Source: a virus. Taken from it: a DNA stretch of 64,000 bases. The stretch lies in the IMG/VR virus record IMGVR_UViG_3300050821_004803, positions 1 through 64,000 of that record; one strand, written 5' to 3'. The position numbers and the translations under genes are program-made. Below, piece after piece: positions 1 through 64,000 of this stretch. Every line of letters starts with the position of its first letter. Position 1 is the first letter of the stretch. The notes beneath the pieces were generated by a model that saw nothing but the letters and a program-made list of their open reading frames with translations, was not told where the DNA came from and ran no database searches.

Positions 1-40
1 TCCGCTATTGAATCTTTTGGCGCGGGAAAGTAGGACTTCC

Positions 41-154
41 ATGTTGCGAGCACGGAAACAACGCTGGTCTTGGTCTGGGTCTGGGTCTTGGTCTAGGTCT
101 TGGTCTTGGTCTGGGTCTTGGTCTTGGTCTGGGTCTGGGTCTGGGTCTGTATGA
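41..154 (+). CDS. Trp/Gly-Ser repeat peptide (37 aa, possible)
   Basis: This frame starts with ATG after a weak AGGACTT ribosome site and reads nine ordinary residues, then (W/G/R)-S dipeptides to the stop. The TGA overlaps the ATG at 151 as ATGA, the coupling style used throughout this genome, which is the main argument that it is translated. The same frame is also open back to base 2, so this could be the C-terminus of a longer gene beginning outside the window. No function is recognised. Confidence 0.3.
   Translation: MLRARKQRWSWSGSGSWSRSWSWSGSWSWSGSGSGSV
63..148 (+). repeat. TGGTCT/GGGTCT hexamer tandem array
   Basis: About fourteen imperfect copies of a 6-base unit alternate between TGGTCT and GGGTCT. 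In the frame of the ATG at 41 the array encodes alternating Trp-Ser and Gly-Ser. The array stops exactly before the start of the next gene at 151. Slippage during replication would change its length in whole codons. Confidence 0.9.
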
Positions 155-327
155 ACTACACTCAACTTTACGCTACATACAAACGCCACCCACAGTGGTA
201 TAACTTTTGGCGTTGGCGGGATTGGTCCATTTTTCGCGTCGACAACACACTTTATCAAAACCACGGTCTTACGCACATCCAAGCAGCGGAGATGTGTTAT
301 GAGTTGAATGTGAGGTATGCGAGATGA
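151..327 (+). CDS. Small aromatic-rich protein, unknown
   Basis: A 58-residue product rich in Trp and Tyr (WYNFWRWRDW). The start at 151 is preferred to the upstream in-frame codons because those lie in the hexamer repeat and give a hydrophobic Val-Trp run. Its TGA overlaps a downstream ATG at 324. The aromatic and Arg content suggests a compact nucleic-acid or protein binding module, but no family is recognised. Confidence 0.6.
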   Translation: MNYTQLYATYKRHPQWYNFWRWRDWSIFRVDNTLYQNHGLTHIQAAEMCYELNVRYAR

Positions 328-365
328 CCAAACGCCTTAGAATACGATTTGAAAGGTATCCATGA
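324..365 (+). CDS. Possible 13-aa coupling peptide
   Basis: ATG at 324 overlaps the previous stop (ATGA), and its own TGA overlaps the ATG at 362 in the same way. The peptide is very basic (KRLRIRFER). It may exist only to carry ribosomes from the gene at 151 to the gene at 362. Length alone cannot show that it is real. Confidence 0.25.
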   Translation: MTKRLRIRFERYP

Positions 366-544
366 CCTATCACGTCACAACTCTACGCACTGGACAGCAT
401 TTCGTTACGGCCCAGCAACAAGGCCGTGTCGTTGCGTCCGCGATTGTCACAGGCACACTAACCAACAAAAGTCTCAACCATCTCAAACGCAGCACGCGAG
501 CGTATTGGCGTCCGGTGCAGCTTCTTCTAAACCTTTTCCAATAG
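362..544 (+). CDS. Small basic protein, unknown
   Basis: A 60-residue protein starting at an ATG that overlaps the preceding mini-ORF. It has a Thr/Val-rich N-terminal half and a basic C-terminal half (LKRSTRAYWR). The stop abuts a copy of the dispersed repeat at 545. A longer overlapping frame at 349-582 is rejected because it lacks the coupling and reads through the repeat. Function unknown. Confidence 0.55.
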   Translation: MTYHVTTLRTGQHFVTAQQQGRVVASAIVTGTLTNKSLNHLKRSTRAYWRPVQLLLNLFQ

Positions 545-560
545 CCAGGCCAAACCCCTC
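545..560 (-). repeat. Dispersed repeat copy 1
   Basis: CCAGGCCAAACCCCTC, reverse orientation. It fills the gap between the stop at 544 and the ATG at 561. Confidence 0.9.
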
Positions 561-830
561 ATGCCTTTACCCCGTCATGTAATAGAAAAACGAAGCATAA
601 ACCGCATGGAGTTGTTGGAACATGTCAAGAACTATCTCCTTAAGAATGTTGAGGATGACTCACTCCACGATTCTCTAATCGTATTAGAGGAAGTTGAGTT
701 TATGTGTGGGTTTAGGTTCCAACACATACTCTATACTCTTCCTCTATCACGCCAACAACGAGAGCAAGCCGAACGAAATTATATGAAAGCGGTCTTGAAC
801 TGGAAATGCTCGACGTATTCCAACTCGTAG
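561..830 (+). CDS. Unknown acidic helical protein
   Basis: An 89-residue protein predicted from its heptad-like Leu spacing to be largely helical (LLEHVKNYLL, LIVLEEVEF). The ATG at 561 follows the repeat directly with no clear ribosome site. An internal ATG at 606 would give 74 residues and is a real alternative. The 3' end overlaps the next gene by 25 bases. No family recognised. Confidence 0.5.
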   Translation: MPLPRHVIEKRSINRMELLEHVKNYLLKNVEDDSLHDSLIVLEEVEFMCGFRFQHILYTLPLSRQQREQAERNYMKAVLNWKCSTYSNS

Positions 831-1045
831 CTCAACGTGTAGACGAAGAATTGGAGACAATTTTCTTTCACATGAACTCTAAACCATCCCCGCAACGTCC
901 ACGTCAGCTTCCAACGCGCGAACTAAATTGGGCGCGTTTTTATGGCCCTAGCACAGAGGGGTTTGGGCCTGGGCATCTTGTTTCAAACGTTCCGATGTCC
1001 GGAACACAACCTGCAACATACTCAACCGACGAAACATGGGAGTGA
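806..1045 (+). CDS. Unknown protein containing repeat-encoded segment
   Basis: A 79-residue product overlapping the preceding gene. Residues about 50-56 (TEGFGPG) are encoded by a dispersed repeat copy at 955, read in frame. The N-terminus is acidic and helical, the rest low in structure-forming residues. Function unknown. Confidence 0.45.
   Translation: MLDVFQLVAQRVDEELETIFFHMNSKPSPQRPRQLPTRELNWARFYGPSTEGFGPGHLVSNVPMSGTQPATYSTDETWE
955..973 (+). repeat. Dispersed repeat copy 2
   Basis: AGAGGGGTTTGGGCCTGGG, forward. It lies inside a coding region with an extra G in the spacer. Confidence 0.9.
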
Positions 1046-1049
1046 AACT

Positions 1050-1151
1050 ATGGATATCGTGTTCCTAACAGTGATATTTTTGGTTCTGGTGCTGGGCGCT
1101 TGCTACATATCCGGTGAATACGACGAGGATGATGACCACTCTGGTTGGTGA
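1050..1151 (+). CDS. Single-span membrane micro-protein (33 aa)
   Basis: The ATG at 1050 follows a GGGAGTGA ribosome site. Residues 3-19 are a continuous hydrophobic helix ending in GACY, followed by an acidic tail (EYDEDDDHSGW). The layout fits a small inner-membrane protein with a charged cytoplasmic end, a class common in phage early regions. Role unknown. Confidence 0.55.
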   Translation: MDIVFLTVIFLVLVLGACYISGEYDEDDDHSGW

Positions 1152-1157
1152 CAATTC

Positions 1158-1247
1158 ATGCGCGTCGGTTGCAACTGCTGCACGCTATCCGGCCAATCCA
1201 ACAATAGGTCGTCGCCTTGTGTGAGTTGTGAGAGACAGCCTTTCTGA
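1158..1247 (+). CDS. Cys-rich mini-protein (29 aa, possible)
   Basis: Starts 7 bases after the previous stop. It holds a CNCC group near the N-terminus and CVSC near the C-terminus, a spacing that could bind one zinc ion. No good ribosome site is visible, so it would depend on reinitiation from the upstream gene. Confidence 0.35.
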   Translation: MRVGCNCCTLSGQSNNRSSPCVSCERQPF

Positions 1248-1309
1248 CACCCAAACATCCGACCCGCGCATTATAGTTTCAAAACGAAGTTTAACCGCAA
1301 GGAGGCTGT

Positions 1310-1552
1310 ATGCGATTCACCTTTCAAGCACTACTGAAATCCCCATGTCCATTTTGCCAGGATGTGTGGTGTACGGTCAAAGGAACCCCTAGAAAGCGAG
1401 AAGGGGTTAAATGTCTCAGCAAGGGTCATATGTTGTATGGCGCTGCCGCTGCCACCAGAATGACCTATAAAGAAATTGTGTATGCGGTTCAACATCCGAA
1501 TTTACCCACAGTGCATAAGGAGGCACTACCGCCTATGAATGTCAAACGCTAA
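1310..1552 (+). CDS. Small zinc-knuckle-like protein
   Basis: An 80-residue protein with an excellent ribosome site (AAGGAGG, 6 bases before ATG). CPFC at 13-16 with further Cys at about 21 and 35 suggests a zinc ribbon. The rest is basic. It is followed by a strong intrinsic terminator, so it ends the first transcript segment. Function unknown; DNA or RNA binding is an inference from zinc plus charge. Confidence 0.75.
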   Translation: MRFTFQALLKSPCPFCQDVWCTVKGTPRKREGVKCLSKGHMLYGAAAATRMTYKEIVYAVQHPNLPTVHKEALPPMNVKR

Positions 1553-1597
1553 AACGTATAAATAATCGGCAAACCTAAATTCTGTGAGGTAAGAAGG

Positions 1598-1629
1598 GGT
1601 CAATAGAGTGATCTATTGGCCTTTTCTTT
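1598..1629 (+). terminator. Intrinsic terminator
   Basis: GGTCAATAGA (1598-1607) and TCTATTGGCC (1612-1621) form a 10-bp stem with one G-U pair and a GTGA loop, followed by TTTTCTTTT. It sits 45 bases after the gene ending at 1552. Confidence 0.85.
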
Positions 1630-1647
1630 TGTCTGAACGGGACAGTA

Positions 1648-2079
1648 ATGAGTCGTAATCGAAAATTCCGATGGATTTTCAACGGTCGTTTCCACGAGCA
1701 AGTTCCAATAACACCCGAGGATGACATGGGTAAAGGTAAGAGCAAACGAAGCAAGTTGAAATTCGATAGAAACAATCCGACCGACCGTGCAATAGCGGAG
1801 CTATTTGCTCAGCAGGGAGAAATAATTGACATGTCGGAGCCCGAAGACGACTTAACACGTCCCAACATTCGTATCTATCGCGATGATATCATGCGAGCGG
1901 TGGAGACAATGCTTGATCGGTACACATGGCGAGCTGCGAGGGACTTGCGGGAAGAATTTGTCAGAGCACTTGACGGGGTGGTGTCGGGATACCGGGGTGA
2001 AGTTGCGCTGAATCAGTTAGTTAAGAAGGGAACAAAATATGACACGCGACGAAGCACAACAGTTGAAAGTCGGAGATAA
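1648..2079 (+). CDS. Unknown basic/helical protein
   Basis: A 143-residue protein. The first 55 residues are strongly basic (GKGKSKRSKLKFDR), the rest a mixed-charge helical domain (AVETMLDRYTWRAARDLREEF). The shape, a basic arm plus a helical body, is typical of small nucleic-acid-associated phage proteins, but no motif is diagnostic. The 3' end overlaps the next gene by 41 bases. Confidence 0.65.
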   Translation: MSRNRKFRWIFNGRFHEQVPITPEDDMGKGKSKRSKLKFDRNNPTDRAIAELFAQQGEIIDMSEPEDDLTRPNIRIYRDDIMRAVETMLDRYTWRAARDLREEFVRALDGVVSGYRGEVALNQLVKKGTKYDTRRSTTVESRR

Positions 2080-2494
2080 GGTTTACGCCAAAACCGCAGG
2101 TTTCCCAACTCGCACCCTAACTGTGATTTTTAAAGACCAATCAGGTTTGGTGTTACAACCCAACAACGCGGCTTCAACTACAACTATCTATCATTCGCTT
2201 AAGGATATTTGCGGGATGAGGTCGTGGACTCTGTGTAAGCCGTATGTTTTGTTCGATGAGACTATACCAGAGAGTGTGGTTGCAGCAAACTCCACAAGTC
2301 TGCGTATACAGGAACTAGAGAGTGGATATTTTCGTTGCTGCTTTGTTAATGCGGCAGGAGAAGGCCCATCGGCTGTCTTCAGTGAACAACATCTTCGAAA
2401 TCGCATCGCTCTTTACACCCGCGCTCTTGAGCACATAAAAACCAGGCCAAACCCCTCTCAACACCAACCCGAACCCGACCCTTACAAGGAGTAG
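2039..2494 (+). CDS. Unknown protein with Pro-rich repeat-derived tail
   Basis: A 151-residue protein whose start overlaps the previous gene. The N-terminal part (VGDKVYAKTAG...TLTVIFKD) reads like an SH3-type small beta barrel. The last 17 residues (TRPNPSQHQPEPDPYKE) are encoded from the dispersed repeat at 2442, suggesting the original C-terminus was changed or extended when the repeat arrived. Confidence 0.65.
   Translation: MTRDEAQQLKVGDKVYAKTAGFPTRTLTVIFKDQSGLVLQPNNAASTTTIYHSLKDICGMRSWTLCKPYVLFDETIPESVVAANSTSLRIQELESGYFRCCFVNAAGEGPSAVFSEQHLRNRIALYTRALEHIKTRPNPSQHQPEPDPYKE
2442..2458 (-). repeat. Dispersed repeat copy 3
   Basis: CCAGGCCAAACCCCTCT, reverse, canonical spacer. It encodes RPNPS near the C-terminus of the gene ending at 2494. 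Confidence 0.95.
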
Positions 2495-2495
2495 T

Positions 2496-3023
2496 ATGCT
2501 TCTTACATCCGAACAACGTAAACAAATGCTTGATGAGGTTCTTAAGGAACATCCCAGATTTCCGGGATTTGACCTGCGTTGGGGTTATGTTAACGCAATC
2601 TCTACCGAAAACGGTGGGTATTTTGTGCCTATAGAGGATATAGAAGAATGTCTTAATAAGTCCCGGTATGGTACAAAGGAGCACCCTCTTTTGCCGATGT
2701 ACCCAGAATTTAGATTAGATTTTGGATGTTCTTTTGTCAGAAAAACACCCACATGTTGCGGAATTATTGATGTTGGAAACTGGGGAACCCATAACGTTAC
2801 TCCTTCTCAAGAACGCAACTTCAAGCTTTTCATTGATTTTTTACACCGACAAAAACAGGGACAGGGGCTGGGTTTAAGAGCGGGAGTTGTTCTGGCTCAC
2901 ACCAATGATAACTATGTTGGGGTTAACAAGCTTCTTCGAGAATGCGGTTTCAAAGAACTTAATTTCTTCAACGCCAATTCGGATCACATGATGTCAATGT
3001 GGACGCTTGTTTTACATCCATAA
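2496..3023 (+). CDS. GNAT-acetyltransferase-like protein
   Basis: A 175-residue protein preceded by AAGGAG. The C-terminal third (AHTNDNYVGVNKLLRECGFKEL) matches the GNAT pattern where an Asn is followed by a helix and a (K/E)CGF turn. The acetyl-CoA P-loop is not clear, so activity is uncertain. It pairs with a shorter relative at 3036. GNAT proteins are known partners of amidoligases in phage peptide-modification clusters, which matches the gene at 4080. The family assignment is an inference. Confidence 0.6.
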   Translation: MLLTSEQRKQMLDEVLKEHPRFPGFDLRWGYVNAISTENGGYFVPIEDIEECLNKSRYGTKEHPLLPMYPEFRLDFGCSFVRKTPTCCGIIDVGNWGTHNVTPSQERNFKLFIDFLHRQKQGQGLGLRAGVVLAHTNDNYVGVNKLLRECGFKELNFFNANSDHMMSMWTLVLHP

Positions 3024-3035
3024 GGAGGAAACTAA

Positions 3036-3413
3036 TTGTTGGACCCAGAGAAAGTAAAGAGAGCGCGAGCTTACACAGGGCGTGTTGATGATCGTTATTG
3101 TATACAGCTGATTCAATTTCCTGCTTGTTGTGGTGCGGGCATCGCCTATAATTTTGATATATTCACCCCAGAGGCTACCCAAGCGCAATTTATCATGGAT
3201 CTGGCTAGTTGTGGGTGGGGTGTGGTATGTGCCACCACTACAGCTAGTCAGAGAACGGGCAATAAAATTCTGAAATATGTGGGATTTCGTCCAGTATCTG
3301 TTACCAAAAACCCCAACTCCGGTAACAACGTGACATTTTGGGTTCTTGATCTCAAAGAATCCAAGAAGAAGGTGCCTGATGGTACAAATGCTTCGAACTC
3401 GTCTAGGCTATGA
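3036..3413 (+). CDS. Second GNAT-like protein
   Basis: A 125-residue protein with a TTG start placed by AAGGAGGAA ending 5 bases upstream. The segment RTGNKILKYVGFRPV corresponds to the NKLLRECGF region of the preceding protein, and both share a CCG(A/I)I-type core strand, so they look like diverged tandem duplicates. Catalytic competence cannot be judged. It overlaps the next gene start. Confidence 0.6.
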   Translation: MLDPEKVKRARAYTGRVDDRYCIQLIQFPACCGAGIAYNFDIFTPEATQAQFIMDLASCGWGVVCATTTASQRTGNKILKYVGFRPVSVTKNPNSGNNVTFWVLDLKESKKKVPDGTNASNSSRL

Positions 3414-3555
3414 CGAGGAGGTGGTTGGTTGTCCAACATGCGGAACTGTTCAACACCTTGTTGATGGGGCGATCCATCAATGTGGTGCGGACAATAACCC
3501 GCTTGCAGTGACAATTGATACAAAACAACTAAAGATTGCACTTCCGGCTGATTAG
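3379..3555 (+). CDS. Zinc-ribbon protein (58 aa)
   Basis: It begins inside the preceding gene (ATG at 3379, alternative 3388). GCPTCG followed 17 residues later by HQCG is a C2HC-type ribbon. The remainder is a short helix with Lys. Probably a structural zinc module binding nucleic acid or a partner protein; no specific function is recognised. Confidence 0.55.
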   Translation: MVQMLRTRLGYDEEVVGCPTCGTVQHLVDGAIHQCGADNNPLAVTIDTKQLKIALPAD

Positions 3556-3565
3556 TGGGGGTTGT

Positions 3566-3811
3566 ATGATTGTGTCGTTCGTAACACGATGCGGGTCGAA
3601 ATATCATATCGACCACACCAACAACCTTTTTGCTCAAGAGTCTCCGATACTACGGGAGGGTCCTTTGTGGAACAAACCCATCGTTGTGATTGGTAAGCGG
3701 GTGGAAATTTGGACCTGTCCAGCACACGGTTCGGATTCTGAGGTTGCCCGAGTCATTCAAACAGGAGTTGTGGTGTCTCGGGAGGTCAGTCTTGAATCGT
3801 ATCTACACTAG
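3566..3811 (+). CDS. Unknown small beta-rich protein
   Basis: An 81-residue protein. The ATG at 3566 follows GGGGG. It contains CGSKYHIDHTNN and WTCPAHG, giving possible metal ligands (Cys, His). The sequence alternates in the manner of beta strands. It overlaps the next gene by 20 bases. Confidence 0.55.
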   Translation: MIVSFVTRCGSKYHIDHTNNLFAQESPILREGPLWNKPIVVIGKRVEIWTCPAHGSDSEVARVIQTGVVVSREVSLESYLH

Positions 3812-4076
3812 TCCTAAGTATTACCGAGAAACGGTCAACCAACAAATCAATCGTTTAGAGGTTGAGTTAGAGGATGCTCGCCTCCGTCATGCCCTGCGGG
3901 TGGGTAATCAATCTCTCCGCTATCTTGAAACTCGCCGAATGTGTGGCGAAGTGTTTACATCTCTTGAGACAGAGATGATGATGAATACTCAATGTAAGAT
4001 AGATGGTGTAGCACCGGAGTTTATCCCGGCAGTGGTCAGTTTGATTGTCGAAAGGTATGTTCCGAAGGTGGTTTAA
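3792..4076 (+). CDS. Unknown coiled-coil protein
   Basis: A 94-residue protein with a TTG start chosen because GGGAGG ends 6 bases before it; the longer in-frame extension from 3690 lacks a site. Residues 10-50 form an amphipathic helix (QQINRLEVELEDARLRHALRV). It directly precedes the first amidoligase gene. Confidence 0.6.
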   Translation: MNRIYTSPKYYRETVNQQINRLEVELEDARLRHALRVGNQSLRYLETRRMCGEVFTSLETEMMMNTQCKIDGVAPEFIPAVVSLIVERYVPKVV

Positions 4077-4079
4077 CTT

Positions 4080-5417
4080 ATGAAGCTAATGGGATTTGAC
4101 GAAATCGTTAACCGATATGTGACGTTGGACATGGAGCATTTGGTCAAACAAAAGTGGATACAGGATTGGCGTGACCAGAACTGGGGACTAAGAAATTCGG
4201 CAGATTTAACAAAACTGCTTCCAATGAAACATCCTCACGTCTACGTTCAACCAAACAATATAAAAGGTTGGATGATGATGAGTTTTGTTGCTGCTATTAA
4301 TGACAATTCCCAAATCCGTCAAATCGTTTGTAAGATACCCGCCGGAACTATGGTTAAGGGGACGTATTTCAAAGTTACACCCGATATCGCCTTTCGGGAC
4401 GTAATGACAGGAATTGGATACAGCGGGTGGGACCCGGAGATTTTTGTTGAAGATGGTGCCAACAATCTGTTACCCGCTTTCACCTTTCTTCCACCAAAAG
4501 ACAAGGGTATCCTACACGGCGCTGGACGGGTTTATTATGATGGTTTCCAGGCCGAATTTACCACAAATCCAATCGGTTGTCATGGACACGGATTTGATTA
4601 TCTTCGACTCGGATTAAAGGGAGTTTTGACTGCGGCACGTAAAAAAGCACTCAAGGCAATTCTTTCAGTAAAGAGCGTTTATCGCATTCCAGATAGCCTT
4701 ATGATATCGGCATCCGACGATCAGGTTGCCCTTGGTTGTAAGCCATCTCAAAATGTTTACGGAACCCTCCCTTATCACAACGAGGCTTCGCGAACACTTC
4801 CTTATCGTGTGTCAGGCGGACACATTCATTTTAGTATAGGTAATGCGCCGCTCGAAGAATCTCAAATCATCAATCGAATAAAGGGAATGGATTTATTTCT
4901 TGCCCTCCCCTCTGTTGGGATTTTTGCGGATGTTGATGATCCATTGCGTCGCGAGTTCTACGGGCGTGCTGGAGAATATCGCACCCCAAAATATGGTTTG
5001 GAATACCGAACGCTGTCTAGCGCGTGGCTTTGCAGCCCAAAACTGGGACACGGGATTATGGATGTGGCTCGTCGCGCTTGCGGAGCCGGATCAAAAGGGG
5101 ATGTTTACGAGCTTACAGGAATCAAATCAGAAGCTGTGGTTGAAGCCATCAACTATTGCGACGTTAAAAGCGCTCGAAAGCTTACCGAAAAACTCTGGCC
5201 ATCTTTCATGAGAGTCATGGAAGCACCGTGGTATAAAGAACCTCGTTTTGAACGCGCCTACAAACAACTTGTTCACGAGGGGGTTGCCGCCGGATTCCCC
5301 AACTACGACAAAATCGAAACCAATTGGAAACTTGATGGTGTGTGGGTCCCCCACAGCGATGACTCCCGTGCAACTTTTAATGCTCACTGCACTCAATCCC
5401 AATACCGAAATGCGTGA
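4080..5417 (+). CDS. COOH-NH2 amidoligase, phage type 2 (copy A)
   Basis: A 445-residue protein of the glutamine-synthetase-fold COOH-NH2 ligase family described from phages of the phiEco32 type. Seen in order: WDPEIF at 117-122 (the DPE metal-ligand strand), GGHIHFS at 246-252 and LEYRTLSSAW at 307-316. The same three landmarks occur in the proteins at 8284 and 13035. The family is predicted to join a carboxylate to an amine using ATP; the substrate here is unknown. About 110 extra N-terminal residues precede the core, which the third copy lacks. Its stop overlaps the next start. Confidence 0.85.
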   Translation: MKLMGFDEIVNRYVTLDMEHLVKQKWIQDWRDQNWGLRNSADLTKLLPMKHPHVYVQPNNIKGWMMMSFVAAINDNSQIRQIVCKIPAGTMVKGTYFKVTPDIAFRDVMTGIGYSGWDPEIFVEDGANNLLPAFTFLPPKDKGILHGAGRVYYDGFQAEFTTNPIGCHGHGFDYLRLGLKGVLTAARKKALKAILSVKSVYRIPDSLMISASDDQVALGCKPSQNVYGTLPYHNEASRTLPYRVSGGHIHFSIGNAPLEESQIINRIKGMDLFLALPSVGIFADVDDPLRREFYGRAGEYRTPKYGLEYRTLSSAWLCSPKLGHGIMDVARRACGAGSKGDVYELTGIKSEAVVEAINYCDVKSARKLTEKLWPSFMRVMEAPWYKEPRFERAYKQLVHEGVAAGFPNYDKIETNWKLDGVWVPHSDDSRATFNAHCTQSQYRNA

Positions 5418-5763
5418 AATAGTCCCCTGTCCGATGTGTGTAGATGGTCGAGAGTTGGATTTAAACTCCGGTCAAATGCATCCGTGTCCCACTTGTGGAG
5501 GTCGTGGCGCTCTGCCGCCAAACGATATCTGCAACTGCGGTCGTCCATGCTTCGTTGAACACAACAACATTCTTTATTGTGGAAATAAGGACTGTCTAAC
5601 CGAAATCGAACGCGAAATTCGAGTTCAAGGGCAGTTTTGGGGTTTTTACGCTACGGAGGATGATGATGCCGATTTTAACCCAAACACCTGGGCTATTCAT
5701 CCTCACCGTATCGGGGCCTCTCGCATGGGTGGGGCGCGTCAAGACCCGCGAAATTGGAATTAA
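5410..5763 (+). CDS. Multi-zinc-ribbon protein
   Basis: A 117-residue protein. The ATG at 5410 overlaps the amidoligase stop. It has four Cys pairs: CPMC, CPTCGGRG (DnaJ-type CxxCxGxG), CNCGRPC and CGNKDC. The C-terminal third is acidic then basic. DnaJ-like ribbons bind unfolded peptides, so a role presenting a peptide substrate to the ligase is a reasonable but untested idea. Confidence 0.7.
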   Translation: MREIVPCPMCVDGRELDLNSGQMHPCPTCGGRGALPPNDICNCGRPCFVEHNNILYCGNKDCLTEIEREIRVQGQFWGFYATEDDDADFNPNTWAIHPHRIGASRMGGARQDPRNWN

Positions 5764-6127
5764 ATTTTGGGAGAATATCCCCTAACAAAGTCAGAGGAAG
5801 GAGAGCATGGAAATGCCACGCTTGAAGGGCGATGTTGAATACGGTCTCGTTGTGGGGACAAACCTCCGTCAATCCACCGATTGAGGGTTTCAATATCCGT
5901 TCTAGTTGTATGAAAGACTTATCTGATGAGTAACACCTCTAGTGGCGAATAGCTTACGCTGTAAAAACGGATCATTTGGCCTACTTGTTTCGACAAGCAT
6001 CCCAATTCCAGGTGCCTATTCCCTAATCAAACTATGTGGCTACGGCTTTTAGGAAATTCATATGGTTAGACTTTCAGAGGACACATTCTCCCGATACTCT
6101 CCTTCTTTGACACTCTTTTGAGGTTAT
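5764..6127 (+). other. Structured leader region upstream of the GGCT gene
   Basis: 364 bases without a long gene. It contains GGGA-GAATA-TCCC (about 5769-5782), a small ORF (5807-5884), a hairpin of AAACCTC with GAGGGTTT enclosing CAATC-cacc-GATTG (about 5866-5890), and a 7-bp pair ATCCGTT/AACGGAT about 70 bases apart. The arrangement suggests a regulated mRNA leader. Confidence 0.5.
5807..5884 (+). CDS. Leader peptide (25 aa, possible)
   Basis: ATG preceded by AGGAAGGAGAGC, one of the strongest ribosome sites in the region. The ORF ends inside the hairpin at 5866-5890, so a translating ribosome would disrupt that structure. This is the geometry of an attenuator leader peptide. The residues themselves show no obvious regulatory amino-acid run. 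Confidence 0.4.
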   Translation: MEMPRLKGDVEYGLVVGTNLRQSTD

Positions 6128-6466
6128 ATGCCGCTGTTCTTCACATATGGAAGCTTACGAAAAGGACAGTTTAACCACAGCTTCCTCCTTGCGTTAAAAC
6201 CCGTCTTCAAGAGAACCGCGCAAATTAAAGCAGATATGGTGGATTTAAGATTACCCTTTCCAGCAATAAAAGAGGGGTTTGGCCTGGTGGAAGGTGAAAT
6301 TTATGAGGTAGACAAACATGGATTTGCCGAACTGGATCTCCTCGAAGGACATCCTCACTTTTACGAGCGACGCACAGTTACAACCACCGACGGAGATGCT
6401 GTTGAAGTCTACTTTGGAACAGGGGTCCTTTATCTCCAGGCCAAACCCCTCTCAACTGAGGGTTGA
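6128..6466 (+). CDS. Gamma-glutamylcyclotransferase-like (AIG2/GGCT) protein
   Basis: A 112-residue protein with the GGCT landmarks: FTYGSLRKG at 5-13 (substrate loop) and ELDLLEGHPHFYERR around 65-80. GGCT enzymes remove gamma-glutamyl groups by cyclising them to oxoproline. GGCT-like proteins recur beside COOH-NH2 ligases and ATP-grasp enzymes, where they are thought to edit or release the conjugate. It is interrupted in frame by one dispersed repeat (6271) and ends in another (6436), an unusual load for so short a gene. Confidence 0.85.
   Translation: MPLFFTYGSLRKGQFNHSFLLALKPVFKRTAQIKADMVDLRLPFPAIKEGFGLVEGEIYEVDKHGFAELDLLEGHPHFYERRTVTTTDGDAVEVYFGTGVLYLQAKPLSTEG
6271..6287 (+). repeat. 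Dispersed repeat copy 4
   Basis: AGAGGGGTTTGGCCTGG, forward, canonical. It is read in frame inside the GGCT gene. Confidence 0.95.
6436..6452 (-). repeat. Dispersed repeat copy 5
   Basis: CCAGGCCAAACCCCTCT, reverse, canonical, at the 3' end of the GGCT gene. It is inverted relative to copy 4, 165 bases away, so the two could pair in mRNA. Confidence 0.95.
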
Positions 6467-6518
6467 TGATGATTCAATGTCAGTCCTGATGGCGGAAGGT
6501 TATTAAAGGAGATTTTTT

Positions 6519-6899
6519 ATGTTTGATTGGTTGTTTGGAAAGAAGAAAACAATGGAACCGTCGTCGGCTCCGATTTTGCCTCATCACATTCCAACTCATG
6601 TTGCGATGCCTCCGAGCGTGCATCCTCCCTTTCACAGTCGTCATGAGCAACCAACTCCAATTCGATTGGTCCACGGGCAGGCTCCTCGACCCGTGGAGGA
6701 AGACAATCCTCTGCCATCTTTTATTGCTGGAGCTGCTTTGGGCGCAATGTTGAGTTCGAATGACGACTCTTCATCAAGTTCTTTCTCCGATTCAACACCG
6801 TCTTTTTCTGATTCGTCCTCATCTGATTCGGGTTTTAGTTCGGATGGCGGGTTTGGTGGGGGCGACTCCGGCGGTGCTGGTGCAAGTGGAGATTATTAA
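6519..6899 (+). CDS. Ser/Gly-rich low-complexity protein
   Basis: A 126-residue protein with ribosome site AAAGGAG. It has a short amphipathic N-terminus (FDWLFGKKK), a Pro/His-rich middle, a small hydrophobic stretch (FIAGAALGAMLSS, about 69-81), then Ser-Asp runs and a Gly-rich end finishing in GASGDY. The tail resembles the disordered Gly/Ser ends of TPM/YgcG-type membrane proteins. Its position inside the amidoligase cluster makes it a candidate target for C-terminal modification; that is speculation. Confidence 0.65.
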   Translation: MFDWLFGKKKTMEPSSAPILPHHIPTHVAMPPSVHPPFHSRHEQPTPIRLVHGQAPRPVEEDNPLPSFIAGAALGAMLSSNDDSSSSSFSDSTPSFSDSSSSDSGFSSDGGFGGGDSGGAGASGDY

Positions 6900-7226
6900 G
6901 TTCCCTTCGGGGAAAGTCGTAACGCCCGGATGCTGCCATGTTGTGGGTCCGACAAAAGCGTTGCGCATTAGATTGAGAACGTGAGCCTGGCTCCATGTTA
7001 GAGTATTTTTTCAGTGAGTTGGAGCTACCAGCCTTCTCGAAGAAATATCTCTAGGCGTTTTCTTTCTAGGGTGCATGGAGAAAGCGCACTTTCGGGTGCC
7101 CAACTCTCTAGGGGCGGATACTAGGCCCGATCAGCCTAGCCTGACAAAGAAAGTTCGTACCTGGCCAACGGAGGTTCTTGCAAAGGGCTTGAATGTCTCC
7201 GTTGGTTACCAATTTTAGGAGCAAAG
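6900..7226 (+). other. Structured intergenic leader
   Basis: About 327 bases rich in hairpins: TTCCC-ttcg-GGGAA at 6902-6915, CTAGGC-ccgatca-GCCTAG near 7120-7140, and CCAACGGAG/CTCCGTTGG near 7164-7205, a perfect 9-bp stem just before the ribosome site of the gene at 7227. A 47-codon ORF (7075-7218) crosses it. Confidence 0.5.
7075..7218 (+). CDS. Possible 47-aa leader ORF
   Basis: Open from ATG 7075 to TAG 7216-7218, ending 8 bases before the next ATG. It is basic, with a weak upstream CTAGGGTGC. It spans two strong hairpins, so it may be either a small gene or a chance ORF over a structured RNA; the structures argue for the latter. Confidence 0.3.
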   Translation: MEKAHFRVPNSLGADTRPDQPSLTKKVRTWPTEVLAKGLNVSVGYQF

Positions 7227-7742
7227 ATGACACTCAAAGTACCTAATTCGATGATTCGTCATGTGTGTTATCAAACAAACTACAGGCTGCCACAGTTGGA
7301 AAGGTTAGCTGTTGAGCGAGCACCGAAGAAGGTTATTCCGATAACGAACATCCGGGGATACACCCCATCTCGGATAACTCTTCGGGAGGGTAAACTAAAG
7401 GGAAACCTTCCTCGGGATGATTACCGCTTTTTTCTGGGAACGTATGGCGGCGACAATGAGATTGGTGTTTGTCGGTGGTGTGGTATAGTAACACACAGTT
7501 CTAAAGAACGTCGTGAGCATGGAAAAAGTACGTGTAAATGTTCTTTGGTTGAGCTGTATGGGATTTTGTTGATCGGTAAAAAATGCGCTATTTGCAACGC
7601 CTTTACAGGAGAAAAATGTTGGGGACTTCCTCTTTGTAAAGACGGATGTCAGAATGAGTGGATGGTTCATGCTTCACCGACATTTAAAATGGCGGCAGAT
7701 AGGTTGCGTATTTCAAAAAAGGAGCCAATCTCTACCAAATGA
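7227..7742 (+). CDS. Zinc-finger protein, unknown
   Basis: A 171-residue basic protein with ribosome site TAGGAG. CRWCG (about 82-86), CKC, CAIC and later Cys residues form at least two zinc ribbons. The N-terminal 60 residues are basic and without motif. Its stop overlaps the next start (ATGA). The context inside the amidoligase operon suggests a partner or substrate-binding role, but it could equally bind nucleic acid. Confidence 0.65.
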   Translation: MTLKVPNSMIRHVCYQTNYRLPQLERLAVERAPKKVIPITNIRGYTPSRITLREGKLKGNLPRDDYRFFLGTYGGDNEIGVCRWCGIVTHSSKERREHGKSTCKCSLVELYGILLIGKKCAICNAFTGEKCWGLPLCKDGCQNEWMVHASPTFKMAADRLRISKKEPISTK

Positions 7743-8281
7743 GAACTTATGATAATCGTTGGTTGGTAAGAGCTTCTACAGCAGCTCAGGGGAATAGGCG
7801 GATTCCTTATGCCGCTTTTTCGGGGAAGTATCCCATTCGAATTTATATTCGACTAATGTTTTATGCGTCAAAACAAGGTCGCTGGATAACCCGATTTAGC
7901 TATAACGGACGATATTCGTTGTCGGCGATTCGGCAGGGTTTTCGCGAAAGAAATCGGCTTGTAGTGGAGGTGGGTTTAGAGGGTGTTTCTCTCCGTGTCA
8001 TAGAGTATCATCGTAATGGGGTTATTTATGAAGGAGATGGAACGAGCGGTCTTTCTTTTTATGGACATAATCACGTTCATTTTCAGTCTGGAAATATCCC
8101 TACTCGCAATAGCACTGCTGTCGTATGGTCGGGTTTGAAGGACCCAGAAATTCCTATTCGTTGCGATTCTTTTGTTATGTTGGTTCCAAAAAGTCAAATT
8201 CCAAAAAAGGATGATGTGAATGGCTGGCGCATATTGTATAAACAAATGCGTGCTCGTCGATATCGCAATATGGTGAATTAA
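7739..8281 (+). CDS. Unknown basic protein
   Basis: A 180-residue protein coupled to the previous gene by ATGA and followed 2 bases later by the second amidoligase. It is rich in Arg and Tyr with a predicted beta pattern (RIYIRLMFYASKQGRWITRFSYNGRY). GLSFYGHNHVHFQSGN resembles the His-rich GGHVHF strand of the ligases only superficially. No family is recognised. Confidence 0.6.
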   Translation: MRTYDNRWLVRASTAAQGNRRIPYAAFSGKYPIRIYIRLMFYASKQGRWITRFSYNGRYSLSAIRQGFRERNRLVVEVGLEGVSLRVIEYHRNGVIYEGDGTSGLSFYGHNHVHFQSGNIPTRNSTAVVWSGLKDPEIPIRCDSFVMLVPKSQIPKKDDVNGWRILYKQMRARRYRNMVN

Positions 8282-8283
8282 TC

Positions 8284-9783
8284 ATGTTACTAGGAACTCA
8301 AGTTCGCCGGGAATTTGACAGAGCCTTGATACGGGGAGAGAATGTAATGAATCTTCCTTTGGACTGCACCGAGTCTACTAAACTAAAGTGGTTGGAACGT
8401 GCCGATAAGGACATAGAAACAGTTAAATGTCCGATTTTGTCGCAAGGCCGCAGGATAAATAATTTTTGTCTAGGTTCAGATCCGGAATTTGTTTTTGCCC
8501 GTGAAGGTGGAAATCGGATTGATGCGGCAACGTTGGGATTGAAACCTGGTTTGGCGGCGGGGTGCGATCAAAACCAACGTCTCGCTGAGCTTAGAGGTTG
8601 GCCTTCTTCTTCCGTACTTGAACATGTGGCCGGTATCCTGGCATCGTTGCGCTGGATGTATAGGGTATATCCGGATACTAGAGAATATGCTTGGCGAGCA
8701 GGTGGGTGGTATTTAACAGATGGTATTGGTGGACACGTACACTTTGGGCGTAAACGACCGACTCGTGATCCAGAAGTAAGGGGTTTGGATGGGCTAGCCT
8801 TTGCCTTTCGGGCAATGGGATTTTTTAACAATGCCGAATGGGACCGACGAAATCGAGGTGACGAACACCGACAGGTGTACGGTTTGTATGGGGATATTCG
8901 TCCTCAACTACATGGATACGAATATAGAACACTTCCTTCCTGGCTTGATACACCTGCTAAAGCATTTATAGTATTAACAGCTTCTAAGTTGGCGATTCTT
9001 GACCCAGAGCTTCTAAGTTCTTGGCCAACTTCTGTTGTTCTGGCGCCTCAAAAGGGCCAGCAGTTGTTGCGGTATTTGGCACGATATTACGCGGGGCGAG
9101 ACGACGATGCTTGGATTTTAAAATACATGTTGCAATCACGCTCCACAACTCTTGAAGCTGCTTTTGATGGGATGAGGTTCAACACTAATTTCAAACCATA
9201 TTGGGGATTTAGCCCCCGCAATGACACTATCTCCAAACTCCCTTCCAAAATTTTACCTGCGTGTATCGAACCTTGCGCAAGCGAAATAAAGGAGATAGAA
9301 AAAAATCTTTTGGAGTTCAAACCGCTAACTTTTGTTGAAAATGCCCCAACATTCAAAAACGAAATTCCTAAAAATTATTACTGGCTATACGGGGACGGAA
9401 TACGGGGTCAAGGACGAGCAGGAGTGGGTGACTTGTTGCATAACATGGTCGGTCACTCATCTTATACCATAGGTTTTGTCTTTGATGAACGGTTTTCGAT
9501 AAGTCACGATCTTTATTCCGAGTGGACTCCGGAAGAGCAAAAAATTGTTATAAAAATGTTTGGAAAGTTCTCAATAAATCGAGGACATTCGAGAGTGATT
9601 GTACTACCAAGAAATTTGACGATTGTTCCTGAAATAGCAAAAACCAGAATTTTCTTTTTAAAGATGGGCCTGTTTCCACTATGGACAGTTGAGACAGTAG
9701 AAGAGAAGTCATTCCAATCGTGGTTGGCTTCTCGGAAAAAACTTACAAAAACTAAACCTCTTGCAGAGGAAAGGACGCTTTAA
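8284..9783 (+). CDS. COOH-NH2 amidoligase, phage type 2 (copy B)
   Basis: A 499-residue protein, the clearest family member here: GSDPEF at 64-69, GGHVHFG at 149-155 and GYEYRTLPSWL at 211-221. These supply the acidic metal ligands, the His strand and the Arg of the glutamine-synthetase-like active site. The last ~130 residues are an extra domain absent from the other two copies, ending basic. The TAA is immediately followed by the ATG of the glutamine amidotransferase, so ligase and amidotransferase should be made together. Confidence 0.88.
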   Translation: MLLGTQVRREFDRALIRGENVMNLPLDCTESTKLKWLERADKDIETVKCPILSQGRRINNFCLGSDPEFVFAREGGNRIDAATLGLKPGLAAGCDQNQRLAELRGWPSSSVLEHVAGILASLRWMYRVYPDTREYAWRAGGWYLTDGIGGHVHFGRKRPTRDPEVRGLDGLAFAFRAMGFFNNAEWDRRNRGDEHRQVYGLYGDIRPQLHGYEYRTLPSWLDTPAKAFIVLTASKLAILDPELLSSWPTSVVLAPQKGQQLLRYLARYYAGRDDDAWILKYMLQSRSTTLEAAFDGMRFNTNFKPYWGFSPRNDTISKLPSKILPACIEPCASEIKEIEKNLLEFKPLTFVENAPTFKNEIPKNYYWLYGDGIRGQGRAGVGDLLHNMVGHSSYTIGFVFDERFSISHDLYSEWTPEEQKIVIKMFGKFSINRGHSRVIVLPRNLTIVPEIAKTRIFFLKMGLFPLWTVETVEEKSFQSWLASRKKLTKTKPLAEERTL

Positions 9784-10836
9784 ATGTGTGGAATTGCTGG
9801 AGTTAGAACATATGGCAAAGAACCCATAACCGCGGTTGAGTTGAAAATTTTGCTCAACAAACTGGAAAGACGGGGAACCCACGCCACCGGAATTGCGTTG
9901 CTGACAGCGGGGCGTATCCATATTTTGAAAGATGCGGTTCCTGCGTGGTCTTTTACGGCGGCTAAAACCACCGATGCTTTTTTGGATGAGTTTCTTACTC
10001 CTGAAACCACAATGGCGCTTCTTCATACAAGATTTGCCACAGTTGGACCGCCCCAAAACAACGACAACAACCATCCAATGTTTCGCGGACATTCAGCGGT
10101 GGTTCACAACGGACATATCAATAACCACACACAGTTGTTTTCCAGTGAGAAAGTAGAGCGTTCCTGCGAAACCGATTCCGATATTATTCGGGGCCTGATA
10201 GACAAATACGGAATGACGGATAAAGGTTTAGAAAGTCTTCCTAAGCTTTCCGGATCAGCGGCTATTGCAGCTTTCTCGGAGGACGATCCCGAAACATTAT
10301 TGCTGGCCCGGAGTGGCTCGCCTTTAACTTATGGGGTGAGCACGGTTACTTACAAGTTATGGTGGGCTTCCGAACTCCCGGCAATTCAAGCAGCAGTAAA
10401 ACCTTTTGTAAATGTTCATGGTTTGTGGGCGCGTGGACCAAGACCGGACGTGGCGTACTTCACTATGCCCGATAACACTGCCTATTTGTTGGGACCAAAG
10501 GATCATCTTACCCGTCGTCCATTTAACAGCTGCACGCACTATCAACAACCCGACTATTCCCGCGTATACGGTGAAACTTACGGCAACCGTATGAGAAGCT
10601 TTAGTCGCGAACATCAAAGCACTATTCGAAGGGTGCTTCCTGCGTCGTCTAGTGTTGCAACGGTGGACGGCTTCGGTTTCACCCATAAAATTGCTCCCTG
10701 TAACCACTGCCATACAGCAAACAAAATTTTAAAAGATGAAAAATTTGCTGATTGGCTCTGCACCAACACCGCATGTCGCAAGCCCCTTGACGAACTGGAC
10801 AAGATTCCAGTCGATGAATTAAGATGGAGGAACTAG
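9784..10836 (+). CDS. Class II glutamine amidotransferase with zinc ribbon
   Basis: A 350-residue protein that begins MCGIAGV, exposing the catalytic Cys2 after Met removal. RRGTHATGIALL (29-40), LLHTRFATVG (79-88) and VVHNGHINN (106-114) are the glutamine-binding loops of Ntn-type GATase II. The C-terminus has CNHC and CTNTAC, a zinc ribbon not found in the usual enzymes. No asparagine synthase or PRPP domain follows, so it may supply ammonia or amide to the neighbouring ligases, or use glutamine as an acyl donor. Confidence 0.9.
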   Translation: MCGIAGVRTYGKEPITAVELKILLNKLERRGTHATGIALLTAGRIHILKDAVPAWSFTAAKTTDAFLDEFLTPETTMALLHTRFATVGPPQNNDNNHPMFRGHSAVVHNGHINNHTQLFSSEKVERSCETDSDIIRGLIDKYGMTDKGLESLPKLSGSAAIAAFSEDDPETLLLARSGSPLTYGVSTVTYKLWWASELPAIQAAVKPFVNVHGLWARGPRPDVAYFTMPDNTAYLLGPKDHLTRRPFNSCTHYQQPDYSRVYGETYGNRMRSFSREHQSTIRRVLPASSSVATVDGFGFTHKIAPCNHCHTANKILKDEKFADWLCTNTACRKPLDELDKIPVDELRWRN

Positions 10837-10837
10837 G

Positions 10838-11590
10838 TTGAATTTTCACATTGCCCGCACAGCCTCTACCACAGGTAATCTTCTTCAAACATTAGTCAAT
10901 CAACAACTGACCGGCAACACTGATACTGCACATGTTTGTTATGGGGTGGGTAGACCGGACAATGCGAGAACGTTAAATGCGAATTGTTCAAGATATAGCA
11001 AGTTAGAACAAGCCCGACTTCTTTCAGAGGGGTTAGGGCCTGGGGCCTTGCGTGTATTTGACACCATAGAAGGAGCTGAAAATGCAATTCGAGTCGGTGG
11101 TAGTCCCCTGTTTGCTCGGACTTTTGTGCATTCTAGGGGTCGTGATATCCGTCCAGTTTTGGATGCTTGGCAGTGCCGTCCACTCTTTGAACGAGGGAAT
11201 GTCTTTTTTACGGGTTTTGTGCCGTCGAATCGTGAGTTCCGGGTATGGATCTACCGACAGCGACATCTTGGCAGTTATGAAAAGATACTTCGTCGCCCGA
11301 ACGACTGTCAACGTCTCGGAAGAAACCACGATAACGGTTTCGACTTCTCAGGGATCGAGGGTGATGACGTTCCCGAAGGGCTCAAAAATATCTCCAGACA
11401 AGCTATTAGAACCCTTGGTCTCGACTTCGGGGCCGTTGATGTCCTGCAAGGACTAGATGGGGGCTATGTGGTGCTAGAGGTTAACTCAGCTCCAGGGGTC
11501 AGCAACGAGCGTCGTCGTGTCATCCAAGCTCTTGCACATCGAATTACTCGTTGGGCGGCGAATGGTTGTCCAAATAGAAGGGATGAATAA
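10838..11590 (+). CDS. ATP-grasp ligase
   Basis: A 250-residue protein with a TTG start after ATGGAGGAAC. The C-terminal half carries ATP-grasp landmarks: NREFRVWIY (131-139), GLDFGAVDVL (194-203) and LEVNSAPG (213-220), the last giving the Mg2+-binding Glu and Asn. The N-terminal part is short and lacks a clear pre-ATP-grasp fold. ATP-grasp enzymes make acyl-phosphates and join them to amines, so it would add a residue to a peptide or protein. A dispersed repeat lies within the N-terminal third. Confidence 0.85.
   Translation: MNFHIARTASTTGNLLQTLVNQQLTGNTDTAHVCYGVGRPDNARTLNANCSRYSKLEQARLLSEGLGPGALRVFDTIEGAENAIRVGGSPLFARTFVHSRGRDIRPVLDAWQCRPLFERGNVFFTGFVPSNREFRVWIYRQRHLGSYEKILRRPNDCQRLGRNHDNGFDFSGIEGDDVPEGLKNISRQAIRTLGLDFGAVDVLQGLDGGYVVLEVNSAPGVSNERRRVIQALAHRITRWAANGCPNRRDE
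11026..11043 (+). repeat. Dispersed repeat copy 6
   Basis: AGAGGGGTTAGGGCCTGG, forward, spacer AGGG. In frame in the ATP-grasp gene, encoding EGLGPG. Confidence 0.9.
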
Positions 11591-12142
11591 ATGGCTGGAG
11601 TAACCAAACATTATGTTTTGTTTTCCGCTGACGGGACTTTTTTGGACGTAAAAGCGCTTCCTCCGTTACAACACCTGATCGAGCGCCTCGCGGGGTTGTC
11701 TTTGGTTCGACAAGAATTTCCAGGTATTGTCCGAGAGGTACGAGCTTTATCGACTTCCCGCTCTTGGAGAAAGCGGCTTATCAAAACTTATGAAGTTTAT
11801 AAGGTGCTTTGTACTGCGACAAAAACCAAAGGCTGGAGACTGGCAGAGTACCGTGTTCGCAAGGGACGAGGACTGGGCAGCCACAGTGCCTTCAAGGCGA
11901 TAGCCTCCAACTATCGGGCTTTTTCCGTGCCAAAGAAAGCGGTAAGGGTTACGTTTGCTGATAACCCAAGAGCCAACCGTTGGACCCTTGACAACCCTTT
12001 TAACCCTGAAGAAGGGGTTCCAGAAGGAAATACCGGAACAGCGCAAACAATAACACCGCTGCCACGACATCTAGAGCCACAATTTAATATACAACGGTAT
12101 ATGTCGAATGTCCCCAGAACCGGAACAGGTCGCACTCCATGA
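11591..12142 (+). CDS. Unknown basic protein of the amidoligase operon
   Basis: A 183-residue protein starting directly after the ATP-grasp stop. Residues 50-115 are highly basic (RSWRKRLIKTYEVYK, RVRKGRGLGSHSAFK). The last 60 residues are disordered and Thr/Pro/Gly-rich, ending RTGTGRTP. A flexible tail next to ligase genes makes it a candidate acceptor protein; nothing in the sequence proves it. The stop overlaps the next start. Confidence 0.6.
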   Translation: MAGVTKHYVLFSADGTFLDVKALPPLQHLIERLAGLSLVRQEFPGIVREVRALSTSRSWRKRLIKTYEVYKVLCTATKTKGWRLAEYRVRKGRGLGSHSAFKAIASNYRAFSVPKKAVRVTFADNPRANRWTLDNPFNPEEGVPEGNTGTAQTITPLPRHLEPQFNIQRYMSNVPRTGTGRTP

Positions 12143-12495
12143 CAGATCGTTGGGATAGAAGAGTGGATTTCGCTTGCAGCAACGTTCTCAGTTACATCGA
12201 ATCACGCAAAATTGTATGCTGCAAAATACACGGAGCTAACCAACCCTTTTCTCTGGTGCAGGATTCAAGTGGATGGAGAAAAGTCTGCAATCAATGCGTT
12301 GAAAATTTCTTCAAAGAGATTGGGGTGCCGGTAAAACCAGAAGTTGTTGATGTGTGTTTTGAGGATGGCTGCACCAACGATGCTAACCCCGCCGCCCGAT
12401 GTCTTCTATGCCAAGAGTTGTTTTGCAATATCCATATGACAGATGATTTTGTTTGTCAATCGTGTACAGAAAAGACCGACAATGGACTTACATGA
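12139..12495 (+). CDS. B-box/HIT-like zinc protein
   Basis: A 118-residue protein. It has CFEDGC, CLLCQELFCNIHM and CQSC in the last 45 residues, a cross-brace order of Cys and His similar to B-box or HIT-type fingers. An upstream CC and CNQC may make a second site. Such modules mediate protein contacts. Coupled by ATGA to the gene before; its last 14 bases overlap the sigma-factor start. Confidence 0.65.
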   Translation: MTDRWDRRVDFACSNVLSYIESRKIVCCKIHGANQPFSLVQDSSGWRKVCNQCVENFFKEIGVPVKPEVVDVCFEDGCTNDANPAARCLLCQELFCNIHMTDDFVCQSCTEKTDNGLT

Positions 12496-13054
12496 GGCCC
12501 CAGGCCAAACCCCTCTTATAGGAGAGAATCCGGAAAATGCCCTCTACGAAACGTGGAAAAAAGCTTCTGAAGCTGCGCGTCCACCGATTGAGCAAGCGTT
12601 GGTTCCACTTCTATATCGTCACGCATCCAAGGTTTGTTGGATGGTTCTTCATTCTAATCAGCCTGATTTAATTGGAACGATTATTAATGATGTGTTTCTT
12701 GGAATGAGAAAATTTAAGGGGGACAGTCTTTTTTCTACTTGGGTTCACGCTCTTGCACTGTATCGGTGTAGAGCGGAACTTCGAAACATTCGACGCAGGA
12801 AAGAGGTAAACGGGATTGTTGATGGGGGTGTTTCGTATAGTGTGAGGGGTTGTCAAGAAACTTCTAGCGTGGTCCAAAATTTGGTGTCCAAGTTGGGTAA
12901 ACGAGAACAGGAATTGGTTCGATTAAAGATTGATGAAGGTTTATCTGACAAAGAAATAGCGGAAGTTCTTGAGCTTCATCCCGTTTATATTCAAAGACTT
13001 TGGAAGGCATTACGAAAGCGATTGAGGTCGATGTATGGAAGGAAAGCTTCTTAA
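12482..13054 (+). CDS. ECF-like RNA polymerase sigma factor
   Basis: A 190-residue protein. Residues 43-105 match sigma region 2, including a DLIGTIINDVFLGMRKF helix and STWVHALALYRCRAELRNIRRR for -10 recognition. Residues 136-184 are region 4 with a helix-turn-helix (LSDKEIAEVLELHPVYIQRLWKALRKRL). Regions 1.1 and 3 are missing, as in ECF factors. The start at 12482 is chosen for length; a dispersed repeat sits in codons 7-12. The likely role is to turn host RNA polymerase to phage promoters, perhaps the GTTGTA-GGATACTAATA motif. phiEco32 is known to encode such a factor. Confidence 0.85.
   Translation: MDLHEAPGQTPLIGENPENALYETWKKASEAARPPIEQALVPLLYRHASKVCWMVLHSNQPDLIGTIINDVFLGMRKFKGDSLFSTWVHALALYRCRAELRNIRRRKEVNGIVDGGVSYSVRGCQETSSVVQNLVSKLGKREQELVRLKIDEGLSDKEIAEVLELHPVYIQRLWKALRKRLRSMYGRKAS
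12500..12516 (-). repeat. Dispersed repeat copy 7
   Basis: CCAGGCCAAACCCCTCT, reverse, canonical. It lies 5 bases after the zinc-protein stop and within the N-terminal codons of the sigma factor (encoding PGQTPL). Confidence 0.95.
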
Positions 13055-14087
13055 TTCGTTTCTGTTGGGTGCAGACCCAGAATTGATTCTTCTTGATCCG
13101 CCAGCGTTGATTAATGGCAGTCGAGAACACAAAGCTGGATATCATTATGGGTACGATCATGGTGGCTATGTAATTGAACCACACCCAAGTCCGAGTTTAT
13201 CGGCGCGAACCGTGTGTGCGAATATCAAGAAGTCGTTGGATGTGATTTCCAATCGTTTTCCCTCTTATAGACTTAGAGCAGGAGCTTATTACCGCGACCC
13301 GGATCGTAGAGATGTCACTCTTGGTGGTCATGTGCATCTTGATCTTCAACATCTTTCTGCCGCCCAGTTGAAAGCAATGGACATTTTTGCAACCTCACTT
13401 GAAGCCCTTGAGATTCTTCCAAGCAAAGAAAACAAGTTGCGTTGTGGGAGCGGTCATGGATATGGAAAATTGGGGGATATCCGTGCTGAACACGGGCATG
13501 TAGAGTACCGATCGCTTTGTTCATGGTTGTTTAGTCGAAAAACATCCATGCTCTGTATAACTGGTATTAAGCTGGCTGCGGTGGCTCCGGATACCGTCAA
13601 ATCTGCGGATTCTTATACCAAACTTTTGCGCTGGTTCGAAGAATTTAAAGGAAAGGATGATGATGTTGATTGGATTCTGGATCGAGAGTATTTCGCGTCA
13701 TCTTTGGAAGCCAAGCCAGACGCTAATGTAAAAGCGGTTTGGAAAGTAGACCCCGATAAAGCAAAGGAGTGGGAACAAGAGGTTGCGACAATGGTTCCAA
13801 CCAATATAGTTAACATGGCCGATCTTGAACGGCGGATGCTAACAGAGGATTATTTCCCTAGTGGAGTGGAGTATGAAGAAATTCGTCGTCGTTCTCGGGA
13901 GGGTAGTGAACGAGCAGCTACTCTATGGAGGTTAATTCATCGTACGGAGATTTTAAGGGCCGCCCGATACGCACAACAACCACTTGCGGCCACAAATAAC
14001 AATAACATGACCACAAATAACAATAACTTTGAAAATTTATTGGGCGGGATTCTACAAAACCCGGATCTATATACCGGTCGTCGTTAA
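13035..14087 (+). CDS. COOH-NH2 amidoligase, phage type 2 (copy C)
   Basis: A 350-residue protein, the most compact of the three ligases. GADPEL at 12-17 lies near the N-terminus, GGHVHLD at 97-103 and HVEYRSLCSWL at 155-165. It overlaps the sigma-factor gene by 20 bases. The last 25 residues are Asn-rich (NNNNMTTNNNNFENLL), from an AACAAT-type repeat, and are probably disordered. Three diverged copies in one operon suggest successive ligations or different substrates. Confidence 0.85.
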   Translation: MEGKLLNSFLLGADPELILLDPPALINGSREHKAGYHYGYDHGGYVIEPHPSPSLSARTVCANIKKSLDVISNRFPSYRLRAGAYYRDPDRRDVTLGGHVHLDLQHLSAAQLKAMDIFATSLEALEILPSKENKLRCGSGHGYGKLGDIRAEHGHVEYRSLCSWLFSRKTSMLCITGIKLAAVAPDTVKSADSYTKLLRWFEEFKGKDDDVDWILDREYFASSLEAKPDANVKAVWKVDPDKAKEWEQEVATMVPTNIVNMADLERRMLTEDYFPSGVEYEEIRRRSREGSERAATLWRLIHRTEILRAARYAQQPLAATNNNNMTTNNNNFENLLGGILQNPDLYTGRR

Positions 14088-14103
14088 AAATTTTTCCGCA
14101 TTT

Positions 14104-14140
14104 TTTGTGTGGAATTTGTATCATTTGTAACACTAATAGG
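14104..14140 (+). promoter_or_regulatory. Possible promoter after the amidoligase operon
   Basis: An AT-rich gap holds TTGTGT and, about 20 bases on, TAACACTAATA, which shares ACTAATA with the phage promoter motif but not its spacing. It would serve the replication module starting at 14149. Confidence 0.3.
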
Positions 14141-14148
14141 CAGACTTG

Positions 14149-14427
14149 ATGAAACCACGAGCTTTCTCTAGGGGTACGGCTCTTAGAGTATTTTGGGTGG
14201 ATTCTTCTCAAACAGCGGGATGGAAATACGATGAAAACATTCCAGTTATGGTTGAGAAGATAGCCACCCTTGGTTGGGTTACGGATACGTCTTCTGATGG
14301 AATTAATATGACTTCAACTCTTTCAAAACATGGAGGAGTTTTGTCATATATTTCAATTCCCTGGAAGGCCATAGTCCACATTCAAGAATTAAACGAATGG
14401 GATCGAGATGCGAATTTACCGCTCTAA
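14149..14427 (+). CDS. Unknown small protein
   Basis: A 92-residue protein; the TTG at 14146 is an alternative start. The sequence suggests a small beta barrel (LRVFWVDSS, GWVTDTSSDGINMTST, LSYISIPWKAIVHIQEL), reminiscent of SH3-like domains. No conserved catalytic residues are visible. It precedes the nuclease. Confidence 0.6.
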   Translation: MKPRAFSRGTALRVFWVDSSQTAGWKYDENIPVMVEKIATLGWVTDTSSDGINMTSTLSKHGGVLSYISIPWKAIVHIQELNEWDRDANLPL

Positions 14428-14436
14428 CCGGATAAA

Positions 14437-15192
14437 TTGGCTCTCGCGGTATTAAGATTGGTATTTGATCGTTCTCTCCTCACATTTGATGCCGCCCGGC
14501 ATCGACATCTCTATGACGGTAAACAACTTATTGGTGTAACAACAGCCCTGGGGATGATATCTAAAGGGGATGCGATAACACAATGGGCGGTCAATCAATC
14601 ACTCGAATTTTTGACAAATGCATTCGCGCAAGAGGGGGAATATGCGCCTGAGGAAATTCAGGCCTTCTTACTACAAGCTAAATATGCCTGGCGAGCTAAG
14701 CGTGATGAAGCAGCTGATATAGGCACTCAAGCCCACAACTGGATCGAATCTTATTTAAAAGGGGAGAACCCTGATCTTATTTGGCCAAAACATCCCGCTG
14801 TACGTAAATCTTGTGAAGCAGCAGTTAAATGGACGGAGGCCCATCATTGGCAAACAATTGAAATCGAGAAGCAAGTCTACCATCCAAAACTTGGGTACGC
14901 TGGAATTCTCGACTGGTGGGTTTTCATTGATGGTGTACCCTCCATTCCAGACTGGAAAACTTCCAAAGCTATTTACAGCACCCATCGGTACCAAACTGCA
15001 GCCTATCTTAAAGCGGTTGAACTTGAAACCAGAGAATATATTCGTAACCGCTGGGTCTTGCGAATTGATAAATCTACTGGAGAGTTTGAAGATGTTAAGT
15101 TACAACGAGGTACCTTAGCCGATGACTGGCGTTGTTTCAAAGCAGCCCTTGCATTATATAAACGTGAAAAGCAGTTAAAAGAGGAGAAGTAA
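14437..15192 (+). CDS. PD-(D/E)XK nuclease (RecB/Cas4-like)
   Basis: A 251-residue protein with a TTG start. The core reads GTQAHNWIE (96-104), EIEKQVYH (142-149), YAGILDWW (154-161) and PDWKTSK (171-177), followed by YQTAAYLKAVE. This is the order of motifs in RecB-type nucleases: His, Glu, D of motif II, and the D-x-K of motif III. Such phage enzymes usually act as exonucleases paired with a single-strand annealing or binding protein. The stop overlaps the next start (TAATG). Confidence 0.8.
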   Translation: MALAVLRLVFDRSLLTFDAARHRHLYDGKQLIGVTTALGMISKGDAITQWAVNQSLEFLTNAFAQEGEYAPEEIQAFLLQAKYAWRAKRDEAADIGTQAHNWIESYLKGENPDLIWPKHPAVRKSCEAAVKWTEAHHWQTIEIEKQVYHPKLGYAGILDWWVFIDGVPSIPDWKTSKAIYSTHRYQTAAYLKAVELETREYIRNRWVLRIDKSTGEFEDVKLQRGTLADDWRCFKAALALYKREKQLKEEK

Positions 15193-15419
15193 TGTCCCTA
15201 GAAAATCGTGAATACGAAGTCGAATTGACTGTAACCAGGCATCATCTTTTTACCACGTTTTCTCGTTCTCCGGAGGAGGCTATTGCGGACGCAGAAAATA
15301 TGTTAGAAGACGGCGATAATGGGGAAATTGTAGTAACTGAAATTGAAGTTGCTGACGCCTACCCTACTGATGAGCTTTCTTCCGAGGATGATGAGGAGAT
15401 GGATGACGATACCGACTAA
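15192..15419 (+). CDS. Acidic small protein
   Basis: A 75-residue protein. The first 50 residues look like a small alpha/beta domain (EVELTVTRHHLFTTFSRSPEEA); the last 25 are nearly all Asp and Glu. The acidic tail resembles those of single-strand-binding or DNA-mimic proteins, but no family is recognised. It is coupled both to the nuclease and to the ATPase. Confidence 0.6.
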   Translation: MSLENREYEVELTVTRHHLFTTFSRSPEEAIADAENMLEDGDNGEIVVTEIEVADAYPTDELSSEDDEEMDDDTD

Positions 15420-16197
15420 TCCTGTACGTATTGGAGGGGTTGGGCCTGGGGTTATTGAATATAAACGAGTTAGCCAAGAACCCCCTAAACGTCTTGTCCT
15501 TTCTGTTGATAGTCCTCCAAAATGGGGTAAAACTCATTTCTGTTTGACCGCTCCAGATCCCATAGCCGTTCATAACCTCGATCTTGGCCTAGAGGGAGTG
15601 GTTGAGGCGGAAGAATTCAAGAGCAAAGAAATCTATGTCTTTGACTATCAAATTCCTATGTCCGCTACACTACCCGGCTCAGAATTTTCGGGAATGGCCG
15701 ATGCTGCTCAGAAAGTCTGGAAGGAGTATGTACGCAATTTCCGAGATTCTCTGTCGAAAATGCGGACGGTTGTGGTGGATACAGGGTCGGAGGCGTGGCA
15801 ACTTGTACGATTGGCTCGTCTGGGTAAACTCACCTCCGTACTTCCGGTACAATATACAGCAGTCAATGCGGAGTTCCGACAACTTACTCAGATCGCTTTG
15901 TCGCAAAACGTCTGTAATGTTATCTTTACTCACAAGGTAAAGGATGTATATAAGGATGACAAGAAAACGGGCGAGGTAGAGCGAGCGGGTTTTGGAGAAA
16001 TAGAATACGATGTTCAAACTGTTCTTAAGGCTTCTAGGGACTACGCAAAGACCGGAGTTGACCAGTTTGGATTGGAGATCGCAGCATGTCGCGCCAATTT
16101 ATCGGCCACCGGAAAGAGATTTGTTGGAGCAGATTGCACCTTTGCTAAGGTTGCCGCAGCAATCTATCCGTCCACAACCGAAGAAACCTGGAAATAA
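15403..16197 (+). CDS. RecA-fold AAA ATPase (phage recombination)
   Basis: A 264-residue protein starting at 15403, with GAGGAGATGG upstream; the 20-residue longer form is less likely. SPPKWGKT (37-44) is an unusual Walker A. MRTVVVDTGSEAW supplies the Walker B Asp, and NVIFTHKVKD looks like the sensor strand. This fits the AAA_24-type phage ATPases found between nuclease and DNA-binding genes. A dispersed repeat encodes residues 11-16. Confidence 0.75.
   Translation: MTIPTNPVRIGGVGPGVIEYKRVSQEPPKRLVLSVDSPPKWGKTHFCLTAPDPIAVHNLDLGLEGVVEAEEFKSKEIYVFDYQIPMSATLPGSEFSGMADAAQKVWKEYVRNFRDSLSKMRTVVVDTGSEAWQLVRLARLGKLTSVLPVQYTAVNAEFRQLTQIALSQNVCNVIFTHKVKDVYKDDKKTGEVERAGFGEIEYDVQTVLKASRDYAKTGVDQFGLEIAACRANLSATGKRFVGADCTFAKVAAAIYPSTTEETWK
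15433..15449 (+). repeat. Dispersed repeat copy 8
   Basis: GGAGGGGTTGGGCCTGG, forward, short G-rich spacer, in frame near the ATPase N-terminus. Confidence 0.85.
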
Positions 16198-16210
16198 TTT
16201 CATTTTTTAG

Positions 16211-16241
16211 GTTGTATTAGTACCCATTTTGGATACTAATA
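16211..16241 (+). promoter_or_regulatory. Phage promoter motif (rightward)
   Basis: GTTGTA, 14 bases, GGATACTAATA. The same two boxes with the same 14-base gap occur on the minus strand at 57316-57346 and 59351-59381. Here the motif follows the ATPase stop by 14 bases and precedes the structured RNA. GTATTAGTA and TACTAATAC also form an inverted repeat, so a terminator or operator role is possible. Confidence 0.65.
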
Positions 16242-16297
16242 CACACAATCAACAGGAGACAAAGGGTTGTACCTGAGTTGAACGTTGATGGTCAACC

Positions 16298-16447
16298 TAA
16301 AGGGGTTAGAGCCTGGGTTGGTTGTGCGATAGAACCGGGAAGTCCTTGAAAATATCGGGAACTCCGTTCTGAGGGGTTCGGACCCGTGCCTGGCGAGGCT
16401 CCCAAGGTTCTCCTATCCAACAACCACCCAAGTTTCTAACCCCTTTA
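16298..16447 (+). ncRNA. Highly structured phage RNA (about 150 nt)
   Basis: A 13-bp perfect closing stem (16298-16310 with 16435-16447) encloses a second helix, 16314-16325 with 16420-16430 (one bulge), then GATAG/CTATC (16328-16332, 16413-16417), AACC/GGTT and GGGA/TCCC, and an inner hairpin GGGT-TCGG-ACCC at 16374-16385. The nested order is continuous and no ORF crosses it. A dedicated promoter motif lies upstream. It also contains one full and one degenerate copy of the dispersed repeat. No known RNA family was recognised. Confidence 0.75.
16299..16317 (+). repeat. Dispersed repeat copy 9
   Basis: AAAGGGGTTAGAGCCTGGG, forward. It forms the 5' strand of the RNA's closing stem. A degenerate relative (GAGGGGTT and GCCTGG, 8 bases apart) lies at 16371-16393. 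Confidence 0.75.
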
Positions 16448-16479
16448 TTTGTTTGGAGATAGCTTTGGAGAATTTTATT

Positions 16480-16743
16480 ATGAATACGATTATAGTCGTT
16501 ATAATGCTATCATCCTGGCATCTCCACCGGCACGCTCAACTACCTCCAGTTGAAGTACCCCCCACCATTGAGCAACAAAGAGAAGACTATGCCCAAGCAC
16601 TGGGAGGATGTTCGTATCAAGACGGAATTTATTTCTTCTCTGGTAAAGATAAAGAAATAGGTATGTCTGATAAATCCTGCGGTGAGGCATATGAAGACTG
16701 GCGACATCGCAATACACCAGCCGTTGTTATGAGCAGAGTTTAG
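16480..16743 (+). CDS. Small membrane-anchored protein
   Basis: An 87-residue protein with ribosome site TTTGGAG. Residues 2-13 are a short hydrophobic segment (NTIIVVIMLSSW), followed by a soluble part with two Cys. This may be an uncleaved signal anchor. No family recognised. An in-frame TTG at 16453 would overlap the RNA's end and is less likely. Confidence 0.55.
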   Translation: MNTIIVVIMLSSWHLHRHAQLPPVEVPPTIEQQREDYAQALGGCSYQDGIYFFSGKDKEIGMSDKSCGEAYEDWRHRNTPAVVMSRV

Positions 16744-16750
16744 AGGTTCA

Positions 16751-17029
16751 ATGTACAGAACCAATCGCAGTATTTTGAAAGAAATTTTACTTGAGGTGAA
16801 AAATTTGTCAGCAACTATTGTAACTCGTGCAGCTTTCGATGCGGCTCTTACGGCTGCAGTAACCACCATTCAGACCGCCATCAGCGACCTGCAGGCCAAG
16901 ATTGCTGCGGGCGGAGTAACGACTCCAGAAGATTTTACAGCGGAACTTACTACGCTTCAGGGACTCGTTAGTACGGCGACTGCTGCGGACCCCGGTCCAC
17001 AGGCCGCTTCCACAACGTCCGGCAGCTAA
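16751..17029 (+). CDS. Ala/Thr-rich coiled-coil protein
   Basis: A 92-residue protein. A helical N-terminus (ILKEILLEVKNL) leads to a long Ala/Thr helix (ALTAAVTTIQTAISDLQAKIAAGG) with heptad spacing, then a disordered tail ending TTSGS. Similar Ala/Thr-rich helical proteins occur in many phages without a known function. Confidence 0.55.
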   Translation: MYRTNRSILKEILLEVKNLSATIVTRAAFDAALTAAVTTIQTAISDLQAKIAAGGVTTPEDFTAELTTLQGLVSTATAADPGPQAASTTSGS

Positions 17030-17095
17030 CTAAACTCCAAAGCTTTTATCCGATGAGCTTTATCAACGGAATATTGAACTAATTGGGAGCGCTCA

Positions 17096-17515
17096 TTGTC
17101 AGGAACAGCATGGACTGAAGTAGATTTATCAACAATACCCACAGATAATGCAATTATTCCGGAAGGTAAGTATACGTTTGAACTTCTTCCCGGAGCACGC
17201 TATTCAAAGTGGGATGCAGGACGTATTGAATTTGCAGGAAAGGTTTCGGGTGGCGAGTTTCCTAATAAGGTGATTTACTCTAGCTACCCCGATCCTGAAA
17301 AGGTAGGAAATTGGGTTCACGGAGTTTTCGTTCGTATGCAAAACGCTGCAGGTGAAGGCTATGAAATTGAACCCAACGAAGATCCGGTTGCTTATTTAAA
17401 TCGTGTTGCTGGTATTCATTTTGTTGCAAAGGTACTTCATCGTACTTACGACAAAGATGGAGAAAGCGTCACCAAGGAAGACCTGAAAATTGGTAGCATT
17501 TCGCCAGTTAAGTAA
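17096..17515 (+). CDS. Single-strand DNA-binding-like protein (DUF669-like)
   Basis: A 139-residue protein with a TTG start after GGGAGCG. The opening (AWTEVDLSTIP...IIPEGKYTFELLPG) and the following beta-rich OB-like sequence resemble the DUF669 group found next to phage AAA ATPases and RecB-type nucleases. The gene order here (nuclease, ATPase, binding protein, polymerase) supports a role in replication or recombination. The assignment is by pattern and context. Confidence 0.6.
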   Translation: MSGTAWTEVDLSTIPTDNAIIPEGKYTFELLPGARYSKWDAGRIEFAGKVSGGEFPNKVIYSSYPDPEKVGNWVHGVFVRMQNAAGEGYEIEPNEDPVAYLNRVAGIHFVAKVLHRTYDKDGESVTKEDLKIGSISPVK

Positions 17516-17536
17516 AGAACTGTGGATGATGACTTT

Positions 17537-17554
17537 GGGCACCTCCGGGTGCCC
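17537..17554 (+). terminator. GC-rich hairpin, weak terminator
   Basis: GGGCACC and GGTGCCC pair with a short TCCG loop 22 bases after the stop at 17515. The following TTAGTT is a poor U tract, so termination would be partial; it may instead protect the 3' end. Confidence 0.55.
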
Positions 17555-17575
17555 TTAGTTATAGGAGAGTGGTTT

Positions 17576-17686
17576 ATGTTGGATCATATTGGATGGGTCA
17601 TTTGTTTCGTTATTGTTGTAGTTGCGATTTTTTGTAGCAAAGGACGGTTTCCTGACGATGACGATCCCCAACACCCAGCCTGTTGA
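17576..17686 (+). CDS. Membrane micro-protein (36 aa)
   Basis: ATG after AGGAGAG. Residues 4-20 are a hydrophobic span (HIGWVICFVIVVVAIFC), followed by KGRF and an acidic Asp run. The layout is close to that of the 33-residue protein at 1050, and the two may play similar roles. It overlaps the next gene. Confidence 0.55.
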   Translation: MLDHIGWVICFVIVVVAIFCSKGRFPDDDDPQHPAC

Positions 17687-17843
17687 ATGCGACTGTCAGT
17701 GTCATAAATTGCGTGGCCACAACCAAGTAACGTTTTGTGGTTTTTGTTGGACTTGTCACACCTATCGCGATAAACGCGGATTAATTAAATTAAGGGAGCC
17801 TACAGATGCCGTTGAAGACAGGCAAGAGTCAGAAAGTAGTTAG
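17658..17843 (+). CDS. Zinc-binding small protein
   Basis: A 61-residue protein. CDCQCHK and CGFCWTCH give up to five Cys and two His in 27 residues, enough for one or two zinc sites. The tail is acidic. It overlaps neighbours on both sides. Function unknown. Confidence 0.55.
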
Positions 17844-17937
17844 TGAAAACATAAAAACCGAGATGGGTGCAGGACGACCGCAGAAACAAGCGGTGGCAAT
17901 TGCGCTCAGTAAAGCTGGAAAGAGTAATAAAAAGTGA
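17806..17937 (+). CDS. DUF6496-like small basic protein (43 aa)
   Basis: [15 protein letters not shown]...[20 protein letters not shown] matches the widespread short phage/bacterial protein whose core is [16 protein letters not shown]. It is strongly basic and helical; the biochemical role is unknown. Its TGA overlaps the GTG start of the next gene (GTGA). Confidence 0.75.
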
Positions 17938-18581
17938 AAGTAGTTTGCATATCCGATACTCATGACGTTCACTATCCAGAACTTCCGGAAGGGGATATGC
18001 TGATTCACGCTGGGGACGTTTCTTTAAACGGAAGTCCCCAAGAAATTACGAGATTTTTAGATTGGTTTGAAAAACAACCTCATCGACATAAAATTTTTGT
18101 AGGTGGTAATCACGACCGTTCGTTGGAGCAATACGGATGGGGATTTTTCGAGCGAAAAGGCATTACGTACCTCGAAAACTCCTCCACAAAAATTGAAGGT
18201 TTTAAAATATTTGGTTCTCCTGCCTCTCGTACCTTTGGTCACATCTGCGCTTTTATGCGAGAGGAAGAAGCCCTACGAAGACTTTGGCTGGGTCTTGATG
18301 GCACTCACGATATAGTTATCACCCACAGTCCGGCCAAGTGGTTTAGAGATTCTGAAGCCGATGGTGTGCCTCTGGGCAGTGAATCGCTAGCAGAATTTCT
18401 TCGATACGCCAATCCCTTACTCCACGTATGCGGACACATACACGGCGGATACGGACAAACGGAGCACAAAGGAACTCAGTACGTAAACGCATCGCACCTG
18501 GATGTTACGTACCGAAAGTTCAATGCTCCTATTGTAGTAGACCTAGAAGATATAAAGAAAAAAATAAACTCCAGGCCCTAA
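17934..18581 (+). CDS. Calcineurin-like metallophosphoesterase 1
   Basis: A 215-residue protein with a GTG start. Motifs in order: SDTHDVH (7-13), HAGDVS, GGNHDR (about 58-63), THSPAK and CGHIHGGYG, together supplying the two-metal site. The size is typical of small phage phosphatases acting on nucleotides or nucleic-acid ends. The C-terminus runs into a dispersed repeat that contains the stop codon. Confidence 0.85.
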
Positions 18582-18588
18582 CCCCTCT
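18571..18588 (-). repeat. Dispersed repeat copy 10
   Basis: CCAGGCCCTAACCCCTCT, reverse. It spans the phosphoesterase stop and lies just upstream of the polymerase ribosome site. Confidence 0.9.
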
Positions 18589-18598
18589 GGGAGCCAAC

Positions 18599-20995
18599 CT
18601 GAAAGTTTGTGAAATAGCGGCTTGTGCTGGGTGTCCGCTAAGAAAGAAAAATCCAGATGCTATATTTGTTCCTCCTCGTGTTGGCAGTAATCTTCGTTTG
18701 GAGATTGGTGACTACCCAGGACGTGTCGCTGCAGAGCTTGGACATCCCCTTGGTGGTGGCTCCGGTGGCTGGCTCACGTCGATGTATTCTAAAGCCGGTC
18801 TTGAAGAAAAAGAAAACTCTGTCCTAAACGTAATTCAATGTAAACAACCCGAAGAGGAGTTTCCGAAAAATGAGCATGAGGCCATCGAGCACTGCCGAAA
18901 AGCCCACGTGGAACCCTTCCTTGCATCCAAACCTTGGACTCGTGTTGATGTGTTTGGAGAATATCCGCTCAAATATATTCTCCAAAAGAATCTTGAAATC
19001 TCTAGATGGCGTGGAACTATTTTATCCGTACCAGCTCTCGACAATTCAAAGATTGCTATTCCTACCTTCCATCCTAGATATATCGCCAAAGATCAAGCCA
19101 TGTTCCCGGTGGCGATTAATGATCTACGGAAAACGCTCACCGTTGAACCAGAATATTATAACATTTATCCCTCCCTCAACGATGTCAGACAATTTCGATC
19201 AACCCGCTTTGCTTTTGACATTGAAACAAATGGATGGACAAAAGAGATCAACATTGTTGGACTTTGTTCAGAAGATTATAGGGTAATAGTTGTACCATTT
19301 ATCGGAGAGTATGTTGACGAGTTACGACGCATATTTGCAAACGCCACAGAAGTCATTGGTCAGAATCTGGTTCAGTTTGACTTACCTGTGTTGGCTCACA
19401 ATGGCATTTATATTCGTGGCCCTGAAGAGTGTGTGGTATGGGATACGATGCTTATGCATCATCTACGCTTCCCAGTATTCCCCCACGATCTTGAGTTCAT
19501 TGGCAAACAATTTACGAACAAAGGCGCATGGAAAGCCGATAAAGTTTCTTTCGAAACATATTGCGCGAGAGACGTTGATGTCACCTGGCGATCCTTTCAT
19601 CCGCTTAAAGAACTTTTGGTTCAAGCCGGTCTCTTAGATAACTATAAATATATCAGTTGGCCGCTGGCTAAAATTTGCAAATTGATGACCGATATAGGTT
19701 TATCCCGATCATTCAATCGAATTGCTAAACTTCGGGATGAGCTACACGAAATTATCAAAGTACAAGAGGGGTTATTGCCTGGGCATCTTAGAACTTTTAC
19801 TAAGTATGTAAACAAGCGAAAACCGGCTCCCGAAGGTACAGTCAACGAAAAAGGCAGACTAGTTAAGTATATTTATGAGCCGGTAGCGGAGGTTGAGGTT
19901 CCTTGGCGGTCGTCGGCTGTCAAAATGAAATTCCTCTATGAGGAGCTTCGGGACGCTAAGGGTAAAAAGCTTGAAGTGGTTAAACACATCAAGACGAAAC
20001 AACCCACAACCGACAAAAATGCCCTTGACAAGTTGTATGTTCGTCATAAACTACCGGAACTTCGGGCACTTAAAGAGCTTCAACGCTGTGCCACACTGTT
20101 GCAGGGTTTTGCTAAAGAGGACTTAAAAGTAAACGATGTCTTACACCCATCTTTCAACCCCCACGGAACAGAAACAGGACGTCTTAGTTCGAGTGGTCCT
20201 AACATTCAGAACCAGCCAAGCGCTGTGCGATATTCTTACGTCCCAAGAAATGCCGGAGGAAAGATTGTCTCGGTTGATTACTCGGGCATTGAAAACCGAC
20301 TCGTTGCGGATTTTGCGAGAGATCGAAAACGTAGAGAGTGGTTCAAAGACATCAATTTCTCTGAACATAAATACCTAGCGGCTCTTATTGAAGGAATTGC
20401 TTATGAAGAAGTCGTCAAATCCAAGGACAAAGATTCTCCTTATGCAATGGCGAAAGTCATTGTCCACGGGTCTGACCGTCTCATGGGTGCTAAGAAAATT
20501 GCCGCCCAATATGACCTTGACATTGATCGAGTAAAAGATTTTCAAGCAATTTGGAAGAGAGAAATCTCGGATACTATTGCTTGGCAATCCCGAGTAGGAG
20601 CAGAGGCTGCTAGGATCGGCTGGCTCTCTAACCCCTTCGGGCGTAAGTTGTGGTTGTGGGAAAGCAATTCAATAACTAAGGCGGTGTCGTTTATGCCTCA
20701 GTCCACAGCTGCTGATGTTATCTTTCGGGCTATGATTGCGCTTATGTATGAGCGCATTGGATGGCCAAAAGAGTGGGCATTAAAGATTGCACCGTACGTG
20801 GAATCGTTGCCTGAAGGGGTCCTACTGCTGGCCCAGGTACACGACGAATTGTTGTGTGAAACCGAAAATGCAGATCAAGTAAATCCTACACTAGAGGTTC
20901 TGGAACGGGTGATGACGCAACCCTGGCCAGAGTTAAACGGGTTGTCCCTTCCTATAGGGAAGGCGTCAGGTGATTCTTGGGGAGATTGTGAATGA
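18599..20995 (+). CDS. DNA polymerase I with N-terminal UDG-like domain
   Basis: About 798 residues. The N-terminal ~190 residues resemble family-4 uracil-DNA glycosylases (CAGCPLRKK Cys ligands, IPTFHPRYI His motif), as in the SPO1 polymerase. The 3'-5' exonuclease follows: FDIET (about 207), QNLVQFD and YCARDVD. The polymerase has TGRLSSSGPN (about 526), VDYSGIENR motif A (about 559) and QVHDELL motif C (about 748). Motif B is diverged (AKVIVHGSDRLMGA). No ATG, GTG or TTG fits; CTG at 18599 has GGGAG 5 bases upstream. The ATG at 18428 would overlap the previous gene by 154 bases. Confidence 0.85.
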   Translation: MKVCEIAACAGCPLRKKNPDAIFVPPRVGSNLRLEIGDYPGRVAAELGHPLGGGSGGWLTSMYSKAGLEEKENSVLNVIQCKQPEEEFPKNEHEAIEHCRKAHVEPFLASKPWTRVDVFGEYPLKYILQKNLEISRWRGTILSVPALDNSKIAIPTFHPRYIAKDQAMFPVAINDLRKTLTVEPEYYNIYPSLNDVRQFRSTRFAFDIETNGWTKEINIVGLCSEDYRVIVVPFIGEYVDELRRIFANATEVIGQNLVQFDLPVLAHNGIYIRGPEECVVWDTMLMHHLRFPVFPHDLEFIGKQFTNKGAWKADKVSFETYCARDVDVTWRSFHPLKELLVQAGLLDNYKYISWPLAKICKLMTDIGLSRSFNRIAKLRDELHEIIKVQEGLLPGHLRTFTKYVNKRKPAPEGTVNEKGRLVKYIYEPVAEVEVPWRSSAVKMKFLYEELRDAKGKKLEVVKHIKTKQPTTDKNALDKLYVRHKLPELRALKELQRCATLLQGFAKEDLKVNDVLHPSFNPHGTETGRLSSSGPNIQNQPSAVRYSYVPRNAGGKIVSVDYSGIENRLVADFARDRKRREWFKDINFSEHKYLAALIEGIAYEEVVKSKDKDSPYAMAKVIVHGSDRLMGAKKIAAQYDLDIDRVKDFQAIWKREISDTIAWQSRVGAEAARIGWLSNPFGRKLWLWESNSITKAVSFMPQSTAADVIFRAMIALMYERIGWPKEWALKIAPYVESLPEGVLLLAQVHDELLCETENADQVNPTLEVLERVMTQPWPELNGLSLPIGKASGDSWGDCE
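19765..19783 (+). repeat. Dispersed repeat copy 11
   Basis: AGAGGGGTTATTGCCTGGG, forward, spacer ATTG, in frame within the polymerase between the exonuclease and polymerase domains. Confidence 0.8.
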
Positions 20996-21294
20996 ACGTA
21001 GAAGTTGGTAAAGTGGCTTTTATGAAGACCAGCGACGAACCTGTTTTTGTGTTGGAGATTGATGGAAAGGTAGCCCGTGTTCGTAGACCGGTGCAGACAG
21101 AGGATGGGGTTTTTCATCGTACCGAAACCTTCGAACTCCGGGAGCTACATACGAAGAAGGCTGCGATTGTTGCAGAGATGGAACTTAATAGGTTTATGCT
21201 GGAACAGCGGGATCAACTTGCCGATGAGCGACGTAAAGCATCAAAGGATGCCGGTGATCCCTTTTCGGAACCGAAGGAATCCTTTCTTAACTAG
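20992..21294 (+). CDS. Unknown small protein
   Basis: A 100-residue protein coupled to the polymerase stop (ATGA). The first half looks like a small beta barrel (VGKVAFMKTSDEPVFVLEIDGKVARVRRPV), the second a charged helix (AAIVAEMELNRFMLEQRDQLADERRKA). Possibly a polymerase accessory factor by position; not recognised. Confidence 0.6.
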   Translation: MNVEVGKVAFMKTSDEPVFVLEIDGKVARVRRPVQTEDGVFHRTETFELRELHTKKAAIVAEMELNRFMLEQRDQLADERRKASKDAGDPFSEPKESFLN

Positions 21295-22442
21295 TGGACC
21301 TCAACATCCCGGATTGTCTACCGCATGATAGTTGGTTCCGACGTTGGATGGATATATGGCCCACGTCGGAATCACCTAAGCCATTTATTTTATTCTCTGC
21401 GATGGCGATGTTTGGGGCTTGTTTAGGAAGACGAGTTTGGTTGGATCAAGACATACATCAGGTTAGGCCAATGCTTAATGTGCTGTTGATTGGTCCCTCG
21501 GGAATTGGCAAGAGTACCGCTGTAAAAATTGCCAAACGTCTTCTTCCATACGTACCAGAAAGCCATCGTGCCCAGTTTATTGAGGGTGGGTCTACAAAAG
21601 AAAAGCTCCATCAGGATTTGCTAGATCAACCAAAAGCAATCTTATTTGCGCAAGAACTGGCAGCATTCTTTTCCAAAGAAAAATATAAGGAAAACCTGAT
21701 ACCATATGTCACTAATCTTCTCGACTATGAAGACGTTATTGAACTTAGAACTCGTCGAGATGGTACTAGCCGTGTTATTGAACCTAGCGTTTCTATCATT
21801 GGTGGCTCTACACTGGAGTGGTTGCAAAATATGCTTCCTGATAGCGCTGTCAGCGGCGGTTTTCTTGCACGTTTCCTTATTCTTAACGAGGATTCTAAGG
21901 GACAGAAAATTGCGAATCCTCATCGCTTGTTGTCAAGCCGTTCTAAGGCAGCACTCGAAGTAACTCGCAACAAAGTCTACTCGGACTTCTCCGATCTCTT
22001 CACAGTCCACGAAGGCAATATGGACTACGAAGATTACGAAGCTGCTGAAACCTATGCAAAGTGGTATAACGCCTATCAACCCGAAACTGGATATCTTGCT
22101 CCGTTCGCTGCAAGAGCTGGAGAGCTTATCCTCCGCTTGTCGATGCTCCTTGCTATATCATCCAGACGAACTACCATCTCAGCGACAGACATTACTAGCG
22201 GTATTGCGCTCTACGCTTACGTTGCAAGCCGCCTTGGGCGAGTTGTTGTAGCGACTAATGTGCAGGGTAAGGTCGGTGAATTGGTCAGAAGTACGGTTAG
22301 TGGAGAGGGGTTGGGGCCTGGCTCTATTGTGGGCTTGCTCCGAGTTCAAGCTCCATATTCTGATATCGAAAAACACTTAGAGGGACTTATATACTCTGGA
22401 TCTCTAACTAACGAAGAAGGAAAGATCAGACATTCCGAATGA
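21294..22442 (+). CDS. DUF3987-like P-loop ATPase
   Basis: A 382-residue protein with a GTG start overlapping the previous stop. LLIGPSGIGKST (64-75) is a Walker A, and AILFAQELAAFF resembles the Walker B region of DUF3987 proteins, which occur in phages in the place of a helicase or primase. The SGGFLARF stretch fits the arginine-finger area. It is likely a replication ATPase. A dispersed repeat encodes part of the C-terminus. Confidence 0.7.
   Translation: MDLNIPDCLPHDSWFRRWMDIWPTSESPKPFILFSAMAMFGACLGRRVWLDQDIHQVRPMLNVLLIGPSGIGKSTAVKIAKRLLPYVPESHRAQFIEGGSTKEKLHQDLLDQPKAILFAQELAAFFSKEKYKENLIPYVTNLLDYEDVIELRTRRDGTSRVIEPSVSIIGGSTLEWLQNMLPDSAVSGGFLARFLILNEDSKGQKIANPHRLLSSRSKAALEVTRNKVYSDFSDLFTVHEGNMDYEDYEAAETYAKWYNAYQPETGYLAPFAARAGELILRLSMLLAISSRRTTISATDITSGIALYAYVASRLGRVVVATNVQGKVGELVRSTVSGEGLGPGSIVGLLRVQAPYSDIEKHLEGLIYSGSLTNEEGKIRHSE
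22304..22321 (+). repeat. Dispersed repeat copy 12
   Basis: AGAGGGGTTGGGGCCTGG, forward, in frame (EGLGPG) about 45 codons before the end of the ATPase gene. Confidence 0.9.
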
Positions 22443-22463
22443 CGCAGGGCATTAAGATTACCC

Positions 22464-22479
22464 CCAGGCCAAACCCCTC
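22464..22479 (-). repeat. Dispersed repeat copy 13
   Basis: CCAGGCCAAACCCCTC, reverse, in the gap between the ATPase and the second phosphoesterase. Inverted with respect to copy 12. Confidence 0.95.
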
Positions 22480-22493
22480 AGAAGGATAAACTT

Positions 22494-23273
22494 TTGGCCA
22501 ACAAACCGAATTTGTGGGTTTGTTTGTTCGACCTACACCACCCAAAGGTCCACAAACCTACTTGGAATGCTGCACTTGATTTTATTCAGAAGAATTCTAA
22601 GAAGATTGCTGGGGTCTACTTCGGTGGCGACCAGTTTGATAACTCGGAAATCTCCCACCATAACGCAGGTAAACCTCTCTATAAACCAACAGGGAGTTAT
22701 GCAAAGAATACAGAATCCTTTGATAAGGATATTCTTTGGCCGTTAGAGAATGTTCTTTCCAAAGGTACTACAAAGATTTGGCAGATAGGTAACCATGACG
22801 ATTGGGAGCTACAGTTTGTCGAGAGCCACCCAGAATTTGAGGGAGCGGTGGAGCGTCCAATCCTTCTTAAGCTGGAGTCGCGAGGTTGGGAGATTATCCC
22901 TTGCGGCTCTGGTTATCAGCTGGGTAAGCTCACTCTTATACATGGGGAGACTCTTTCAGGGGTGGGTAATCAGGCTGCAGGTTATCACGCGAAAAAAGCC
23001 GTGGAGACTTACTGTGGAAGCGTTCTCTACGGGCATATGCATTCACCTCAATCTTACACGAAGGTGTTGCCTCACCATCAGACAGATAAGTGGCAAGGAA
23101 TCTGTGCCCCCATATTGGGCGCGACCAATCCTGGATACCTACGTAACAGACCTACAGCTTGGCTCAATGGTTTCTGTGTGGTCGAGATGCAAGAAAACGG
23201 AAACTTCAACGTTTATTCCGTTGTGGTAGTTGGCGGAAAATTTAGCTTTGGTGGGGTGGTTTATGGAAAGTAA
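22494..23273 (+). CDS. Calcineurin-like metallophosphoesterase 2
   Basis: A 259-residue protein with a TTG start and AGAAGGAT upstream. Motifs: FDLHHPKVH, YFGGDQFDN, QIGNHDDWE, LIHGETL and LYGHMHSPQ. The first motif has D-x-H-H rather than D-x-H alone. It is longer than the phosphoesterase at 17934 and not closely similar to it. The likely substrate is DNA or a nucleotide, given the replication context. Confidence 0.8.
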   Translation: MANKPNLWVCLFDLHHPKVHKPTWNAALDFIQKNSKKIAGVYFGGDQFDNSEISHHNAGKPLYKPTGSYAKNTESFDKDILWPLENVLSKGTTKIWQIGNHDDWELQFVESHPEFEGAVERPILLKLESRGWEIIPCGSGYQLGKLTLIHGETLSGVGNQAAGYHAKKAVETYCGSVLYGHMHSPQSYTKVLPHHQTDKWQGICAPILGATNPGYLRNRPTAWLNGFCVVEMQENGNFNVYSVVVVGGKFSFGGVVYGK

Positions 23274-23664
23274 AAGACCACCCTTGACGGTGGCTATTGA
23301 TTTTGATGGTACTCTTTGTGATGCTTGCTTTCCGGATATTGGTACAATAAAAGAGGGGGCACGTGAAGCGCTTCAGTTCTTTAAGGATTTGGGCTATCGT
23401 ATCATTATTTACTCGTGTCGTACTTGCCATTGGCACCACGACATATTCGGTGGCAGTGTTGATGAACCCTCAATGGAACGGACAACAGTTAGGCAAATGG
23501 TTGCTTGGCTGGATTCCAATGGTCTGCCTTATGATTTGGTGGATGATGGTAGCCGAGGAAAGGTTGTCGCCGATTACTACATAGATGACAAAGCTATACG
23601 ATTTGACAATAACTGGCCAGAGATTCAGTTTTTTGTAGGGGTGTCCCATGCCGCTTCCAACTGA
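23263..23664 (+). CDS. HAD-superfamily phosphatase
   Basis: A 133-residue protein; the start at 23263 follows GGTGGGGTGG. AIDFDGTLCD (about 11-20) is motif I with the nucleophilic Asp, IIYSCRT is motif II, and DYYIDDKAI is motif IV. There is no large cap domain. It is probably a nucleotide or polynucleotide 5'/3' phosphatase. Confidence 0.8.
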   Translation: MESKRPPLTVAIDFDGTLCDACFPDIGTIKEGAREALQFFKDLGYRIIIYSCRTCHWHHDIFGGSVDEPSMERTTVRQMVAWLDSNGLPYDLVDDGSRGKVVADYYIDDKAIRFDNNWPEIQFFVGVSHAASN

Positions 23665-24013
23665 TCCAAAGGATCGAAAGAAAACCCCTCTTTGGTCTGG
23701 GTTAGTTAAATATTTTCCAGATGCCCTTATTGCGGTATCTCAAGTATCCTACGCTGGAAATGAACAACATAACCCAGGCGAACCTCTTCACTGGGCGCGA
23801 GGGAAATCAATGGATCAAGAAGATACTTTGCTTCGTCATCTATGGGAAAGTGGGACAGTGGATATTGATGGACACAGACACTCAGCAAAAGTTGCTTGGC
23901 GCGCCCTTGCCATGCTCCAACTGGAAATCGAACGAACCAGCGTTCCAGACGCAACCGGAACTAGTGAAGACCTGTCCCAGATGCTACTCCCTTTTGATGG
24001 AAAGTCGCTGTAA
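23648..24013 (+). CDS. dATP/dGTP diphosphohydrolase-like protein (DUF5664 type)
   Basis: A 121-residue protein whose helical pattern (YFPDALIAVSQVSYAGNEQHNPGEPLHWARGKSMDQ...LLRHLWESG...HRHSAKVAWRALAMLQLE) fits the phage dATP/dGTP diphosphohydrolase N-terminal family. Conserved Glu, His and Asp residues would bind metal. Such enzymes alter the purine dNTP pool and can accompany base modification, but no modifying enzyme is visible here. It overlaps the HAD gene by 17 bases. Confidence 0.65.
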   Translation: MPLPTDPKDRKKTPLWSGLVKYFPDALIAVSQVSYAGNEQHNPGEPLHWARGKSMDQEDTLLRHLWESGTVDIDGHRHSAKVAWRALAMLQLEIERTSVPDATGTSEDLSQMLLPFDGKSL

Positions 24014-24072
24014 GCTTATTTGTTATACCTGTAACTTTTATTTGTCGTGCTCAGACTTTTACTAGGAGAAAA

Positions 24073-24417
24073 ATGAAACTCTACACCTTTGCACTATTTG
24101 TCGCATTTGCAACATCTGCCATTGCACAAAATCTTCCCAGCACCCCAATCCCGGAACCTGCTCGTACTCAGATTGAACTAGCCATAACAAAGCTAGACAA
24201 AACTCAACTACAGGCGCAGGTTGTCCAGTCCCAAGCAAAAGCGGCTATGGACCAACTTCAATCGGATTTTGCTACCGAACAAAGGGCACTTAACGATCTG
24301 GTTGCTGCGGAGAAGAAGGCTCTGAAACTCCCCGATAATGCTGTGATGGACCAAAAAACTTTTACTTTTAGCGTTCCAGCAGCATCGAAGGCAGCAACAC
24401 CAGAACTTAAGAAGTAA
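24073..24417 (+). CDS. Exported coiled-coil protein
   Basis: A 114-residue protein with ribosome site AGGAG. Residues 1-18 form a Sec signal peptide with cleavage after AIA. The mature part is a long amphipathic helix (LAITKLDKTQLQAQVVQSQAKAAMDQLQSDF) and a basic tail. It is expected in the periplasm. It could act in lysis or exclusion; no lipobox is present, so it is not an o-spanin of the usual kind. The stop lies in a dispersed repeat. Confidence 0.7.
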   Translation: MKLYTFALFVAFATSAIAQNLPSTPIPEPARTQIELAITKLDKTQLQAQVVQSQAKAAMDQLQSDFATEQRALNDLVAAEKKALKLPDNAVMDQKTFTFSVPAASKAATPELKK

Positions 24418-24433
24418 GAGGGGTTTGGCCTGG
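24417..24433 (+). repeat. Dispersed repeat copy 14
   Basis: AGAGGGGTTTGGCCTGG, forward, canonical. It fills the whole gap between the exported protein and the recombinase and contributes the first base of the GTG start. Confidence 0.95.
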
Positions 24434-25368
24434 TGCGTGGAACTATACACAATCTTCAGGCTCGGTTTGAGAATTACGTTGCACTAACGGCTTCTCAACC
24501 TACCAGTGTTCGATATTCAAAGGCTTTAAATAACTTCTTTGACCATTTCACGGACAAGTTTGATCCGGAGGATTTCTCAAGGAAAGATATTGAAGATTAT
24601 AAGATATATCGACTTCGCGAGAAAGTCTCTTCCAAAACGGTCAACTACGAAGTTCAAGTAGTGAAGTCGTTCTGGAATTGGCTTGTGCGAATGGAGGCGA
24701 GTCCTTACAATCCTTGTACCACCACTAAGCGGCTGAAGGAAGTTGAGCCAGCAAAAAGATCGTTGAGCCTTGAGGATCAAGAGAAAGTGTATGAAGCAGT
24801 ATCTACTTTTGGCTCTCCTTTGGATAATCTACTTGTTGGTCTTGCCCTTTCTACTGGTTTGCGGGCAGAAACTCTTATACGGCTCGAAACCGCGGATGTT
24901 GACTTTGAAACAGCTACTCTCCGAATTCCTGCCGCAAAAATGAAAGCCGGACGGAACCACGAGGTTCCAATCCGGCAGGATGTAATGGAGCTGATTAAAG
25001 AATTACCCGAAGGAAGATTCTTCAATGGTTACTCACGTACTGCACGTAGTTTATCTGACCGCTTTAGTCGTATCCTCCGTCGTAGCGGTATTTTGGGTCA
25101 TCGCGGATTACGCACCGCCAGGAGATCATTTGCTACAACACTTCTTCGAACGGGTACGGACATCGGTCTGGTACAAACGCTCATGGGGCACCGATCCGTT
25201 CTAACGACTTCACGATACTTAACTGTGGCTGATTCTGCTACGACCAAAGCTGCGATTGACCGTTTACCGAAGGGAGCTTCAAATGATTCACATGCTTCTA
25301 ACCCTAACACTGTTGATGGTACCAACACCGAAACCACCGGAACCAACACAGATTCCACTATCAATTAA
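24433..25368 (+). CDS. Tyrosine recombinase (integrase/XerC-like)
   Basis: A 311-residue protein with a GTG start. Residues 5-95 are a SAM-like DNA-binding domain. The catalytic set is complete: R144 (STGLRAET), K171, H223 and R227 (GHRGLR), H253 (MGHRSVLTTSRYL) and Tyr262. The last 30 residues are Thr/Asn-rich and disordered. It suggests a temperate phase or multimer resolution. No att core or excisionase is recognisable in the window. Confidence 0.88.
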   Translation: MRGTIHNLQARFENYVALTASQPTSVRYSKALNNFFDHFTDKFDPEDFSRKDIEDYKIYRLREKVSSKTVNYEVQVVKSFWNWLVRMEASPYNPCTTTKRLKEVEPAKRSLSLEDQEKVYEAVSTFGSPLDNLLVGLALSTGLRAETLIRLETADVDFETATLRIPAAKMKAGRNHEVPIRQDVMELIKELPEGRFFNGYSRTARSLSDRFSRILRRSGILGHRGLRTARRSFATTLLRTGTDIGLVQTLMGHRSVLTTSRYLTVADSATTKAAIDRLPKGASNDSHASNPNTVDGTNTETTGTNTDSTIN

Positions 25369-25507
25369 AACCGTCTGCAAACAACTGGATGGCTTTTACT
25401 CTGAAACCACGGGTATGTGTTATCTACCAATGTCTTTACCTCAACCAACCCCCGCGCCCCTTAGCGAGAGAACCGTATCGCTCGGTGCAGCAATGGGAGG
25501 TGGCTAG
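25283..25507 (+). CDS. Small exported or membrane protein
   Basis: A 74-residue protein starting inside the recombinase gene, with AAGGGAG upstream. Residues 2-13 are hydrophobic (IHMLLTLTLLMV), followed by a Pro-rich stretch and two Cys. Its frame overlaps the end of the recombinase and the start of the next ORF, so it lies in heavily shared DNA. Confidence 0.5.
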   Translation: MIHMLLTLTLLMVPTPKPPEPTQIPLSIKTVCKQLDGFYSETTGMCYLPMSLPQPTPAPLSERTVSLGAAMGGG

Positions 25508-25673
25508 GCGGGTTTGCGCGGAACACCCAAATGCCGCAGTTTGGCTGCCTAGAACTCCCGGTAACTGGGAGCAGTTTGCTTGTCCTGATGTTATGAAAAT
25601 TTACGATCCTGGTATTGACTTGATCGACCAGTACATCAAGATAGATAAGCTTATACAAAAGCCACCAGGCTAA
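25389..25673 (+). CDS. Unknown small protein
   Basis: A 94-residue ORF sharing 119 bases with the preceding gene in another frame. The convincing part is downstream (QQWEVARRVCAEHPNAAVWLPRTPGNWEQFACPDVMKIYDPG), which may start at GTG 25500 right after GGGAGG. The stop lies in a dispersed repeat, giving a C-terminus of KPPG. Confidence 0.5.
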   Translation: MAFTLKPRVCVIYQCLYLNQPPRPLAREPYRSVQQWEVARRVCAEHPNAAVWLPRTPGNWEQFACPDVMKIYDPGIDLIDQYIKIDKLIQKPPG

Positions 25674-25681
25674 ACCCCTCT
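25665..25681 (-). repeat. Dispersed repeat copy 15
   Basis: CCAGGCTAAACCCCTCT, reverse. It contains the stop of the gene ending at 25673 and lies just upstream of the promoter at 25699. Confidence 0.9.
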
Positions 25682-25698
25682 TTTAGGGACTTATATAC

Positions 25699-25727
25699 TT
25701 GACTTCCGTAAGGAACTCAGGTATCTT
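25699..25727 (+). promoter_or_regulatory. Host-type sigma70 promoter
   Basis: TTGACT and TATCTT are separated by exactly 17 bases, the best housekeeping promoter match noticed in the window. Transcription should begin near 25734, where an ATG occurs, so the message could be leaderless or use the ATG at 25791. Confidence 0.7.
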
Positions 25728-25790
25728 TAAGTCATGAGCAAGAGTACAATCCGGCTGTTTTCGCGCAACGGTCGGCACTGGAGGAACAAT

Positions 25791-26012
25791 ATGGGCATAC
25801 GATTCTCAAAGATACGACGCTGGTTCAACTGGCGGTCACCGGACTCAAGCGAGAAGTTAGAGCACGAGAGGCTATTGACATTGGCCCGTGCGAATGTGGC
25901 GCGTGAATATGGCACAGACCATTGCGGTTGCTCCGATGTCATGCCGTGCGTGTGTTCCATGGTTTCCATTGAGTATTCTCGCCTCAAATCGTTCAGGAAG
26001 TCAAGTATATAA
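25791..26012 (+). CDS. Small basic protein under its own promoter
   Basis: A 73-residue protein; the ATG at 25791 has GGAGGAAC upstream, better than the ATG at 25734. The N-terminus is basic (RFSKIRRWFNWR); CGCSDVMPCVC is a metal-binding candidate. It ends 11 bases from the convergent end of the virion module. An isolated, host-promoter-driven gene beside a recombinase may act in lysogeny, but no repressor motif is seen. Confidence 0.6.
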   Translation: MGIRFSKIRRWFNWRSPDSSEKLEHERLLTLARANVAREYGTDHCGCSDVMPCVCSMVSIEYSRLKSFRKSSI

Positions 26013-26022
26013 ATCCCCTCTT

Positions 26023-29000
26023 TTATTTAAGTGTATCACTGTAAGACTGTATCTCGTTTAGTTTATCTTCCTGTTCCTTGCCGCTTAACTCCTTTGAAAT
26101 TCTGGAGACAACGACGGGGAGCAGGGTTTTCTTTTCTTCAGGAGAGGCAACTTTCCAAATATTCCACAGTTGTTCCGGATCGCGAACCTCGTTGACCCAC
26201 GTAAGTAGCTGGGGTTTACTGAGACTGTCATAAAGATGTTTAATTGCGCCGGGTTGAATTTTGCCCGCTTCTACGGCAGCTTGAATTTGGTCTGGAGTAA
26301 CCTGTCCCGAGGCAACTTTGTTTCGCAACTCCACAAACTGCCGTTGTCTATCTAACATTGCAGGAGACTGTCCTCCCGTTGCTTTGGTGTTTAGATAGTA
26401 GGAATAGGCCAAATTTTCTGCTGAAGTTCGGCCCACCCAGCGAGGTGCCGGAAGAATACCTGCAAAAGATTCCCAGTTGGAACTCTGGTTACGTAACTTA
26501 GACTCTTGGAGATTTCCAAATGAAAATGGAACAAACTGATGAGCCATATAAGCTAAGGTACTCGCCGCCTGAGCTGCTGGAGAACTCCCCGGATCGCGTA
26601 TGGTTTTGTGATAATAGTCCTGATTCAGGACTATATCAGCAAGGGTACTTATATCGGGGGCGGCTTTGTGTTCGATTGTATGAAAGGGGTCGTGGTATAG
26701 ATTTACAAAGTCATATACGTAGGTTTTTGGGTATACCCGATTATCCTCTCCCTGAACCGTCTTAGTGCCATCTTTAGGAAAGAAGAAGTCTACACCTTGA
26801 GCCATCTGGCCGGTATGCATGTAGTGGTAGATAGCGTTTACTGTCATCGTGCCCAGCACCATAGCACCTGTGTAGGCGGTACGATTAGAAACATTAAACC
26901 CTTTACCCTTCGACGCATCGCTAACGGATTTCGCCAAGTCAAGCATTCCTCCACCGACTTCGCGAATAGTCCCAATGTTCCAACCAGGGCTACGAACAGC
27001 TAGAGTGGCCAAATCCTGAACAGTTTTATTCATAAACATGTTCTGATAGCTAACCTGTCCAAAACGATTATCTACAGAGTCCCATGCCTTTTGCATCTCT
27101 CGGTTTATAACTTCTGCGGGCTGTCCTTCATATTGCTCGTGTATTTGTTGGGACATTTTGTAGAAAGCCCCAAGCTTCACTCTGGGAACAAAGTAATTCA
27201 TCAAAGGCCATGCCGTTGTCTCAACTCCAGCTCGTAGAAGATCAAGCGAAGCCTTCACCCCTGCTACGGCTCTGGTTGAAGGTGGAAGCAGAGCGTCTCC
27301 AGCTAGCTCGTAGTTTTTACGGAAGCGATCCATTGTCGCAAGATGGAACTTTGGATCTTGAAGGACATTCGCCCGAGCCGCCTCTAAATCGTTCGCAAGC
27401 TGTGCATACTCAAGAGATTTTGTACTTCCCGGATCGCGATACTCCAGCAGACCCTTAGTGCCATTCCAAACATCTTCGGCAGCGGGAATAATAAAGCTTC
27501 CACCCTTGATACCGTCAAGAATGCCTTTGGCAAACATAGGAGCGTCGCCGATTTTTATTCCTTGCAAGCTACGACGAAGACCAACAGCCATCGTAGTAAA
27601 GCCTGAATTAAGAATTGTTTCAACTCCGTGAAAAGCCGAGAGTCCCAACTGAAATTGATTAGCCAAACTATTGGTTGATTTTAAGGCATCAAACAAAGAG
27701 AAATTGGTATACGGAACTTTCCACTTACCACGAAGACCTTGGCTTATAAAATTATTAAACTGTCGTGCGGCAGCGGGCGGTGCCCAGTAGGAACCCCCAC
27801 CGATATTGCTAAACAGTTTATCATCTAACTTCTCCCAACCCGTAGGAGGAGTTTCCTCACCTTGGTAGAAGTGAACTATACCACCGTCAATCATCGCATT
27901 CTTATATTCGTGAGCCATCGAATACCGATTCATTTGTTCGGTAATCATCATTGCAGCGCGAATAGGATTCGTTGTAGTCGGCTGTAGTCCAGCCTTTAAA
28001 GCGTCACTGTAGTATTCATACATCTTCTGCTTTAGAAAGTTAGTGTCGCCTTGGAAGTTACGATTACCAACCCAGCTATCGGAGAAGGACTTCCCCTTTG
28101 CTTGATTCTCCCACAGACCCGGCATGTAGTTGACGAAAAAGTTCTGGAGGTTCCCGCTGGTAGCTGTGACCCTTTCACGAGCGGCATCCATAACGGTACG
28201 GAGTCTCGATGCTACCTCGTTGGGGTCCAATACCGGACCGTTTTTCGCCTCCCACTTTGCGACGTAATCGGAATCTATGGGATGGAAAGCGTCCGACGAC
28301 TGGGCCAACCCTCGGGTCATGTTATCCCAGAAATGGTCCTGGTCGTGGATAGGAAGCTCGTTCATAAACCGCTCCAAATGATCGAAGCCTTGTCTAATAA
28401 TGGCGTTATCCCTATCCATTTTGCCTCCGACCTCACGGAGAGTGCGTCCAGAAAATTCACGCACCTGCGCATCCAGCCCTTTGCCGGTCCAGTTTTTCCA
28501 CATGTCAACAAGAGAGTCATGAAGATTATCAGATCGGCCTACGGCAGCCTTGAGGGAGTTGACACGCTCCAATAACTCATTATGGGCTTCAAGCTGTCGT
28601 TGATAAATGTCGGGATCAGTAGAGAAGGGAACTGTGGCATCAATACGATCTTGGAGGCTGTCAGCCCACAAACCAGCTTTCTTTTTAATCAACTCACTCT
28701 GAGACATCGCTTCCCAACGAGTTAACTGGTTGTGAGCTACGTCCTGATTAATAGCCAAGGCTTGTTCGGGCGTATAAGGACGCTGCGGTTTGCCGTACGC
28801 TAAACCAAGTCCACCACTCTTATCGGGTTTAATTTCCTGAGATCGCACCGCATCAATTCCCTTAGCCAAAGAGAAATCATCTTCAGCATATTTGGATTTA
28901 GCAAATATTTCCAGAGCGTTCTTATAGAACTTCTGACGCTGACCAACCGGCACAGCTTCAGCCACACTCTTCTGGATTAGATCAATCTTCGGACCAACAT

Positions 29001-31617
29001 TTAGATACTTCTGGAGTAGTTCATCCTCCAAACCGGTTGTTCTTATCCCCTCGTACGGGGTCGGCCTCCGGGTGGGAGGCTTGGTTGTGGTCTCCTTGGT
29101 CGCACCGGCTGTCGTAGAGGATTCTTTACCTGCGGAGGTTTTGCCCTCTGCGCCGGTCGTGGCTTCAGTCGATTTCTCACCAAACAACTCCTGCGGCAAT
29201 AGCCGCTTGACACTGGGCGACAGGGCATCTAACTGAGCACGTAACCCAGACGAAACCCCTCCAGCTTTTTCAATTTCACCAATCAAACCTTTGGCGGCTC
29301 CAAGTGTCTTTGCTTGAAAGCTATCAAGGGCTTTTTGTTTTAACGAACGTTCAAATTCTGCAACATCACTTCCGGCTTTGGCGCTGGTGTCAATATCCCC
29401 AACAGACATACCGTGAGGATTGGATTCGGGTGTACCAATCAAATCCGTAAGCTGGGCTTGCGACGGCGAATTCTCCGGTTCACTTCCTCTCTTCATTGCT
29501 TCTAGCTGGGCTAAATCTTCCGATGGTACGTGAGGAGAACTCTTGCTAGTACGCAAGAAAAGATCGCGAGGTTGTTTACCAAGCGCTGCCGTCAGATTCT
29601 TCAAATTGATGGGAGCGATGTCACTACCCAATGCTTTCGGAGCAAAAGGTGCCTCTGGATGCTCAGCAGGAAGATCAACTGGACCTGGATACTTTAAATA
29701 CGGCTCATTCTCCGGTTGTGTAAGACGAAAGGATTTTCCACTTTGGATGACATCATTAAGACGATTTTTGAAAGACTCGGAGATATTAGGATCGTTAATG
29801 AGTTCCAAAGCCCGGACTTGGGATTTATAAAGACTATCTTCTTCCTCCTCCGGAGTGGTTCTTCCACCGTTAGGAAGCCTACCTCCTTCTGTCCGGAGTC
29901 GATCTGCTTGCGCATCAGAGAAGATTTGCAGCTGAGGTTCTGTCCCAAGTGTAGCTCCGCGACGCTGTTCCAAACGGGACATTTGATCCGGCGTGAGGTT
30001 CTTGCCAACGTCTTCGCCACCCAGAATCTTACTAACCTGTGCAGCTACATTTGTCGGGATTGCACCATCTGGATCGCGAGTCTCCCGCATGGCAATATCA
30101 ATGGCGTGGGAAGCCTGCTCCCCAGTACGAAGTTGGGCGGTGCGGATAAGCTGCCCTAACATGGGACGCAACTTATCTTCAAGTTCTGGAGAACCTGTTG
30201 AGAGGGGTTTGGCCTGGGGCTTACCTAAGTTCGCGACCGGACTCTCTTCTAGAGGGGTTTCTGTTGTAGGAAGTTTGACTTCCTCAATTCCTTTGGCGGG
30301 TTCTGCCGGGATAACAACTTTATCGACCAGAATTTGGGCTTTTGCCTTTGCTATAACTGCCCTAGAATCAACAAGTTTTGAGGACGGTTTTTCTGCTGTT
30401 TTAGGCAAAACGTTCTCAGTGGCCGCAGGAGGCGTCGCTGCGACTTCGATGGGGGGTTGGGCCTCCGCTTTAGCCTCGGGAGCAGCAGGGGGCGCTACCG
30501 CCTCAGTGCTGGGCATCTCACCGACGATTTGATTGCTGAGATAGTGGCCTGGGGCAGAAGTTGCCCGACCCCCGGAGATGGTAGATAGTTCCACCGGAAC
30601 TTTACCTTCGGTGGGAGTCTCGCTCACCTTAGTGTCAACTGTGGGATTGCCGTTAGCATCTTCGAAGTTCTGATACTCAAACCCAGCAACCTTCGGGTTT
30701 GTGTTGGCGAGCTTCATTTCTCCGTTACGTATAATAACACGCTTCCCCGGAAGCGGAGTTTGATTCCATTTATGGAGGGCATCTGCCATTGCCGGATCAA
30801 CATGAACAATTTTTGAAACCGAAGGACCGGCAGGAGTCCCAAGAGCCTGGGCCTTCCGTGTCTGTGCATCCGGGATTGTTGAGGCTGAAGGACTTGGAGA
30901 TGTTGGTGAGGATTCTGAAGGGGGAGACAACTTATTCTCTTGAAGAGATTTCGCCTCCCCAGCAGCCCCACCAAGAACCATAGCCCCGCCTTGTGCAAGA
31001 CGTTGACCGTATTCGAGATTAGATTCTTCTGGTTTCTTTGGTGTTACAACATCTACAGCACCAGATGCAGCAAAAGCACCACCCGTTAAAGCACCAACCC
31101 CCTGGGCCACCTTACCAACAGCTCCCGGAAGTGCTCCAGCACCGCCAGTTGCGGCTAAACCCACAGATAGCGGCGTGAGTAGTATCTTTGCAGCATCCGC
31201 TCCAAAACCTTCTAGGCCCTTACGAACTGCGGTTAGGGCGGGATGGTTTGCATCTTCCAACGACGGAGCGGATTCAGAGTCAGCTTTCTGTTGCGCTATT
31301 GTTTCACGAAGATGACCAATGTTGAGTGGTTTATTAGCCCACCCCCATAGACGCGAAAATGCGTCCGGCTGGGGGGTAGCCGGTGTTTGTGTTGGAGGGG
31401 TTACAGCCTGGGGGGGTTTATAAACCCCAAGTTGTTTGTTGCCATACTTAGCATCCCACAAATCCGCCTTAGCGTCGTCGGGAATGCCGAGTTTTCCAAC
31501 CCGTTGTTGGAAGTCGTTTTGGTCTTTCGCTCCGTTGAACGCATCCCACGCATCTGCGCGAGTGCTATCTTCGGTAGGCAGGGACTTTAGATAGCCCTGA
31601 AGATCATTGTCCGGCAT
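26023..31617 (-). CDS. Giant virion/ejection protein (1864 aa)
   Basis: The longest gene here, with AAGGACTC before the ATG. Residues 1-90 are a small helical domain; about 140-215 are Ala/Gly-rich and hydrophobic (possible membrane spans). Pro/Ala/Glu-rich linkers follow to about 900, then a long helical region (e.g. FFVNYMPGLWENQAK). No catalytic motif is evident. Its place at the distal end of the tail genes and the alternation of linkers and helices fit an internal ejection protein or a phage polyvalent protein. Two dispersed repeats fall in Pro-rich linkers. Confidence 0.75.
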   Translation of the reverse strand: MPDNDLQGYLKSLPTEDSTRADAWDAFNGAKDQNDFQQRVGKLGIPDDAKADLWDAKYGNKQLGVYKPPQAVTPPTQTPATPQPDAFSRLWGWANKPLNIGHLRETIAQQKADSESAPSLEDANHPALTAVRKGLEGFGADAAKILLTPLSVGLAATGGAGALPGAVGKVAQGVGALTGGAFAASGAVDVVTPKKPEESNLEYGQRLAQGGAMVLGGAAGEAKSLQENKLSPPSESSPTSPSPSASTIPDAQTRKAQALGTPAGPSVSKIVHVDPAMADALHKWNQTPLPGKRVIIRNGEMKLANTNPKVAGFEYQNFEDANGNPTVDTKVSETPTEGKVPVELSTISGGRATSAPGHYLSNQIVGEMPSTEAVAPPAAPEAKAEAQPPIEVAATPPAATENVLPKTAEKPSSKLVDSRAVIAKAKAQILVDKVVIPAEPAKGIEEVKLPTTETPLEESPVANLGKPQAKPLSTGSPELEDKLRPMLGQLIRTAQLRTGEQASHAIDIAMRETRDPDGAIPTNVAAQVSKILGGEDVGKNLTPDQMSRLEQRRGATLGTEPQLQIFSDAQADRLRTEGGRLPNGGRTTPEEEEDSLYKSQVRALELINDPNISESFKNRLNDVIQSGKSFRLTQPENEPYLKYPGPVDLPAEHPEAPFAPKALGSDIAPINLKNLTAALGKQPRDLFLRTSKSSPHVPSEDLAQLEAMKRGSEPENSPSQAQLTDLIGTPESNPHGMSVGDIDTSAKAGSDVAEFERSLKQKALDSFQAKTLGAAKGLIGEIEKAGGVSSGLRAQLDALSPSVKRLLPQELFGEKSTEATTGAEGKTSAGKESSTTAGATKETTTKPPTRRPTPYEGIRTTGLEDELLQKYLNVGPKIDLIQKSVAEAVPVGQRQKFYKNALEIFAKSKYAEDDFSLAKGIDAVRSQEIKPDKSGGLGLAYGKPQRPYTPEQALAINQDVAHNQLTRWEAMSQSELIKKKAGLWADSLQDRIDATVPFSTDPDIYQRQLEAHNELLERVNSLKAAVGRSDNLHDSLVDMWKNWTGKGLDAQVREFSGRTLREVGGKMDRDNAIIRQGFDHLERFMNELPIHDQDHFWDNMTRGLAQSSDAFHPIDSDYVAKWEAKNGPVLDPNEVASRLRTVMDAARERVTATSGNLQNFFVNYMPGLWENQAKGKSFSDSWVGNRNFQGDTNFLKQKMYEYYSDALKAGLQPTTTNPIRAAMMITEQMNRYSMAHEYKNAMIDGGIVHFYQGEETPPTGWEKLDDKLFSNIGGGSYWAPPAAARQFNNFISQGLRGKWKVPYTNFSLFDALKSTNSLANQFQLGLSAFHGVETILNSGFTTMAVGLRRSLQGIKIGDAPMFAKGILDGIKGGSFIIPAAEDVWNGTKGLLEYRDPGSTKSLEYAQLANDLEAARANVLQDPKFHLATMDRFRKNYELAGDALLPPSTRAVAGVKASLDLLRAGVETTAWPLMNYFVPRVKLGAFYKMSQQIHEQYEGQPAEVINREMQKAWDSVDNRFGQVSYQNMFMNKTVQDLATLAVRSPGWNIGTIREVGGGMLDLAKSVSDASKGKGFNVSNRTAYTGAMVLGTMTVNAIYHYMHTGQMAQGVDFFFPKDGTKTVQGEDNRVYPKTYVYDFVNLYHDPFHTIEHKAAPDISTLADIVLNQDYYHKTIRDPGSSPAAQAASTLAYMAHQFVPFSFGNLQESKLRNQSSNWESFAGILPAPRWVGRTSAENLAYSYYLNTKATGGQSPAMLDRQRQFVELRNKVASGQVTPDQIQAAVEAGKIQPGAIKHLYDSLSKPQLLTWVNEVRDPEQLWNIWKVASPEEKKTLLPVVVSRISKELSGKEQEDKLNEIQSYSDTLK
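30201..30217 (+). repeat. Dispersed repeat copy 16
   Basis: AGAGGGGTTTGGCCTGG, canonical, antisense to the ejection-protein gene, encoding QAKPLS in a Pro-rich linker. A half-site (AGAGGGGTTTC) lies near 30252. Confidence 0.95.
31394..31411 (+). repeat. Dispersed repeat copy 17
   Basis: GGAGGGGTTACAGCCTGG, forward, spacer ACAG, in the N-terminal Pro-rich linker (QAVTPP) of the ejection protein. Confidence 0.75.
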
Positions 31618-31623
31618 GAGTCC

Positions 31624-32925
31624 TTAGTGTCTGAAGGGGTTACTGTTGGTTTGCGGTGTTGACGGTTGGGCTTGTGGAGTTCCGCCCCCGGTAATTGCTT
31701 GTCTTCCTGCCCGAACTGTTTCCAATTTGGTTTGAAGCTCCGATAGATAAGCTTTATGTTTGGCAGAGCCGGGGACCAATAAGTCACCTTTTTCGTTATA
31801 CTGAACGCCGCCTTTTTGTGAGGAGGCTATTTGCTTATTAATTTGGGCTTCCTGTCGGTCGAGTTCCCTGAGTTGATAGGTTTGCTGAGGAGTTAGCTTA
31901 GGGGTCGAACTCCCAGTACCACCCGAACCAATGTGTATAGAAGTTGAGGGAATAGCCTTAACACTGCGAGCACCCGAAGATTTGGCATTAGAAACTCCTG
32001 TTAACCACTGAGTCTCAACATGTTGTCTTTCTTCGGGGGTTATTTGAGAGGCATCGCCATGATGAAGAGTTGTAAGAGCTTCCTCAGCTTTGTTGAAGTA
32101 CGCAGCTTTATTAACGGCTTCGGGATCTTCTCCTAAAGACGGATCAACAGTCCACTTTAACTTACCTGGATTATCCGGATCTTCTTCAGCAACAAGCTGT
32201 TGACCGAGGGCATTCTTTCTAGGAGGAATCGCGCTTAGTCGCTCCGCCCTAGTCTGGGCGTTAGTCCCCGCAACCTTTGCCATAGCTTCGTGGTAATTAC
32301 TAAGGGACTGAGCTGAGGTATGCGCATCAGCATCCTTCTGAAGCTGTGCAACCATTCCGGCCTGTTGGAAGGGGGCCGTTAATTGGTTGTTCTGCTGTTG
32401 CGCAGATGCGGTATCACTTTCCTGTATACCCCTTACCCCTCCTACCAGACTTTGTAGGAAATTCATACCAGGATGACTATATGCCAAGCCCCGAAGACCG
32501 TGCTCCAATAATCCAGAAAGTACGGGATGCTTTACAAACGCTTCAGGATTATGTACGAACAAGTTTGAGTCAGGAGGAGTATCTGTCGGGTGGACTCCGT
32601 ATTGGCCGAGTAATTTCTGTACTTCAGGCGATTCAAAGGTCGCTTGGTCCATCACGCCAGGAGCCACAGACGGCAAACCAGACCCAGGCCCAACCCCTCT
32701 CTGGCCTCCTGGGTTCTCGTTGCGTGGGATATATGGACGATTGCGGTACTCAGGGATATTGGGTTTACTCGCCCCGGGTTTCATTGGTGTGGACGCACCT
32801 GGAGCAGCACCGCCAATCCCCGGATCACCGTAACCATCAGGAGGGGAACCAGCAGCAGCAAATACACCTCCAAGCCCAAGTTGAGCACCAAGCGCGCTAA
32901 TTATTGGATTATCGATAAATCCCAT
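31624..32925 (-). CDS. Putative internal virion protein
   Basis: A 433-residue protein; the ATG at 32925 overlaps the previous stop (TAATG) with GGAGGAG upstream. The N-terminus is hydrophobic and Gly-rich (ISALGAQLGLGGVFAAAG), then Gly/Pro-rich, then Gln/Ala-rich helices. This composition and position (between the tail tube and the giant protein) fit an ejection or pilot protein; there is no specific match. Confidence 0.65.
   Translation of the reverse strand: MGFIDNPIISALGAQLGLGGVFAAAGSPPDGYGDPGIGGAAPGASTPMKPGASKPNIPEYRNRPYIPRNENPGGQRGVGPGSGLPSVAPGVMDQATFESPEVQKLLGQYGVHPTDTPPDSNLFVHNPEAFVKHPVLSGLLEHGLRGLAYSHPGMNFLQSLVGGVRGIQESDTASAQQQNNQLTAPFQQAGMVAQLQKDADAHTSAQSLSNYHEAMAKVAGTNAQTRAERLSAIPPRKNALGQQLVAEEDPDNPGKLKWTVDPSLGEDPEAVNKAAYFNKAEEALTTLHHGDASQITPEERQHVETQWLTGVSNAKSSGARSVKAIPSTSIHIGSGGTGSSTPKLTPQQTYQLRELDRQEAQINKQIASSQKGGVQYNEKGDLLVPGSAKHKAYLSELQTKLETVRAGRQAITGGGTPQAQPSTPQTNSNPFRH
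32684..32700 (-). repeat. Dispersed repeat copy 18
   Basis: CCAGGCCCAACCCCTCT, reverse, in the Gly/Pro-rich N-terminal segment of the gene starting at 32925. Confidence 0.9.
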
Positions 32926-33500
32926 TAGAACTGAACTCCTCCACCAGACCAACCACCAGTTCCACCACCGCCTCCACCATATCCACCGGAGAAGCTCCCA
33001 CCACCGAGCATACTTCCAAGACCGGGCATGGCGAGATTAAGACCCACTCCAGCAATTTGACCAAGGATGCTTCCAAGACCTTGACTTTGGGTCTGTACGG
33101 TATTTTGTCCCGTTTGTAAAGGCTGATACGCCTGCATTGAACTAAGCGCCCACTGGCGATTTTGTAGAGCGCTGTTGAGTGTACTGTTGAAAGCGTTACT
33201 TTGAAGTTGGGAACCCTGACCCGCTGTACGGTTGATCTGGGATTGCAGGAAACCACCCGAGTTACCAAGTAAACCACCGCCCGTACGCAAATTGCTTGTT
33301 ACGTTCGACATATTACGCTGTGTAATAGCACTGGCGTTGTTTTGCGCCATTCCCAGTTGATTCTGGAAAAATGAACTAGCTAAGGGGTTTTGAGCATAGT
33401 TATTCAATCCGGATGCCAACGTCGGTTGGAAAGAATTATAGTTTGCCATCCCCGCCGGGTTATACTGGTTAGCCGTATTGGTGGTAGTTTTACTGGACAT
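32925..33500 (-). CDS. Gln/Asn-rich, Gly-tailed virion protein
   Basis: A 191-residue protein. Most of it is a Gln/Asn/Ser-rich helix-forming sequence without charges, followed by a hydrophobic stretch (ILGQIAGVGLNLAMPGLGSML) and a GGYGGGGGG-type tail. The composition is typical of podovirus internal proteins that cross the envelope during DNA ejection. Start and stop both overlap neighbours by TAATG. Confidence 0.65.
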   Translation of the reverse strand: MSSKTTTNTANQYNPAGMANYNSFQPTLASGLNNYAQNPLASSFFQNQLGMAQNNASAITQRNMSNVTSNLRTGGGLLGNSGGFLQSQINRTAGQGSQLQSNAFNSTLNSALQNRQWALSSMQAYQPLQTGQNTVQTQSQGLGSILGQIAGVGLNLAMPGLGSMLGGGSFSGGYGGGGGGTGGWSGGGVQF

Positions 33501-33838
33501 TAAAGAACCTTCTTAAACCGAAGTTCCGGCTCTCGACTAGTCGGGGTAGCTCCCCAATGCTCAAGAACCTTTATATATTTTTCATCTGTAACGGGTACGT
33601 TGAAATAAATCTCCCGCACTCCTTGAAAGCGCAGAATACTTTCAAGATTCATAGCAAAGATTGAACGTCGCATGGAACTAGAGTCTTCTCCAAACCACAT
33701 CGGATCAATCTCAGTACAGGTACGAATTACGGCAAAATCTTTTCCGCCGTATGTTAACACGTCGCTATTAGGGGTAATGTCGGAACGATCAGCAAATACT
33801 TCGATCTCTTCCGGTGTGGCTTTGCGAATAATATCCAT
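33500..33838 (-). CDS. Virion-associated GNAT-like protein
   Basis: A 112-residue protein. DEKYIKVLEHWGATPTSREPELRFKKVL matches the last helix and strand of GNAT folds, as in the small acetyltransferase-like proteins of podovirus tail modules. No acetyl-CoA loop is clear. Its likely role is assembly rather than catalysis, by analogy with position only. Confidence 0.6.
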   Translation of the reverse strand: MDIIRKATPEEIEVFADRSDITPNSDVLTYGGKDFAVIRTCTEIDPMWFGEDSSSMRRSIFAMNLESILRFQGVREIYFNVPVTDEKYIKVLEHWGATPTSREPELRFKKVL

Positions 33839-33849
33839 TTGTCCTTGTG

Positions 33850-33867
33850 AGAGGGGTTATGGCCTGG
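33850..33867 (+). repeat. Dispersed repeat copy 19
   Basis: AGAGGGGTTATGGCCTGG, forward, spacer ATGG. It overlaps the stop region of the membrane-protein gene ending at 33857. Confidence 0.9.
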
Positions 33868-34105
33868 GTTTACGTGCGTAGGTAAAGTTTACTGGGGGGT
33901 TTTGATCCAACGCAATATCCAGTTTGTCTGCAATCTTTCCCAGACAGTTATTGATATATGGAATATGTATAAGAGCTAGATCACTAACAAAATGCTGGGT
34001 ATTATCATAGTCCCGGAACCAGGTATACAAAACTCGAATTAATGCTGCACATAGAGCCAACGCTCCGAGGGCATAGTAGGCGTTAGTAATCCAGTCGTGA
34101 GTCAT
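33857..34105 (-). CDS. Single-span membrane protein
   Basis: An 82-residue protein. Residues 8-28 are a transmembrane helix (NAYYALGALALCAALIRVLY). The rest is soluble with a Pro-rich C-terminus from the repeat (ARKPRP). It could be a holin-like or ejection-related protein; the lysis pair at 46575-47259 is a better holin location. Coupled to the upstream gene by ATGA. Confidence 0.55.
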   Translation of the reverse strand: MTHDWITNAYYALGALALCAALIRVLYTWFRDYDNTQHFVSDLALIHIPYINNCLGKIADKLDIALDQNPPVNFTYARKPRP

Positions 34106-34281
34106 TTAAGTCCATTCGGTTTAACGAGAGTTGGATTCTTTGCCAGGAGGCTAGCTAGTGTTGCGGTAAGGGTTTTGATTTGGAGATCGTGTTGAGATAG
34201 CTGTTGTTCTTTATCATCTGCCCATTTATTTACGAGATTCGTAGAAACAGGGTTGTTTATGTCGGTGAGTTTTAAAGGCAT
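34102..34281 (-). CDS. Small helical protein (59 aa)
   Basis: This ORF fills the gap between the tail gene and the membrane protein. The ATG at 34281 overlaps the tail gene's TAA (TAATG), and its TGA overlaps the next ATG. Residues 15-45 form a Gln/Leu heptad helix (KEQQLSQHDLQIKTLTATLASLL). Small trimeric coiled coils of this sort are common in tail modules. Confidence 0.6.
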   Translation of the reverse strand: MPLKLTDINNPVSTNLVNKWADDKEQQLSQHDLQIKTLTATLASLLAKNPTLVKPNGLK

Positions 34282-36716
34282 TATACTCTCGTTTGTGGGA
34301 AGAATTCAAACTGGAATTGACGGAGAACCGTCTGGTTTATTGACAGTCCGGTAGAGCTGTTGGTAAAAAAACGCACTCTATGATAGCGCCCGAAAGTTCC
34401 GGTACCGGCTAAGAAAAATTTCTGGGTGTGCAGTGGGCCAATTACGATGGGACCCGTCTTTACTGGTGCCGGTGGGGAAAAGGCAAGATAGTCCAGATTG
34501 GCGGAGTTATTAGAAACCCACACAGAAACGTTCGTGTTTGGATCTTCTGTCCAAACCTCCATCTCGTTTAACACCACGCTGGTTGCGGTATCCATAAGGT
34601 TGATCCAGCTCGTTTCGACCGTCCACGGGATATCTGAAATTGGGTTAGAGAAAACAGCTACGTCATTGGTAGCATTTGGATCTAGATATTGCAAGGTGTT
34701 TTCTGCTGTAGAAGATACGGTGCCTTGAAATATCATATACATTCTTTGAACGCCGTTGACGAGGGTATACGAAAAAATGGGAATAGGAACCCCATTCAAA
34801 TCACCCTCCAACTGTCTATTCCAGCGATACCAACCGTTGGACTTCGTATCAAAAATCAAGAAGCTAGGAAATGATCCCGAAGTATTCTCTAAAGAGAATA
34901 CCACAAAGCTATAGGGTCCGTAGGAAATTGATTGAACGTGTGTGACCCCGTTTGTCGTAGCAATGATTAGGTTATTTATTGCTCGACCAACCTCGTTGTA
35001 GGTGTTGAAATCCGACAACATGACCTTGTGATCTGCGGTAACCCACATGTAACCAGCAGGAATGTTATCCTTGTATACAACTGTCCAAGTATCCTGAGAT
35101 AGAACTCCCACACCACGAAAAATCGTTTCGGGAATGGTGAAATTGGAAGAACTTGTTCCTAACAAACGATAAATGTTATTGGAAGTGCCTAGATATAAGG
35201 TAGTGCCATCCGATAATAGAGCGTTAATTTCTTCAAGATCGTACGAAATATCCAGTACGTTATCGGCGGGCCAGGCTTCTTCCCATTTTGAAGTAATCAA
35301 CCCTGTAGAAGTTGTGACCTCATCAATGCTCTTGCTGAAGTACAAACTCTTTCCATCGGTCATAAACAACCGTCCTTGGTGGACGATGGGTTTGTTTAAA
35401 GTGCTTAAAGGCGGGGTGTTATTGAAAATTCCAATTATATTTCCGTTAGAATCCACATCTACCCACAAATTGTTGGTAAGCAATGTAGGACCACTGGAAA
35501 TTATGTTATTGTAGGTTTCCGGAACCACATCGTTAAAGCGCAGGGTGTAGTTACCCCCGCCCAACGTAAAGGCGGATAGAGCAAAGATATTTAATTGATA
35601 CATATGGTCGATGTCACCACCATCAGAAGTGGCCATAACAACAACAGTATCAACCTGCGGATCAACACTCCCACTTGGAATCGTTAAGAACAACTCAATT
35701 TGGTCGCAACCTTGATTAAGAATAGCGCTCGCAAATTCAGGATCACCGATTATGGTATTGGCTGATGTGGGATATTTAAAAGTAGCTTGACTGTAAATAT
35801 AGTCGGAGGTGTGCCCAGTTACGCTATTCTGAAACGCTATACCGTAGGTTCGTCCAACGTTAAGCTGTATTGGACCCACCATAACGACAGCAATAACTTT
35901 TTGATAAGTCAAGGTGTCGGTTGAATCGGTTCCAATAATTGCTACTGCACTAGCTCCACCGCCCCCACCAGTAAAACTAACATTGGGTGGACTAGTATAG
36001 CTCCCACCGGAAGCGGTCATGATGATGTTATAAATACCCCCACCCATGCCACCAACAATCGGAGTTGTTGAACAAGTTGCAGCAGCTCCAGAACCCCCAC
36101 CACCACTAAATACAACTCCGGCAGATACGAAACCGTTTCCTATAGTAGCGGTTCCTGTAACATTCATAAAATCTTGGAAACCCACCGCAATCCCAGTTGG
36201 AGCTAAAAAACCCCAACGAGAGTTTGTATTAATTGCATTCTGGCTAAAATCAATCTTTTGAGGATTGTTTCCAAATACCCCATTAGCAGCATACAACCAA
36301 TCTCGACTAACAGCAGCGTACAAGTCCCCAACATTAGAAAAAGGATTAAAACTAAAAGCGGGAGTTCCTACCTCATCAAAGATTGGAAAAATATTTTGTC
36401 CATCCGTTCCAAGGACGAGACGCATATCCACGCTACCACTGAAAGTCGCATCTGCTGCAACTGTGTAACCAAACATTCGTTGGAAGGTGTGGTTTGGGTT
36501 GAAGGTTCCTCCGGAAGTATTAAAGCCCCAGCGTCTTTGAAAAGCCCCCGATAATGTCGGCATAACATTCAACAAATCCACAAACGAAGACGGATTCATC
36601 GCCGTTGGATCGGTAAACTGATCTATCGTGGCACCGGAAAAACTACCAAAGGCGAGTCTTTCGAGTCGTCTTGGGTTGTACATTGAAAAGCCGGTGCTAA
36701 CCTGGTTCTGAGCCAT
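34281..36716 (-). CDS. Tail tubular / stabilisation protein (P22 gp10 or T7 gp12-like)
   Basis: An 811-residue, beta-rich protein with recurrent Trp/Tyr-Gly strands, consistent with a propeller (e.g. WLYAANGVFGNNPQKI, GRLFMTDGKSLYFSKSI, LYLGTSNNIYRLLGTS). N-terminal PTLSGAFQRRWGF resembles the opening of tail hub or stabilisation proteins. Position next to adaptor genes supports a nozzle or hub. An inserted Gly-rich module near 185-260 is probably an added beta domain. Confidence 0.65.
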   Translation of the reverse strand: MAQNQVSTGFSMYNPRRLERLAFGSFSGATIDQFTDPTAMNPSSFVDLLNVMPTLSGAFQRRWGFNTSGGTFNPNHTFQRMFGYTVAADATFSGSVDMRLVLGTDGQNIFPIFDEVGTPAFSFNPFSNVGDLYAAVSRDWLYAANGVFGNNPQKIDFSQNAINTNSRWGFLAPTGIAVGFQDFMNVTGTATIGNGFVSAGVVFSGGGGSGAAATCSTTPIVGGMGGGIYNIIMTASGGSYTSPPNVSFTGGGGGASAVAIIGTDSTDTLTYQKVIAVVMVGPIQLNVGRTYGIAFQNSVTGHTSDYIYSQATFKYPTSANTIIGDPEFASAILNQGCDQIELFLTIPSGSVDPQVDTVVVMATSDGGDIDHMYQLNIFALSAFTLGGGNYTLRFNDVVPETYNNIISSGPTLLTNNLWVDVDSNGNIIGIFNNTPPLSTLNKPIVHQGRLFMTDGKSLYFSKSIDEVTTSTGLITSKWEEAWPADNVLDISYDLEEINALLSDGTTLYLGTSNNIYRLLGTSSSNFTIPETIFRGVGVLSQDTWTVVYKDNIPAGYMWVTADHKVMLSDFNTYNEVGRAINNLIIATTNGVTHVQSISYGPYSFVVFSLENTSGSFPSFLIFDTKSNGWYRWNRQLEGDLNGVPIPIFSYTLVNGVQRMYMIFQGTVSSTAENTLQYLDPNATNDVAVFSNPISDIPWTVETSWINLMDTATSVVLNEMEVWTEDPNTNVSVWVSNNSANLDYLAFSPPAPVKTGPIVIGPLHTQKFFLAGTGTFGRYHRVRFFTNSSTGLSINQTVLRQFQFEFFPQTRV

Positions 36717-37369
36717 TAACCTTTAAAATCTCCTGCCTTCATTGCTTCATATTGGGCTTTATATACCTGATAGTCTTCCGGATTCTTGAGATACGCCGCT
36801 GCTAACGAGTTAACACCTGCAACCATCATATCAAGACCGTCATTGGGGATTAAAAGAGGGTCCGTTAGGTTACTGACAGTAACTACCTCGTTCTCATAAT
36901 ACACTTCGTAAGTTCCCTGAAATGCGGCTTTCTGAGGAGCCGGAAACAAAATAAGCGTGTTGGCCGACGCTAAAGATAGTCGTTGATAATAATTCGGCCA
37001 CTGAGTCATTGTAGTAGCACTCAAGAGAGCATCAGGAATCTGCGCAGGCTGTCCTGCCGAGGCATCTTGTTTAACCGAGGGCAAACCAAGACTTTCATAC
37101 GGAAGAAGAACCCTATCAAAAGTCCTATCATACACCGAGATGATACGCCGAATTCCGTCCGACGCCCCCGACAACGAATAACTACTGACGTTTAGCGTGG
37201 TTGAAAGCGTAGTCACGTTTCTGGTAAGATAATTATAAAGACTCGTATGCAGGGCATCCTTATGAATACGATCTACCCACGGAATTATAATAGCCGCATC
37301 GGGTGCAGTGGCGGCAAGAACTTGCCGCATATCAGAACTCACCGCATTAACAACATCTTGAACTTGCAT
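36716..37369 (-). CDS. Head-tail adaptor / tail tubular A-like protein
   Basis: A 217-residue protein, largely helical with a small beta domain. The segment GLDMMVAGVNSLAAAYLKNPED parallels FDVVVAGVNYYANLYTSKADD in the gene at 37409, so the two are probably duplicated adaptors. Adaptors of this sort form a 12-fold ring under the portal. Coupled to the downstream gene by an ATG/TAA overlap. Confidence 0.6.
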   Translation of the reverse strand: MQVQDVVNAVSSDMRQVLAATAPDAAIIIPWVDRIHKDALHTSLYNYLTRNVTTLSTTLNVSSYSLSGASDGIRRIISVYDRTFDRVLLPYESLGLPSVKQDASAGQPAQIPDALLSATTMTQWPNYYQRLSLASANTLILFPAPQKAAFQGTYEVYYENEVVTVSNLTDPLLIPNDGLDMMVAGVNSLAAAYLKNPEDYQVYKAQYEAMKAGDFKG

Positions 37370-37388
37370 TAGGGTCCTTTAAAAGTTG

Positions 37389-37406
37389 AGAGGGGTTTTG
37401 GACTGG
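37389..37406 (+). repeat. Dispersed repeat copy 20
   Basis: AGAGGGGTTTTGGACTGG, forward, with one change in the CCTGG half. It occupies the gap between the two adaptor genes. Confidence 0.75.
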
Positions 37407-37408
37407 GG

Positions 37409-38875
37409 TTATTGGGTTAGGAAGGAGTAGCCGGATTGGGTGCCAATTTGATATTGAGTTGCGGGGTCAGATAGAATAACATCGTTGTTACGGAAGTTGA
37501 TTCGCAAGTCACGTCGCATCTGGGCGAGTCCTTCCATAAACTCCTTCTTCCAAACGCCAATCTTTACACCGAGGTCATCCGCCTTGCTTGTGTAGAGATT
37601 GGCGTAGTAGTTTACACCGGCCACAACTACATCAAAATACTGGTAAGGGATCTGTAAGAACTGGGTGGGTGTCGTTATTTGAGTCCGCTGCTGTTGGTAG
37701 TGGAAGCCTATAACATAGCCCAACAGAGGGGCAATGGAACTGGTTGAGGGTGGCAGAGGGGAAGGAAACCTAAAATTGCTAGCAGGCCCTCGATTGGTGG
37801 TAAACAAAGTCCCGTTCGTCAGTACACCAAGTTGCCAAGCAATTCCAGCAGAATCACTAAGAATTAATCCCGGGACGTGAGGACCAACAACAGCTGTCGT
37901 GGTAAGGTTGCCTAGCGAATCCAAACCGACTTCCCATACCTGTCCAGAAGTGTCAGTTAGGAAAATTGACCCCGGTATAGATCCCCCCAGCTGTGATGTG
38001 GCCGTCAAAGTTCCTGTTAGTTGAACAGTAATCCCGAACAGTTGATCCAACGAATTCAACACATTGTACTGAAGCATTGGACCAATCGTATCCGTTACGC
38101 CTGTTGAAGGTTCGGTCCAAATAGACCCAACGGCTATAGGCGTAGAGTTTTGAAGGTAGAAAGGCGAATTAAGGCTGGTAGCAACATAGACGTTGTAGAA
38201 GCCATAAGTCACCAGACTAGCCGAAGAGACATCAAGTTCCGGAGTATCCACCGTCAAGAGATTACCAGCAGGAACGACGATGTTACTATACTGAACACAG
38301 GGGAGACTCTCGTTCCCCGTAGAATCTACAATGGTTACGAGTATGTAATAATTTCTCTGCCAGGCCAAAACCCCTCCAGCAGTATAGTTACATACGGGTG
38401 ACGAGGGAATCGGAGTATAGGCGTTATTGTTATCCGGCGGAGGATAAAGATGGAGGACTCCAGGGAAGTTGTACTCGTGTAGATAGGTCCGTGGTTGGGA
38501 GGATCGGAAAGTTCCATCCTTGAATTTGAGGGTGGCTGTAGTCAAAACACTCGTCGAATCCTGGGTAAGTTGTCGCTGATTGGTAAAATCAAACACGTAG
38601 TCCGGAATTATTGAAGCGATATTGGAAATGTTTAGACCGGTTTGTACGCATCCAGGGGGTGGGTTTCCAGTGCCAATCCAATAATCACTAGCGTCAGGTT
38701 GTGTAATAAACCGTTGTTCCTCTGAACGCAGGAAAATCCATTGGGATTCGCGTAGCATACGAAGATGGACTCGATTAAGGTAGTCCATGAGGGCAGTGCG
38801 ATTAGTAGTTTGAACCTGACCATCTTGAATCACGGAATCAATCACAGATCCGGCGGTAATGGTATAATTACTCAT
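37409..38875 (-). CDS. Large adaptor-like protein with Ig/FN3-type insertion
   Basis: A 488-residue protein. Ends of the sequence match the adaptor pattern (N-terminus TALMDYLNRVHLRMLRES; C-terminus VVAGVNYYANLYTSK). Between them lie about 250 residues of beta sequence, including NYYILVTIVDSTGNESLP, which reads like a fibronectin type III or Ig fold. An adaptor expanded by a surface domain would decorate the neck. A repeat at 38360 falls at the edge of that insert. Confidence 0.6.
   Translation of the reverse strand: MSNYTITAGSVIDSVIQDGQVQTTNRTALMDYLNRVHLRMLRESQWIFLRSEEQRFITQPDASDYWIGTGNPPPGCVQTGLNISNIASIIPDYVFDFTNQRQLTQDSTSVLTTATLKFKDGTFRSSQPRTYLHEYNFPGVLHLYPPPDNNNAYTPIPSSPVCNYTAGGVLAWQRNYYILVTIVDSTGNESLPCVQYSNIVVPAGNLLTVDTPELDVSSASLVTYGFYNVYVATSLNSPFYLQNSTPIAVGSIWTEPSTGVTDTIGPMLQYNVLNSLDQLFGITVQLTGTLTATSQLGGSIPGSIFLTDTSGQVWEVGLDSLGNLTTTAVVGPHVPGLILSDSAGIAWQLGVLTNGTLFTTNRGPASNFRFPSPLPPSTSSIAPLLGYVIGFHYQQQRTQITTPTQFLQIPYQYFDVVVAGVNYYANLYTSKADDLGVKIGVWKKEFMEGLAQMRRDLRINFRNNDVILSDPATQYQIGTQSGYSFLTQ
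38360..38377 (-). repeat. Dispersed repeat copy 21
   Basis: CCAGGCCAAAACCCCTCC, reverse, spacer with an extra A. It sits in the adaptor gene at the edge of the FN3-like segment. Confidence 0.85.
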
Positions 38876-41261
38876 GTATGATTCGATTTCCTATGATATG
38901 TATATGTCCCATCATACTTCGGGTAATGGGAGGGGGTCCTGTAGCAAATTCGACTGCGCCAATTGCAGGAGGACTGGGTCTGGTAACTCCAAAGTAATCA
39001 GCAGTTATTCCACTAATTGTCACACCCGCGCCCGTAAGAAGGCTTCCTGAAGCGGGATAAAAACTATCCCCCGAGCTAGCATTATGTGGATTGAAAGAAT
39101 CTAGTTGAGTTTCACTAACCCAAGTTTGAGAAGGTTGAACAACCAATCCCGGACTTACGCAAGTCTCCCCGGAATAGGTGCAAGCACCTGCGCCACTTTT
39201 GAAGTTCCACATGTTATTATTGCTGCGAATTGTCCATTGGGTATCATCCGAATCGCCAGCATTTCCCTGACAAGCGGAATAGCAAATAAAGGTGATTGTT
39301 AGACCGTTCCATGAAATGTTGTTAGGATTGGTGTAGCCATTGAAGGTGTTGTTACGCATGATTCTGGGAGCACCACCTCCACCACAGGTCACCGGAGTAA
39401 CGGCAGAAATTGTAATAATAATACCGGAAGCTGATGGGGTAGTTGCATCGTAGACATAATTGTCGCTGAAGGGGGCGGAATTCGTAGCGGCTTGAAATGC
39501 AGTTAACAAGGATACTCCTGTAACGACACCCCCACCTCCTACCGAGGTAACTTTAACTGTTCCTTCAGCTCCAACCCACAGGATATCATTTACATTCGCT
39601 CCGCTGCCTCCGTTTGCTACAGAAACTGCGGTAGGTTGTGTGAAACAAGCAAAATCAAAAGCTACGTTTTGACTGGCTACAGTGAAACTGTTGTTGTCTA
39701 GTTCAAACGATCCTACGACCGGCCATACCACCGCAATAGCAGAACCATCCGCTCTACATCTATCGGCATTATTAATACCCTGATTGTATGTAGAGGGTGC
39801 TCCAACAAGAGGTTGTGCATTACGACGGCAGTTATCGTTGGTAACCGTATTCTGCATCAACCAGGTGCCGGTACCCCCTAAGTTAGCTTTCCAGGTCTGT
39901 CCCCCATTGTTTCCTGCGTATGAGTTAGTAATAGTAACATGACCAATTGAGGTATGCGGTCCGAAGAAAGCATCCTTAACATTCCAAGCCATCTCACAAT
40001 GATCGCAAGACATCGACGCTAGAAAAGAATTCTGTCCGCTCCAGGCATCCCCAAAACCGTTATCCAAAATACTATACCCAATCAAAGCTGGATAGGTGTG
40101 GGTAATTGGATATTCTTGATTATACCCATTAAAATCCATAGTCACATAGCTAGCTACAATTGTAGATGTGGGCGCATTTGGAAAGCCGGTACTATTGGGA
40201 CCGCCGGGGCCTAAGTCAAAGTTCCATCCCGCAAAGGCGTTGTAGGACGAATTAACCCTAGTCATCGTAATTAATCCACCCAGGGGTCCGTAAATACCGG
40301 AAGAACTAAAGCCGTGAATCCAAACATCCTGCAATAGGATATCGTGCATAGCGTTGTCAGTCCGAATGCCGTTAGCGGCGAAATCATCATATGGCACGCC
40401 CCCTGAACACGAAATTGGATATGCGGGAGTGCCCGTTGTAATACAATTGGGGCCAAGGTTGGTGAACGTTGCTCCAGCGCTTGTAGTCGTTCCACCAATA
40501 GTCCCATTCCAACTCGGTGTTCCGCTAGCCTGCGATGTTCCTGCCGTAGTCACACTCTGGGTGTTGGTTCCGTCGAAGATCGTTTGCCCCAACGTATAGG
40601 CGTTGGAATTAGCAAAAGCTGTTCCACCATCTACTTTGTTATGGGTCGTTAATTCAATACCTTCAATATCAACAAAAGACGAACCTTGTAGCTGCAAGGT
40701 CCACACCAAACCCATTCCACCAAAGAGCTGGGTTTCGTTTGTAGTTCCATATGGTTGATCGGTGGGATTAATTGGAGTACAGGTGTAGGTCCCGTAAGCG
40801 CAGCCACCCAAGATTTGGGTATGTGCTCCGGAGGTACCAGATGGAATTGGCGGAGGAAAACAGGATGAATTAGGGTTACCAGAACCACACCACTCGTTCG
40901 GAGGTGCGCCACTGTTATCATTATCGTAGCCAATTCGACAATCAGGGTCAGACGGATTTTGCTGTGAACTAAGGTGGGTGCAACCACGAATAACAACAAT
41001 ATCCCCACCTACTATAACCCAAGCATTTGCATTTCCACTATTGTCTGACCACAAATAACGGAAATCGTTGAAGGCGCAGTGCTGGTTCGTGCCCGAGCCG
41101 GGATAGGCCACGTCAGCCTGGCCATCGCACTGTCCGGTAGTAACAGCAGAAGAGAAACGTGTTCCTCCATCTACACGAACGAACCACGTGGTAGTGGCAT
41201 GTGCAAACCCTGCAGTAAATAAAAGAATAAAAAACAGCGCCAATCTAGTCGAATATCTCAT
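38868..41261 (-). CDS. Secreted beta-helix tailspike-like protein
   Basis: A 797-residue protein; the ATG at 41261 overlaps the previous TGA (ATGA). Residues 1-23 are a Sec signal peptide (LALFFILLFTAGFAHA). The mature part has right-handed beta-helix rungs (IEGIELTTHN, ILLQDVWIHGF, GLITMTRVNSSYNAF) as in polysaccharide lyases and tailspikes, and over twenty Cys. Signal peptides and disulfides are unusual for a virion spike, which normally folds in the cytoplasm. Confidence 0.7.
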   Translation of the reverse strand: MRYSTRLALFFILLFTAGFAHATTTWFVRVDGGTRFSSAVTTGQCDGQADVAYPGSGTNQHCAFNDFRYLWSDNSGNANAWVIVGGDIVVIRGCTHLSSQQNPSDPDCRIGYDNDNSGAPPNEWCGSGNPNSSCFPPPIPSGTSGAHTQILGGCAYGTYTCTPINPTDQPYGTTNETQLFGGMGLVWTLQLQGSSFVDIEGIELTTHNKVDGGTAFANSNAYTLGQTIFDGTNTQSVTTAGTSQASGTPSWNGTIGGTTTSAGATFTNLGPNCITTGTPAYPISCSGGVPYDDFAANGIRTDNAMHDILLQDVWIHGFSSSGIYGPLGGLITMTRVNSSYNAFAGWNFDLGPGGPNSTGFPNAPTSTIVASYVTMDFNGYNQEYPITHTYPALIGYSILDNGFGDAWSGQNSFLASMSCDHCEMAWNVKDAFFGPHTSIGHVTITNSYAGNNGGQTWKANLGGTGTWLMQNTVTNDNCRRNAQPLVGAPSTYNQGINNADRCRADGSAIAVVWPVVGSFELDNNSFTVASQNVAFDFACFTQPTAVSVANGGSGANVNDILWVGAEGTVKVTSVGGGGVVTGVSLLTAFQAATNSAPFSDNYVYDATTPSASGIIITISAVTPVTCGGGGAPRIMRNNTFNGYTNPNNISWNGLTITFICYSACQGNAGDSDDTQWTIRSNNNMWNFKSGAGACTYSGETCVSPGLVVQPSQTWVSETQLDSFNPHNASSGDSFYPASGSLLTGAGVTISGITADYFGVTRPSPPAIGAVEFATGPPPITRSMMGHIHIIGNRIIHE

Positions 41262-41752
41262 GGTGTTGCCACCGTACAAGAACCGGTTCCAGTAACTTGA
41301 AACGTTCCATCGGAATAGTTAGTTACGGCGACGTTGCTCGTAGTACAGGAGATTGTTGATGTTACCGTGGGAGTAGTTGGAGGGGGTGTAGAAACCAAGG
41401 CCGGGATGGTTTTCGGTGTTTGAGCAACCCCATTTATACTGTATCCTACTGTGTAGGCTGTTGATTGCTGTTGAAATACAATAAACTTTTGCACATTGGG
41501 TGCAGGGTCAAAACCACAAAGAGCGAGATTGGGTGTGGTATAGCTTACAATAAGCGGTAATTTTGGCGCAGTAATCGTCGTTGGACACCAAGTTGAACCA
41601 ACCCCGAATTGTGCAACCGCTGTGGATGAAGAAATAGCAGTAATAGTGCAGGTTTCTGCGCATACTTGGACTGCATTTGCAATCTCCGCAACTGGAGTAT
41701 TGGCTGGGGTTGTTTGAAATAACAACATCAATGCAAAGGTAAGAATTCCCAC
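41258..41752 (-). CDS. Secreted Cys-rich beta protein
   Basis: A 164-residue protein with a GTG start and AGGAGAT upstream. The first ~15 residues are hydrophobic (ILTFALMLLFQ) and look like a short signal peptide. The mature part has about seven Cys and Thr/Val-rich strands, with a Pro-Thr linker (VSTPPPTTPTVTST) before a final small domain. Probably an exported adhesin-like accessory to the spike. Confidence 0.55.
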   Translation of the reverse strand: MGILTFALMLLFQTTPANTPVAEIANAVQVCAETCTITAISSSTAVAQFGVGSTWCPTTITAPKLPLIVSYTTPNLALCGFDPAPNVQKFIVFQQQSTAYTVGYSINGVAQTPKTIPALVSTPPPTTPTVTSTISCTTSNVAVTNYSDGTFQVTGTGSCTVATP

Positions 41753-41761
41753 AATTATCTC

Positions 41762-42577
41762 CTAAATTGCATAGCAGGCCAACGAATAGGCCCCTATTCC
41801 GGTTGTACTGGTACCATTCAAGAAACCGACCTCAGCAATAATTCCATTAAAAGAATCGCCCCCGTCACCCTCACCAATTAGGTTAGTAGGCTGAGTTAGC
41901 GCTCCTGCCTGTGTTCCTGAGCCATCGCTAGAACAAGTCCCCCCTGAACAGATAAAAAATGCCCACGCACCTGAGGTACTGTTCCATTGACCTACTACTG
42001 TAGTTGGACTAGTGGTAGAAATAGTAGCTGTCCCAACACCCAAAGAAACCACTCCAGCCACTAACAGCTCCTGATGAAGTGAACTATTTATCCGATATTC
42101 CATTGCCCCCGGTTGTCCCCCAATTATTGCAAGAGAAGCCCCACTGGTTGCGGGTTGAACAACAGCAAAGAAGGTATAAGTAGTAACCGTAATTGGAATG
42201 GATGTTCCAAAGGTTAAAACCCGGTTACTGGTAAAACCGTTGTAGGTCATTGCTGGGAGGGTGTTAATTTGATTGGTGTTATAAATCGGCTGTAGTCCGC
42301 CGGTACTTTGAGTTGCAGCATTGCTAGCCACAATTTCAGCCAAATTATTAACACCCGATCCATTAGTTGCAACCGTTGTCCCTGCTGCATCAACCCACCA
42401 ATCGTAGGTCATAGTAGGATGACTGGTACAAACGGGACCGCTACCACCCGTTGTAGGGGAATGTCCCCCAGAAGGAAGTGATTGATAATCTCGCAAGAGG
42501 GGTTTGGCCTGGAGGGGGTTTGTTTGCTGAAGTAACAAAACTATTGCTAGGAGTGTTTTTAGCGTATAACCCTCCAA
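41762..42577 (-). CDS. Secreted LamG/lectin-like protein
   Basis: A 271-residue protein; the TTG start overlaps the end of the large fibre gene. Residues 5-24 form a signal peptide (LKTLLAIVLLLQQTNPLQA), and the last part of it is encoded by a dispersed repeat. The rest resembles a concanavalin-type sandwich (YTFFAVVQPATSGASLAIIGG, FNGIIAEVGFLNGT), as found in carbohydrate-binding domains. Confidence 0.6.
   Translation of the reverse strand: MEGYTLKTLLAIVLLLQQTNPLQAKPLLRDYQSLPSGGHSPTTGGSGPVCTSHPTMTYDWWVDAAGTTVATNGSGVNNLAEIVASNAATQSTGGLQPIYNTNQINTLPAMTYNGFTSNRVLTFGTSIPITVTTYTFFAVVQPATSGASLAIIGGQPGAMEYRINSSLHQELLVAGVVSLGVGTATISTTSPTTVVGQWNSTSGAWAFFICSGGTCSSDGSGTQAGALTQPTNLIGEGDGGDSFNGIIAEVGFLNGTSTTGIGAYSLACYAI
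42496..42512 (+). repeat. Dispersed repeat copy 22
   Basis: AGAGGGGTTTGGCCTGG, canonical, the only copy between 38378 and 46786. It encodes the signal-peptide cleavage region LQAKPLL of the lectin-like protein. Confidence 0.95.
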
Positions 42578-45500
42578 TCAATAGTAACGGCACCTGGAGT
42601 AATGGAACCGGCGCTCCAATTACATACATCAAAGTTAACGTTACCGGATGTCAAATAAGGTGTAATACTCAAACCTCCGGATGTGGATGGAACGTATCCT
42701 GTGACAGCTTTGATGCTACCGCTAGGGTTCCACATGATGGAATCAGCTGCTGTAATACCTGTTACGGCTATCGTGGTTGTATTGCAAGCACCAGAAGCAA
42801 TTGCGGCTGTATTTAGTGCTGAGGCTGCCGTGGCTACCGTAAGACTATAGGGAACAAATCCACCAGAGGGTCCAACAGAAACCTGTCGAACTCCGGCTTT
42901 TATGCAGTCAGTAAAGGAGTTAGAAGTGGTATTCAAGACGCAGGTAGAGTCTCCACCAGAACCTTGAGTCCACGTATCCTGGGGGTTATTGACGGTGTCG
43001 GTAGATTGAAAGCCCCCCGTTGAAGTTACTTCCCAACCAATACCATTAGCCAGGGCTTCCCAGGGATGAGCAGCAGAACCAGAGGCCGTATTAAAAGATC
43101 CTATTGCCCCCGTACCGGTGTTGCTAGCAGTATCTATCCATTTCATAAGAGCTACGCCACTTCCCGTAGTTGCGTTATACTGGAAAGTGCTGGTATTTGC
43201 TGCCATCGTTAAAGAAAGATTGGTTGTGGGATTACCTATCGCAGACCAAAGAGTACCACCCGATCCGCTAAAGGTACAGGTTGTACTGGTACAAGAAACT
43301 CCGGAGCCCGTGAACGTAAAAGCTCCGGTGGTACTGTTGATACTAAGAACCCCGCTTCCACTTCCGGGACAAGCTCCGTTTGTTGAGCTACAAGCAATAC
43401 CTCCGTTTAGACTAACAACTTGTGTCCCCGCATTAACAGATAAAACACAAGTTGTAGCGTTGGTAGTCATACAAAAATTATTCCCAACAGAATACCAGAA
43501 GTTAGTTTGAGTAAAGACACCTGGAGTACCACTCTCTCCATACCCAACGGACCCTTGTTGCGACCCCGTGTGGTCATACAAATTAATAGCTGCATAGGAA
43601 CTGGTTGAGGTACTTTGAATTTTTAAAGTATTCTGGAAGGTATTGGTACCCGTAAAAGTCTGAGTCACAGCTAGCTGTGCGAGACTTGATACCCCGATAC
43701 CGCTGTCTTCGAGCTGATTCCCGCCGACTGACAAATTGACAAAATCCCCAGCTGTCCCAGCAACAGGAAGAAAGTAGTTTCCAGAAAAAGCAGGTGCTAC
43801 AATTGAAAGACCAAATTTAAACTGAGCCAAATTGCGATCTTCTACAATTGTACCACCAGTAAATTGACTGTCGTTGAATAATCCAGTTATCTGCGTAGTA
43901 TGCATTCCGAAATTTTCAAAGCATATAATGTATACACCCCCGCACGGAATATACGGTGTCAGGGTGTCCAAATCCCCAACTTGTTCAATTTGTAATACAT
44001 TTCCCAGCGGTCCAATTAGATTAGCGAACGGAGGCAATGCCTTATAACCTCCACTTATTCCACTGTTGATATACTCACTCCACGGATGAGCATTACGCCA
44101 ATTGATAACCGGATGAGCGTAACTAGCACCGCCTCCAGTAGCGTTGAAGGTTATATCAATTCCTTTGGATGTGTAGCTAGGATTATCAGGGCTTGCTTGA
44201 GTAGATTCAAGTGCTATCATTCGTTCCGCATAAGCAGTAGGTGGCGGCGATGCGATAAGGTCTCCTGCATTTCCGGAATCTGCAGTAGTGACGACGTTGC
44301 CAGTAGTAAAGGGAACTTCGAACTGAGTTCCTGAAAGTCCAGTACTAGATACGGTCAACGCTTGCCCATTCAAGAAAGTAGCATTACTTAGACCAGAAAA
44401 TAAAACAGTTTGTCCTGCTATGAAAGAATTCGTCGCTGTCAACGTTACAACATTAGAACTCACTGAGTATGCCGTAATGTTAGCTGTTCTAAATGGGACG
44501 TTATTGGCTTCCAATACTTCCGTAACCCCATCATGATAAAGACTCATTATCAGAGCGCCGGGATATACATGATAACCTGAAGTAACTGTCTCTGGTTGTA
44601 CACCTGGTATCGGCAGTCCGTTGCCCCGTATACCGATAACTTGACGAAAACCTAAGATAAGACAGTTATGGGTTTTATCGGTGCAGGTTGAGCTACCTCC
44701 TGATACATCGGCCCCAAAAACAATATAATCGGTTAAATAAAATCCGTTTGATGGTGCGTTATCTGCATCAAAAGATAACAGTCCCTGAGTTCCACCGAAG
44801 AATACATAATCCCCAGCCACGTGAGGTTCGGCGTTTTTTACCGTTATTGTTTGCACACCGCTAACAGGAGCACTAACCGCCGTTACTTGTACCTGTTCTG
44901 GACCATAGTTAGATGCAATCCAAGCAACATATGGAAGTCCAGTAGTAGGAAGTGTCTTACTGTCGTGCACAGTACACGCCACTGTACGAGAAACGGGAGG
45001 ACCTAACACACTACTAAGATTTCCATCCAGCAAGGCGTTAAGAACGCATATTCCGGTAGAAGCTGTGACAGAGCCGGTCACTGCCATGCTCCCTAAACCA
45101 AGAGCATTACTTTCCCACGTTGTACTTTGCGTTCCCGCTAGATTACCAGAAGAAATTGTATGACTAAGGTTCATTAAAAAACCACCTTGAATCAAAGAAG
45201 GTTCGGAACCATGATTACAATTTACAACAGGTGCGATATCACCAGTACCGGTGGTCGAAGTAACGGAACCACCGCAATAACCACCAAACTGAGTGCCATT
45301 AAGATTCATTCCCGCAAGACATTCATCTGACGGCGCTACACACCCACCAGGACTCCCACCATAGGCATATATTTTAGCATAATCCCCTATAGCTCGACTA
45401 TAATAAAAGATGGTCAAGCCCTGCCCAATACCGCTACTCCATTTAATTCCATTAATAATCATGCTTGTATGAGAACGCCAACCGGCCTCATCATTCGGGA

Positions 45501-46578
45501 CCCCAGACGCGTTGCCCCTGTCCTCGCCATAGCCCCACATTTGAGCATAGCTTTGAAAAGCTGGACCATTAGCCGCTAAACCACCCTGAGAATAGTTACT
45601 AGCAAGACCGTTTGCTTCAGCTTGAGATGTAAAAGAAGAAGATCCAATAGTAGCTACAAAAGTTCCGGACGTAGTTCCAGAAACCGCACTAACAGTCCAA
45701 GTTCCATTAAAAGCCCCCGAGCCATTTCTAGTATTGGTGATTGTAACAGAATCACCTACAACGGGCGCGGGACTAACGGAACCGGGAATAGCTACCCACG
45801 TAAAAGTTGCAACACCGGACGTAGCTACGGTATTTGTAATATTGTAAACCGGATTGGAGGTGTTATTAACGCCAAAAAAAGCCGGTTGACCTGTATTTTG
45901 AGCAAACATACCGATACTGGTTGAGGCAAAAATATTAGGTACATTAACCGTATTACTGGAGGGTGTGACAGTAAAACCCGGGATAGTTTGAGCAGCCGTA
46001 CCCGCAGAATCGGCAAACTGCACCGCAAAAGATGGCCCTACAACACCCCCACTTCCGCCAACAGGCGAACAATTACCATTTAACTGTGGAACATTTGTAG
46101 AAACCCCGCAGCCAGTTCCTATCCATAGCCCCGACACATCTCCCGACAATGCGGCTCTAGAAGTCGTTGAACTGATGCCGTATACCAGTGCACCCGTAGG
46201 AAGAGTGGCTCCTCCACCGCCACCACTAGTGCAAATATAGGAACCCGAATAAGAACAGTATTGGGGTGTTATGGTACGATTATCTATAATCCCTACGTTA
46301 GTACAACCTACAACAGCGGGAATACTCACACTGGAGTTAGTACCAACCAACACAACCACGTTCTCCGGAGACCCGGTTGCACAGGCAGCACTGGTGGCTT
46401 GTTGAACAGTCGGATAGACAGTACTGCCTGCATAAAAAGTATTGTTAATTTGAGGAAACTGATTCTGCTTCAAAAAGATATTCGAAGTTTCCAAAGCAGG
46501 AAAATTCAGAGTTTGAGCATCGACAACTTCGACTCCCAGCAAGCAACAAACTAAAATCATCCAAAGCCAACGTTTCAT
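42559..46578 (-). CDS. Secreted giant tail-fibre-like protein (1339 aa)
   Basis: The ATG overlaps the previous TGA. Residues 1-22 are a signal peptide (WLWMILVCCLLGVEVVDA). The body is Gly/Thr/Ser-rich with repeated short strands, typical of fibres and adhesins, and several Cys. Near the C-terminus FTGTNTFQNTLKIQSTS resembles the tail-fibre repeat seen before chaperone-like ends. The protein is likely displayed on the virion or on the cell surface. Confidence 0.65.
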   Translation of the reverse strand: MKRWLWMILVCCLLGVEVVDAQTLNFPALETSNIFLKQNQFPQINNTFYAGSTVYPTVQQATSAACATGSPENVVVLVGTNSSVSIPAVVGCTNVGIIDNRTITPQYCSYSGSYICTSGGGGGATLPTGALVYGISSTTSRAALSGDVSGLWIGTGCGVSTNVPQLNGNCSPVGGSGGVVGPSFAVQFADSAGTAAQTIPGFTVTPSSNTVNVPNIFASTSIGMFAQNTGQPAFFGVNNTSNPVYNITNTVATSGVATFTWVAIPGSVSPAPVVGDSVTITNTRNGSGAFNGTWTVSAVSGTTSGTFVATIGSSSFTSQAEANGLASNYSQGGLAANGPAFQSYAQMWGYGEDRGNASGVPNDEAGWRSHTSMIINGIKWSSGIGQGLTIFYYSRAIGDYAKIYAYGGSPGGCVAPSDECLAGMNLNGTQFGGYCGGSVTSTTGTGDIAPVVNCNHGSEPSLIQGGFLMNLSHTISSGNLAGTQSTTWESNALGLGSMAVTGSVTASTGICVLNALLDGNLSSVLGPPVSRTVACTVHDSKTLPTTGLPYVAWIASNYGPEQVQVTAVSAPVSGVQTITVKNAEPHVAGDYVFFGGTQGLLSFDADNAPSNGFYLTDYIVFGADVSGGSSTCTDKTHNCLILGFRQVIGIRGNGLPIPGVQPETVTSGYHVYPGALIMSLYHDGVTEVLEANNVPFRTANITAYSVSSNVVTLTATNSFIAGQTVLFSGLSNATFLNGQALTVSSTGLSGTQFEVPFTTGNVVTTADSGNAGDLIASPPPTAYAERMIALESTQASPDNPSYTSKGIDITFNATGGGASYAHPVINWRNAHPWSEYINSGISGGYKALPPFANLIGPLGNVLQIEQVGDLDTLTPYIPCGGVYIICFENFGMHTTQITGLFNDSQFTGGTIVEDRNLAQFKFGLSIVAPAFSGNYFLPVAGTAGDFVNLSVGGNQLEDSGIGVSSLAQLAVTQTFTGTNTFQNTLKIQSTSTSSYAAINLYDHTGSQQGSVGYGESGTPGVFTQTNFWYSVGNNFCMTTNATTCVLSVNAGTQVVSLNGGIACSSTNGACPGSGSGVLSINSTTGAFTFTGSGVSCTSTTCTFSGSGGTLWSAIGNPTTNLSLTMAANTSTFQYNATTGSGVALMKWIDTASNTGTGAIGSFNTASGSAAHPWEALANGIGWEVTSTGGFQSTDTVNNPQDTWTQGSGGDSTCVLNTTSNSFTDCIKAGVRQVSVGPSGGFVPYSLTVATAASALNTAAIASGACNTTTIAVTGITAADSIMWNPSGSIKAVTGYVPSTSGGLSITPYLTSGNVNFDVCNWSAGSITPGAVTIDWRVIR

Positions 46579-46754
46579 GGTGTTGCCCCCTTAAAGCTAT
46601 CTGATTTCCACAACGCAAACGCCCCCATGATTATCGACTCCCCAACGGCCAAACCATGTACAGAAAGAACAACTCCAATGCCCATAGCAACAAATGCCCA
46701 GACATTGGAGTTAACCGAATTAACGGCAAGAACGAAATTTTGGAAACGACTCAC
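46575..46754 (-). CDS. Holin candidate (59 aa)
   Basis: GTG start; TGA overlaps the ATG of the fibre gene. It has a hydrophobic core (VWAFVAMGIGVVLSVHGLAVGESIIMGAFALW) that can make one long or two short spans, and a charged C-terminus. It lies 52 bases beyond the endolysin gene in the direction of transcription, a normal holin position. No family match is claimed. Confidence 0.6.
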   Translation of the reverse strand: MSRFQNFVLAVNSVNSNVWAFVAMGIGVVLSVHGLAVGESIIMGAFALWKSDSFKGATP

Positions 46755-46786
46755 GAACCACCCACTAATCTTTAGAATGCCCCCTT

Positions 46787-46803
46787 AGAGGGGTTTGGCC
46801 TGG
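46787..46803 (+). repeat. Dispersed repeat copy 23
   Basis: AGAGGGGTTTGGCCTGG, canonical, between the endolysin and the holin candidate, just after the endolysin stop. Confidence 0.95.
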
Positions 46804-46806
46804 CGG

Positions 46807-47259
46807 TTATTGGTATTTAGGAACCCTGGCAAGAACCTCCGCAGGATAGGCGGTGTTCGATCCTCCATTCCACAGTAGGAGGGCCTTCGTTACATCGTTG
46901 TTTGCTGCCTGTAGTTTCTTTTGAAGGACAGCCAAACCCCATGTTATTCCTGTGTCGGGGTCGCATAGAGCCGCCATATCCCCCCTATAGCCCGCAGAAC
47001 GGACTGTTTCTCCCATTGTTTGGAATAGACCCCAACTAATCGAGCGGGCTATCTTTTCCGTAGGAGTTAGATTTTGTGGAACTTCATACCGCTGATAAAA
47101 GGCTGGTTCGTATCGGATCGCCCAAGGGTTCCAAGCACTTTCTTGCTCAACAACAGCGCACGCTAAAGCAGGATCAAGACCAAGGGTACTTGCCTTGGCC
47201 TTTACTGCCGCAATTAATGTGGGATTAACTGAAGGTCTCCAAACGCCGCTGTCGTGCAA
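46807..47259 (-). CDS. Endolysin: lytic transglycosylase (SLT-like)
   Basis: A 150-residue protein with a TTG start. ACAVVEQESAWNPWAIRYE carries the catalytic Glu40 in the (E)S pattern of Slt-type transglycosylases; ISWGLFQTMG and NGGSNTAYPAEVLARV match the GLFQ and N-term-to-Y motifs that follow. It would cleave peptidoglycan between MurNAc and GlcNAc. No signal peptide is present, so export depends on the holin. Confidence 0.85.
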   Translation of the reverse strand: MHDSGVWRPSVNPTLIAAVKAKASTLGLDPALACAVVEQESAWNPWAIRYEPAFYQRYEVPQNLTPTEKIARSISWGLFQTMGETVRSAGYRGDMAALCDPDTGITWGLAVLQKKLQAANNDVTKALLLWNGGSNTAYPAEVLARVPKYQ

Positions 47260-47512
47260 CTTCTACAGCGCGAATTGCGTTGGCATCCTGACGAGGCTGC
47301 AACAGCCTCCGATTGCCGACTTCGTAATCATCCAAACATTTTTCAACCGTGTCCGCACGCTCCTTATCAAGGTAATACGTACCTGGACCGTAGTTCTCGT
47401 GGTTGATACGAACCCCTGGATGAGGCATATTAAACATATCAATATCCGGAACCGTTACATACCGATGAGTTGCTTTAACAGCCTCTACAACGGGATTATC
47501 GACTTTCGCCAT
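47225..47512 (-). CDS. Unknown small protein
   Basis: A 95-residue protein with GAAAGG before the ATG. It contains a compact mixed region (YVTVPDIDMFNMPHPGVRINHENYGPGTYYLDKERADTVEKCL) followed by a basic helix. Overlaps the endolysin start by 35 bases. Possibly a head-completion or lysis accessory protein; not recognised. Confidence 0.55.
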   Translation of the reverse strand: MAKVDNPVVEAVKATHRYVTVPDIDMFNMPHPGVRINHENYGPGTYYLDKERADTVEKCLDDYEVGNRRLLQPRQDANAIRAVEVARQRRLETFS

Positions 47513-47530
47513 TTGTTTCCTTTCAAAGTA

Positions 47531-47565
47531 GAGAGGGGCTACAACCCCAGGCCATAACCCCTCTC
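47531..47565. repeat. Inverted repeat pair forming a hairpin
   Basis: GAGAGGGG at 47531-47538 pairs with CCCCTCTC at 47558-47565. The left arm is a decayed forward repeat; the right arm belongs to a full reverse copy. It fills the intergenic gap between 47512 and 47572 and could end or stabilise transcripts. Confidence 0.8.
47547..47564 (-). repeat. Dispersed repeat copy 24
   Basis: CCAGGCCATAACCCCTCT, reverse, spacer ATGG type. It forms the right arm of the hairpin at 47531-47565. Confidence 0.9.
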
Positions 47566-47571
47566 GTCTAT

Positions 47572-47793
47572 TTACGAACCTGTCTGATCTGCGCCACCAT
47601 ACATCCCGTTGGGTTCGCCGGGCGAAGAGGCCCCGCCAGCTCCAGGAACGGTGCCGTTATCAACAATAGGAACGTGGGGCGTAATAGGACTACGCATACC
47701 CATGTCCCGCTTCTGGTCAAGCATCCCGTGACCCATCGCACGATGAATTTCATGAACCTCGTGGTCTGGGCGGGACTGTTCAAACTTACTCAT
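47572..47793 (-). CDS. Small unknown virion-region protein
   Basis: A 73-residue protein with GAAGGAG before the ATG. The N-terminal half is rich in His and charged residues (RPDHEVHEIHRAMGHGML); the C-terminal half is Gly/Pro-rich. A second frame at 47568-47783 is rejected because it has no ribosome site. Unknown role between capsid and lysis genes. Confidence 0.55.
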   Translation of the reverse strand: MSKFEQSRPDHEVHEIHRAMGHGMLDQKRDMGMRSPITPHVPIVDNGTVPGAGGASSPGEPNGMYGGADQTGS

Positions 47794-47795
47794 AG

Positions 47796-47957
47796 TTATT
47801 CTCCTTCGGCCCCGGTGCAACAAGCAATGCCTTCAGCATTCCAGTAGATATCGTGGGTCGTTGTTTTGTCTTGCTGCTCTTCTTCTACGGCTATAGGTGC
47901 TGTTGGAAACCAAGTGACAGCATCTTCGTCCGTCCTGTCCTTACCAATGAATCCCAT
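47796..47957 (-). CDS. Small acidic protein (53 aa)
   Basis: ATG after AAGGAGAG; the TAA is 3 bases before the next ATG. It is acidic, with a CC pair near the end. It fills the gap after the capsid gene and has the genome's typical tight spacing, which supports its being real. Function unknown. Confidence 0.55.
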   Translation of the reverse strand: MGFIGKDRTDEDAVTWFPTAPIAVEEEQQDKTTTHDIYWNAEGIACCTGAEGE

Positions 47958-48001
47958 AGTCTCTCCTTAAAAGGCGGGGGCCATTAAGACCCCCATCCTA
48001 G

Positions 48002-49015
48002 TTAGTTATTGACCGAGGAAGCTCCAGCAGAGCGAACCTTATAAATCCAGGTCTGGTTGGTGATGATGGTCTTGAAAGCAAACTTCCAACCCATCTTACG
48101 AGACTGCTGCAGGGGATCGGACTGCCCGCCCGGAGCAACCACATATACCTTGAGGTTCTGGAGGTCACTAATCTGATAGGCGTGCTTCGCAATTGCAAAG
48201 GCGCTATAGATTTTGTTGGCCGCACCAGAAGTCGCCTGCGTAGTCGCTGCGAATGCCGGAGCGTTGGAACGAACTACTCGGAAGCCCGCCAGCTGATCCA
48301 CCTCGCCACGCCAGATTTTATCGGGCGCAACAAGTTGGTGAGAGGCTTTATAGTCGGGATCTTTCAGGATGGAAGCATACGCCTGAGACGCAGTGACAAG
48401 AACATAGTCACCGGAGTCCATAGGGCGTCCGCCAGCATCATTAAGAAGCGCATCCAAAGCAACCAAATCAGCATAACCAATAGTGTCGGAAGCGGTAAGA
48501 GTGGCATCGGAAACCTTGCCGTTGGGGTAGTAAACGGAAGTTGCGGCGTTAAGCACATTAAAAATCAACTGATCGTAGACTTCAGCTGCCTGAAGGGACA
48601 GAAGATACATGGTCTTCTGAACAATCGGGTGCTTTGCAGTTAGTTCTCCGAGATCGGAGATACGGGAGAGGAAACCGTACTGTTCAGCTACCGCGTCAAA
48701 CTGATTTAGAGTAAGACCGACAGCATCCGGCGCAATTCCTTCCGTAAGCTGTACGGGAGATGCCGGGGTAACAAACTTCTCTTCACGAACAAACTGAATC
48801 GTTTTCGAAGAGTTACTTGGAATTGGTGCAAGCTCCCCAAACTGGTTGAGGATGGTGTAAAGCTCCGCAACTTCCAGAAGCTTAGCAGAAAAGTAAGTCT
48901 GAAGGTCGGCAGCCACGTTACCAGCAACTCCAGCCGTGCCCGTAGTTACGGTCACAACGTCAGCGCCGAAGCCCACCAAGCTTAGAGCAAACCCAAAAAT
49001 TTTGTTAAAAAGCAT
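48002..49015 (-). CDS. Major capsid protein (N4-gp56-like)
   Basis: A 337-residue protein; the ATG at 49015 follows AAAGG. LNQFDAVAEQYGFLSRISDLGELTAKHP and the following helix (YLLSLQAAEVYDQLIFNVL) match the N4-gp56 family of HK97-fold capsid proteins. The C-terminal part has the expected beta domain (VYVVAPGGQSDPLQQSRKMGWKFAFKTIIT). The scaffold gene lies immediately upstream in transcription order. Confidence 0.8.
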   Translation of the reverse strand: MLFNKIFGFALSLVGFGADVVTVTTGTAGVAGNVAADLQTYFSAKLLEVAELYTILNQFGELAPIPSNSSKTIQFVREEKFVTPASPVQLTEGIAPDAVGLTLNQFDAVAEQYGFLSRISDLGELTAKHPIVQKTMYLLSLQAAEVYDQLIFNVLNAATSVYYPNGKVSDATLTASDTIGYADLVALDALLNDAGGRPMDSGDYVLVTASQAYASILKDPDYKASHQLVAPDKIWRGEVDQLAGFRVVRSNAPAFAATTQATSGAANKIYSAFAIAKHAYQISDLQNLKVYVVAPGGQSDPLQQSRKMGWKFAFKTIITNQTWIYKVRSAGASSVNN

Positions 49016-49031
49016 TAGATTACCTTTCGGA

Positions 49032-49865
49032 TTAAAACCGAAGGTTTTCCACACCGCGAGCTTCCTGCTCTTCTATAATTGCCTTACGACCTTCCTTTGT
49101 GTAAAAGGAGGGTTGTGCAGCCCTAGTAGTAGGAGGAGGTGTTGCGGGAGTTGAAGTTACCGTCGGTCGCGCCACAACAGGAGTGGTTGATCCACTCACA
49201 GGTGCGCTTTTCGGCAGGTTCCTTCCGGCTGACGCATCAACCGCCATACGATAAAGTTGTGCAAGGTCTCCAGATCGCTCCGGATACTGCTCTGAGATCT
49301 GGATACTTTGTTTAAGCAACGGAAAAGCGTCTAGCGTTTTCTGATAAGCTTCTGAATGCAAAAACTTCCGAATTTCCGGAACTTCCTGCTCCAATCCTTC
49401 AATCGCCTGCGATTTAACCACAGAAGCAATGATGGGGGCATAAGGGGCCAGACGTTCATCGACGAATTTACCTTGTACCTTCAGAAGTTCATCCTCATTC
49501 TTAGCACTCTTGATATCCTCAAAATATTTCTTAGGATTAGCAATATAGCTAATTAACGCTGGATCATCCTGTTGCTCAGACTTTTTCTTAAGCGGGTCGT
49601 TGTTGGTCGCCTCAAGAACTTTCTGCCTGAGTTCGGCAATCAACGCATCTTTGTGCTCGATTCCCTTGACTGCATCATCTACCGTTTTATAAACCGTTCC
49701 CGTTGCTGTCTTTAGGAGAGGTTCAGCCTCGACTGGAGTTACTTCAGTTGCGGTCTGCGGTTGGGTTACTGCGGTGGGTTTGACTTCCGGATTTGCGAAA
49801 ATCTCATCTAGCGTAAGATCACTAGGAGCATCGTCGAAATTGAAGTCTGCGGGTGTTACTGACAT
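49032..49865 (-). CDS. Scaffolding protein
   Basis: A 277-residue, Pro/Thr/Glu-rich and helical protein directly before the capsid gene. The N-terminal 50 residues are acidic and disordered, the middle is helical with heptads (ALIAELRQKVLEA), and the C-terminus ends in a basic helix (KEGRKAIIEEQEARGVENLRF), the part that contacts capsid in known scaffolds. Assigned by position and composition. Confidence 0.7.
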   Translation of the reverse strand: MSVTPADFNFDDAPSDLTLDEIFANPEVKPTAVTQPQTATEVTPVEAEPLLKTATGTVYKTVDDAVKGIEHKDALIAELRQKVLEATNNDPLKKKSEQQDDPALISYIANPKKYFEDIKSAKNEDELLKVQGKFVDERLAPYAPIIASVVKSQAIEGLEQEVPEIRKFLHSEAYQKTLDAFPLLKQSIQISEQYPERSGDLAQLYRMAVDASAGRNLPKSAPVSGSTTPVVARPTVTSTPATPPPTTRAAQPSFYTKEGRKAIIEEQEARGVENLRF

Positions 49866-49913
49866 GTGCTTTCCTTGTGGGATTTCATGTTAAAATTAGG
49901 TCTTGTGAACCTA

Positions 49914-50297
49914 TTAGACGCTCTCATAAAGAGCGAAAACTTTGTCGAACTCGACTTTCTCATAGGGCTTCGCAAGTGCCGCCCTAACTTCGGACTTTTT
50001 GGCAATAGCCCGATTTACCTCAGCCTCGTCATAACCTATCCAATAAATACCCAACTGAAGACGATCATAGTCTCGGAGCGTGTCCTGGGGTTGTTCGAGC
50101 TTGGCGCGTAACGCAGCCTTTTGAAGGCGCTTACGATTCATTAAAGTTACGAAACCGGGATGGTTGATAAGGGAACGAACTGACTCTTCATCGTCAATAT
50201 TTTCATTAAATCTCTTTTCAACTTCGACTACAAGAGGTGTGTTAGAGCTAAACCACCAGGCCCTAACCCCTCTAAACCATTTCTTAATGTGGAACAA
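49914..50297 (-). CDS. Unknown protein downstream of the portal gene
   Basis: A 127-residue basic, helical protein. A dispersed repeat (50256) is read in frame in the first 15 codons. Charged helices (NRKRLQKAALRAKLEQ) suggest contact with portal or DNA. Small proteins in this place between portal and scaffold are often head-completion or protease-related, but no catalytic residues are seen. Confidence 0.55.
   Translation of the reverse strand: MFHIKKWFRGVRAWWFSSNTPLVVEVEKRFNENIDDEESVRSLINHPGFVTLMNRKRLQKAALRAKLEQPQDTLRDYDRLQLGIYWIGYDEAEVNRAIAKKSEVRAALAKPYEKVEFDKVFALYESV
50256..50273 (-). repeat. Dispersed repeat copy 25
   Basis: CCAGGCCCTAACCCCTCT, reverse, inside the N-terminal codons of the gene starting at 50297. 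Confidence 0.9.
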
Positions 50298-52407
50298 CGC
50301 CCATTCCTTCTAGCCCCAAAGCATTCGCGCCCTGTTGCTGTCCAGTTAATTTTGCTTCTGAGAGAGAATCTGCGCCTGGTATTTTCCCCTCATGTTGCAC
50401 ATGAGGAGGCCGTCCACCCCTATCTTTAAGTCCACCAGAGGGGTTTGGCCTGGTGGCACTACTCACTTTTTTTGAGGCACCACCAGACCCGCCCCCACGC
50501 CCCAAACCAAGTTTGGCGTGCGCTTCAGCAATTGCAATCTGGGATTCGGTTTGAACTACTTCCTGCATCAACATTTCGCGACGTTGTTCTTGCATCGCCT
50601 CCTGTTGTTCCATTTGGACTTCCTGGTCACTCTTCAGGAGTTCGTCGATATTCCTGATTTCCATAACCTTACCAAGTTCTCGGAGACCCTCACCCTGACG
50701 CCAGTAGGGAGACTGAGCAGCTTGAGCCATAAAAGCCATGAGGTTGCGCTGTCGTACTGTTTTGGAAGTGGCATAGTTGGCTGCAACAAGATTGAATTCA
50801 AAATTTCCTATGATGGACTGGGGATCAATCACCTGCCATTTAGGGATTGCCGGACCAGCGGGGTTCTTGGTAATCAGAACCTCCTCTTGGTCTGTCATAA
50901 ACTGCTGTATCATGCTTGCGCACATAAACAACAGGGGTTGGAGGATGTCCACTTCGAGATTGCGAATGAACATTTTAAAACGAAAGTTGCTTTCGTTGAT
51001 TACGCTGGAAATACCGGTAGCCGTTTTATTGTTAGTCGGGCTTCCAGAACCCTTCGCATAAAAGTCCGACACTCCAGAGGTCATCTCAATCATGCCCTTG
51101 TAGAGGTCTAAAATTTCATAGTCTCCCGCGCTAGGAGTAAAAATCGGGAGAGGGAACAATACCTCGCCGGGATTGCCGTTAACAGGCACTTTCCCACCGG
51201 GGACGTTCATTTGATTCAGAGCTTCATGGTCGATATCGGCATTAACATCGTAGGCAAATCGTCGATTGATTCCCAAGTTCCAGTTGTCCGTGACCATGTT
51301 AACAAATTTGTTGAGAGACTCATTAAGATCGGAGATGATCTCCACCCCACCAAGTCCGTATAGTTCATTTGGGAGCTTGATGAAGCTGGTATGGAGAATG
51401 GCGTTCCGCTGATGGTCAAAAGGATTAGGCCCATGCCAAAGTACCTCATTACCTTCGTAAATTTTTCTTTTATAAGCGGACAAATTTGTTGCACGGAAGC
51501 TTGCTCGAAGATCCTTCCAAGCCATCGCTTCTTTGTCATCTCCAAAGGCGATAGTAGTAACTGTGCCTTCGTAGACATTCCATAGTTCGGCGTAACGAAT
51601 AATTACGCTCTCGTAGTCATCAGGACAAACAACTTTCAATCGAGCTTCGATACGAGCCATTGCATCAGGATAATAAAGCGGCTGTCCCTTTGCCTGGGTA
51701 TACGCTTCATTCTCCCGTTTCATTTCGATCCAGGTGCGCTCGGTTAGTTGGGCAAGAATACCCCCATCCGGATCACACATTAAATCATAAACATCAATAG
51801 GAGTAATTCTAGGACAAGCCATCGGTACAGCGAAGGGCTTAATTGGCCCCATCTGCATGGCTGGCTGACCGGTGGAAGGATCAATAACAGGTTGACCATC
51901 TTGACCCGTTATCGGAACCATCGAGGGCTTTAGAACTGTTTTAAAATCCCAATTCCAATCAACCTTAATTCCACCATGACCGTAGATGACAATGTTACGA
52001 ACCAGCGACTCAAAAGCATCAAGTAGGTTAGCCTCTTGGAGTTTCTTCAAGAGAATCAAACTCATTGCATCGGAAGCCGCGTCGTCAGCCTGTGTTGCCC
52101 CGTCAACTTCAAACCACGGATCAAATGAAAAGAACGCATCCATCACACGGGAGACAATAGTCTCAACGTTTGATAGCGCGTAAGGGACAAATGTATTAGC
52201 CCGGTTAGTTACATTATCCGGGAATTTTTGTGCGTCTCGCTGGCCCACATACTGTCTATAGAATGTGGCTCTTCGCTGGTCGTATTGCCGACGAAAGTCA
52301 AGCATACGAACCAGATATTTGAGAACCTTACTACGAAGCAGGGCATCTGCCGGATCTTCCGGGTTGGATACACCAGCATTAACAGGATCGGGTCTTAGAT
52401 TTAGCAT
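50284..52407 (-). CDS. Portal protein
   Basis: A 707-residue protein. Large aromatic/acidic helices and the segment ELYGLGGVEIISDLNESLNKFVNMVTDNWNL are typical of podovirus portal proteins (N4/P22-type), which form the dodecameric DNA channel. The C-terminal ~130 residues are Gln/Glu-rich helices (EQQEAMQEQRREMLMQEV), suggesting a barrel extension, then a Gly-rich tail interrupted by a dispersed repeat (TRPNPSGG). The tail is probably disordered. Confidence 0.85.
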   Translation of the reverse strand: MLNLRPDPVNAGVSNPEDPADALLRSKVLKYLVRMLDFRRQYDQRRATFYRQYVGQRDAQKFPDNVTNRANTFVPYALSNVETIVSRVMDAFFSFDPWFEVDGATQADDAASDAMSLILLKKLQEANLLDAFESLVRNIVIYGHGGIKVDWNWDFKTVLKPSMVPITGQDGQPVIDPSTGQPAMQMGPIKPFAVPMACPRITPIDVYDLMCDPDGGILAQLTERTWIEMKRENEAYTQAKGQPLYYPDAMARIEARLKVVCPDDYESVIIRYAELWNVYEGTVTTIAFGDDKEAMAWKDLRASFRATNLSAYKRKIYEGNEVLWHGPNPFDHQRNAILHTSFIKLPNELYGLGGVEIISDLNESLNKFVNMVTDNWNLGINRRFAYDVNADIDHEALNQMNVPGGKVPVNGNPGEVLFPLPIFTPSAGDYEILDLYKGMIEMTSGVSDFYAKGSGSPTNNKTATGISSVINESNFRFKMFIRNLEVDILQPLLFMCASMIQQFMTDQEEVLITKNPAGPAIPKWQVIDPQSIIGNFEFNLVAANYATSKTVRQRNLMAFMAQAAQSPYWRQGEGLRELGKVMEIRNIDELLKSDQEVQMEQQEAMQEQRREMLMQEVVQTESQIAIAEAHAKLGLGRGGGSGGASKKVSSATRPNPSGGLKDRGGRPPHVQHEGKIPGADSLSEAKLTGQQQGANALGLEGMGVVPH
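50437..50453 (+). repeat. Dispersed repeat copy 26
   Basis: AGAGGGGTTTGGCCTGG, canonical. The flanking bases extend the symmetry (CCACC on the left, GGTGG on the right), so this copy can form a hairpin. It lies in the portal C-terminal tail. Confidence 0.95.
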
Positions 52408-52712
52408 TAAGTGCGGCTAACGATACTCAGGTTAAACGAGGATGCAGCAGCGGCAAAGACGGCAATCGCAGTGTTGGTACCCATATCAAACAATTCGACG
52501 GTGTTAGCCGGAAGATAGATGTCTTGAGCTGTAGCCGTCGTGATGGAAGAGTCACCAAAACGAATGTTAACGGCAACTGTCGCAACTACTCGAATAACAA
52601 CATTATTCCCCAATTGAAAAACACCAACAGCTCCCGTTCCAATAGCGGTGGTAGAGGAGCCGGTTCCAGAATCAGAACCTCTAAAAATCGGAATAAACAA
52701 GGGTGTTGCCAT
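52407..52712 (-). CDS. Head fibre/decoration-like small protein
   Basis: A 101-residue protein. Almost entirely Thr/Val/Ala/Gly beta sequence (NNVVIRVVATVAVNIRFGDSSITTATAQDIYLPANTVELFDMG), consistent with a small jelly roll such as decoration or head-fibre proteins. The start overlaps the stop of the gene at 52712; the stop overlaps the portal ATG. Confidence 0.6.
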   Translation of the reverse strand: MATPLFIPIFRGSDSGTGSSTTAIGTGAVGVFQLGNNVVIRVVATVAVNIRFGDSSITTATAQDIYLPANTVELFDMGTNTAIAVFAAAASSFNLSIVSRT

Positions 52713-53026
52713 TAATTAGACTCCACTTTAACTTCGGCATGACGAAGTGCTTGAAAATCCCACCGACCAGCCTCAACCTCTTCAACAACCTTATGGAGCA
52801 CCTCGTCCAGTTCATCCAAACGCTGTGCTCGCTTATCAGGCGGAGTGGTAGCTAGATCGTGGAAATACATTACAAAGCAGCATTTTGGGCAACCCATGTG
52901 AGGTTTCTCCCCAACGGTACCCGCTTTAGATGGGCCAAAATACATATGGGTTCCGCAATAAAGCGCAACCTTTTGGGGGTCCACCACTTCGTTAAGATAA
53001 TCTTGCTGTTCTTTCGTCAGAGCCAA
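52712..53026 (-). CDS. Zinc-binding small protein
   Basis: A 104-residue protein. YCGTH, MGCPKCCF and nearby His make a C2HC-type site in the centre, and the C-terminus is an acidic helix (RLDELDEVLHKVVEEVEAG). Its place among head genes suggests an assembly role; not recognised. Confidence 0.55.
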   Translation of the reverse strand: MALTKEQQDYLNEVVDPQKVALYCGTHMYFGPSKAGTVGEKPHMGCPKCCFVMYFHDLATTPPDKRAQRLDELDEVLHKVVEEVEAGRWDFQALRHAEVKVESN

Positions 53027-53294
53027 ATAATTGCCTCAATTGAAATGCGAAAAGAGTAGTTCTACAACCCAACATAAAGGTCATCAACCAAAGATGGTTA
53101 TGACAAACAAGGATAACGCCCACAGTAGGAATCAAAACACTGGTAAAGATTCCTTCGGCTATACCGAACTTTAAAGCAGCCCACCTTGCAAATGGGTTAA
53201 GCTCTGCTTCGATTCCTATGTGGGGAAGACGTTTGGCGGTAAACCAAACATCAAATAAAGCAAACGACAGATACAACAAAACCGCTACAAACAT
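52992..53294 (-). CDS. Multi-span membrane protein
   Basis: A 100-residue protein with three hydrophobic segments (VAVLLYLSFALFDVWF, ILVCHNHLWLMTFML, and the stretch around FTSVLIPTVGVILV). A motif ELNPFARWAALKFG resembles the DUF5658-type small membrane proteins. A membrane protein amid head genes is odd. Overlaps the zinc-protein gene by 35 bases. Confidence 0.55.
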   Translation of the reverse strand: MFVAVLLYLSFALFDVWFTAKRLPHIGIEAELNPFARWAALKFGIAEGIFTSVLIPTVGVILVCHNHLWLMTFMLGCRTTLFAFQLRQLFGSDERTARLS

Positions 53295-53737
53295 CAGAGA
53301 CGCGCTAAAGTAATCTCAAGAACACAGTTAGCGAGACCTGTGAGAGTTCCCGAAAGAACAATTCCCAACCTATCAAGCGCCTGCAGCTGGGTCCCAGAAG
53401 TTCCACCTGTAGTAATAATATTACTAGGGGCGGTACTCTGAACCGTGTTTGCAGTCCCGTTAAGAGCCATTGCAGTCGTCAAGATCGCAATACCAGAACC
53501 GGGTGCAGTCGTACCCGTAAGACGCTCAAGGTTAACAGTTGCACCAGAACCACCGGCAACAGCGTGAACCTCACGAACAGCAATGACGGCATAGTTAGAC
53601 GGGCAGATAAACACATACTCTGTAGTGGCCGAACTAGCCGAAAGGTTAACTACCTGATGAACGGCATTGAGGATCTTATTAGGTCCGCAATATGACGCAT
53701 CACCAAGGTACGCGATTTCACCTCTAAAAAGACTCAT
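53294..53737 (-). CDS. Decoration-like beta protein 2
   Basis: A 147-residue protein, beta-rich with a Thr/Gly-rich second half (LERLTGTTAPGSGIAILTTAMALNGTANTVQSTAPS). The pattern resembles the neighbours at 53750 and 52407, suggesting a set of small capsid-surface proteins. GAGAGAAT-like ribosome site upstream. Confidence 0.6.
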   Translation of the reverse strand: MSLFRGEIAYLGDASYCGPNKILNAVHQVVNLSASSATTEYVFICPSNYAVIAVREVHAVAGGSGATVNLERLTGTTAPGSGIAILTTAMALNGTANTVQSTAPSNIITTGGTSGTQLQALDRLGIVLSGTLTGLANCVLEITLARL

Positions 53738-53749
53738 GTATTCTCTCCC

Positions 53750-54097
53750 TTACTTGAGGATGAAACCAGCGAAAGTCAGAGTATTTGCAGAGGTTCCTGC
53801 GCCGGAAAGATTAACCGTGCAACCGGTGTTGGTGATAGCAGACACAAGAACTGCAGGAACGGTAACCCCAGCCTGAGTTCCACCAGTAATAGCGATAGTT
53901 ACCCCACGCGGAGTAAACGGAAGAGTATTAGTACCGTCGATAAAATTAAGGGTGAAAGACGTGCTTGAACCGTCCAGGATTGCCGTAGCAAGAAACACAT
54001 AAACGAGTTCTGCCTTGCTACCACCATCAGCAAGAATCTGCCCGCTCGCGACGGGTCCCTGATTGAAATAACTTGCATTAACTGCTGTAATTGCCAT
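53750..54097 (-). CDS. Decoration-like beta protein 3
   Basis: A 115-residue protein with alternating hydrophobic and Thr/Ser residues (SSTSFTLNFIDGTNTLPFTPRGVTIAITGG) and a hydrophobic C-terminus (LTFAGFILK). AAAGGAAA precedes the ATG. Likely a minor capsid or decoration protein, by composition and location only. Confidence 0.6.
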   Translation of the reverse strand: MAITAVNASYFNQGPVASGQILADGGSKAELVYVFLATAILDGSSTSFTLNFIDGTNTLPFTPRGVTIAITGGTQAGVTVPAVLVSAITNTGCTVNLSGAGTSANTLTFAGFILK

Positions 54098-54130
54098 TCT
54101 TTTTTCCTTTAATTGGAGATTCTATTGCTG

Positions 54131-54147
54131 AGAGGGGTTTGGCCTGG
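54131..54147 (+). repeat. Dispersed repeat copy 27
   Basis: AGAGGGGTTTGGCCTGG, canonical, in the intergenic gap after the 58-residue gene ending at 54169. Confidence 0.95.
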
Positions 54148-54168
54148 TAGATATTGGATCACCCCCGA

Positions 54169-54345
54169 TTACTCGCCTCGTTCGAACATTTCGTCTGTTG
54201 GACATCCACTAGCAAACCAGATTGCGTATACTGTATCTGGGCTTAACTTCGTGTAGGCTTTCAGTATTTCTAAAAGTTCTGGACTAAAGTAAATCGGACT
54301 AGCTGTAGCTGTTATTTGGGTTGTACGTTGAGCTTCCGGTTCCAT
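54169..54345 (-). CDS. Small unknown protein (58 aa)
   Basis: ATG after GAAAGGAAAC; the first 47 bases overlap the end of the terminase gene. Sequence YFSPELLEILKAYTKLSPDTVYAIWFASGCPTDEMF suggests two helices. Found in the gap between terminase and head genes; function unknown. Confidence 0.6.
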   Translation of the reverse strand: MEPEAQRTTQITATASPIYFSPELLEILKAYTKLSPDTVYAIWFASGCPTDEMFERGE

Positions 54346-55834
54346 GTTTGTTTCCTTTCGGTCTCGTTGAAAGGAGGTACTGTGTTGCGTTGATAAGGTG
54401 GTCGTTCTTTTTTTGGGGTTTGTCTTTCGATGTACCCTTCAAAGGTCCCTTACCATAGAAGTCCCACGAGTAGGCTTCTATCTCTGCTAAAAATTCAGGC
54501 TGTTCTCCGACAATGAAAAGTTTTGGGTTCCTACTGTTTGCGTCAAGAGTTGCTGATAGATACTCCTGCATCGTGTCTCGTCCGAAATCCTCGGCCCGAG
54601 GTGCCAAACGGACGGGAACATTTGCATCTCTGTAAAGCATGAAACCCTGTTTGTGAGTTTCAGCGTTTCTAGCAACTCCCCAGTAGGGGTCCAGCAACCA
54701 GGTGTCGATCTTGTCTCCTGCACATCGCACGAGCATGTTCTTGGCGTGGTCACTAACAATTAGATCCCTTTCGTAATACACCCGATAGATATAAACGTCA
54801 TTCCTTGGGGAGATGGCCGCCCACACAGCAGCCGTTGTCCCCGTTGCCGCCGGATCAATGGAAACAATACGTCGCCAGTCCGGGGGCAGACTTTGTTTCT
54901 TTAGGACATGCTTATCGCGGTCCCATTGAGAATATACAAGTCCCGCTCGTCTGATAAACTCTCCGCGTAGCCGAGCACCCTCTTCAACATGCCCAGCCCA
55001 CTTTTGCTTCATCAAAACTTTTTCAGCTTCGGGTATGAAGGGGTTGTTCAAGCTATTGAGGCTAATGAACACCACATCCTTGCGGATACCCTTTAGAAAT
55101 TCTTTGTGTAGCTCATACACCCAGGGCTTCTTTGAGCCAGAACCCACATCATTTAGCGGGGTGAGGGTTATGAGAATCTTTCCAGCGCAATCAAGAGTTC
55201 GCTGGAACAACTCATCGAACACATCTTCGTCACATTCTTCATCAATCCAAACCAGATCAACTGAAGCCGATTGCATTTTCTCGCGCCCGGAGTCTGCGGA
55301 CTTACACGTCAGAGAGGATTTTCGTCCATTGACATCAACCTGTATCTGGAATTCTGAATCTGACACTCGGACAATGTAAGGGCTAGGAGGAGAAGGTAGT
55401 AACCCCGGATGCTGGTGTCCCCTTCGGAGTTTCTCGTTCCAGATAACATCGCGGATAACCGAGAAATCAAGCCCCACTGCCCACACGTTACATCCATGTT
55501 CGGGAATCGGAAGGTCTTTTACGTACCGCCAACTTGGTTCATCCCTAAAGTATTCTTTGCCCATGAGCCATGCCACGGCCATGAACGCCCCACGTTCGGT
55601 CTTTGAGGAGCGGTTACCACCGATGAACCCGAAGATTTTGACATCTTCTGTGAATCTGGCAAAGTCTTGTTCAATACTGTCAAAGAAAATCCTGTAGTCC
55701 GGGTTTGGATCGCTACTCCAATACTTCGCGTAGTGTTGCTGCTGACGACGTTCTTCTAGTGCATATATCGCAAGTAGGGCATCTTCAACACCGTAACCCG
55801 CGAGTTTTTGATAGGCTTGTTCAAGATCGGCCAT
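54299..55834 (-). CDS. terL: Terminase large subunit
   Basis: A 511-residue protein. GGNRSSKTE at 72-80 is the Walker A, VDLVWIDEE near 193-201 the Walker B with the catalytic Glu, and VSIDPAATGTTAAVW the first Asp of the RNase H-type nuclease domain, followed by LLDPYWG and DHLINATQYLL for the other acidic positions. It drives DNA packaging and cuts the concatemer. The 5' leader (55835-55964) is structured. Confidence 0.9.
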   Translation of the reverse strand: MADLEQAYQKLAGYGVEDALLAIYALEERRQQQHYAKYWSSDPNPDYRIFFDSIEQDFARFTEDVKIFGFIGGNRSSKTERGAFMAVAWLMGKEYFRDEPSWRYVKDLPIPEHGCNVWAVGLDFSVIRDVIWNEKLRRGHQHPGLLPSPPSPYIVRVSDSEFQIQVDVNGRKSSLTCKSADSGREKMQSASVDLVWIDEECDEDVFDELFQRTLDCAGKILITLTPLNDVGSGSKKPWVYELHKEFLKGIRKDVVFISLNSLNNPFIPEAEKVLMKQKWAGHVEEGARLRGEFIRRAGLVYSQWDRDKHVLKKQSLPPDWRRIVSIDPAATGTTAAVWAAISPRNDVYIYRVYYERDLIVSDHAKNMLVRCAGDKIDTWLLDPYWGVARNAETHKQGFMLYRDANVPVRLAPRAEDFGRDTMQEYLSATLDANSRNPKLFIVGEQPEFLAEIEAYSWDFYGKGPLKGTSKDKPQKKNDHLINATQYLLSTRPKGNKHGTGSSTYNPNNSYS

Positions 55835-55964
55835 TTAAAATTTGGAGCCTTCTCTCCGGCTGTCACACCACTCTTTAACGGGTAGCCCGGAAGCAGGTGT
55901 CGCTTATTAGAGGATTACCTGGCACTTTCACCTTAGGAGTGTAGTAGCCCCAGGCTAAACCCCT
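55835..55964 (-). other. Structured leader of the terminase gene
   Basis: No ORF of note. Contains CGGG-tag-CCCG nested inside ACACC/GGTGT and a GGAG/CTCC hairpin close to the terminase start, which may hide the ribosome site; no good site is visible at normal spacing. Confidence 0.4.
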
Positions 55965-55966
55965 CT
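55950..55966 (-). repeat. Dispersed repeat copy 28
   Basis: CCAGGCTAAACCCCTCT, reverse. It touches the stop codon of the gene ending at 55965. Confidence 0.9.
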
Positions 55967-56438
55967 AACTTGGAAAACTATAAACGCACTTACCAATCAA
56001 ATACGGAGACAAATGAAGTGTTTCCGGAGTCACAAGGTTCGAGTATTCTGAAAGAACGTTCAACATTTGTAGTCCACCAGCCAAAGCCGATTCAAATACG
56101 AACATACTACAAATTTCCGTTCCTTCGGAAGATAAATTCTTGTGAAGAAACAACCCCGCAATATCTTTGAAGTCGTAAGGAGTACCAATTTTGGATCGCG
56201 CAAAGGCCATCATTTTGGTATATTGATCGTCGGCTACTGGAATTTCATATCGACGCTCACGGGAAACCTTAGTATAGTCAGCGGGTCGTTCTTGAACCCC
56301 GCCTTTTGCATGAGCACCGATATAAGAACCCGTCTCGGTGATAATTTCAACGTGAGACCACTCCGAGAATGTTACTAGTCGAATCGCATCTGATATCGGA
56401 TCGGATTCGGTTATAAATCGAATCTTAAATAAAGCCAT
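55965..56438 (-). CDS. Permuted-papain cysteine hydrolase (YiiX/NlpC-like)
   Basis: A 157-residue protein; the ATG at 56438 overlaps the upstream gene. FSEWSHVEIITE carries the His, and SSEGTEICSMFVFESAL the Cys, with GTPYDFKDIAG between: the order (His before Cys) of circularly permuted NlpC/P60 proteins. It may trim peptidoglycan or a peptide amide. In this genome it could also undo the conjugates made by the amidoligase system; that is conjecture. Confidence 0.7.
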   Translation of the reverse strand: MALFKIRFITESDPISDAIRLVTFSEWSHVEIITETGSYIGAHAKGGVQERPADYTKVSRERRYEIPVADDQYTKMMAFARSKIGTPYDFKDIAGLFLHKNLSSEGTEICSMFVFESALAGGLQMLNVLSEYSNLVTPETLHLSPYLIGKCVYSFPS

Positions 56439-56439
56439 C

Positions 56440-56868
56440 TTAGGTAGCAGGGGTAGACGTAACTGTGGTTCCGGCCCCAAAAGAATTCAACAGATCAGCA
56501 ACCGAACTCGTGATAGCGGTGAGAGCGGAATTATAAAGCGCCAGATTTGCTGGAGTCTTACCCGCAAATAACGGATTCGAGAGAATCGCCTGCTCCACAC
56601 CAGGAACCGCAGCGACAAGTTTCTGTGCGCCGGTACCCGAACTTGCCCCAACCGCAGTAGCGACTTGTTCCACACCAACCACAGAACCCAGGATCGCATT
56701 AAATGTGTTAATTCCGACAGCTGCACCGGGATTAGAAGCAGCCACGACACTCTCAACTGCACCCGCAGCCGGAGCCAACGCTGCTTCAATCTGAAGAGCC
56801 TTAGCAGCTCCCGTGGTGAAGAAGCTACCAAGCTTCTGTAGAAACGTTTTTACGGCAGAAACAGACAT
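56440..56868 (-). CDS. Ala/Val-rich helical protein
   Basis: A 142-residue protein with few charges and no strong membrane span. It is mostly helix formers, Ala and Ser (ALQIEAALAPAAGAVESVVAAS, VGVEQVATAVGAS). Such proteins occur near terminase genes in several phages with unknown role. Closely spaced with both neighbours. Confidence 0.55.
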   Translation of the reverse strand: MSVSAVKTFLQKLGSFFTTGAAKALQIEAALAPAAGAVESVVAASNPGAAVGINTFNAILGSVVGVEQVATAVGASSGTGAQKLVAAVPGVEQAILSNPLFAGKTPANLALYNSALTAITSSVADLLNSFGAGTTVTSTPAT

Positions 56869-57297
56869 TTAGTTCTCCTTAGAAATCGTGGACGGCTCAA
56901 ATTTCTTCCTGAGCTGCGCCAAATCTTTTGCTGAAAGGTCTTGAAAGATATTAACGTTGGCGTTGTCGCTAGTCCAACCTTTGAGTTTTGCCAACTGGAT
57001 AATTCCATTTAGCGCTTTGTCTTCTTGGCCCTTTTCAATCAGCTTGATAATCGCGAAAATAGCCATACCCTCAGCAGCAGTCTTTGACATGCTAGGATCG
57101 TTGGCTAGTTCCTTGTAGTAGATATTTCGACGAACCCGGTAGGTTTCTTGGAATGCCTGTGTGCGCAAGACATTCTCACATTCCTTCTGGGTAAGACCCA
57201 AATCCTTCCGACAAGTATAATTAAACATAGACACGCCCTCTCGAATCATCGAGTCGGCGCAGTCACTATACCAGTGTTCGGTAGGTTTAATAGGCAC
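56869..57297 (-). CDS. terS: Putative terminase small subunit
   Basis: A 142-residue protein with a GTG start. The C-terminal pattern (FAIIKLIEKGQEDKALNGIIQLAKLKGW ... DLSAKDLAQLRKKF) is typical of terminase small subunits: helices for oligomerisation, then a short tail that contacts TerL. The N-terminus has two Cys and a helix-turn-helix-like stretch (LGLTQKECENVLRTQAFQETY). A phage promoter motif lies 19 bases upstream. Confidence 0.7.
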   Translation of the reverse strand: MPIKPTEHWYSDCADSMIREGVSMFNYTCRKDLGLTQKECENVLRTQAFQETYRVRRNIYYKELANDPSMSKTAAEGMAIFAIIKLIEKGQEDKALNGIIQLAKLKGWTSDNANVNIFQDLSAKDLAQLRKKFEPSTISKEN

Positions 57298-57315
57298 TTT
57301 TTGGTCTTTGTGCTA

Positions 57316-57346
57316 TATTAGTATCCACAAGGGCCGTAAATACAAC
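57316..57346 (-). promoter_or_regulatory. Phage promoter motif (leftward, terminase operon)
   Basis: On the minus strand: GTTGTA, 14 bases, GGATACTAATA, identical boxes and spacing to the copies at 16211 and 59351. It sits just before the small-terminase start and would drive the head and packaging genes. Confidence 0.7.
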
Positions 57347-57348
57347 AT

Positions 57349-57636
57349 TTATTTTGACAAAAACTTATTAAATATCTGGGTTAGGTGTTGGGTAACGACG
57401 CCATCAGAGGCGTGCCTAGCTAAGAAGGAGTTAAATTTAGTCACCTGGACAGTCAAAAGCTTACCCGTAAAAGTGATTGCAAGGTCAACATCGTGGGTAG
57501 ATACCGAACCGAAGAGAGGGGTTTGGCCTGGCTCTGTGGTGATAGCAAACTTGGTGAAGTCCTGTTGGTCAGATTTGACTTTTTCAAGCAGGGTGTTAAA
57601 CTGATCCTGGGTACACGGGAAATCTACTGTAACCAT
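57349..57636 (-). CDS. Unknown small protein
   Basis: A 95-residue protein coupled to the metallopeptidase stop (TAATG). Alternating alpha and beta segments (FNTLLEKVKSDQQDF, VDLAITFTGKLLTVQVTKF). Residues about 36-41 (EPGQTPL) come from a dispersed repeat. Its 3' end runs into the promoter of the terminase operon. Confidence 0.6.
   Translation of the reverse strand: MVTVDFPCTQDQFNTLLEKVKSDQQDFTKFAITTEPGQTPLFGSVSTHDVDLAITFTGKLLTVQVTKFNSFLARHASDGVVTQHLTQIFNKFLSK
57515..57531 (+). repeat. Dispersed repeat copy 29
   Basis: AGAGGGGTTTGGCCTGG, canonical, antisense within the 95-residue gene. Confidence 0.95.
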
Positions 57637-58037
57637 TAAACCTTTTCCTTTGGATATTTTAGGCGCATAAAAGCCTTTGTGGTGTCTACAACAACCATTT
57701 CTTCAAGTTGTCGCTTGGTTTTCTTGGTGGTCATGGCGCAGGTGAGGCAATGCACCATCTCATGCACTACGTCGGTTTCGCGCTCTCGTTTGGAGTCTTC
57801 AGCCAGCGCCGGAAGATAGAAGTCGAAATTAGCTACTCGGTACTCCCATAGAGGTCGAACTCTGGCTCGAACGTTGGGATTATCGGCAAACTCGGTCGTT
57901 TTGAACTTGAGGAAGAACTCCCAGTGTTCAAGACCAAGTACGGGCTTCCAATAGTCAATGTAGGTAAGTATTTCTTGGTAGAGGTGTTTGTAGCCGGACT
58001 CAAGTCCGTCGAAGGGTTTGATTTTAGTTTTTCCCAT
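57636..58037 (-). CDS. Zincin-like metallopeptidase
   Basis: A 133-residue protein. DVVHEMVHCL gives an HExxH site at residues 92-96; the WEYRVANFDFYLPAL strand before it fits the minimal gluzincin/SprT-like fold. It could process a phage or host protein early in leftward expression. Its first 205 bases are shared with the end of the 57833-59083 ORF in another frame. Confidence 0.75.
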   Translation of the reverse strand: MGKTKIKPFDGLESGYKHLYQEILTYIDYWKPVLGLEHWEFFLKFKTTEFADNPNVRARVRPLWEYRVANFDFYLPALAEDSKRERETDVVHEMVHCLTCAMTTKKTKRQLEEMVVVDTTKAFMRLKYPKEKV

Positions 58038-59083
58038 TTAGCGGGGGTCTCCATAAGGAAACGGCGTGCGTCGTCTCCAAGGGCGTCATGTTTAGTCTTT
58101 TCAATGCTAAGGTTACGTCCTCCCTCGTCGCCGCCTCCCCAGAAACAAGTATCCACGTCAGGGCGGATTGTTCGGTAGAAGTGTCGGGCTTGGTCCATAG
58201 TGTGCCACGATAGATCACGGGGTTGTAGTCCAACCCAACCATAATATTGGTTTTTTCGTATAAAGGTTTCGAGAAATTGGCCGTTCGGACCAATAATTCC
58301 ACAGGTGAGGGATTTGATATCCCCTCGTCGGATCTTGTTGAAGAGTTCTCGTCCGGGTGGATACATGACGCGATGAAGTGCAGGCCACTCAGGGTACCTA
58401 TCGCCATACCCCCAAGGACGAGTAGTTCCAGTATTTCGTGGGGAACGCGGGTCGAATATCCAAGCGAATGTGTAGATGCGAAGATCAAAGCAGCAACGAA
58501 TACAAAAAAGCTGGTAATGCTCAATATTCCGGAGAACTTGCTCATAGGCTTCCTTTTTGAACGGTACAAAAGCTAAAAAATCGTCTTTACGTGTGAGACG
58601 CCAAGAGAAGTCAAACATCTTCCAATCCCCGCACTGGCAACATCTACGACCCAAAAGATGGGCTATCCGAATCCATAGTCGCGTGACCTCCATCTTGTCT
58701 TCAAGAGCGGGCCACGGAAACAGTCCTCCGGCTTTGTGCCAAGCCTGGATACGGTCTAACTTAAGAAGAAAGGCTTTCTTGTGGGCATCCATCTTCTTTT
58801 TCTTCCGAGCATACCACCCTACCCAATCTGGGTGAGTCAGTTCTTTCCATGTCCCGTCAGTAAGTTGTATCCAGATTGTTTTTGGAGGTTTGCGTTCTTT
58901 CAGTCGTTTCTGGGATTTCTGGGAGTCGCTCCGCTGGGCATTCAGGAGCTTTTGCTTCTCCAGAAGTTGGGCTTTGTCCTCCGAAGCCAAGGATGCGTAA
59001 CGCTCTCTCTGCTTCCTGTTTCTCTCTTCCAGCTCTTCCACCGTAGCGTTTTTCCAGTCTTTGGGCACGAGTAGTCCTTTCAT
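57833..59083 (-). CDS. Unknown zinc-knuckle protein with long overlaps
   Basis: A 416-residue ORF. The N-terminus is a charged helix (TVEELEERNRKQRERYASLASEDK). The centre has CCQCGDWKMFDF and FCIRCCFDL, giving a C4-type zinc site, in the style of an HNH-less homing or methyl-targeting protein. The last 68 codons overlap the metallopeptidase gene and the first 76 overlap the gene at 58857. The weak ribosome site leaves the start unsure. Aromatic-rich middle residues look genuinely coding. Confidence 0.6.
   Translation of the reverse strand: MKGLLVPKDWKNATVEELEERNRKQRERYASLASEDKAQLLEKQKLLNAQRSDSQKSQKRLKERKPPKTIWIQLTDGTWKELTHPDWVGWYARKKKKMDAHKKAFLLKLDRIQAWHKAGGLFPWPALEDKMEVTRLWIRIAHLLGRRCCQCGDWKMFDFSWRLTRKDDFLAFVPFKKEAYEQVLRNIEHYQLFCIRCCFDLRIYTFAWIFDPRSPRNTGTTRPWGYGDRYPEWPALHRVMYPPGRELFNKIRRGDIKSLTCGIIGPNGQFLETFIRKNQYYGWVGLQPRDLSWHTMDQARHFYRTIRPDVDTCFWGGGDEGGRNLSIEKTKHDALGDDARRFLMETPAKWEKLKSNPSTDLSPATNTSTKKYLPTLTIGSPYLVLNTGSSSSSSKRPSLPIIPTFEPEFDLYGSTE
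58024..58545 (-). CDS. Possible overprinted membrane protein
   Basis: A 173-residue ORF nested entirely within the 57833-59083 gene in another frame. AAGGAAG lies 5 bases before its ATG, and its TAA overlaps the metallopeptidase ATG by 14 bases, as expected for a real operon member. Residues 5-28 and 42-67 are hydrophobic (ILSITSFFVFVAALIFA; LELLVLGGMAIGTLSGLHFIA). Without comparison to relatives it cannot be decided which frame is selected. Confidence 0.4.
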   Translation of the reverse strand: MSKFSGILSITSFFVFVAALIFASTHSLGYSTRVPHEILELLVLGGMAIGTLSGLHFIASCIHPDENSSTRSDEGISNPSPVELLVRTANFSKPLYEKTNIMVGLDYNPVIYRGTLWTKPDTSTEQSALTWILVSGEAATREDVTLALKRLNMTPLETTHAVSLWRPPLNGKN

Positions 59084-59363
59084 ATCTTTGACTTAGGCAG
59101 TGTTTACAGTGTAGGGTTAGTTGTTCGGCAGGAATCAGTCCTTGAGTAAAGTTCTGATAAATAAGGTCCTTACGAGCAGACTTAAACCACTGGAGTTGGC
59201 TAGCCTCGTATTCCGCACTCACCTCGACATACAGCTTCCAAAAGTCTTTTTCGTCGCAAGTAGAACAAACACCACCCTTTAAAACTTTTATCAGGTGGAT
59301 AAGTTCGTTCTCGAAGGAGGTTTTTCTACCGTTTTGTATTACCATAGGCTTATTAGTATCCAC
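58857..59363 (-). CDS. First leftward gene, zinc protein
   Basis: A 168-residue ORF. The annotated GTG start lies within the promoter -10 box; if transcription starts near 59345 the true start is the ATG at 59345 on a leaderless message. CSTCDE and CKHCL form a C4 zinc site; the C-terminal third is Pro/Glu-rich and overlaps the next gene by 227 bases. Function unknown, but its position makes it an early or middle leftward product. Confidence 0.55.
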   Translation of the reverse strand: MDTNKPMVIQNGRKTSFENELIHLIKVLKGGVCSTCDEKDFWKLYVEVSAEYEASQLQWFKSARKDLIYQNFTQGLIPAEQLTLHCKHCLSQRYERTTRAQRLEKRYGGRAGREKQEAERALRILGFGGQSPTSGEAKAPECPAERLPEIPETTERTQTSKNNLDTTY

Positions 59364-59381
59364 AAAGCCGTCCAGTACAAC
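59351..59381 (-). promoter_or_regulatory. Phage promoter motif (leftward, first gene)
   Basis: Minus strand GTTGTA, 14 bases, GGATACTAATA. Beyond the boxes, CTTTGTGG is shared with the 57316 copy (CCTTGTGG). It stands next to the large inverted repeat at 59393. Confidence 0.7.
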
Positions 59382-59392
59382 CTGTCATTTTC

Positions 59393-59540
59393 GGTGCAAC
59401 AAATCGACAACATTTCAAAAGATGGGTGGCGAATAAACAAGAGTATTATATAATAACTATATATTTTGACCGTGTTATAAGATTATGTGTTGTTGCTTAT
59501 ACGCCGTCCGTCTTTTACAGAGTTGTCGATTTGTTGCACC
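59393..59540. repeat. Perfect 19-bp inverted repeat with AT-rich core
   Basis: GGTGCAACAAATCGACAAC at 59393-59411 and its exact reverse complement at 59522-59540. The 110-base core is AT-rich and holds the palindrome TATTATATAATA (59444-59455) and several TATA runs. It could be a replication origin, a paired operator for divergent promoters, or a recombination site. Confidence 0.9.
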
Positions 59541-59544
59541 TACG

Positions 59545-59562
59545 CCAGGCCAAAACCCCTCT
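59545..59562 (-). repeat. Dispersed repeat copy 30
   Basis: CCAGGCCAAAACCCCTCT, reverse, left arm of the hairpin. Confidence 0.9.
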
Positions 59563-59571
59563 AAAAGGTAT

Positions 59572-59586
59572 GAGGGGTTAGCCTGG
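59572..59586 (+). repeat. Dispersed repeat copy 31
   Basis: GAGGGGTTAGCCTGG, forward, shortest spacer seen (two bases), right arm of the hairpin. Confidence 0.85.
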
Positions 59587-59622
59587 ATTACGTGCAAGTG
59601 TTGTAGAATGTGTAGGTTATGC

Positions 59623-59662
59623 GACTTATAACTCGGCCTACGGCCTCACTATAAGTCTTTTG
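59623..59662 (+). terminator. Terminator-like hairpin
   Basis: GACTTATA and TATAAGTC pair around an inner GGCC-tac-GGCC helix, followed by TTTTGTTTT. The inner helix is separated by a 4x4 internal loop, so strength is moderate. Confidence 0.6.
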
Positions 59663-59735
59663 TTTTCATAGGGTTAAAGTAAAATCGAAAATCCAAAATT
59701 CCAAATCACAGTTCTGGGAGAGGGGACCCATTTTA

Positions 59736-59918
59736 ATGAAACATAAGGCGAGCGATAAGCCTAAACCCTTTGTTATCAGTACCTTTTCGCGTGTGGCGAC
59801 GCACGTAGAGAATAGTTTATTCTTTGCAAGTGGCTTTGTTTTGTTATACATACGAGGTGTCTGTAAGTCGTTGATTCTAAAGGCTTTATGCCTGACAGAG
59901 CGAACGGATGCAAACTAG
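59736..59918 (+). CDS. Possible small membrane protein
   Basis: A 60-residue ORF with GGGAGAGGGG about 12 bases upstream. A hydrophobic middle (SLFFASGFVLLYI) and basic ends. A minus-strand ORF (59666-59851) covers the same DNA; neither can be confirmed. The rightward one is favoured by the strand of the following genes. Confidence 0.35.
   Translation: MKHKASDKPKPFVISTFSRVATHVENSLFFASGFVLLYIRGVCKSLILKALCLTERTDAN
59823..59850 (+). promoter_or_regulatory. Possible sigma70-type promoter
   Basis: TTTGCA and TATACA separated by 16 bases, upstream of the structured stretch at 59930 and the genes from 60180. The -35 box is weak. Confidence 0.35.
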
Positions 59919-59921
59919 GTC

Positions 59922-60164
59922 ATGACAAAGCGCCAAAAAGGCGAAGAAAAAGCGAAAATTGCCGGAGCGAATCGACCCGGAAAGTGCAATCGGCTCTCGA
60001 CTGCTGCCGTGACTGGCCCGGTTGATGTTTGTCGGTTGAGTAACGGACCTACGAGTCCGACAACGTTCCGAGTGGACAGCGGGGAAGGTGAAAATCCTTC
60101 CCCCGCACTCTACACAGGATGCATACGCATCGTTCGTACTGTGATTGACAACCTAACAGACTAA
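59922..60164 (+). other. Structured leader, or small gene, before 60180
   Basis: An 80-codon ORF crosses this DNA but has no ribosome site. The RNA can form TTGTCGG/CCGACAA (alternatively GGAC/GTCC) near 60024-60064 and a strong hairpin GCGG-GGAAGG with CCTTCC-CCGC at 60079-60106. The last part (GGGAAGGTGAAAATCC ... CCCCCGCACT) resembles the conserved core of cobalamin riboswitches but lacks their other conserved blocks. A structured leader fits better than a protein. Confidence 0.4.
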
Positions 60165-60179
60165 GCGATAGGGGGCAAC

Positions 60180-60368
60180 ATGAACGATTATTCCTCTACA
60201 CTGGCTAAGTTATTCGGTTGGCGTTTGATGGGCGACATTACCACGGACGAGTATGTCACGTTGGTAGTTGAAACGCAGCGTTTGTTACTTGCAGGTAAAC
60301 TAACAATCACTGCGCATTGGCCATATATCTGGGAATCTCCGGAGGTGTTGTATGGCTCAACCCGTTGA
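60180..60368 (+). CDS. Small unknown protein
   Basis: A 62-residue protein after TAGGGGGC. Two helices (TLAKLFGWRLMGDITTDEYVTLVVETQRLLLAGKL) and an aromatic end. Overlaps the next gene by 17 bases. The helical pattern with a Trp could be a small inhibitor of host machinery, but this is a guess from location. Confidence 0.6.
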   Translation: MNDYSSTLAKLFGWRLMGDITTDEYVTLVVETQRLLLAGKLTITAHWPYIWESPEVLYGSTR

Positions 60369-60795
60369 CGCCACTTGCAGACTCTGTTTCAAACTACGTC
60401 GTGATTGCGAGTGTATCGCAGGGCGACGTGGGGGCAAACAGATTGACGACTTTCATCCAGCCTTTGCCATTGCTCACGAGTACATCCGTGAAGAGATGTT
60501 CTTTGGCAAGGAAAAGCACAAGACTGCACTCGAACTTCTCAAGTCATCCAAGGCTATGTACCTTGAGGATTACATTCAATCTCATGGGCGGAATCTTGAA
60601 GGATTTGAGCGTATGCGTCTTGACAAAGACGACCTTAGGCTTGAACGTATGGCTGATGGCCGATTATTCGCTACCATGCAAAAAATGCGTGATAGGCGAA
60701 GCAACGGACCTACTACGCAAGGGAGAGCGGCAGAATCGAGTCGTGAGGTAATTGCACGATTCAAGGCTGCCCGTAGTTTGCCCCAAGCAACGTAG
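60352..60795 (+). CDS. Unknown protein with zinc-like N-terminus
   Basis: A 147-residue protein with CCGGAGG upstream. CRLCFKLRRDCEC near the start can bind zinc; the rest is a charged helical domain (RMRLDKDDLRLERMADGRLFATMQKMRDRR). The composition suggests nucleic-acid binding. A different frame (60317-60751) is a shadow. Confidence 0.65.
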   Translation: MAQPVDATCRLCFKLRRDCECIAGRRGGKQIDDFHPAFAIAHEYIREEMFFGKEKHKTALELLKSSKAMYLEDYIQSHGRNLEGFERMRLDKDDLRLERMADGRLFATMQKMRDRRSNGPTTQGRAAESSREVIARFKAARSLPQAT

Positions 60796-60861
60796 ACTCT
60801 ACCGTAATCCAACGCAACATCTTGCACTCACCCAATCACGGTGAGAGAAAGTAAGTGTGTT

Positions 60862-61281
60862 ATGCCTACTCCTATCGTTACCGTATCGCAACCAATCAAG
60901 ACTCGTGAGCAAATGAATCAAGCTTTGAGCGAACTTTTGTCGTCCGATCATGTTGATTGGACTAACATTGGCGTCGTGAAGCCTCACGAGGAACGCACCG
61001 AAGCTGGTGCAAAGACGGGTGAGATTCTTGGTATGTATCTCACATCGCAATTCCGTCTTCCGGGTGTCCACGCCGCAACCTTCGATGGAGACAAGTTCTA
61101 CACGAAGAATCTGGCCGTAAAGGTCGATTTCTTCAAACTCTCCGAGTCCGAGTTTGCTGTCACACCCACCGCTGCCAAGTCCGAAGCTGCCAGCATCGAC
61201 GCTGGTACGCTCAAGGAACGCATCGCACAAGCGAAAGCTTATGCGGCAACCAAGACTCAGAAAGTTGCATCTCCCGCTTAG
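60862..61281 (+). CDS. Unknown early protein ending at a terminator
   Basis: A 139-residue protein; the ATG at 60862 is preferred to the GTG at 60841. Helix-rich N-terminus, a central beta part (EILGMYLTSQFRLPGVHAATFDGDKFYTKNLAVKVDFFKL) and an Ala/Lys-rich helical tail (LKERIAQAKAYAATKTQKV) like that of histone-type proteins. A strong terminator follows, so it should be well expressed as its own unit. Confidence 0.65.
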   Translation: MPTPIVTVSQPIKTREQMNQALSELLSSDHVDWTNIGVVKPHEERTEAGAKTGEILGMYLTSQFRLPGVHAATFDGDKFYTKNLAVKVDFFKLSESEFAVTPTAAKSEAASIDAGTLKERIAQAKAYAATKTQKVASPA

Positions 61282-61306
61282 TCTGTTAGGTTCACCTTGC
61301 ACTCGC

Positions 61307-61343
61307 CCCACCTTCAGAACACCGAAGGTGGGTTTTTTTTTTT
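61307..61343 (+). terminator. Strong intrinsic terminator
   Basis: CCCACCTTC (61307-61315) pairs with GAAGGTGGG (61324-61332) around an 8-base loop, followed directly by eleven T. It is the best terminator in the window. Confidence 0.95.
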
Positions 61344-61541
61344 GCTCTGGCGAAAAAAGCGAAAGAAAAGCAAAGGCATCCCGAACGGCTGAAAATCGCA
61401 CTCGAACCCGTCAGCCAGATGCCCCGCAATCGAGCGGAAACGGGCCTAGAATCCACCGAAACGGCAATCAAGCCACTACCCCACCGGAAAATCGAGAAAA
61501 TCGCACTTAGCTCGATTTTGAGCCAAATTGGAGGCTTCATC
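61344..61541 (+). other. Intergenic region with inverted repeat
   Basis: No supported gene; a long frame from 61419 is probably upstream padding of the gene at 61542. AAAATCGAG (61488-61496) and CTCGATTTT (61511-61519) form a perfect 9-bp inverted repeat, and GAAAATCGCACT occurs twice (near 61391 and 61497). Possibly an operator for the following gene. Confidence 0.45.
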
Positions 61542-61697
61542 ATGTATGCGCATATCACACTCGCAGTCAGCTTCGGAGTCATCTTGGGTTGTATGGTATG
61601 GGCGAGCGTACATGACGCGCGACGTACACATACGCGCGTACTACCTCGTGCGCGCCATTACGTAGGCCCGCACCCTGTCATGCGCACACGCATATAG
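61542..61697 (+). CDS. Membrane micro-protein (51 aa)
   Basis: ATG after TTGGAGG. Residues 3-22 are a transmembrane helix (AHITLAVSFGVILGCMVWAS), followed by a basic tail (HDARRTHTRVLPRARHY). It is the third such single-span micro-protein in the + strand genes (see 1050 and 17576). Confidence 0.6.
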   Translation: MYAHITLAVSFGVILGCMVWASVHDARRTHTRVLPRARHYVGPHPVMRTRI

Positions 61698-61789
61698 CAC
61701 ACATGCAGGTGTTACGTGAAGCGCGCAGCGGTATTGTATCACTCAACTTCCTTGGCTCACACCTTAGACCTCCTCGTAAGGAGTTTGCC

Positions 61790-62059
61790 ATGATCTACAA
61801 ACATGTATTTGTATTCCAGACAGATGCCCCGTTAGACCAGCACCACCATAACCTAGTGGACAAGTTGTTCTTCCACATCGGCGCACAACTGTGCCACACC
61901 TTTGATCTACGGGCCTGTGTAAATCAACCAGCCAATCAACCCATCAAGATTCCTAACGCATTGTCAAATGGACAATCCTACACGCTAAGCGAGGAGGAAC
62001 ATGCTACGACTAACAACAGCGAGTGGAAGCATTTACCACATCGACACAACCAATCGTAG
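61790..62059 (+). CDS. Unknown small protein
   Basis: An 89-residue protein with AAGGAG before the ATG. A mixed alpha/beta start (MIYKHVFVFQTDAPLDQHHHNLVDKLFFHIGAQL) and a His-rich end. Overlaps the next gene by 59 bases. Function unknown. Confidence 0.55.
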   Translation: MIYKHVFVFQTDAPLDQHHHNLVDKLFFHIGAQLCHTFDLRACVNQPANQPIKIPNALSNGQSYTLSEEEHATTNNSEWKHLPHRHNQS

Positions 62060-62351
62060 GTGGGCGCGTGTCCACCACTCCCCACACTCAACTGGCCTAC
62101 GCACGGAACAAGGCACATTTACACAAATATCGCCCATACGCATCAACCAATGCCTTGTGATTGCTGCGCCGCCCATTGACAAACGTTGTAGCGTGCGTAT
62201 CATCGAAACCAGTGAGATCACCTCAATTGACTACACCCCGGACCTACTCATACACATTCCGCAACGGCTTATGTTAGCGGATATCAACCCCCAGGCTAAC
62301 CCCTCTCAACGTTTGACTCTGGATAAAATTGTTGAAGAATACGGAATGTAG
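62001..62351 (+). CDS. Unknown beta-rich protein
   Basis: A 116-residue protein; GGAGGAAC before the ATG places it firmly inside the previous gene's end. Beta-type sequence (IYHIDTTNRRWARVHH, CSVRIIETSEITSIDY). A dispersed repeat encodes QANPSQ near the C-terminus. It shares the phrase YHIDxTN with the protein at 3566, so the two may be distant relatives. Confidence 0.6.
   Translation: MLRLTTASGSIYHIDTTNRRWARVHHSPHSTGLRTEQGTFTQISPIRINQCLVIAAPPIDKRCSVRIIETSEITSIDYTPDLLIHIPQRLMLADINPQANPSQRLTLDKIVEEYGM
62291..62306 (-). repeat. Dispersed repeat copy 32
   Basis: CCAGGCTAACCCCTCT, reverse, short spacer, near the 3' end of the gene ending at 62351. Confidence 0.9.
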
Positions 62352-62772
62352 ATGGCGAGTGGGACGCTTAGGCTTATGAGCGTTCAGTTTGCCAATGGGC
62401 GACAGTATGTGCCCATTTGAGGGTAGGAACACCAACGGACTACAGTCAGGCTGACTAACGTATCACAACTCCGCATTGGTGCAAAACCTACCTTCAAATG
62501 GTTACATATTATGTTTGAAGTCCTTCCACGTAACTGCCACCATAGTGCAACCTTGGAAAAGGCCACACCTATTGTGATAGTGGAAGCCTTCCAGCGACAC
62601 ACAGCCTACGCTTAGGCTAGAACATTCTCCATATCCTGCGTCCAGCTCCACAGGCAGGGACAGTATAGAGTGGGGGGAACATAAACTCTCATTGGAAGAT
62701 GCCTGTGTGTCGTTTTATGCTTAGTCACAACCGGAGTCCGGCAATGAAGACTCAATCCCGAGAGGATGACCA
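62352..62772 (+). other. Non-coding region rich in RNA hairpins
   Basis: 421 bases with only very short ORFs. Hairpins in order: ACGCT/AGCGT (about 62364-62383), AATGGGC/GCCCATT (about 62394-62417), the long element at 62413-62501, CTTCCAC/GTGGAAG (about 62523-62587), and AGCCTA-cgct-TAGGCT (62603-62618). Minus-strand ORFs here look like shadows. Confidence 0.6.
62413..62501 (+). ncRNA. Long-hairpin RNA element (89 nt)
   Basis: CCATTTGAGGGTAGG (62413-62427) pairs with CCTACCTTCAAATGG (62487-62501) over 15 bp with one G-U. Inside follow CACCAA/TTGGTG (62430-62435, 62476-62481), CGGA/TCCG (62436-62439, 62470-62473) and a terminal hairpin AGTC/GACT. Continuous nesting with small internal loops points to a selected RNA. 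No promoter is evident, so it may be processed from a longer message. It can also pair alternatively with the hairpin just upstream. Confidence 0.65.
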
Positions 62773-63219
62773 ATGATGAGACAGCATTTAACGCAAGTTT
62801 CAAAAATCAATGATTTGTATCAGGGTCTATGTGACTGTGGAACCGCTTGGACGGCTACGAAGTATATTTCGCGTTGCCCCGTCCAAGCCGATGAGGACGC
62901 ATCTCCTGAAAAAGAAGTGGTCCAAGGGGAGGGGAGAGCGCCCGAGATAGTGATTGCAAACATCACCGTCGGTCAGGCGTACGAATGTGGACGGCGGCAA
63001 TTCTTGGGGCCGATGGAGTACTACAAAAGTAAGTATGAAAAAACCTTGGCCGAACTCACCGCACTCAGGAACGCTGAGACGCCAGAGAGTGCGTGGAATA
63101 GGGCAATCAAAGCAATTCTCTCAACACTTCGTCTCTACGAGGATAATCCAGAGTTTGGGATTTATTTAGAGACATTACCCTACACCCCACCTAACCCTCA
63201 GACTGGACAGGAAAAATGA
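62773..63219 (+). CDS. Unknown protein with Cys pair
   Basis: A 148-residue protein with GAGGATG upstream; it may begin at 62773 or 62776. CDCGTAW near residue 22 and a Cys at 35 may bind metal; the C-terminal half is helical (YYKSKYEKTLAELTALRNAE). Overlaps the next start by 4 bases. No family recognised. Confidence 0.6.
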   Translation: MMRQHLTQVSKINDLYQGLCDCGTAWTATKYISRCPVQADEDASPEKEVVQGEGRAPEIVIANITVGQAYECGRRQFLGPMEYYKSKYEKTLAELTALRNAETPESAWNRAIKAILSTLRLYEDNPEFGIYLETLPYTPPNPQTGQEK

Positions 63220-63524
63220 GAATGTATCACATTACAGACCGCGACTTTGAAGACTTCTATGCGTTGATGGAGAAGATCGAGTCCGACAGCAAGTTGGCGT
63301 ATGGTAACGGTCCTGTCGTCAACCAGAAATATGTTCTTGAGGAACTTCGCCGTAATTATCGCTATTACTTTATCGGTTGGCGAAACCGCATGATGGGCGG
63401 AGATACTTACTTTCGTGGTCCAGATCCGCCTCGCGATGATACGCATAAATACATCCGCGCTGAGATCGATAGACTACAAAGATTATTGCCCAAGGCGGAC
63501 CCTCAGATAGCGACAGACTCTTAA
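63216..63524 (+). CDS. Unknown charged helical protein
   Basis: A 102-residue protein starting at an ATG that overlaps the previous TGA. Helical with many charged and Tyr residues (DRDFEDFYALMEKIESDSKLAYG, YVLEELRRNYRYYFIGW). No motif is diagnostic; possibly a small DNA-metabolism or host-takeover factor. Confidence 0.55.
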   Translation: MRMYHITDRDFEDFYALMEKIESDSKLAYGNGPVVNQKYVLEELRRNYRYYFIGWRNRMMGGDTYFRGPDPPRDDTHKYIRAEIDRLQRLLPKADPQIATDS

Positions 63525-63536
63525 AGGAACACTCCG

Positions 63537-63935
63537 ATGAAACGAATCCTTCAACTCGGAACTTTCGGCCTATGCGTGGCAACCCTCCAGGCCCAAACCC
63601 CTCTATCCCCACCACATGACCATAAATTCTTCGACAAAACCAACCTCTCGTTGTTCTCGGCGGATTTCCTCACCCGCACACTTGACGCAAAAACCACGGA
63701 AGACTTCCTACACAATCCCTGTGGATGCTTCCACGAGCAAAACATTCCTTTCGCCACTGGTACCCGTGTTGGCACGTATGGTTATTCGCTGGGCATTGCT
63801 GGGGTTGTTGTTGGCTTGTCTTATGTTGCTCACCGCACAGGTCATCATAAGCTAGAGCGATTAATTCCGCTTGAAGATGTGGGATATGATGGACGATTGG
63901 TTATCAACAATATCAAGTTGAACAGGAGCAAATAA
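63537..63935 (+). CDS. Exported membrane-associated protein
   Basis: A 132-residue protein. AAAGGAACACTCCG precedes the ATG. Residues 1-19 are a signal peptide (ILQLGTFGLCVATLQA|Q), whose cleavage region is encoded by a dispersed repeat. A second hydrophobic span is at about 83-97 (YSLGIAGVVVGLSYVA). CGCF in between may be a metal or disulfide site. Confidence 0.65.
   Translation: MKRILQLGTFGLCVATLQAQTPLSPPHDHKFFDKTNLSLFSADFLTRTLDAKTTEDFLHNPCGCFHEQNIPFATGTRVGTYGYSLGIAGVVVGLSYVAHRTGHHKLERLIPLEDVGYDGRLVINNIKLNRSK
63587..63604 (-). repeat. Dispersed repeat copy 33
   Basis: CCAGGCCCAAACCCCTCT, reverse. It encodes LQAQTPLS at the signal-peptide cleavage site, the same placement as copy 22. Confidence 0.9.
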
Positions 63936-64000
63936 GTGGCTCGCGGACCTCTTCATAACGTATATCGGCGCACCTATCATGTTGCGTGCGCTCTTGAATC
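63936..64000 (+). CDS. Partial gene running off the right edge
   Basis: GTG after AGGAGC, open to the last base (ARGPLHNVYRRTYHVACALE). Only 21 codons are visible. Too short to assign. Confidence 0.5.
   Translation, partial: MARGPLHNVYRRTYHVACALE

Follow-up and report, generated by a model that had tools for sequence, protein, structure and literature searches.

A conserved gene block with three lineages of predicted amide ligase in a clade of uncultured phages

Some eight genes form a constant set in a phage and in the entire clade of its relatives; among them are genes for three different glutamine synthetase (GS)-like enzymes. The phage is virus record IMGVR_UViG_3300050821_004803 (IMG/VR), of which positions 1-64,000, given on one strand, form the window analyzed here; the cluster studied spans 4080-14087. 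Within the clade the conserved order is A-Zn-[GGCT]-W72-Y-B-GATase-ATPgrasp-C-w14146, where A, B and C are the three ligases. The same three ligase genes are found in the same order in 12 of 17 related records as well as in the window, which excludes chance. The relatives were recovered by a TerL query and by a B/C alignment, while single-protein pattern scans for B, the GATase and C returned few or no relatives.

Between 7227 and 14087, nine genes lie close together, with gaps of 0-2 bp or overlaps, and this spacing bears out the operon-like block claimed in a preliminary description of the window. All genes given below with both end coordinates lie on the plus strand. A scan for sigma-70 promoters did not rise above chance, with 28 hits against 24 expected. 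The conserved set ends with a small protein carrying a W-x-D-S...GW pattern (14146..14427), with homologues in 16 of 20 loci.

Ligases A (4080..5417), B (8284..9783) and C (13035..14087) all pass the curated Pfam cutoff of 25 bits for the COOH-NH2 ligase family PF14395, at 50.1, 75.1 and 50 bits, respectively (E-values 3e-13, 7e-21, or 6.8e-21 unrounded, and 3e-13), and A additionally matches phrog_3815 (4.5e-33). The motifs D-P-E, GGH-x-H and E-Y-R are intact in all three window proteins and retained by nearly all their relatives; loss of D-P-E and GGH-H in close relatives is what the preliminary description had named as refuting it. Structure was predicted for ligase C only (pLDDT 82). All 50 of the 50 Foldseek matches listed belong to the GS/GCS superfamily, the best among them being YbdK (1.6e-7), with GmaS also present. 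With low global TM-scores of about 0.38, the assignment depends on the E-values and on how uniform the matches are. According to this model, ligase C has the GS/GCS fold, as the preliminary description had anticipated. The three proteins are predicted carboxylate-amine ligases of the GS/GCS type, which would carry out ATP-dependent amide ligation.

Are the three ligases merely copies of one another? In the tree, the A clade (100/99) and the B clade (100/100) are separate from the C rows (97/92), which form a third ligase lineage. Each ligase belongs to an old lineage of its own rather than being a recent copy, which makes the tripling more meaningful than the earlier reader could know. Recent duplication or ongoing decay of C is ruled out by the tree, by the kept motifs and by a strong excess of synonymous change, with synonymous sites saturated. 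Ligase A is the type common to phi32_86 of phiEco32 and gp16 of LUZ24 and is present in about 300 of 50,697 phage records. Ligase C looks to have been lost once in the clade.

The other enzymes of the block also belong to intact families. The class II glutamine amidotransferase (9784..10836), an Ntn-type protein, matches PF13522 (1.2e-15, Pfam) and, by profile, the GlmS glutaminase domain (3e-26). The N-terminal nucleophile Cys2, the Arg/Asn/Gly/Asp motifs (including HTR and HNG) and a C-terminal Cys cluster, the zinc ribbon, are all present and conserved. The ATP-grasp ligase (10838..11590) is weak in Pfam and RimK-like both by PHROG (phrog_2599, 1.7e-18) and by profile against RimK structures (1.2e-11); it has the motifs DFGAVD and LEVNSAP and keeps the D, E and N residues of the metal site. 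The GGACT/AIG2-type gamma-glutamyl(amine) cyclotransferase (6128..6466) matches PF06094 (4.8e-20), with YtfP and AIG2-like domain protein 1 as PDB matches, and alignment with these structures places the YGSL motif and the catalytic Glu. Three diverged COOH-NH2 ligases, a glutamine amidotransferase with a zinc ribbon, an ATP-grasp ligase and a GGCT-like protein had all been proposed from the letters of the DNA alone, and the family matches and motifs agree with each of these proposals.

The cyclotransferase is optional in the clade, being present in 8 of 17 relatives and missing from 9. A C26 hydrolase was found in 0 of 18 clade records and so none replaces the missing GGACT, from which it follows that gamma-glutamyl cleavage is not essential in the window clade. 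Most canonical modules read over their full stretch do contain a GGCT or C26 gene. The proposal that every module has such a gamma-glutamyl-cleaving enzyme fails in the window clade.

These enzymes could also produce a free small molecule, a point that was counted against a protein-directed pathway. The product might be a gamma-glutamyl amide, a glutathione-like or polyamine conjugate, or a metabolite for nitrogen or glutamine handling, with no protein modified. Small amines are substrates of GS/GCS-type ligases and of proteins with GmaS/YbdK-like folds, small gamma-glutamyl compounds are those of GGACT and of the PuuD-like C26 enzymes in sister modules, and ammonia would be supplied by the GATase II. 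Such a product is nevertheless somewhat unlikely: the RimK-type ATP-grasp most resembles an enzyme lengthening a protein at its C-terminus, the nearest cellular relatives adjoin a spore-coat protein gene, and several zinc or adaptor proteins are conserved together with the enzymes.

One of these is a small zinc protein with two CxxCxG-like knuckles (5410..5763), whose homologues directly follow A in 18 of 20 clade loci. Reading of the start codon indicates that it probably begins at 5410 and not at 5248. It had been called DnaJ-type; a small conserved zinc protein is indeed there, but Pfam gives no match to a DnaJ domain. W72 (7227..7742), a zinc protein with two Cys/His sites, is a conserved core member: 19 clade loci encode a homologue upstream of B, and the residues C82, C85, H98, C120, C123, C137 and C141 are invariant. 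Its model (pLDDT 81) has weak zinc-finger structure matches only, none of them significant. Protein Y (7739..8281) carries the motifs PFPGxYPTR, YxGKP and EFDR and is divergent in the window (profile E 3e-5); its family occurs in 13 loci plus the window and is absent from the loci without C. W72 and Y thus belong to the conserved set, Y being present with C. Neither had been singled out in the preliminary description, yet both are conserved.

The open reading frame at 12443..13054, which overlaps ligase C, is a sigma-70 region 4-like protein as judged by phrog_1740 (5.6e-7) and a Sigma70_r4_2 match below the Pfam cutoff (3.5e-4); it is found in 16 of 20 loci. Two further operon genes, a protein without assigned family (11591..12142) and a Cys-rich, probably zinc-binding protein whose Cys pattern was read from the sequence (12139..12495), have a homologue only in the nearest relative, L079. 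The 11591 protein and the one at 6519 had been put forward as pathway members with flexible tails; both are real open reading frames, conserved only in L079, and a pathway role finds no support. Nor is such a role supported for the supposed GNAT-like proteins at 2496 and 3036; neither Pfam nor PHROGs gave a GNAT match for them, and they seem to be distantly related to each other.

What could such a gene set do? The intact families, the GS fold and the gene order conserved across the clade support a multi-step amide-ligation pathway, as earlier suggested, now without the tail proteins and the GNATs as parts. There is an even chance that the block encodes one pathway of early or middle genes that forms at least two ATP-driven amide bonds, most likely gamma-glutamyl or isopeptide, on a peptide or protein acceptor; a peptide tag is a possible product. 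The occurrence of the same core in many unrelated phages was counted in favor of this pathway, as were the ligase tree, the kept catalytic motifs, the fused and cotE-linked relatives in Bacillota, the middle-class module genes of PaP3 and the early products of SU10. GATase II would free ammonia or glutamate from glutamine, and the ATP-grasp and GS-type ligases would attach amino acids or amines one after another, perhaps with a separate acceptor for each ligase. In phages that have it, the GGACT-type cyclotransferase may trim gamma-glutamyl-amine linkages, and the zinc proteins (5410, 7227 and the GATase ribbon) may act as scaffolds for the substrate or the enzymes. B would take the role that PF12224 Amidoligase_2 has in other phages, and C with Y could add an optional further step.

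PafA and Dop are members of the same GS/GCS superfamily, which would suit a pupylation-like system attaching a small phage protein to targets via its C-terminus. This is extremely improbable given that neither enzyme is among the Foldseek matches listed for ligase C, that the first 24 kb of the window hold 0 open reading frames of <200 aa ending in GGE or GGQ, and that 12 relatives show single, non-recurrent cases of such endings only. Hypermodification of phage DNA with amino-acid groups may be considered, as the module adjoins replication genes in many phages and amino-acid-modified thymines occur in other phages. It is nonetheless very improbable, since a thymidylate-synthase-type enzyme (PF00303) was found in 0 of 18 clade records and the conserved families include no other base-modification gene.

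For phiEco32, a published account proposes cell-wall modification against superinfection (PMC10580990, citing Iyer et al., 2009). Peptidoglycan stem peptides would suit amide-ligase chemistry, and the module genes of PaP3 are of the middle class (ORF32-48; PMC4707531), a timing in keeping with such a role. That the window module alters the host wall or envelope to block superinfection is still quite unlikely, as the conserved members showed no signal peptide, transporter or domain for wall binding. For the pathway acting on a peptide or protein, one may guess at an envelope, surface or coat protein as the end target because of the phiEco32 proposal and the cotE linkage of bacterial relatives. 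A more specific version is unlikely as a whole: a three-step conjugation in the clade, in which A starts, B replaces Amidoligase_2, and C and Y add a unit, would yield a covalent attachment of an undescribed kind on a phage or host protein, with related chemistry at the CotE coat layer of spore-formers.

The phage amidoligase module is widespread, and no report of experiments on its product turned up in the literature searched. In the clade, the fixed parts, the swapped parts (PF12224 versus B) and the parts that come and go together (C and Y) are now visible, and the comparison provides concrete gene sets for deletion and assay.

As a type, the block has precedents. The module was first noticed in 2009 (Iyer et al., as cited in later papers), and many phages, phiEco32 and LUZ24 among them, are known to have its core of PF14395 ligase, GATase II, ATP-grasp and, in most cases, GGCT, with annotations in LUZ24, phiEco32, tf, UFV-P2 and Zobellviridae. 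In SU10, the ATP-grasp, GATase and GGCT proteins were detected by mass spectrometry and are listed as early products (PMC4281155). The phiEco32/LUZ24 module shares with the window ligase A, GATase II, the RimK-like ATP-grasp and GGCT in one block, positioned upstream of replication genes. It differs in having PF12224 and a protein X of ~190 aa directly upstream of the second ligase. The uncultured window clade lacks both, has B, its second PF14395 ligase, in the PF12224 slot, and adds C, Y, its own zinc proteins and the sigma-like gene. PF12224 was found in 0 of 18 clade records and detected in three positive controls; the X profile finds no clade member, and Y is unrelated to X. W72 was considered as the counterpart of X and rejected, there being no similarity by HMM or hhalign.

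Two other viruses combine these parts differently. IMGVR_UViG_3300028827_000129 (L005/L078, 170 kb) shares A, a B/C-like PF14395 ligase, GATase II, ATP-grasp and GGCT with the window, but has two GATase II and two C26 genes and lacks W72 and Y. IMGVR_UViG_3300037313_000454 (L174, 97 kb) shares the C-type ligase, GATase, ATP-grasp and GGCT, but has PF12224 where the window clade has B, and A was not detected within the stretch fetched.

Outside phages, Paenibacillaceae, Heliobacteriaceae and other spore-formers have a PF14395 ligase fused to a degenerate ATP-grasp half (profile-profile 96.9% in the Bacillota relatives), and cotE lies directly upstream of the fused gene in 66 of 80 loci. This suggests that the chemistry extends beyond phages, to culturable bacteria in which it can be looked for. 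In contrast to the phage block, the spore-former version is a single chromosomal protein beside cotE-mutS-mutL with no adjacent GATase II, and its ATP-grasp half has lost the metal-site residues seen in phages, so the cotE-linked version need not share the phage chemistry.

The source virus record comprises 65,112 bases, of which the window covers 64,000, and its open reading frames and domain matches mark it as a tailed phage: genes for a terminase, a portal-type protein and DNA polymerase A are present. An amide-bond chemistry block extends from 4080 to 14427 on the plus strand. It encodes three COOH-NH2 ligases, A (4080-5417), B (8284-9783) and C (13035-14087), each over its PF14395 cutoff, a GGACT-type cyclotransferase (6128), a class II glutamine amidotransferase (GATase II; 9784) and a RimK-like ATP-grasp ligase (10838), all on that strand. 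Neighbouring genes touch or overlap throughout 7227 to 14087, and the catalytic motifs of all the enzymes of the block are intact in sequence. The preliminary description had named these enzymes and the zinc proteins correctly; its GNAT labels and the parts in conjugation that it gave to the proteins at 6519 and 11591 find no support. Elsewhere in the window, the DNA polymerase A (18428-20995; PF00476 3e-34) carries an N-terminal uracil-DNA-glycosylase domain (PF03167 3e-8), and a tyrosine integrase (24433-25368; PF00589 5e-23) suggests that the phage may be temperate. The products of 2496-3023 and 3036-3413 appear to be distantly related to each other, sharing a conserved Cys-Cys and a GF...W-L end, and have relatives in four loci of the window clade.

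The first relatives of the window were found via TerL, and an alignment of B-type ligases yielded 23 viral loci. Three PF14395 genes are present in 12 of 17 records and two in the remaining 5. In the tree, A forms one group (100/99), as does B (19 rows; 100/100). A first tree placed 13 C rows together (97/92) and left the long-branched L064_C unplaced; with further rows added, all C-type rows including L064_C form one group (98/91). Since the records lacking C fall in one B subclade (100/97), a single loss of C is the simplest history, although one of these records, L069, stops at a contig edge. Ligase C has retained its motifs, and most of the differences that separate it from the closest relative are synonymous; it is therefore not a copy in decay. 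Its predicted model (pLDDT 82) matches the glutamine-synthetase/GCS superfamily in 50 of the 50 listed structures, YbdK being the best (1.6e-7); as global TM-scores are low, the superfamily but not the substrate can be read from the model.

By profile annotation, gene order in the clade is stable: A, a zinc protein, sometimes GGCT, W72, Y, B, GATase, ATP-grasp, C and a small closing protein. The zinc protein W72 (7227-7742) occurs in 19 clade loci, where eight of its positions, each Cys, His or Arg, are invariant; its model gives zinc-finger structure matches, all of them weak. Y (7739-8281) is divergent in the window and belongs to a family spanning 13 loci. Within the clade, Y accompanies C in every case and the records lacking C also lack Y, which suggests that the two are coupled without proving it, because the co-loss is probably one evolutionary event and the 97-kb virus L174 has C with no detected Y.

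Among bacterial and archaeal genomes, 303 relatives were retrieved; the 80 that were kept come mostly from spore-forming Bacillota. In these (L081-L160, e.g., L085:8745-10786), PF14395 makes up the C-terminal portion of a fused protein; the N-terminal portion is similar to the end of the phage ATP-grasp (profile-profile probability 96.9%). The ATP-grasp half is degenerate, with altered metal-site residues. The fusion supports the idea of joint action by GS-type and ATP-grasp domains. The gene cotE lies directly upstream of the fused gene, on the same strand, in 66 of the 80 loci. Some Ignavibacteria MAGs (L082:9998-12243, L103:8238-10550) combine a PF14395 ligase with a 202-aa double-zinc protein and a GATase II; Gam-like and DUF932-like genes lie nearby, and the setting is mobile-element-like, perhaps a prophage or plasmid.

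Computation establishes the enzyme families and their intact motifs, the fixed gene order, the separateness of the lineages and the ATP-grasp link. The pathway itself would be ATP-dependent and fed by glutamine, joining units via gamma-glutamyl or isopeptide bonds, and each ligase may have its own acceptor. Kinship with RimK and linkage to cotE moderately favour a protein or peptide acceptor over a free metabolite; modification of DNA and a pupylation-like system are both disfavoured. The multi-step conjugation pathway proposed in the preliminary description is reasonable but, for the core, repeats an existing prediction, and the novelty lies in the three-ligase variant across a whole clade.

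The enzyme core is annotated in many other phages, and ligase A has tblastn matches in 304 of 50,697 phage records. PMC10580990 cites Iyer et al. (2009) for the proposal that the module modifies the cell wall against superinfection. In PaP3, the module-bearing segment (ORF32-48) is expressed in the middle phase (PMC4707531), and mass spectrometry of the phiEco32-like phage SU10 detected its ATP-grasp, GATase and GGCT proteins, which were classed as early products (PMC4281155). Some module phages additionally carry a class I, PuuD-like Peptidase_C26 protein, and a single region of a 170-kb virus (L005/L078) holds two GATase II, two Peptidase_C26 and two PF14395 genes.

Zobellviridae phages with the canonical module (CVT22, L053; Pecta, L055; KpnP_VR7901, L056; T2S1, L057; CW02, L042/L054) each encode between 8 and 19 small proteins that share a short C-terminal tail (LENE, LEND, LENK, MENE or LEEN-x), whose coding sequence overlaps the Shine-Dalgarno site of the following gene. 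The codons for Asn and Asp nevertheless show synonymous changes only, and the tail persists where that site is lost (TTA GAA AAT AAA, CTC GAA AAC GAT), which points to selection on the peptide. The LENE-type tail is absent from the window clade.

In LUZ24 and UFV-P2, the module runs PF14395 ligase, protein X (~190 aa), PF12224 (Amidoligase_2), GATase II, ATP-grasp, GGCT and primase-helicase; its genes recur, in partly changed order, in phiEco32, pSal-SNUABM-01, Slicky01, Zobellviridae, a Manatee Spring phage and phiM6-type phages. The X family (LUZ24 gp17, phi32_85, CVT22 gp57; loci L046, L040, L044 and others) is uncharacterised, its CVT22 member has no Pfam match, and it lies upstream of PF12224, usually directly, in 15 phages. 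X was not found in the window-clade loci, and PF12224 was detected in none of 18 window-clade records and in all three positive controls. In the cultured-phage collection, tblastn gave no significant hit to the B- and C-type ligases. Within its fetched stretch, L174 carries a C-type ligase together with PF12224, in keeping with the idea that B and PF12224 substitute for each other. In the window clade, B immediately precedes the GATase, the position that PF12224 occupies in LUZ24 and phiEco32.
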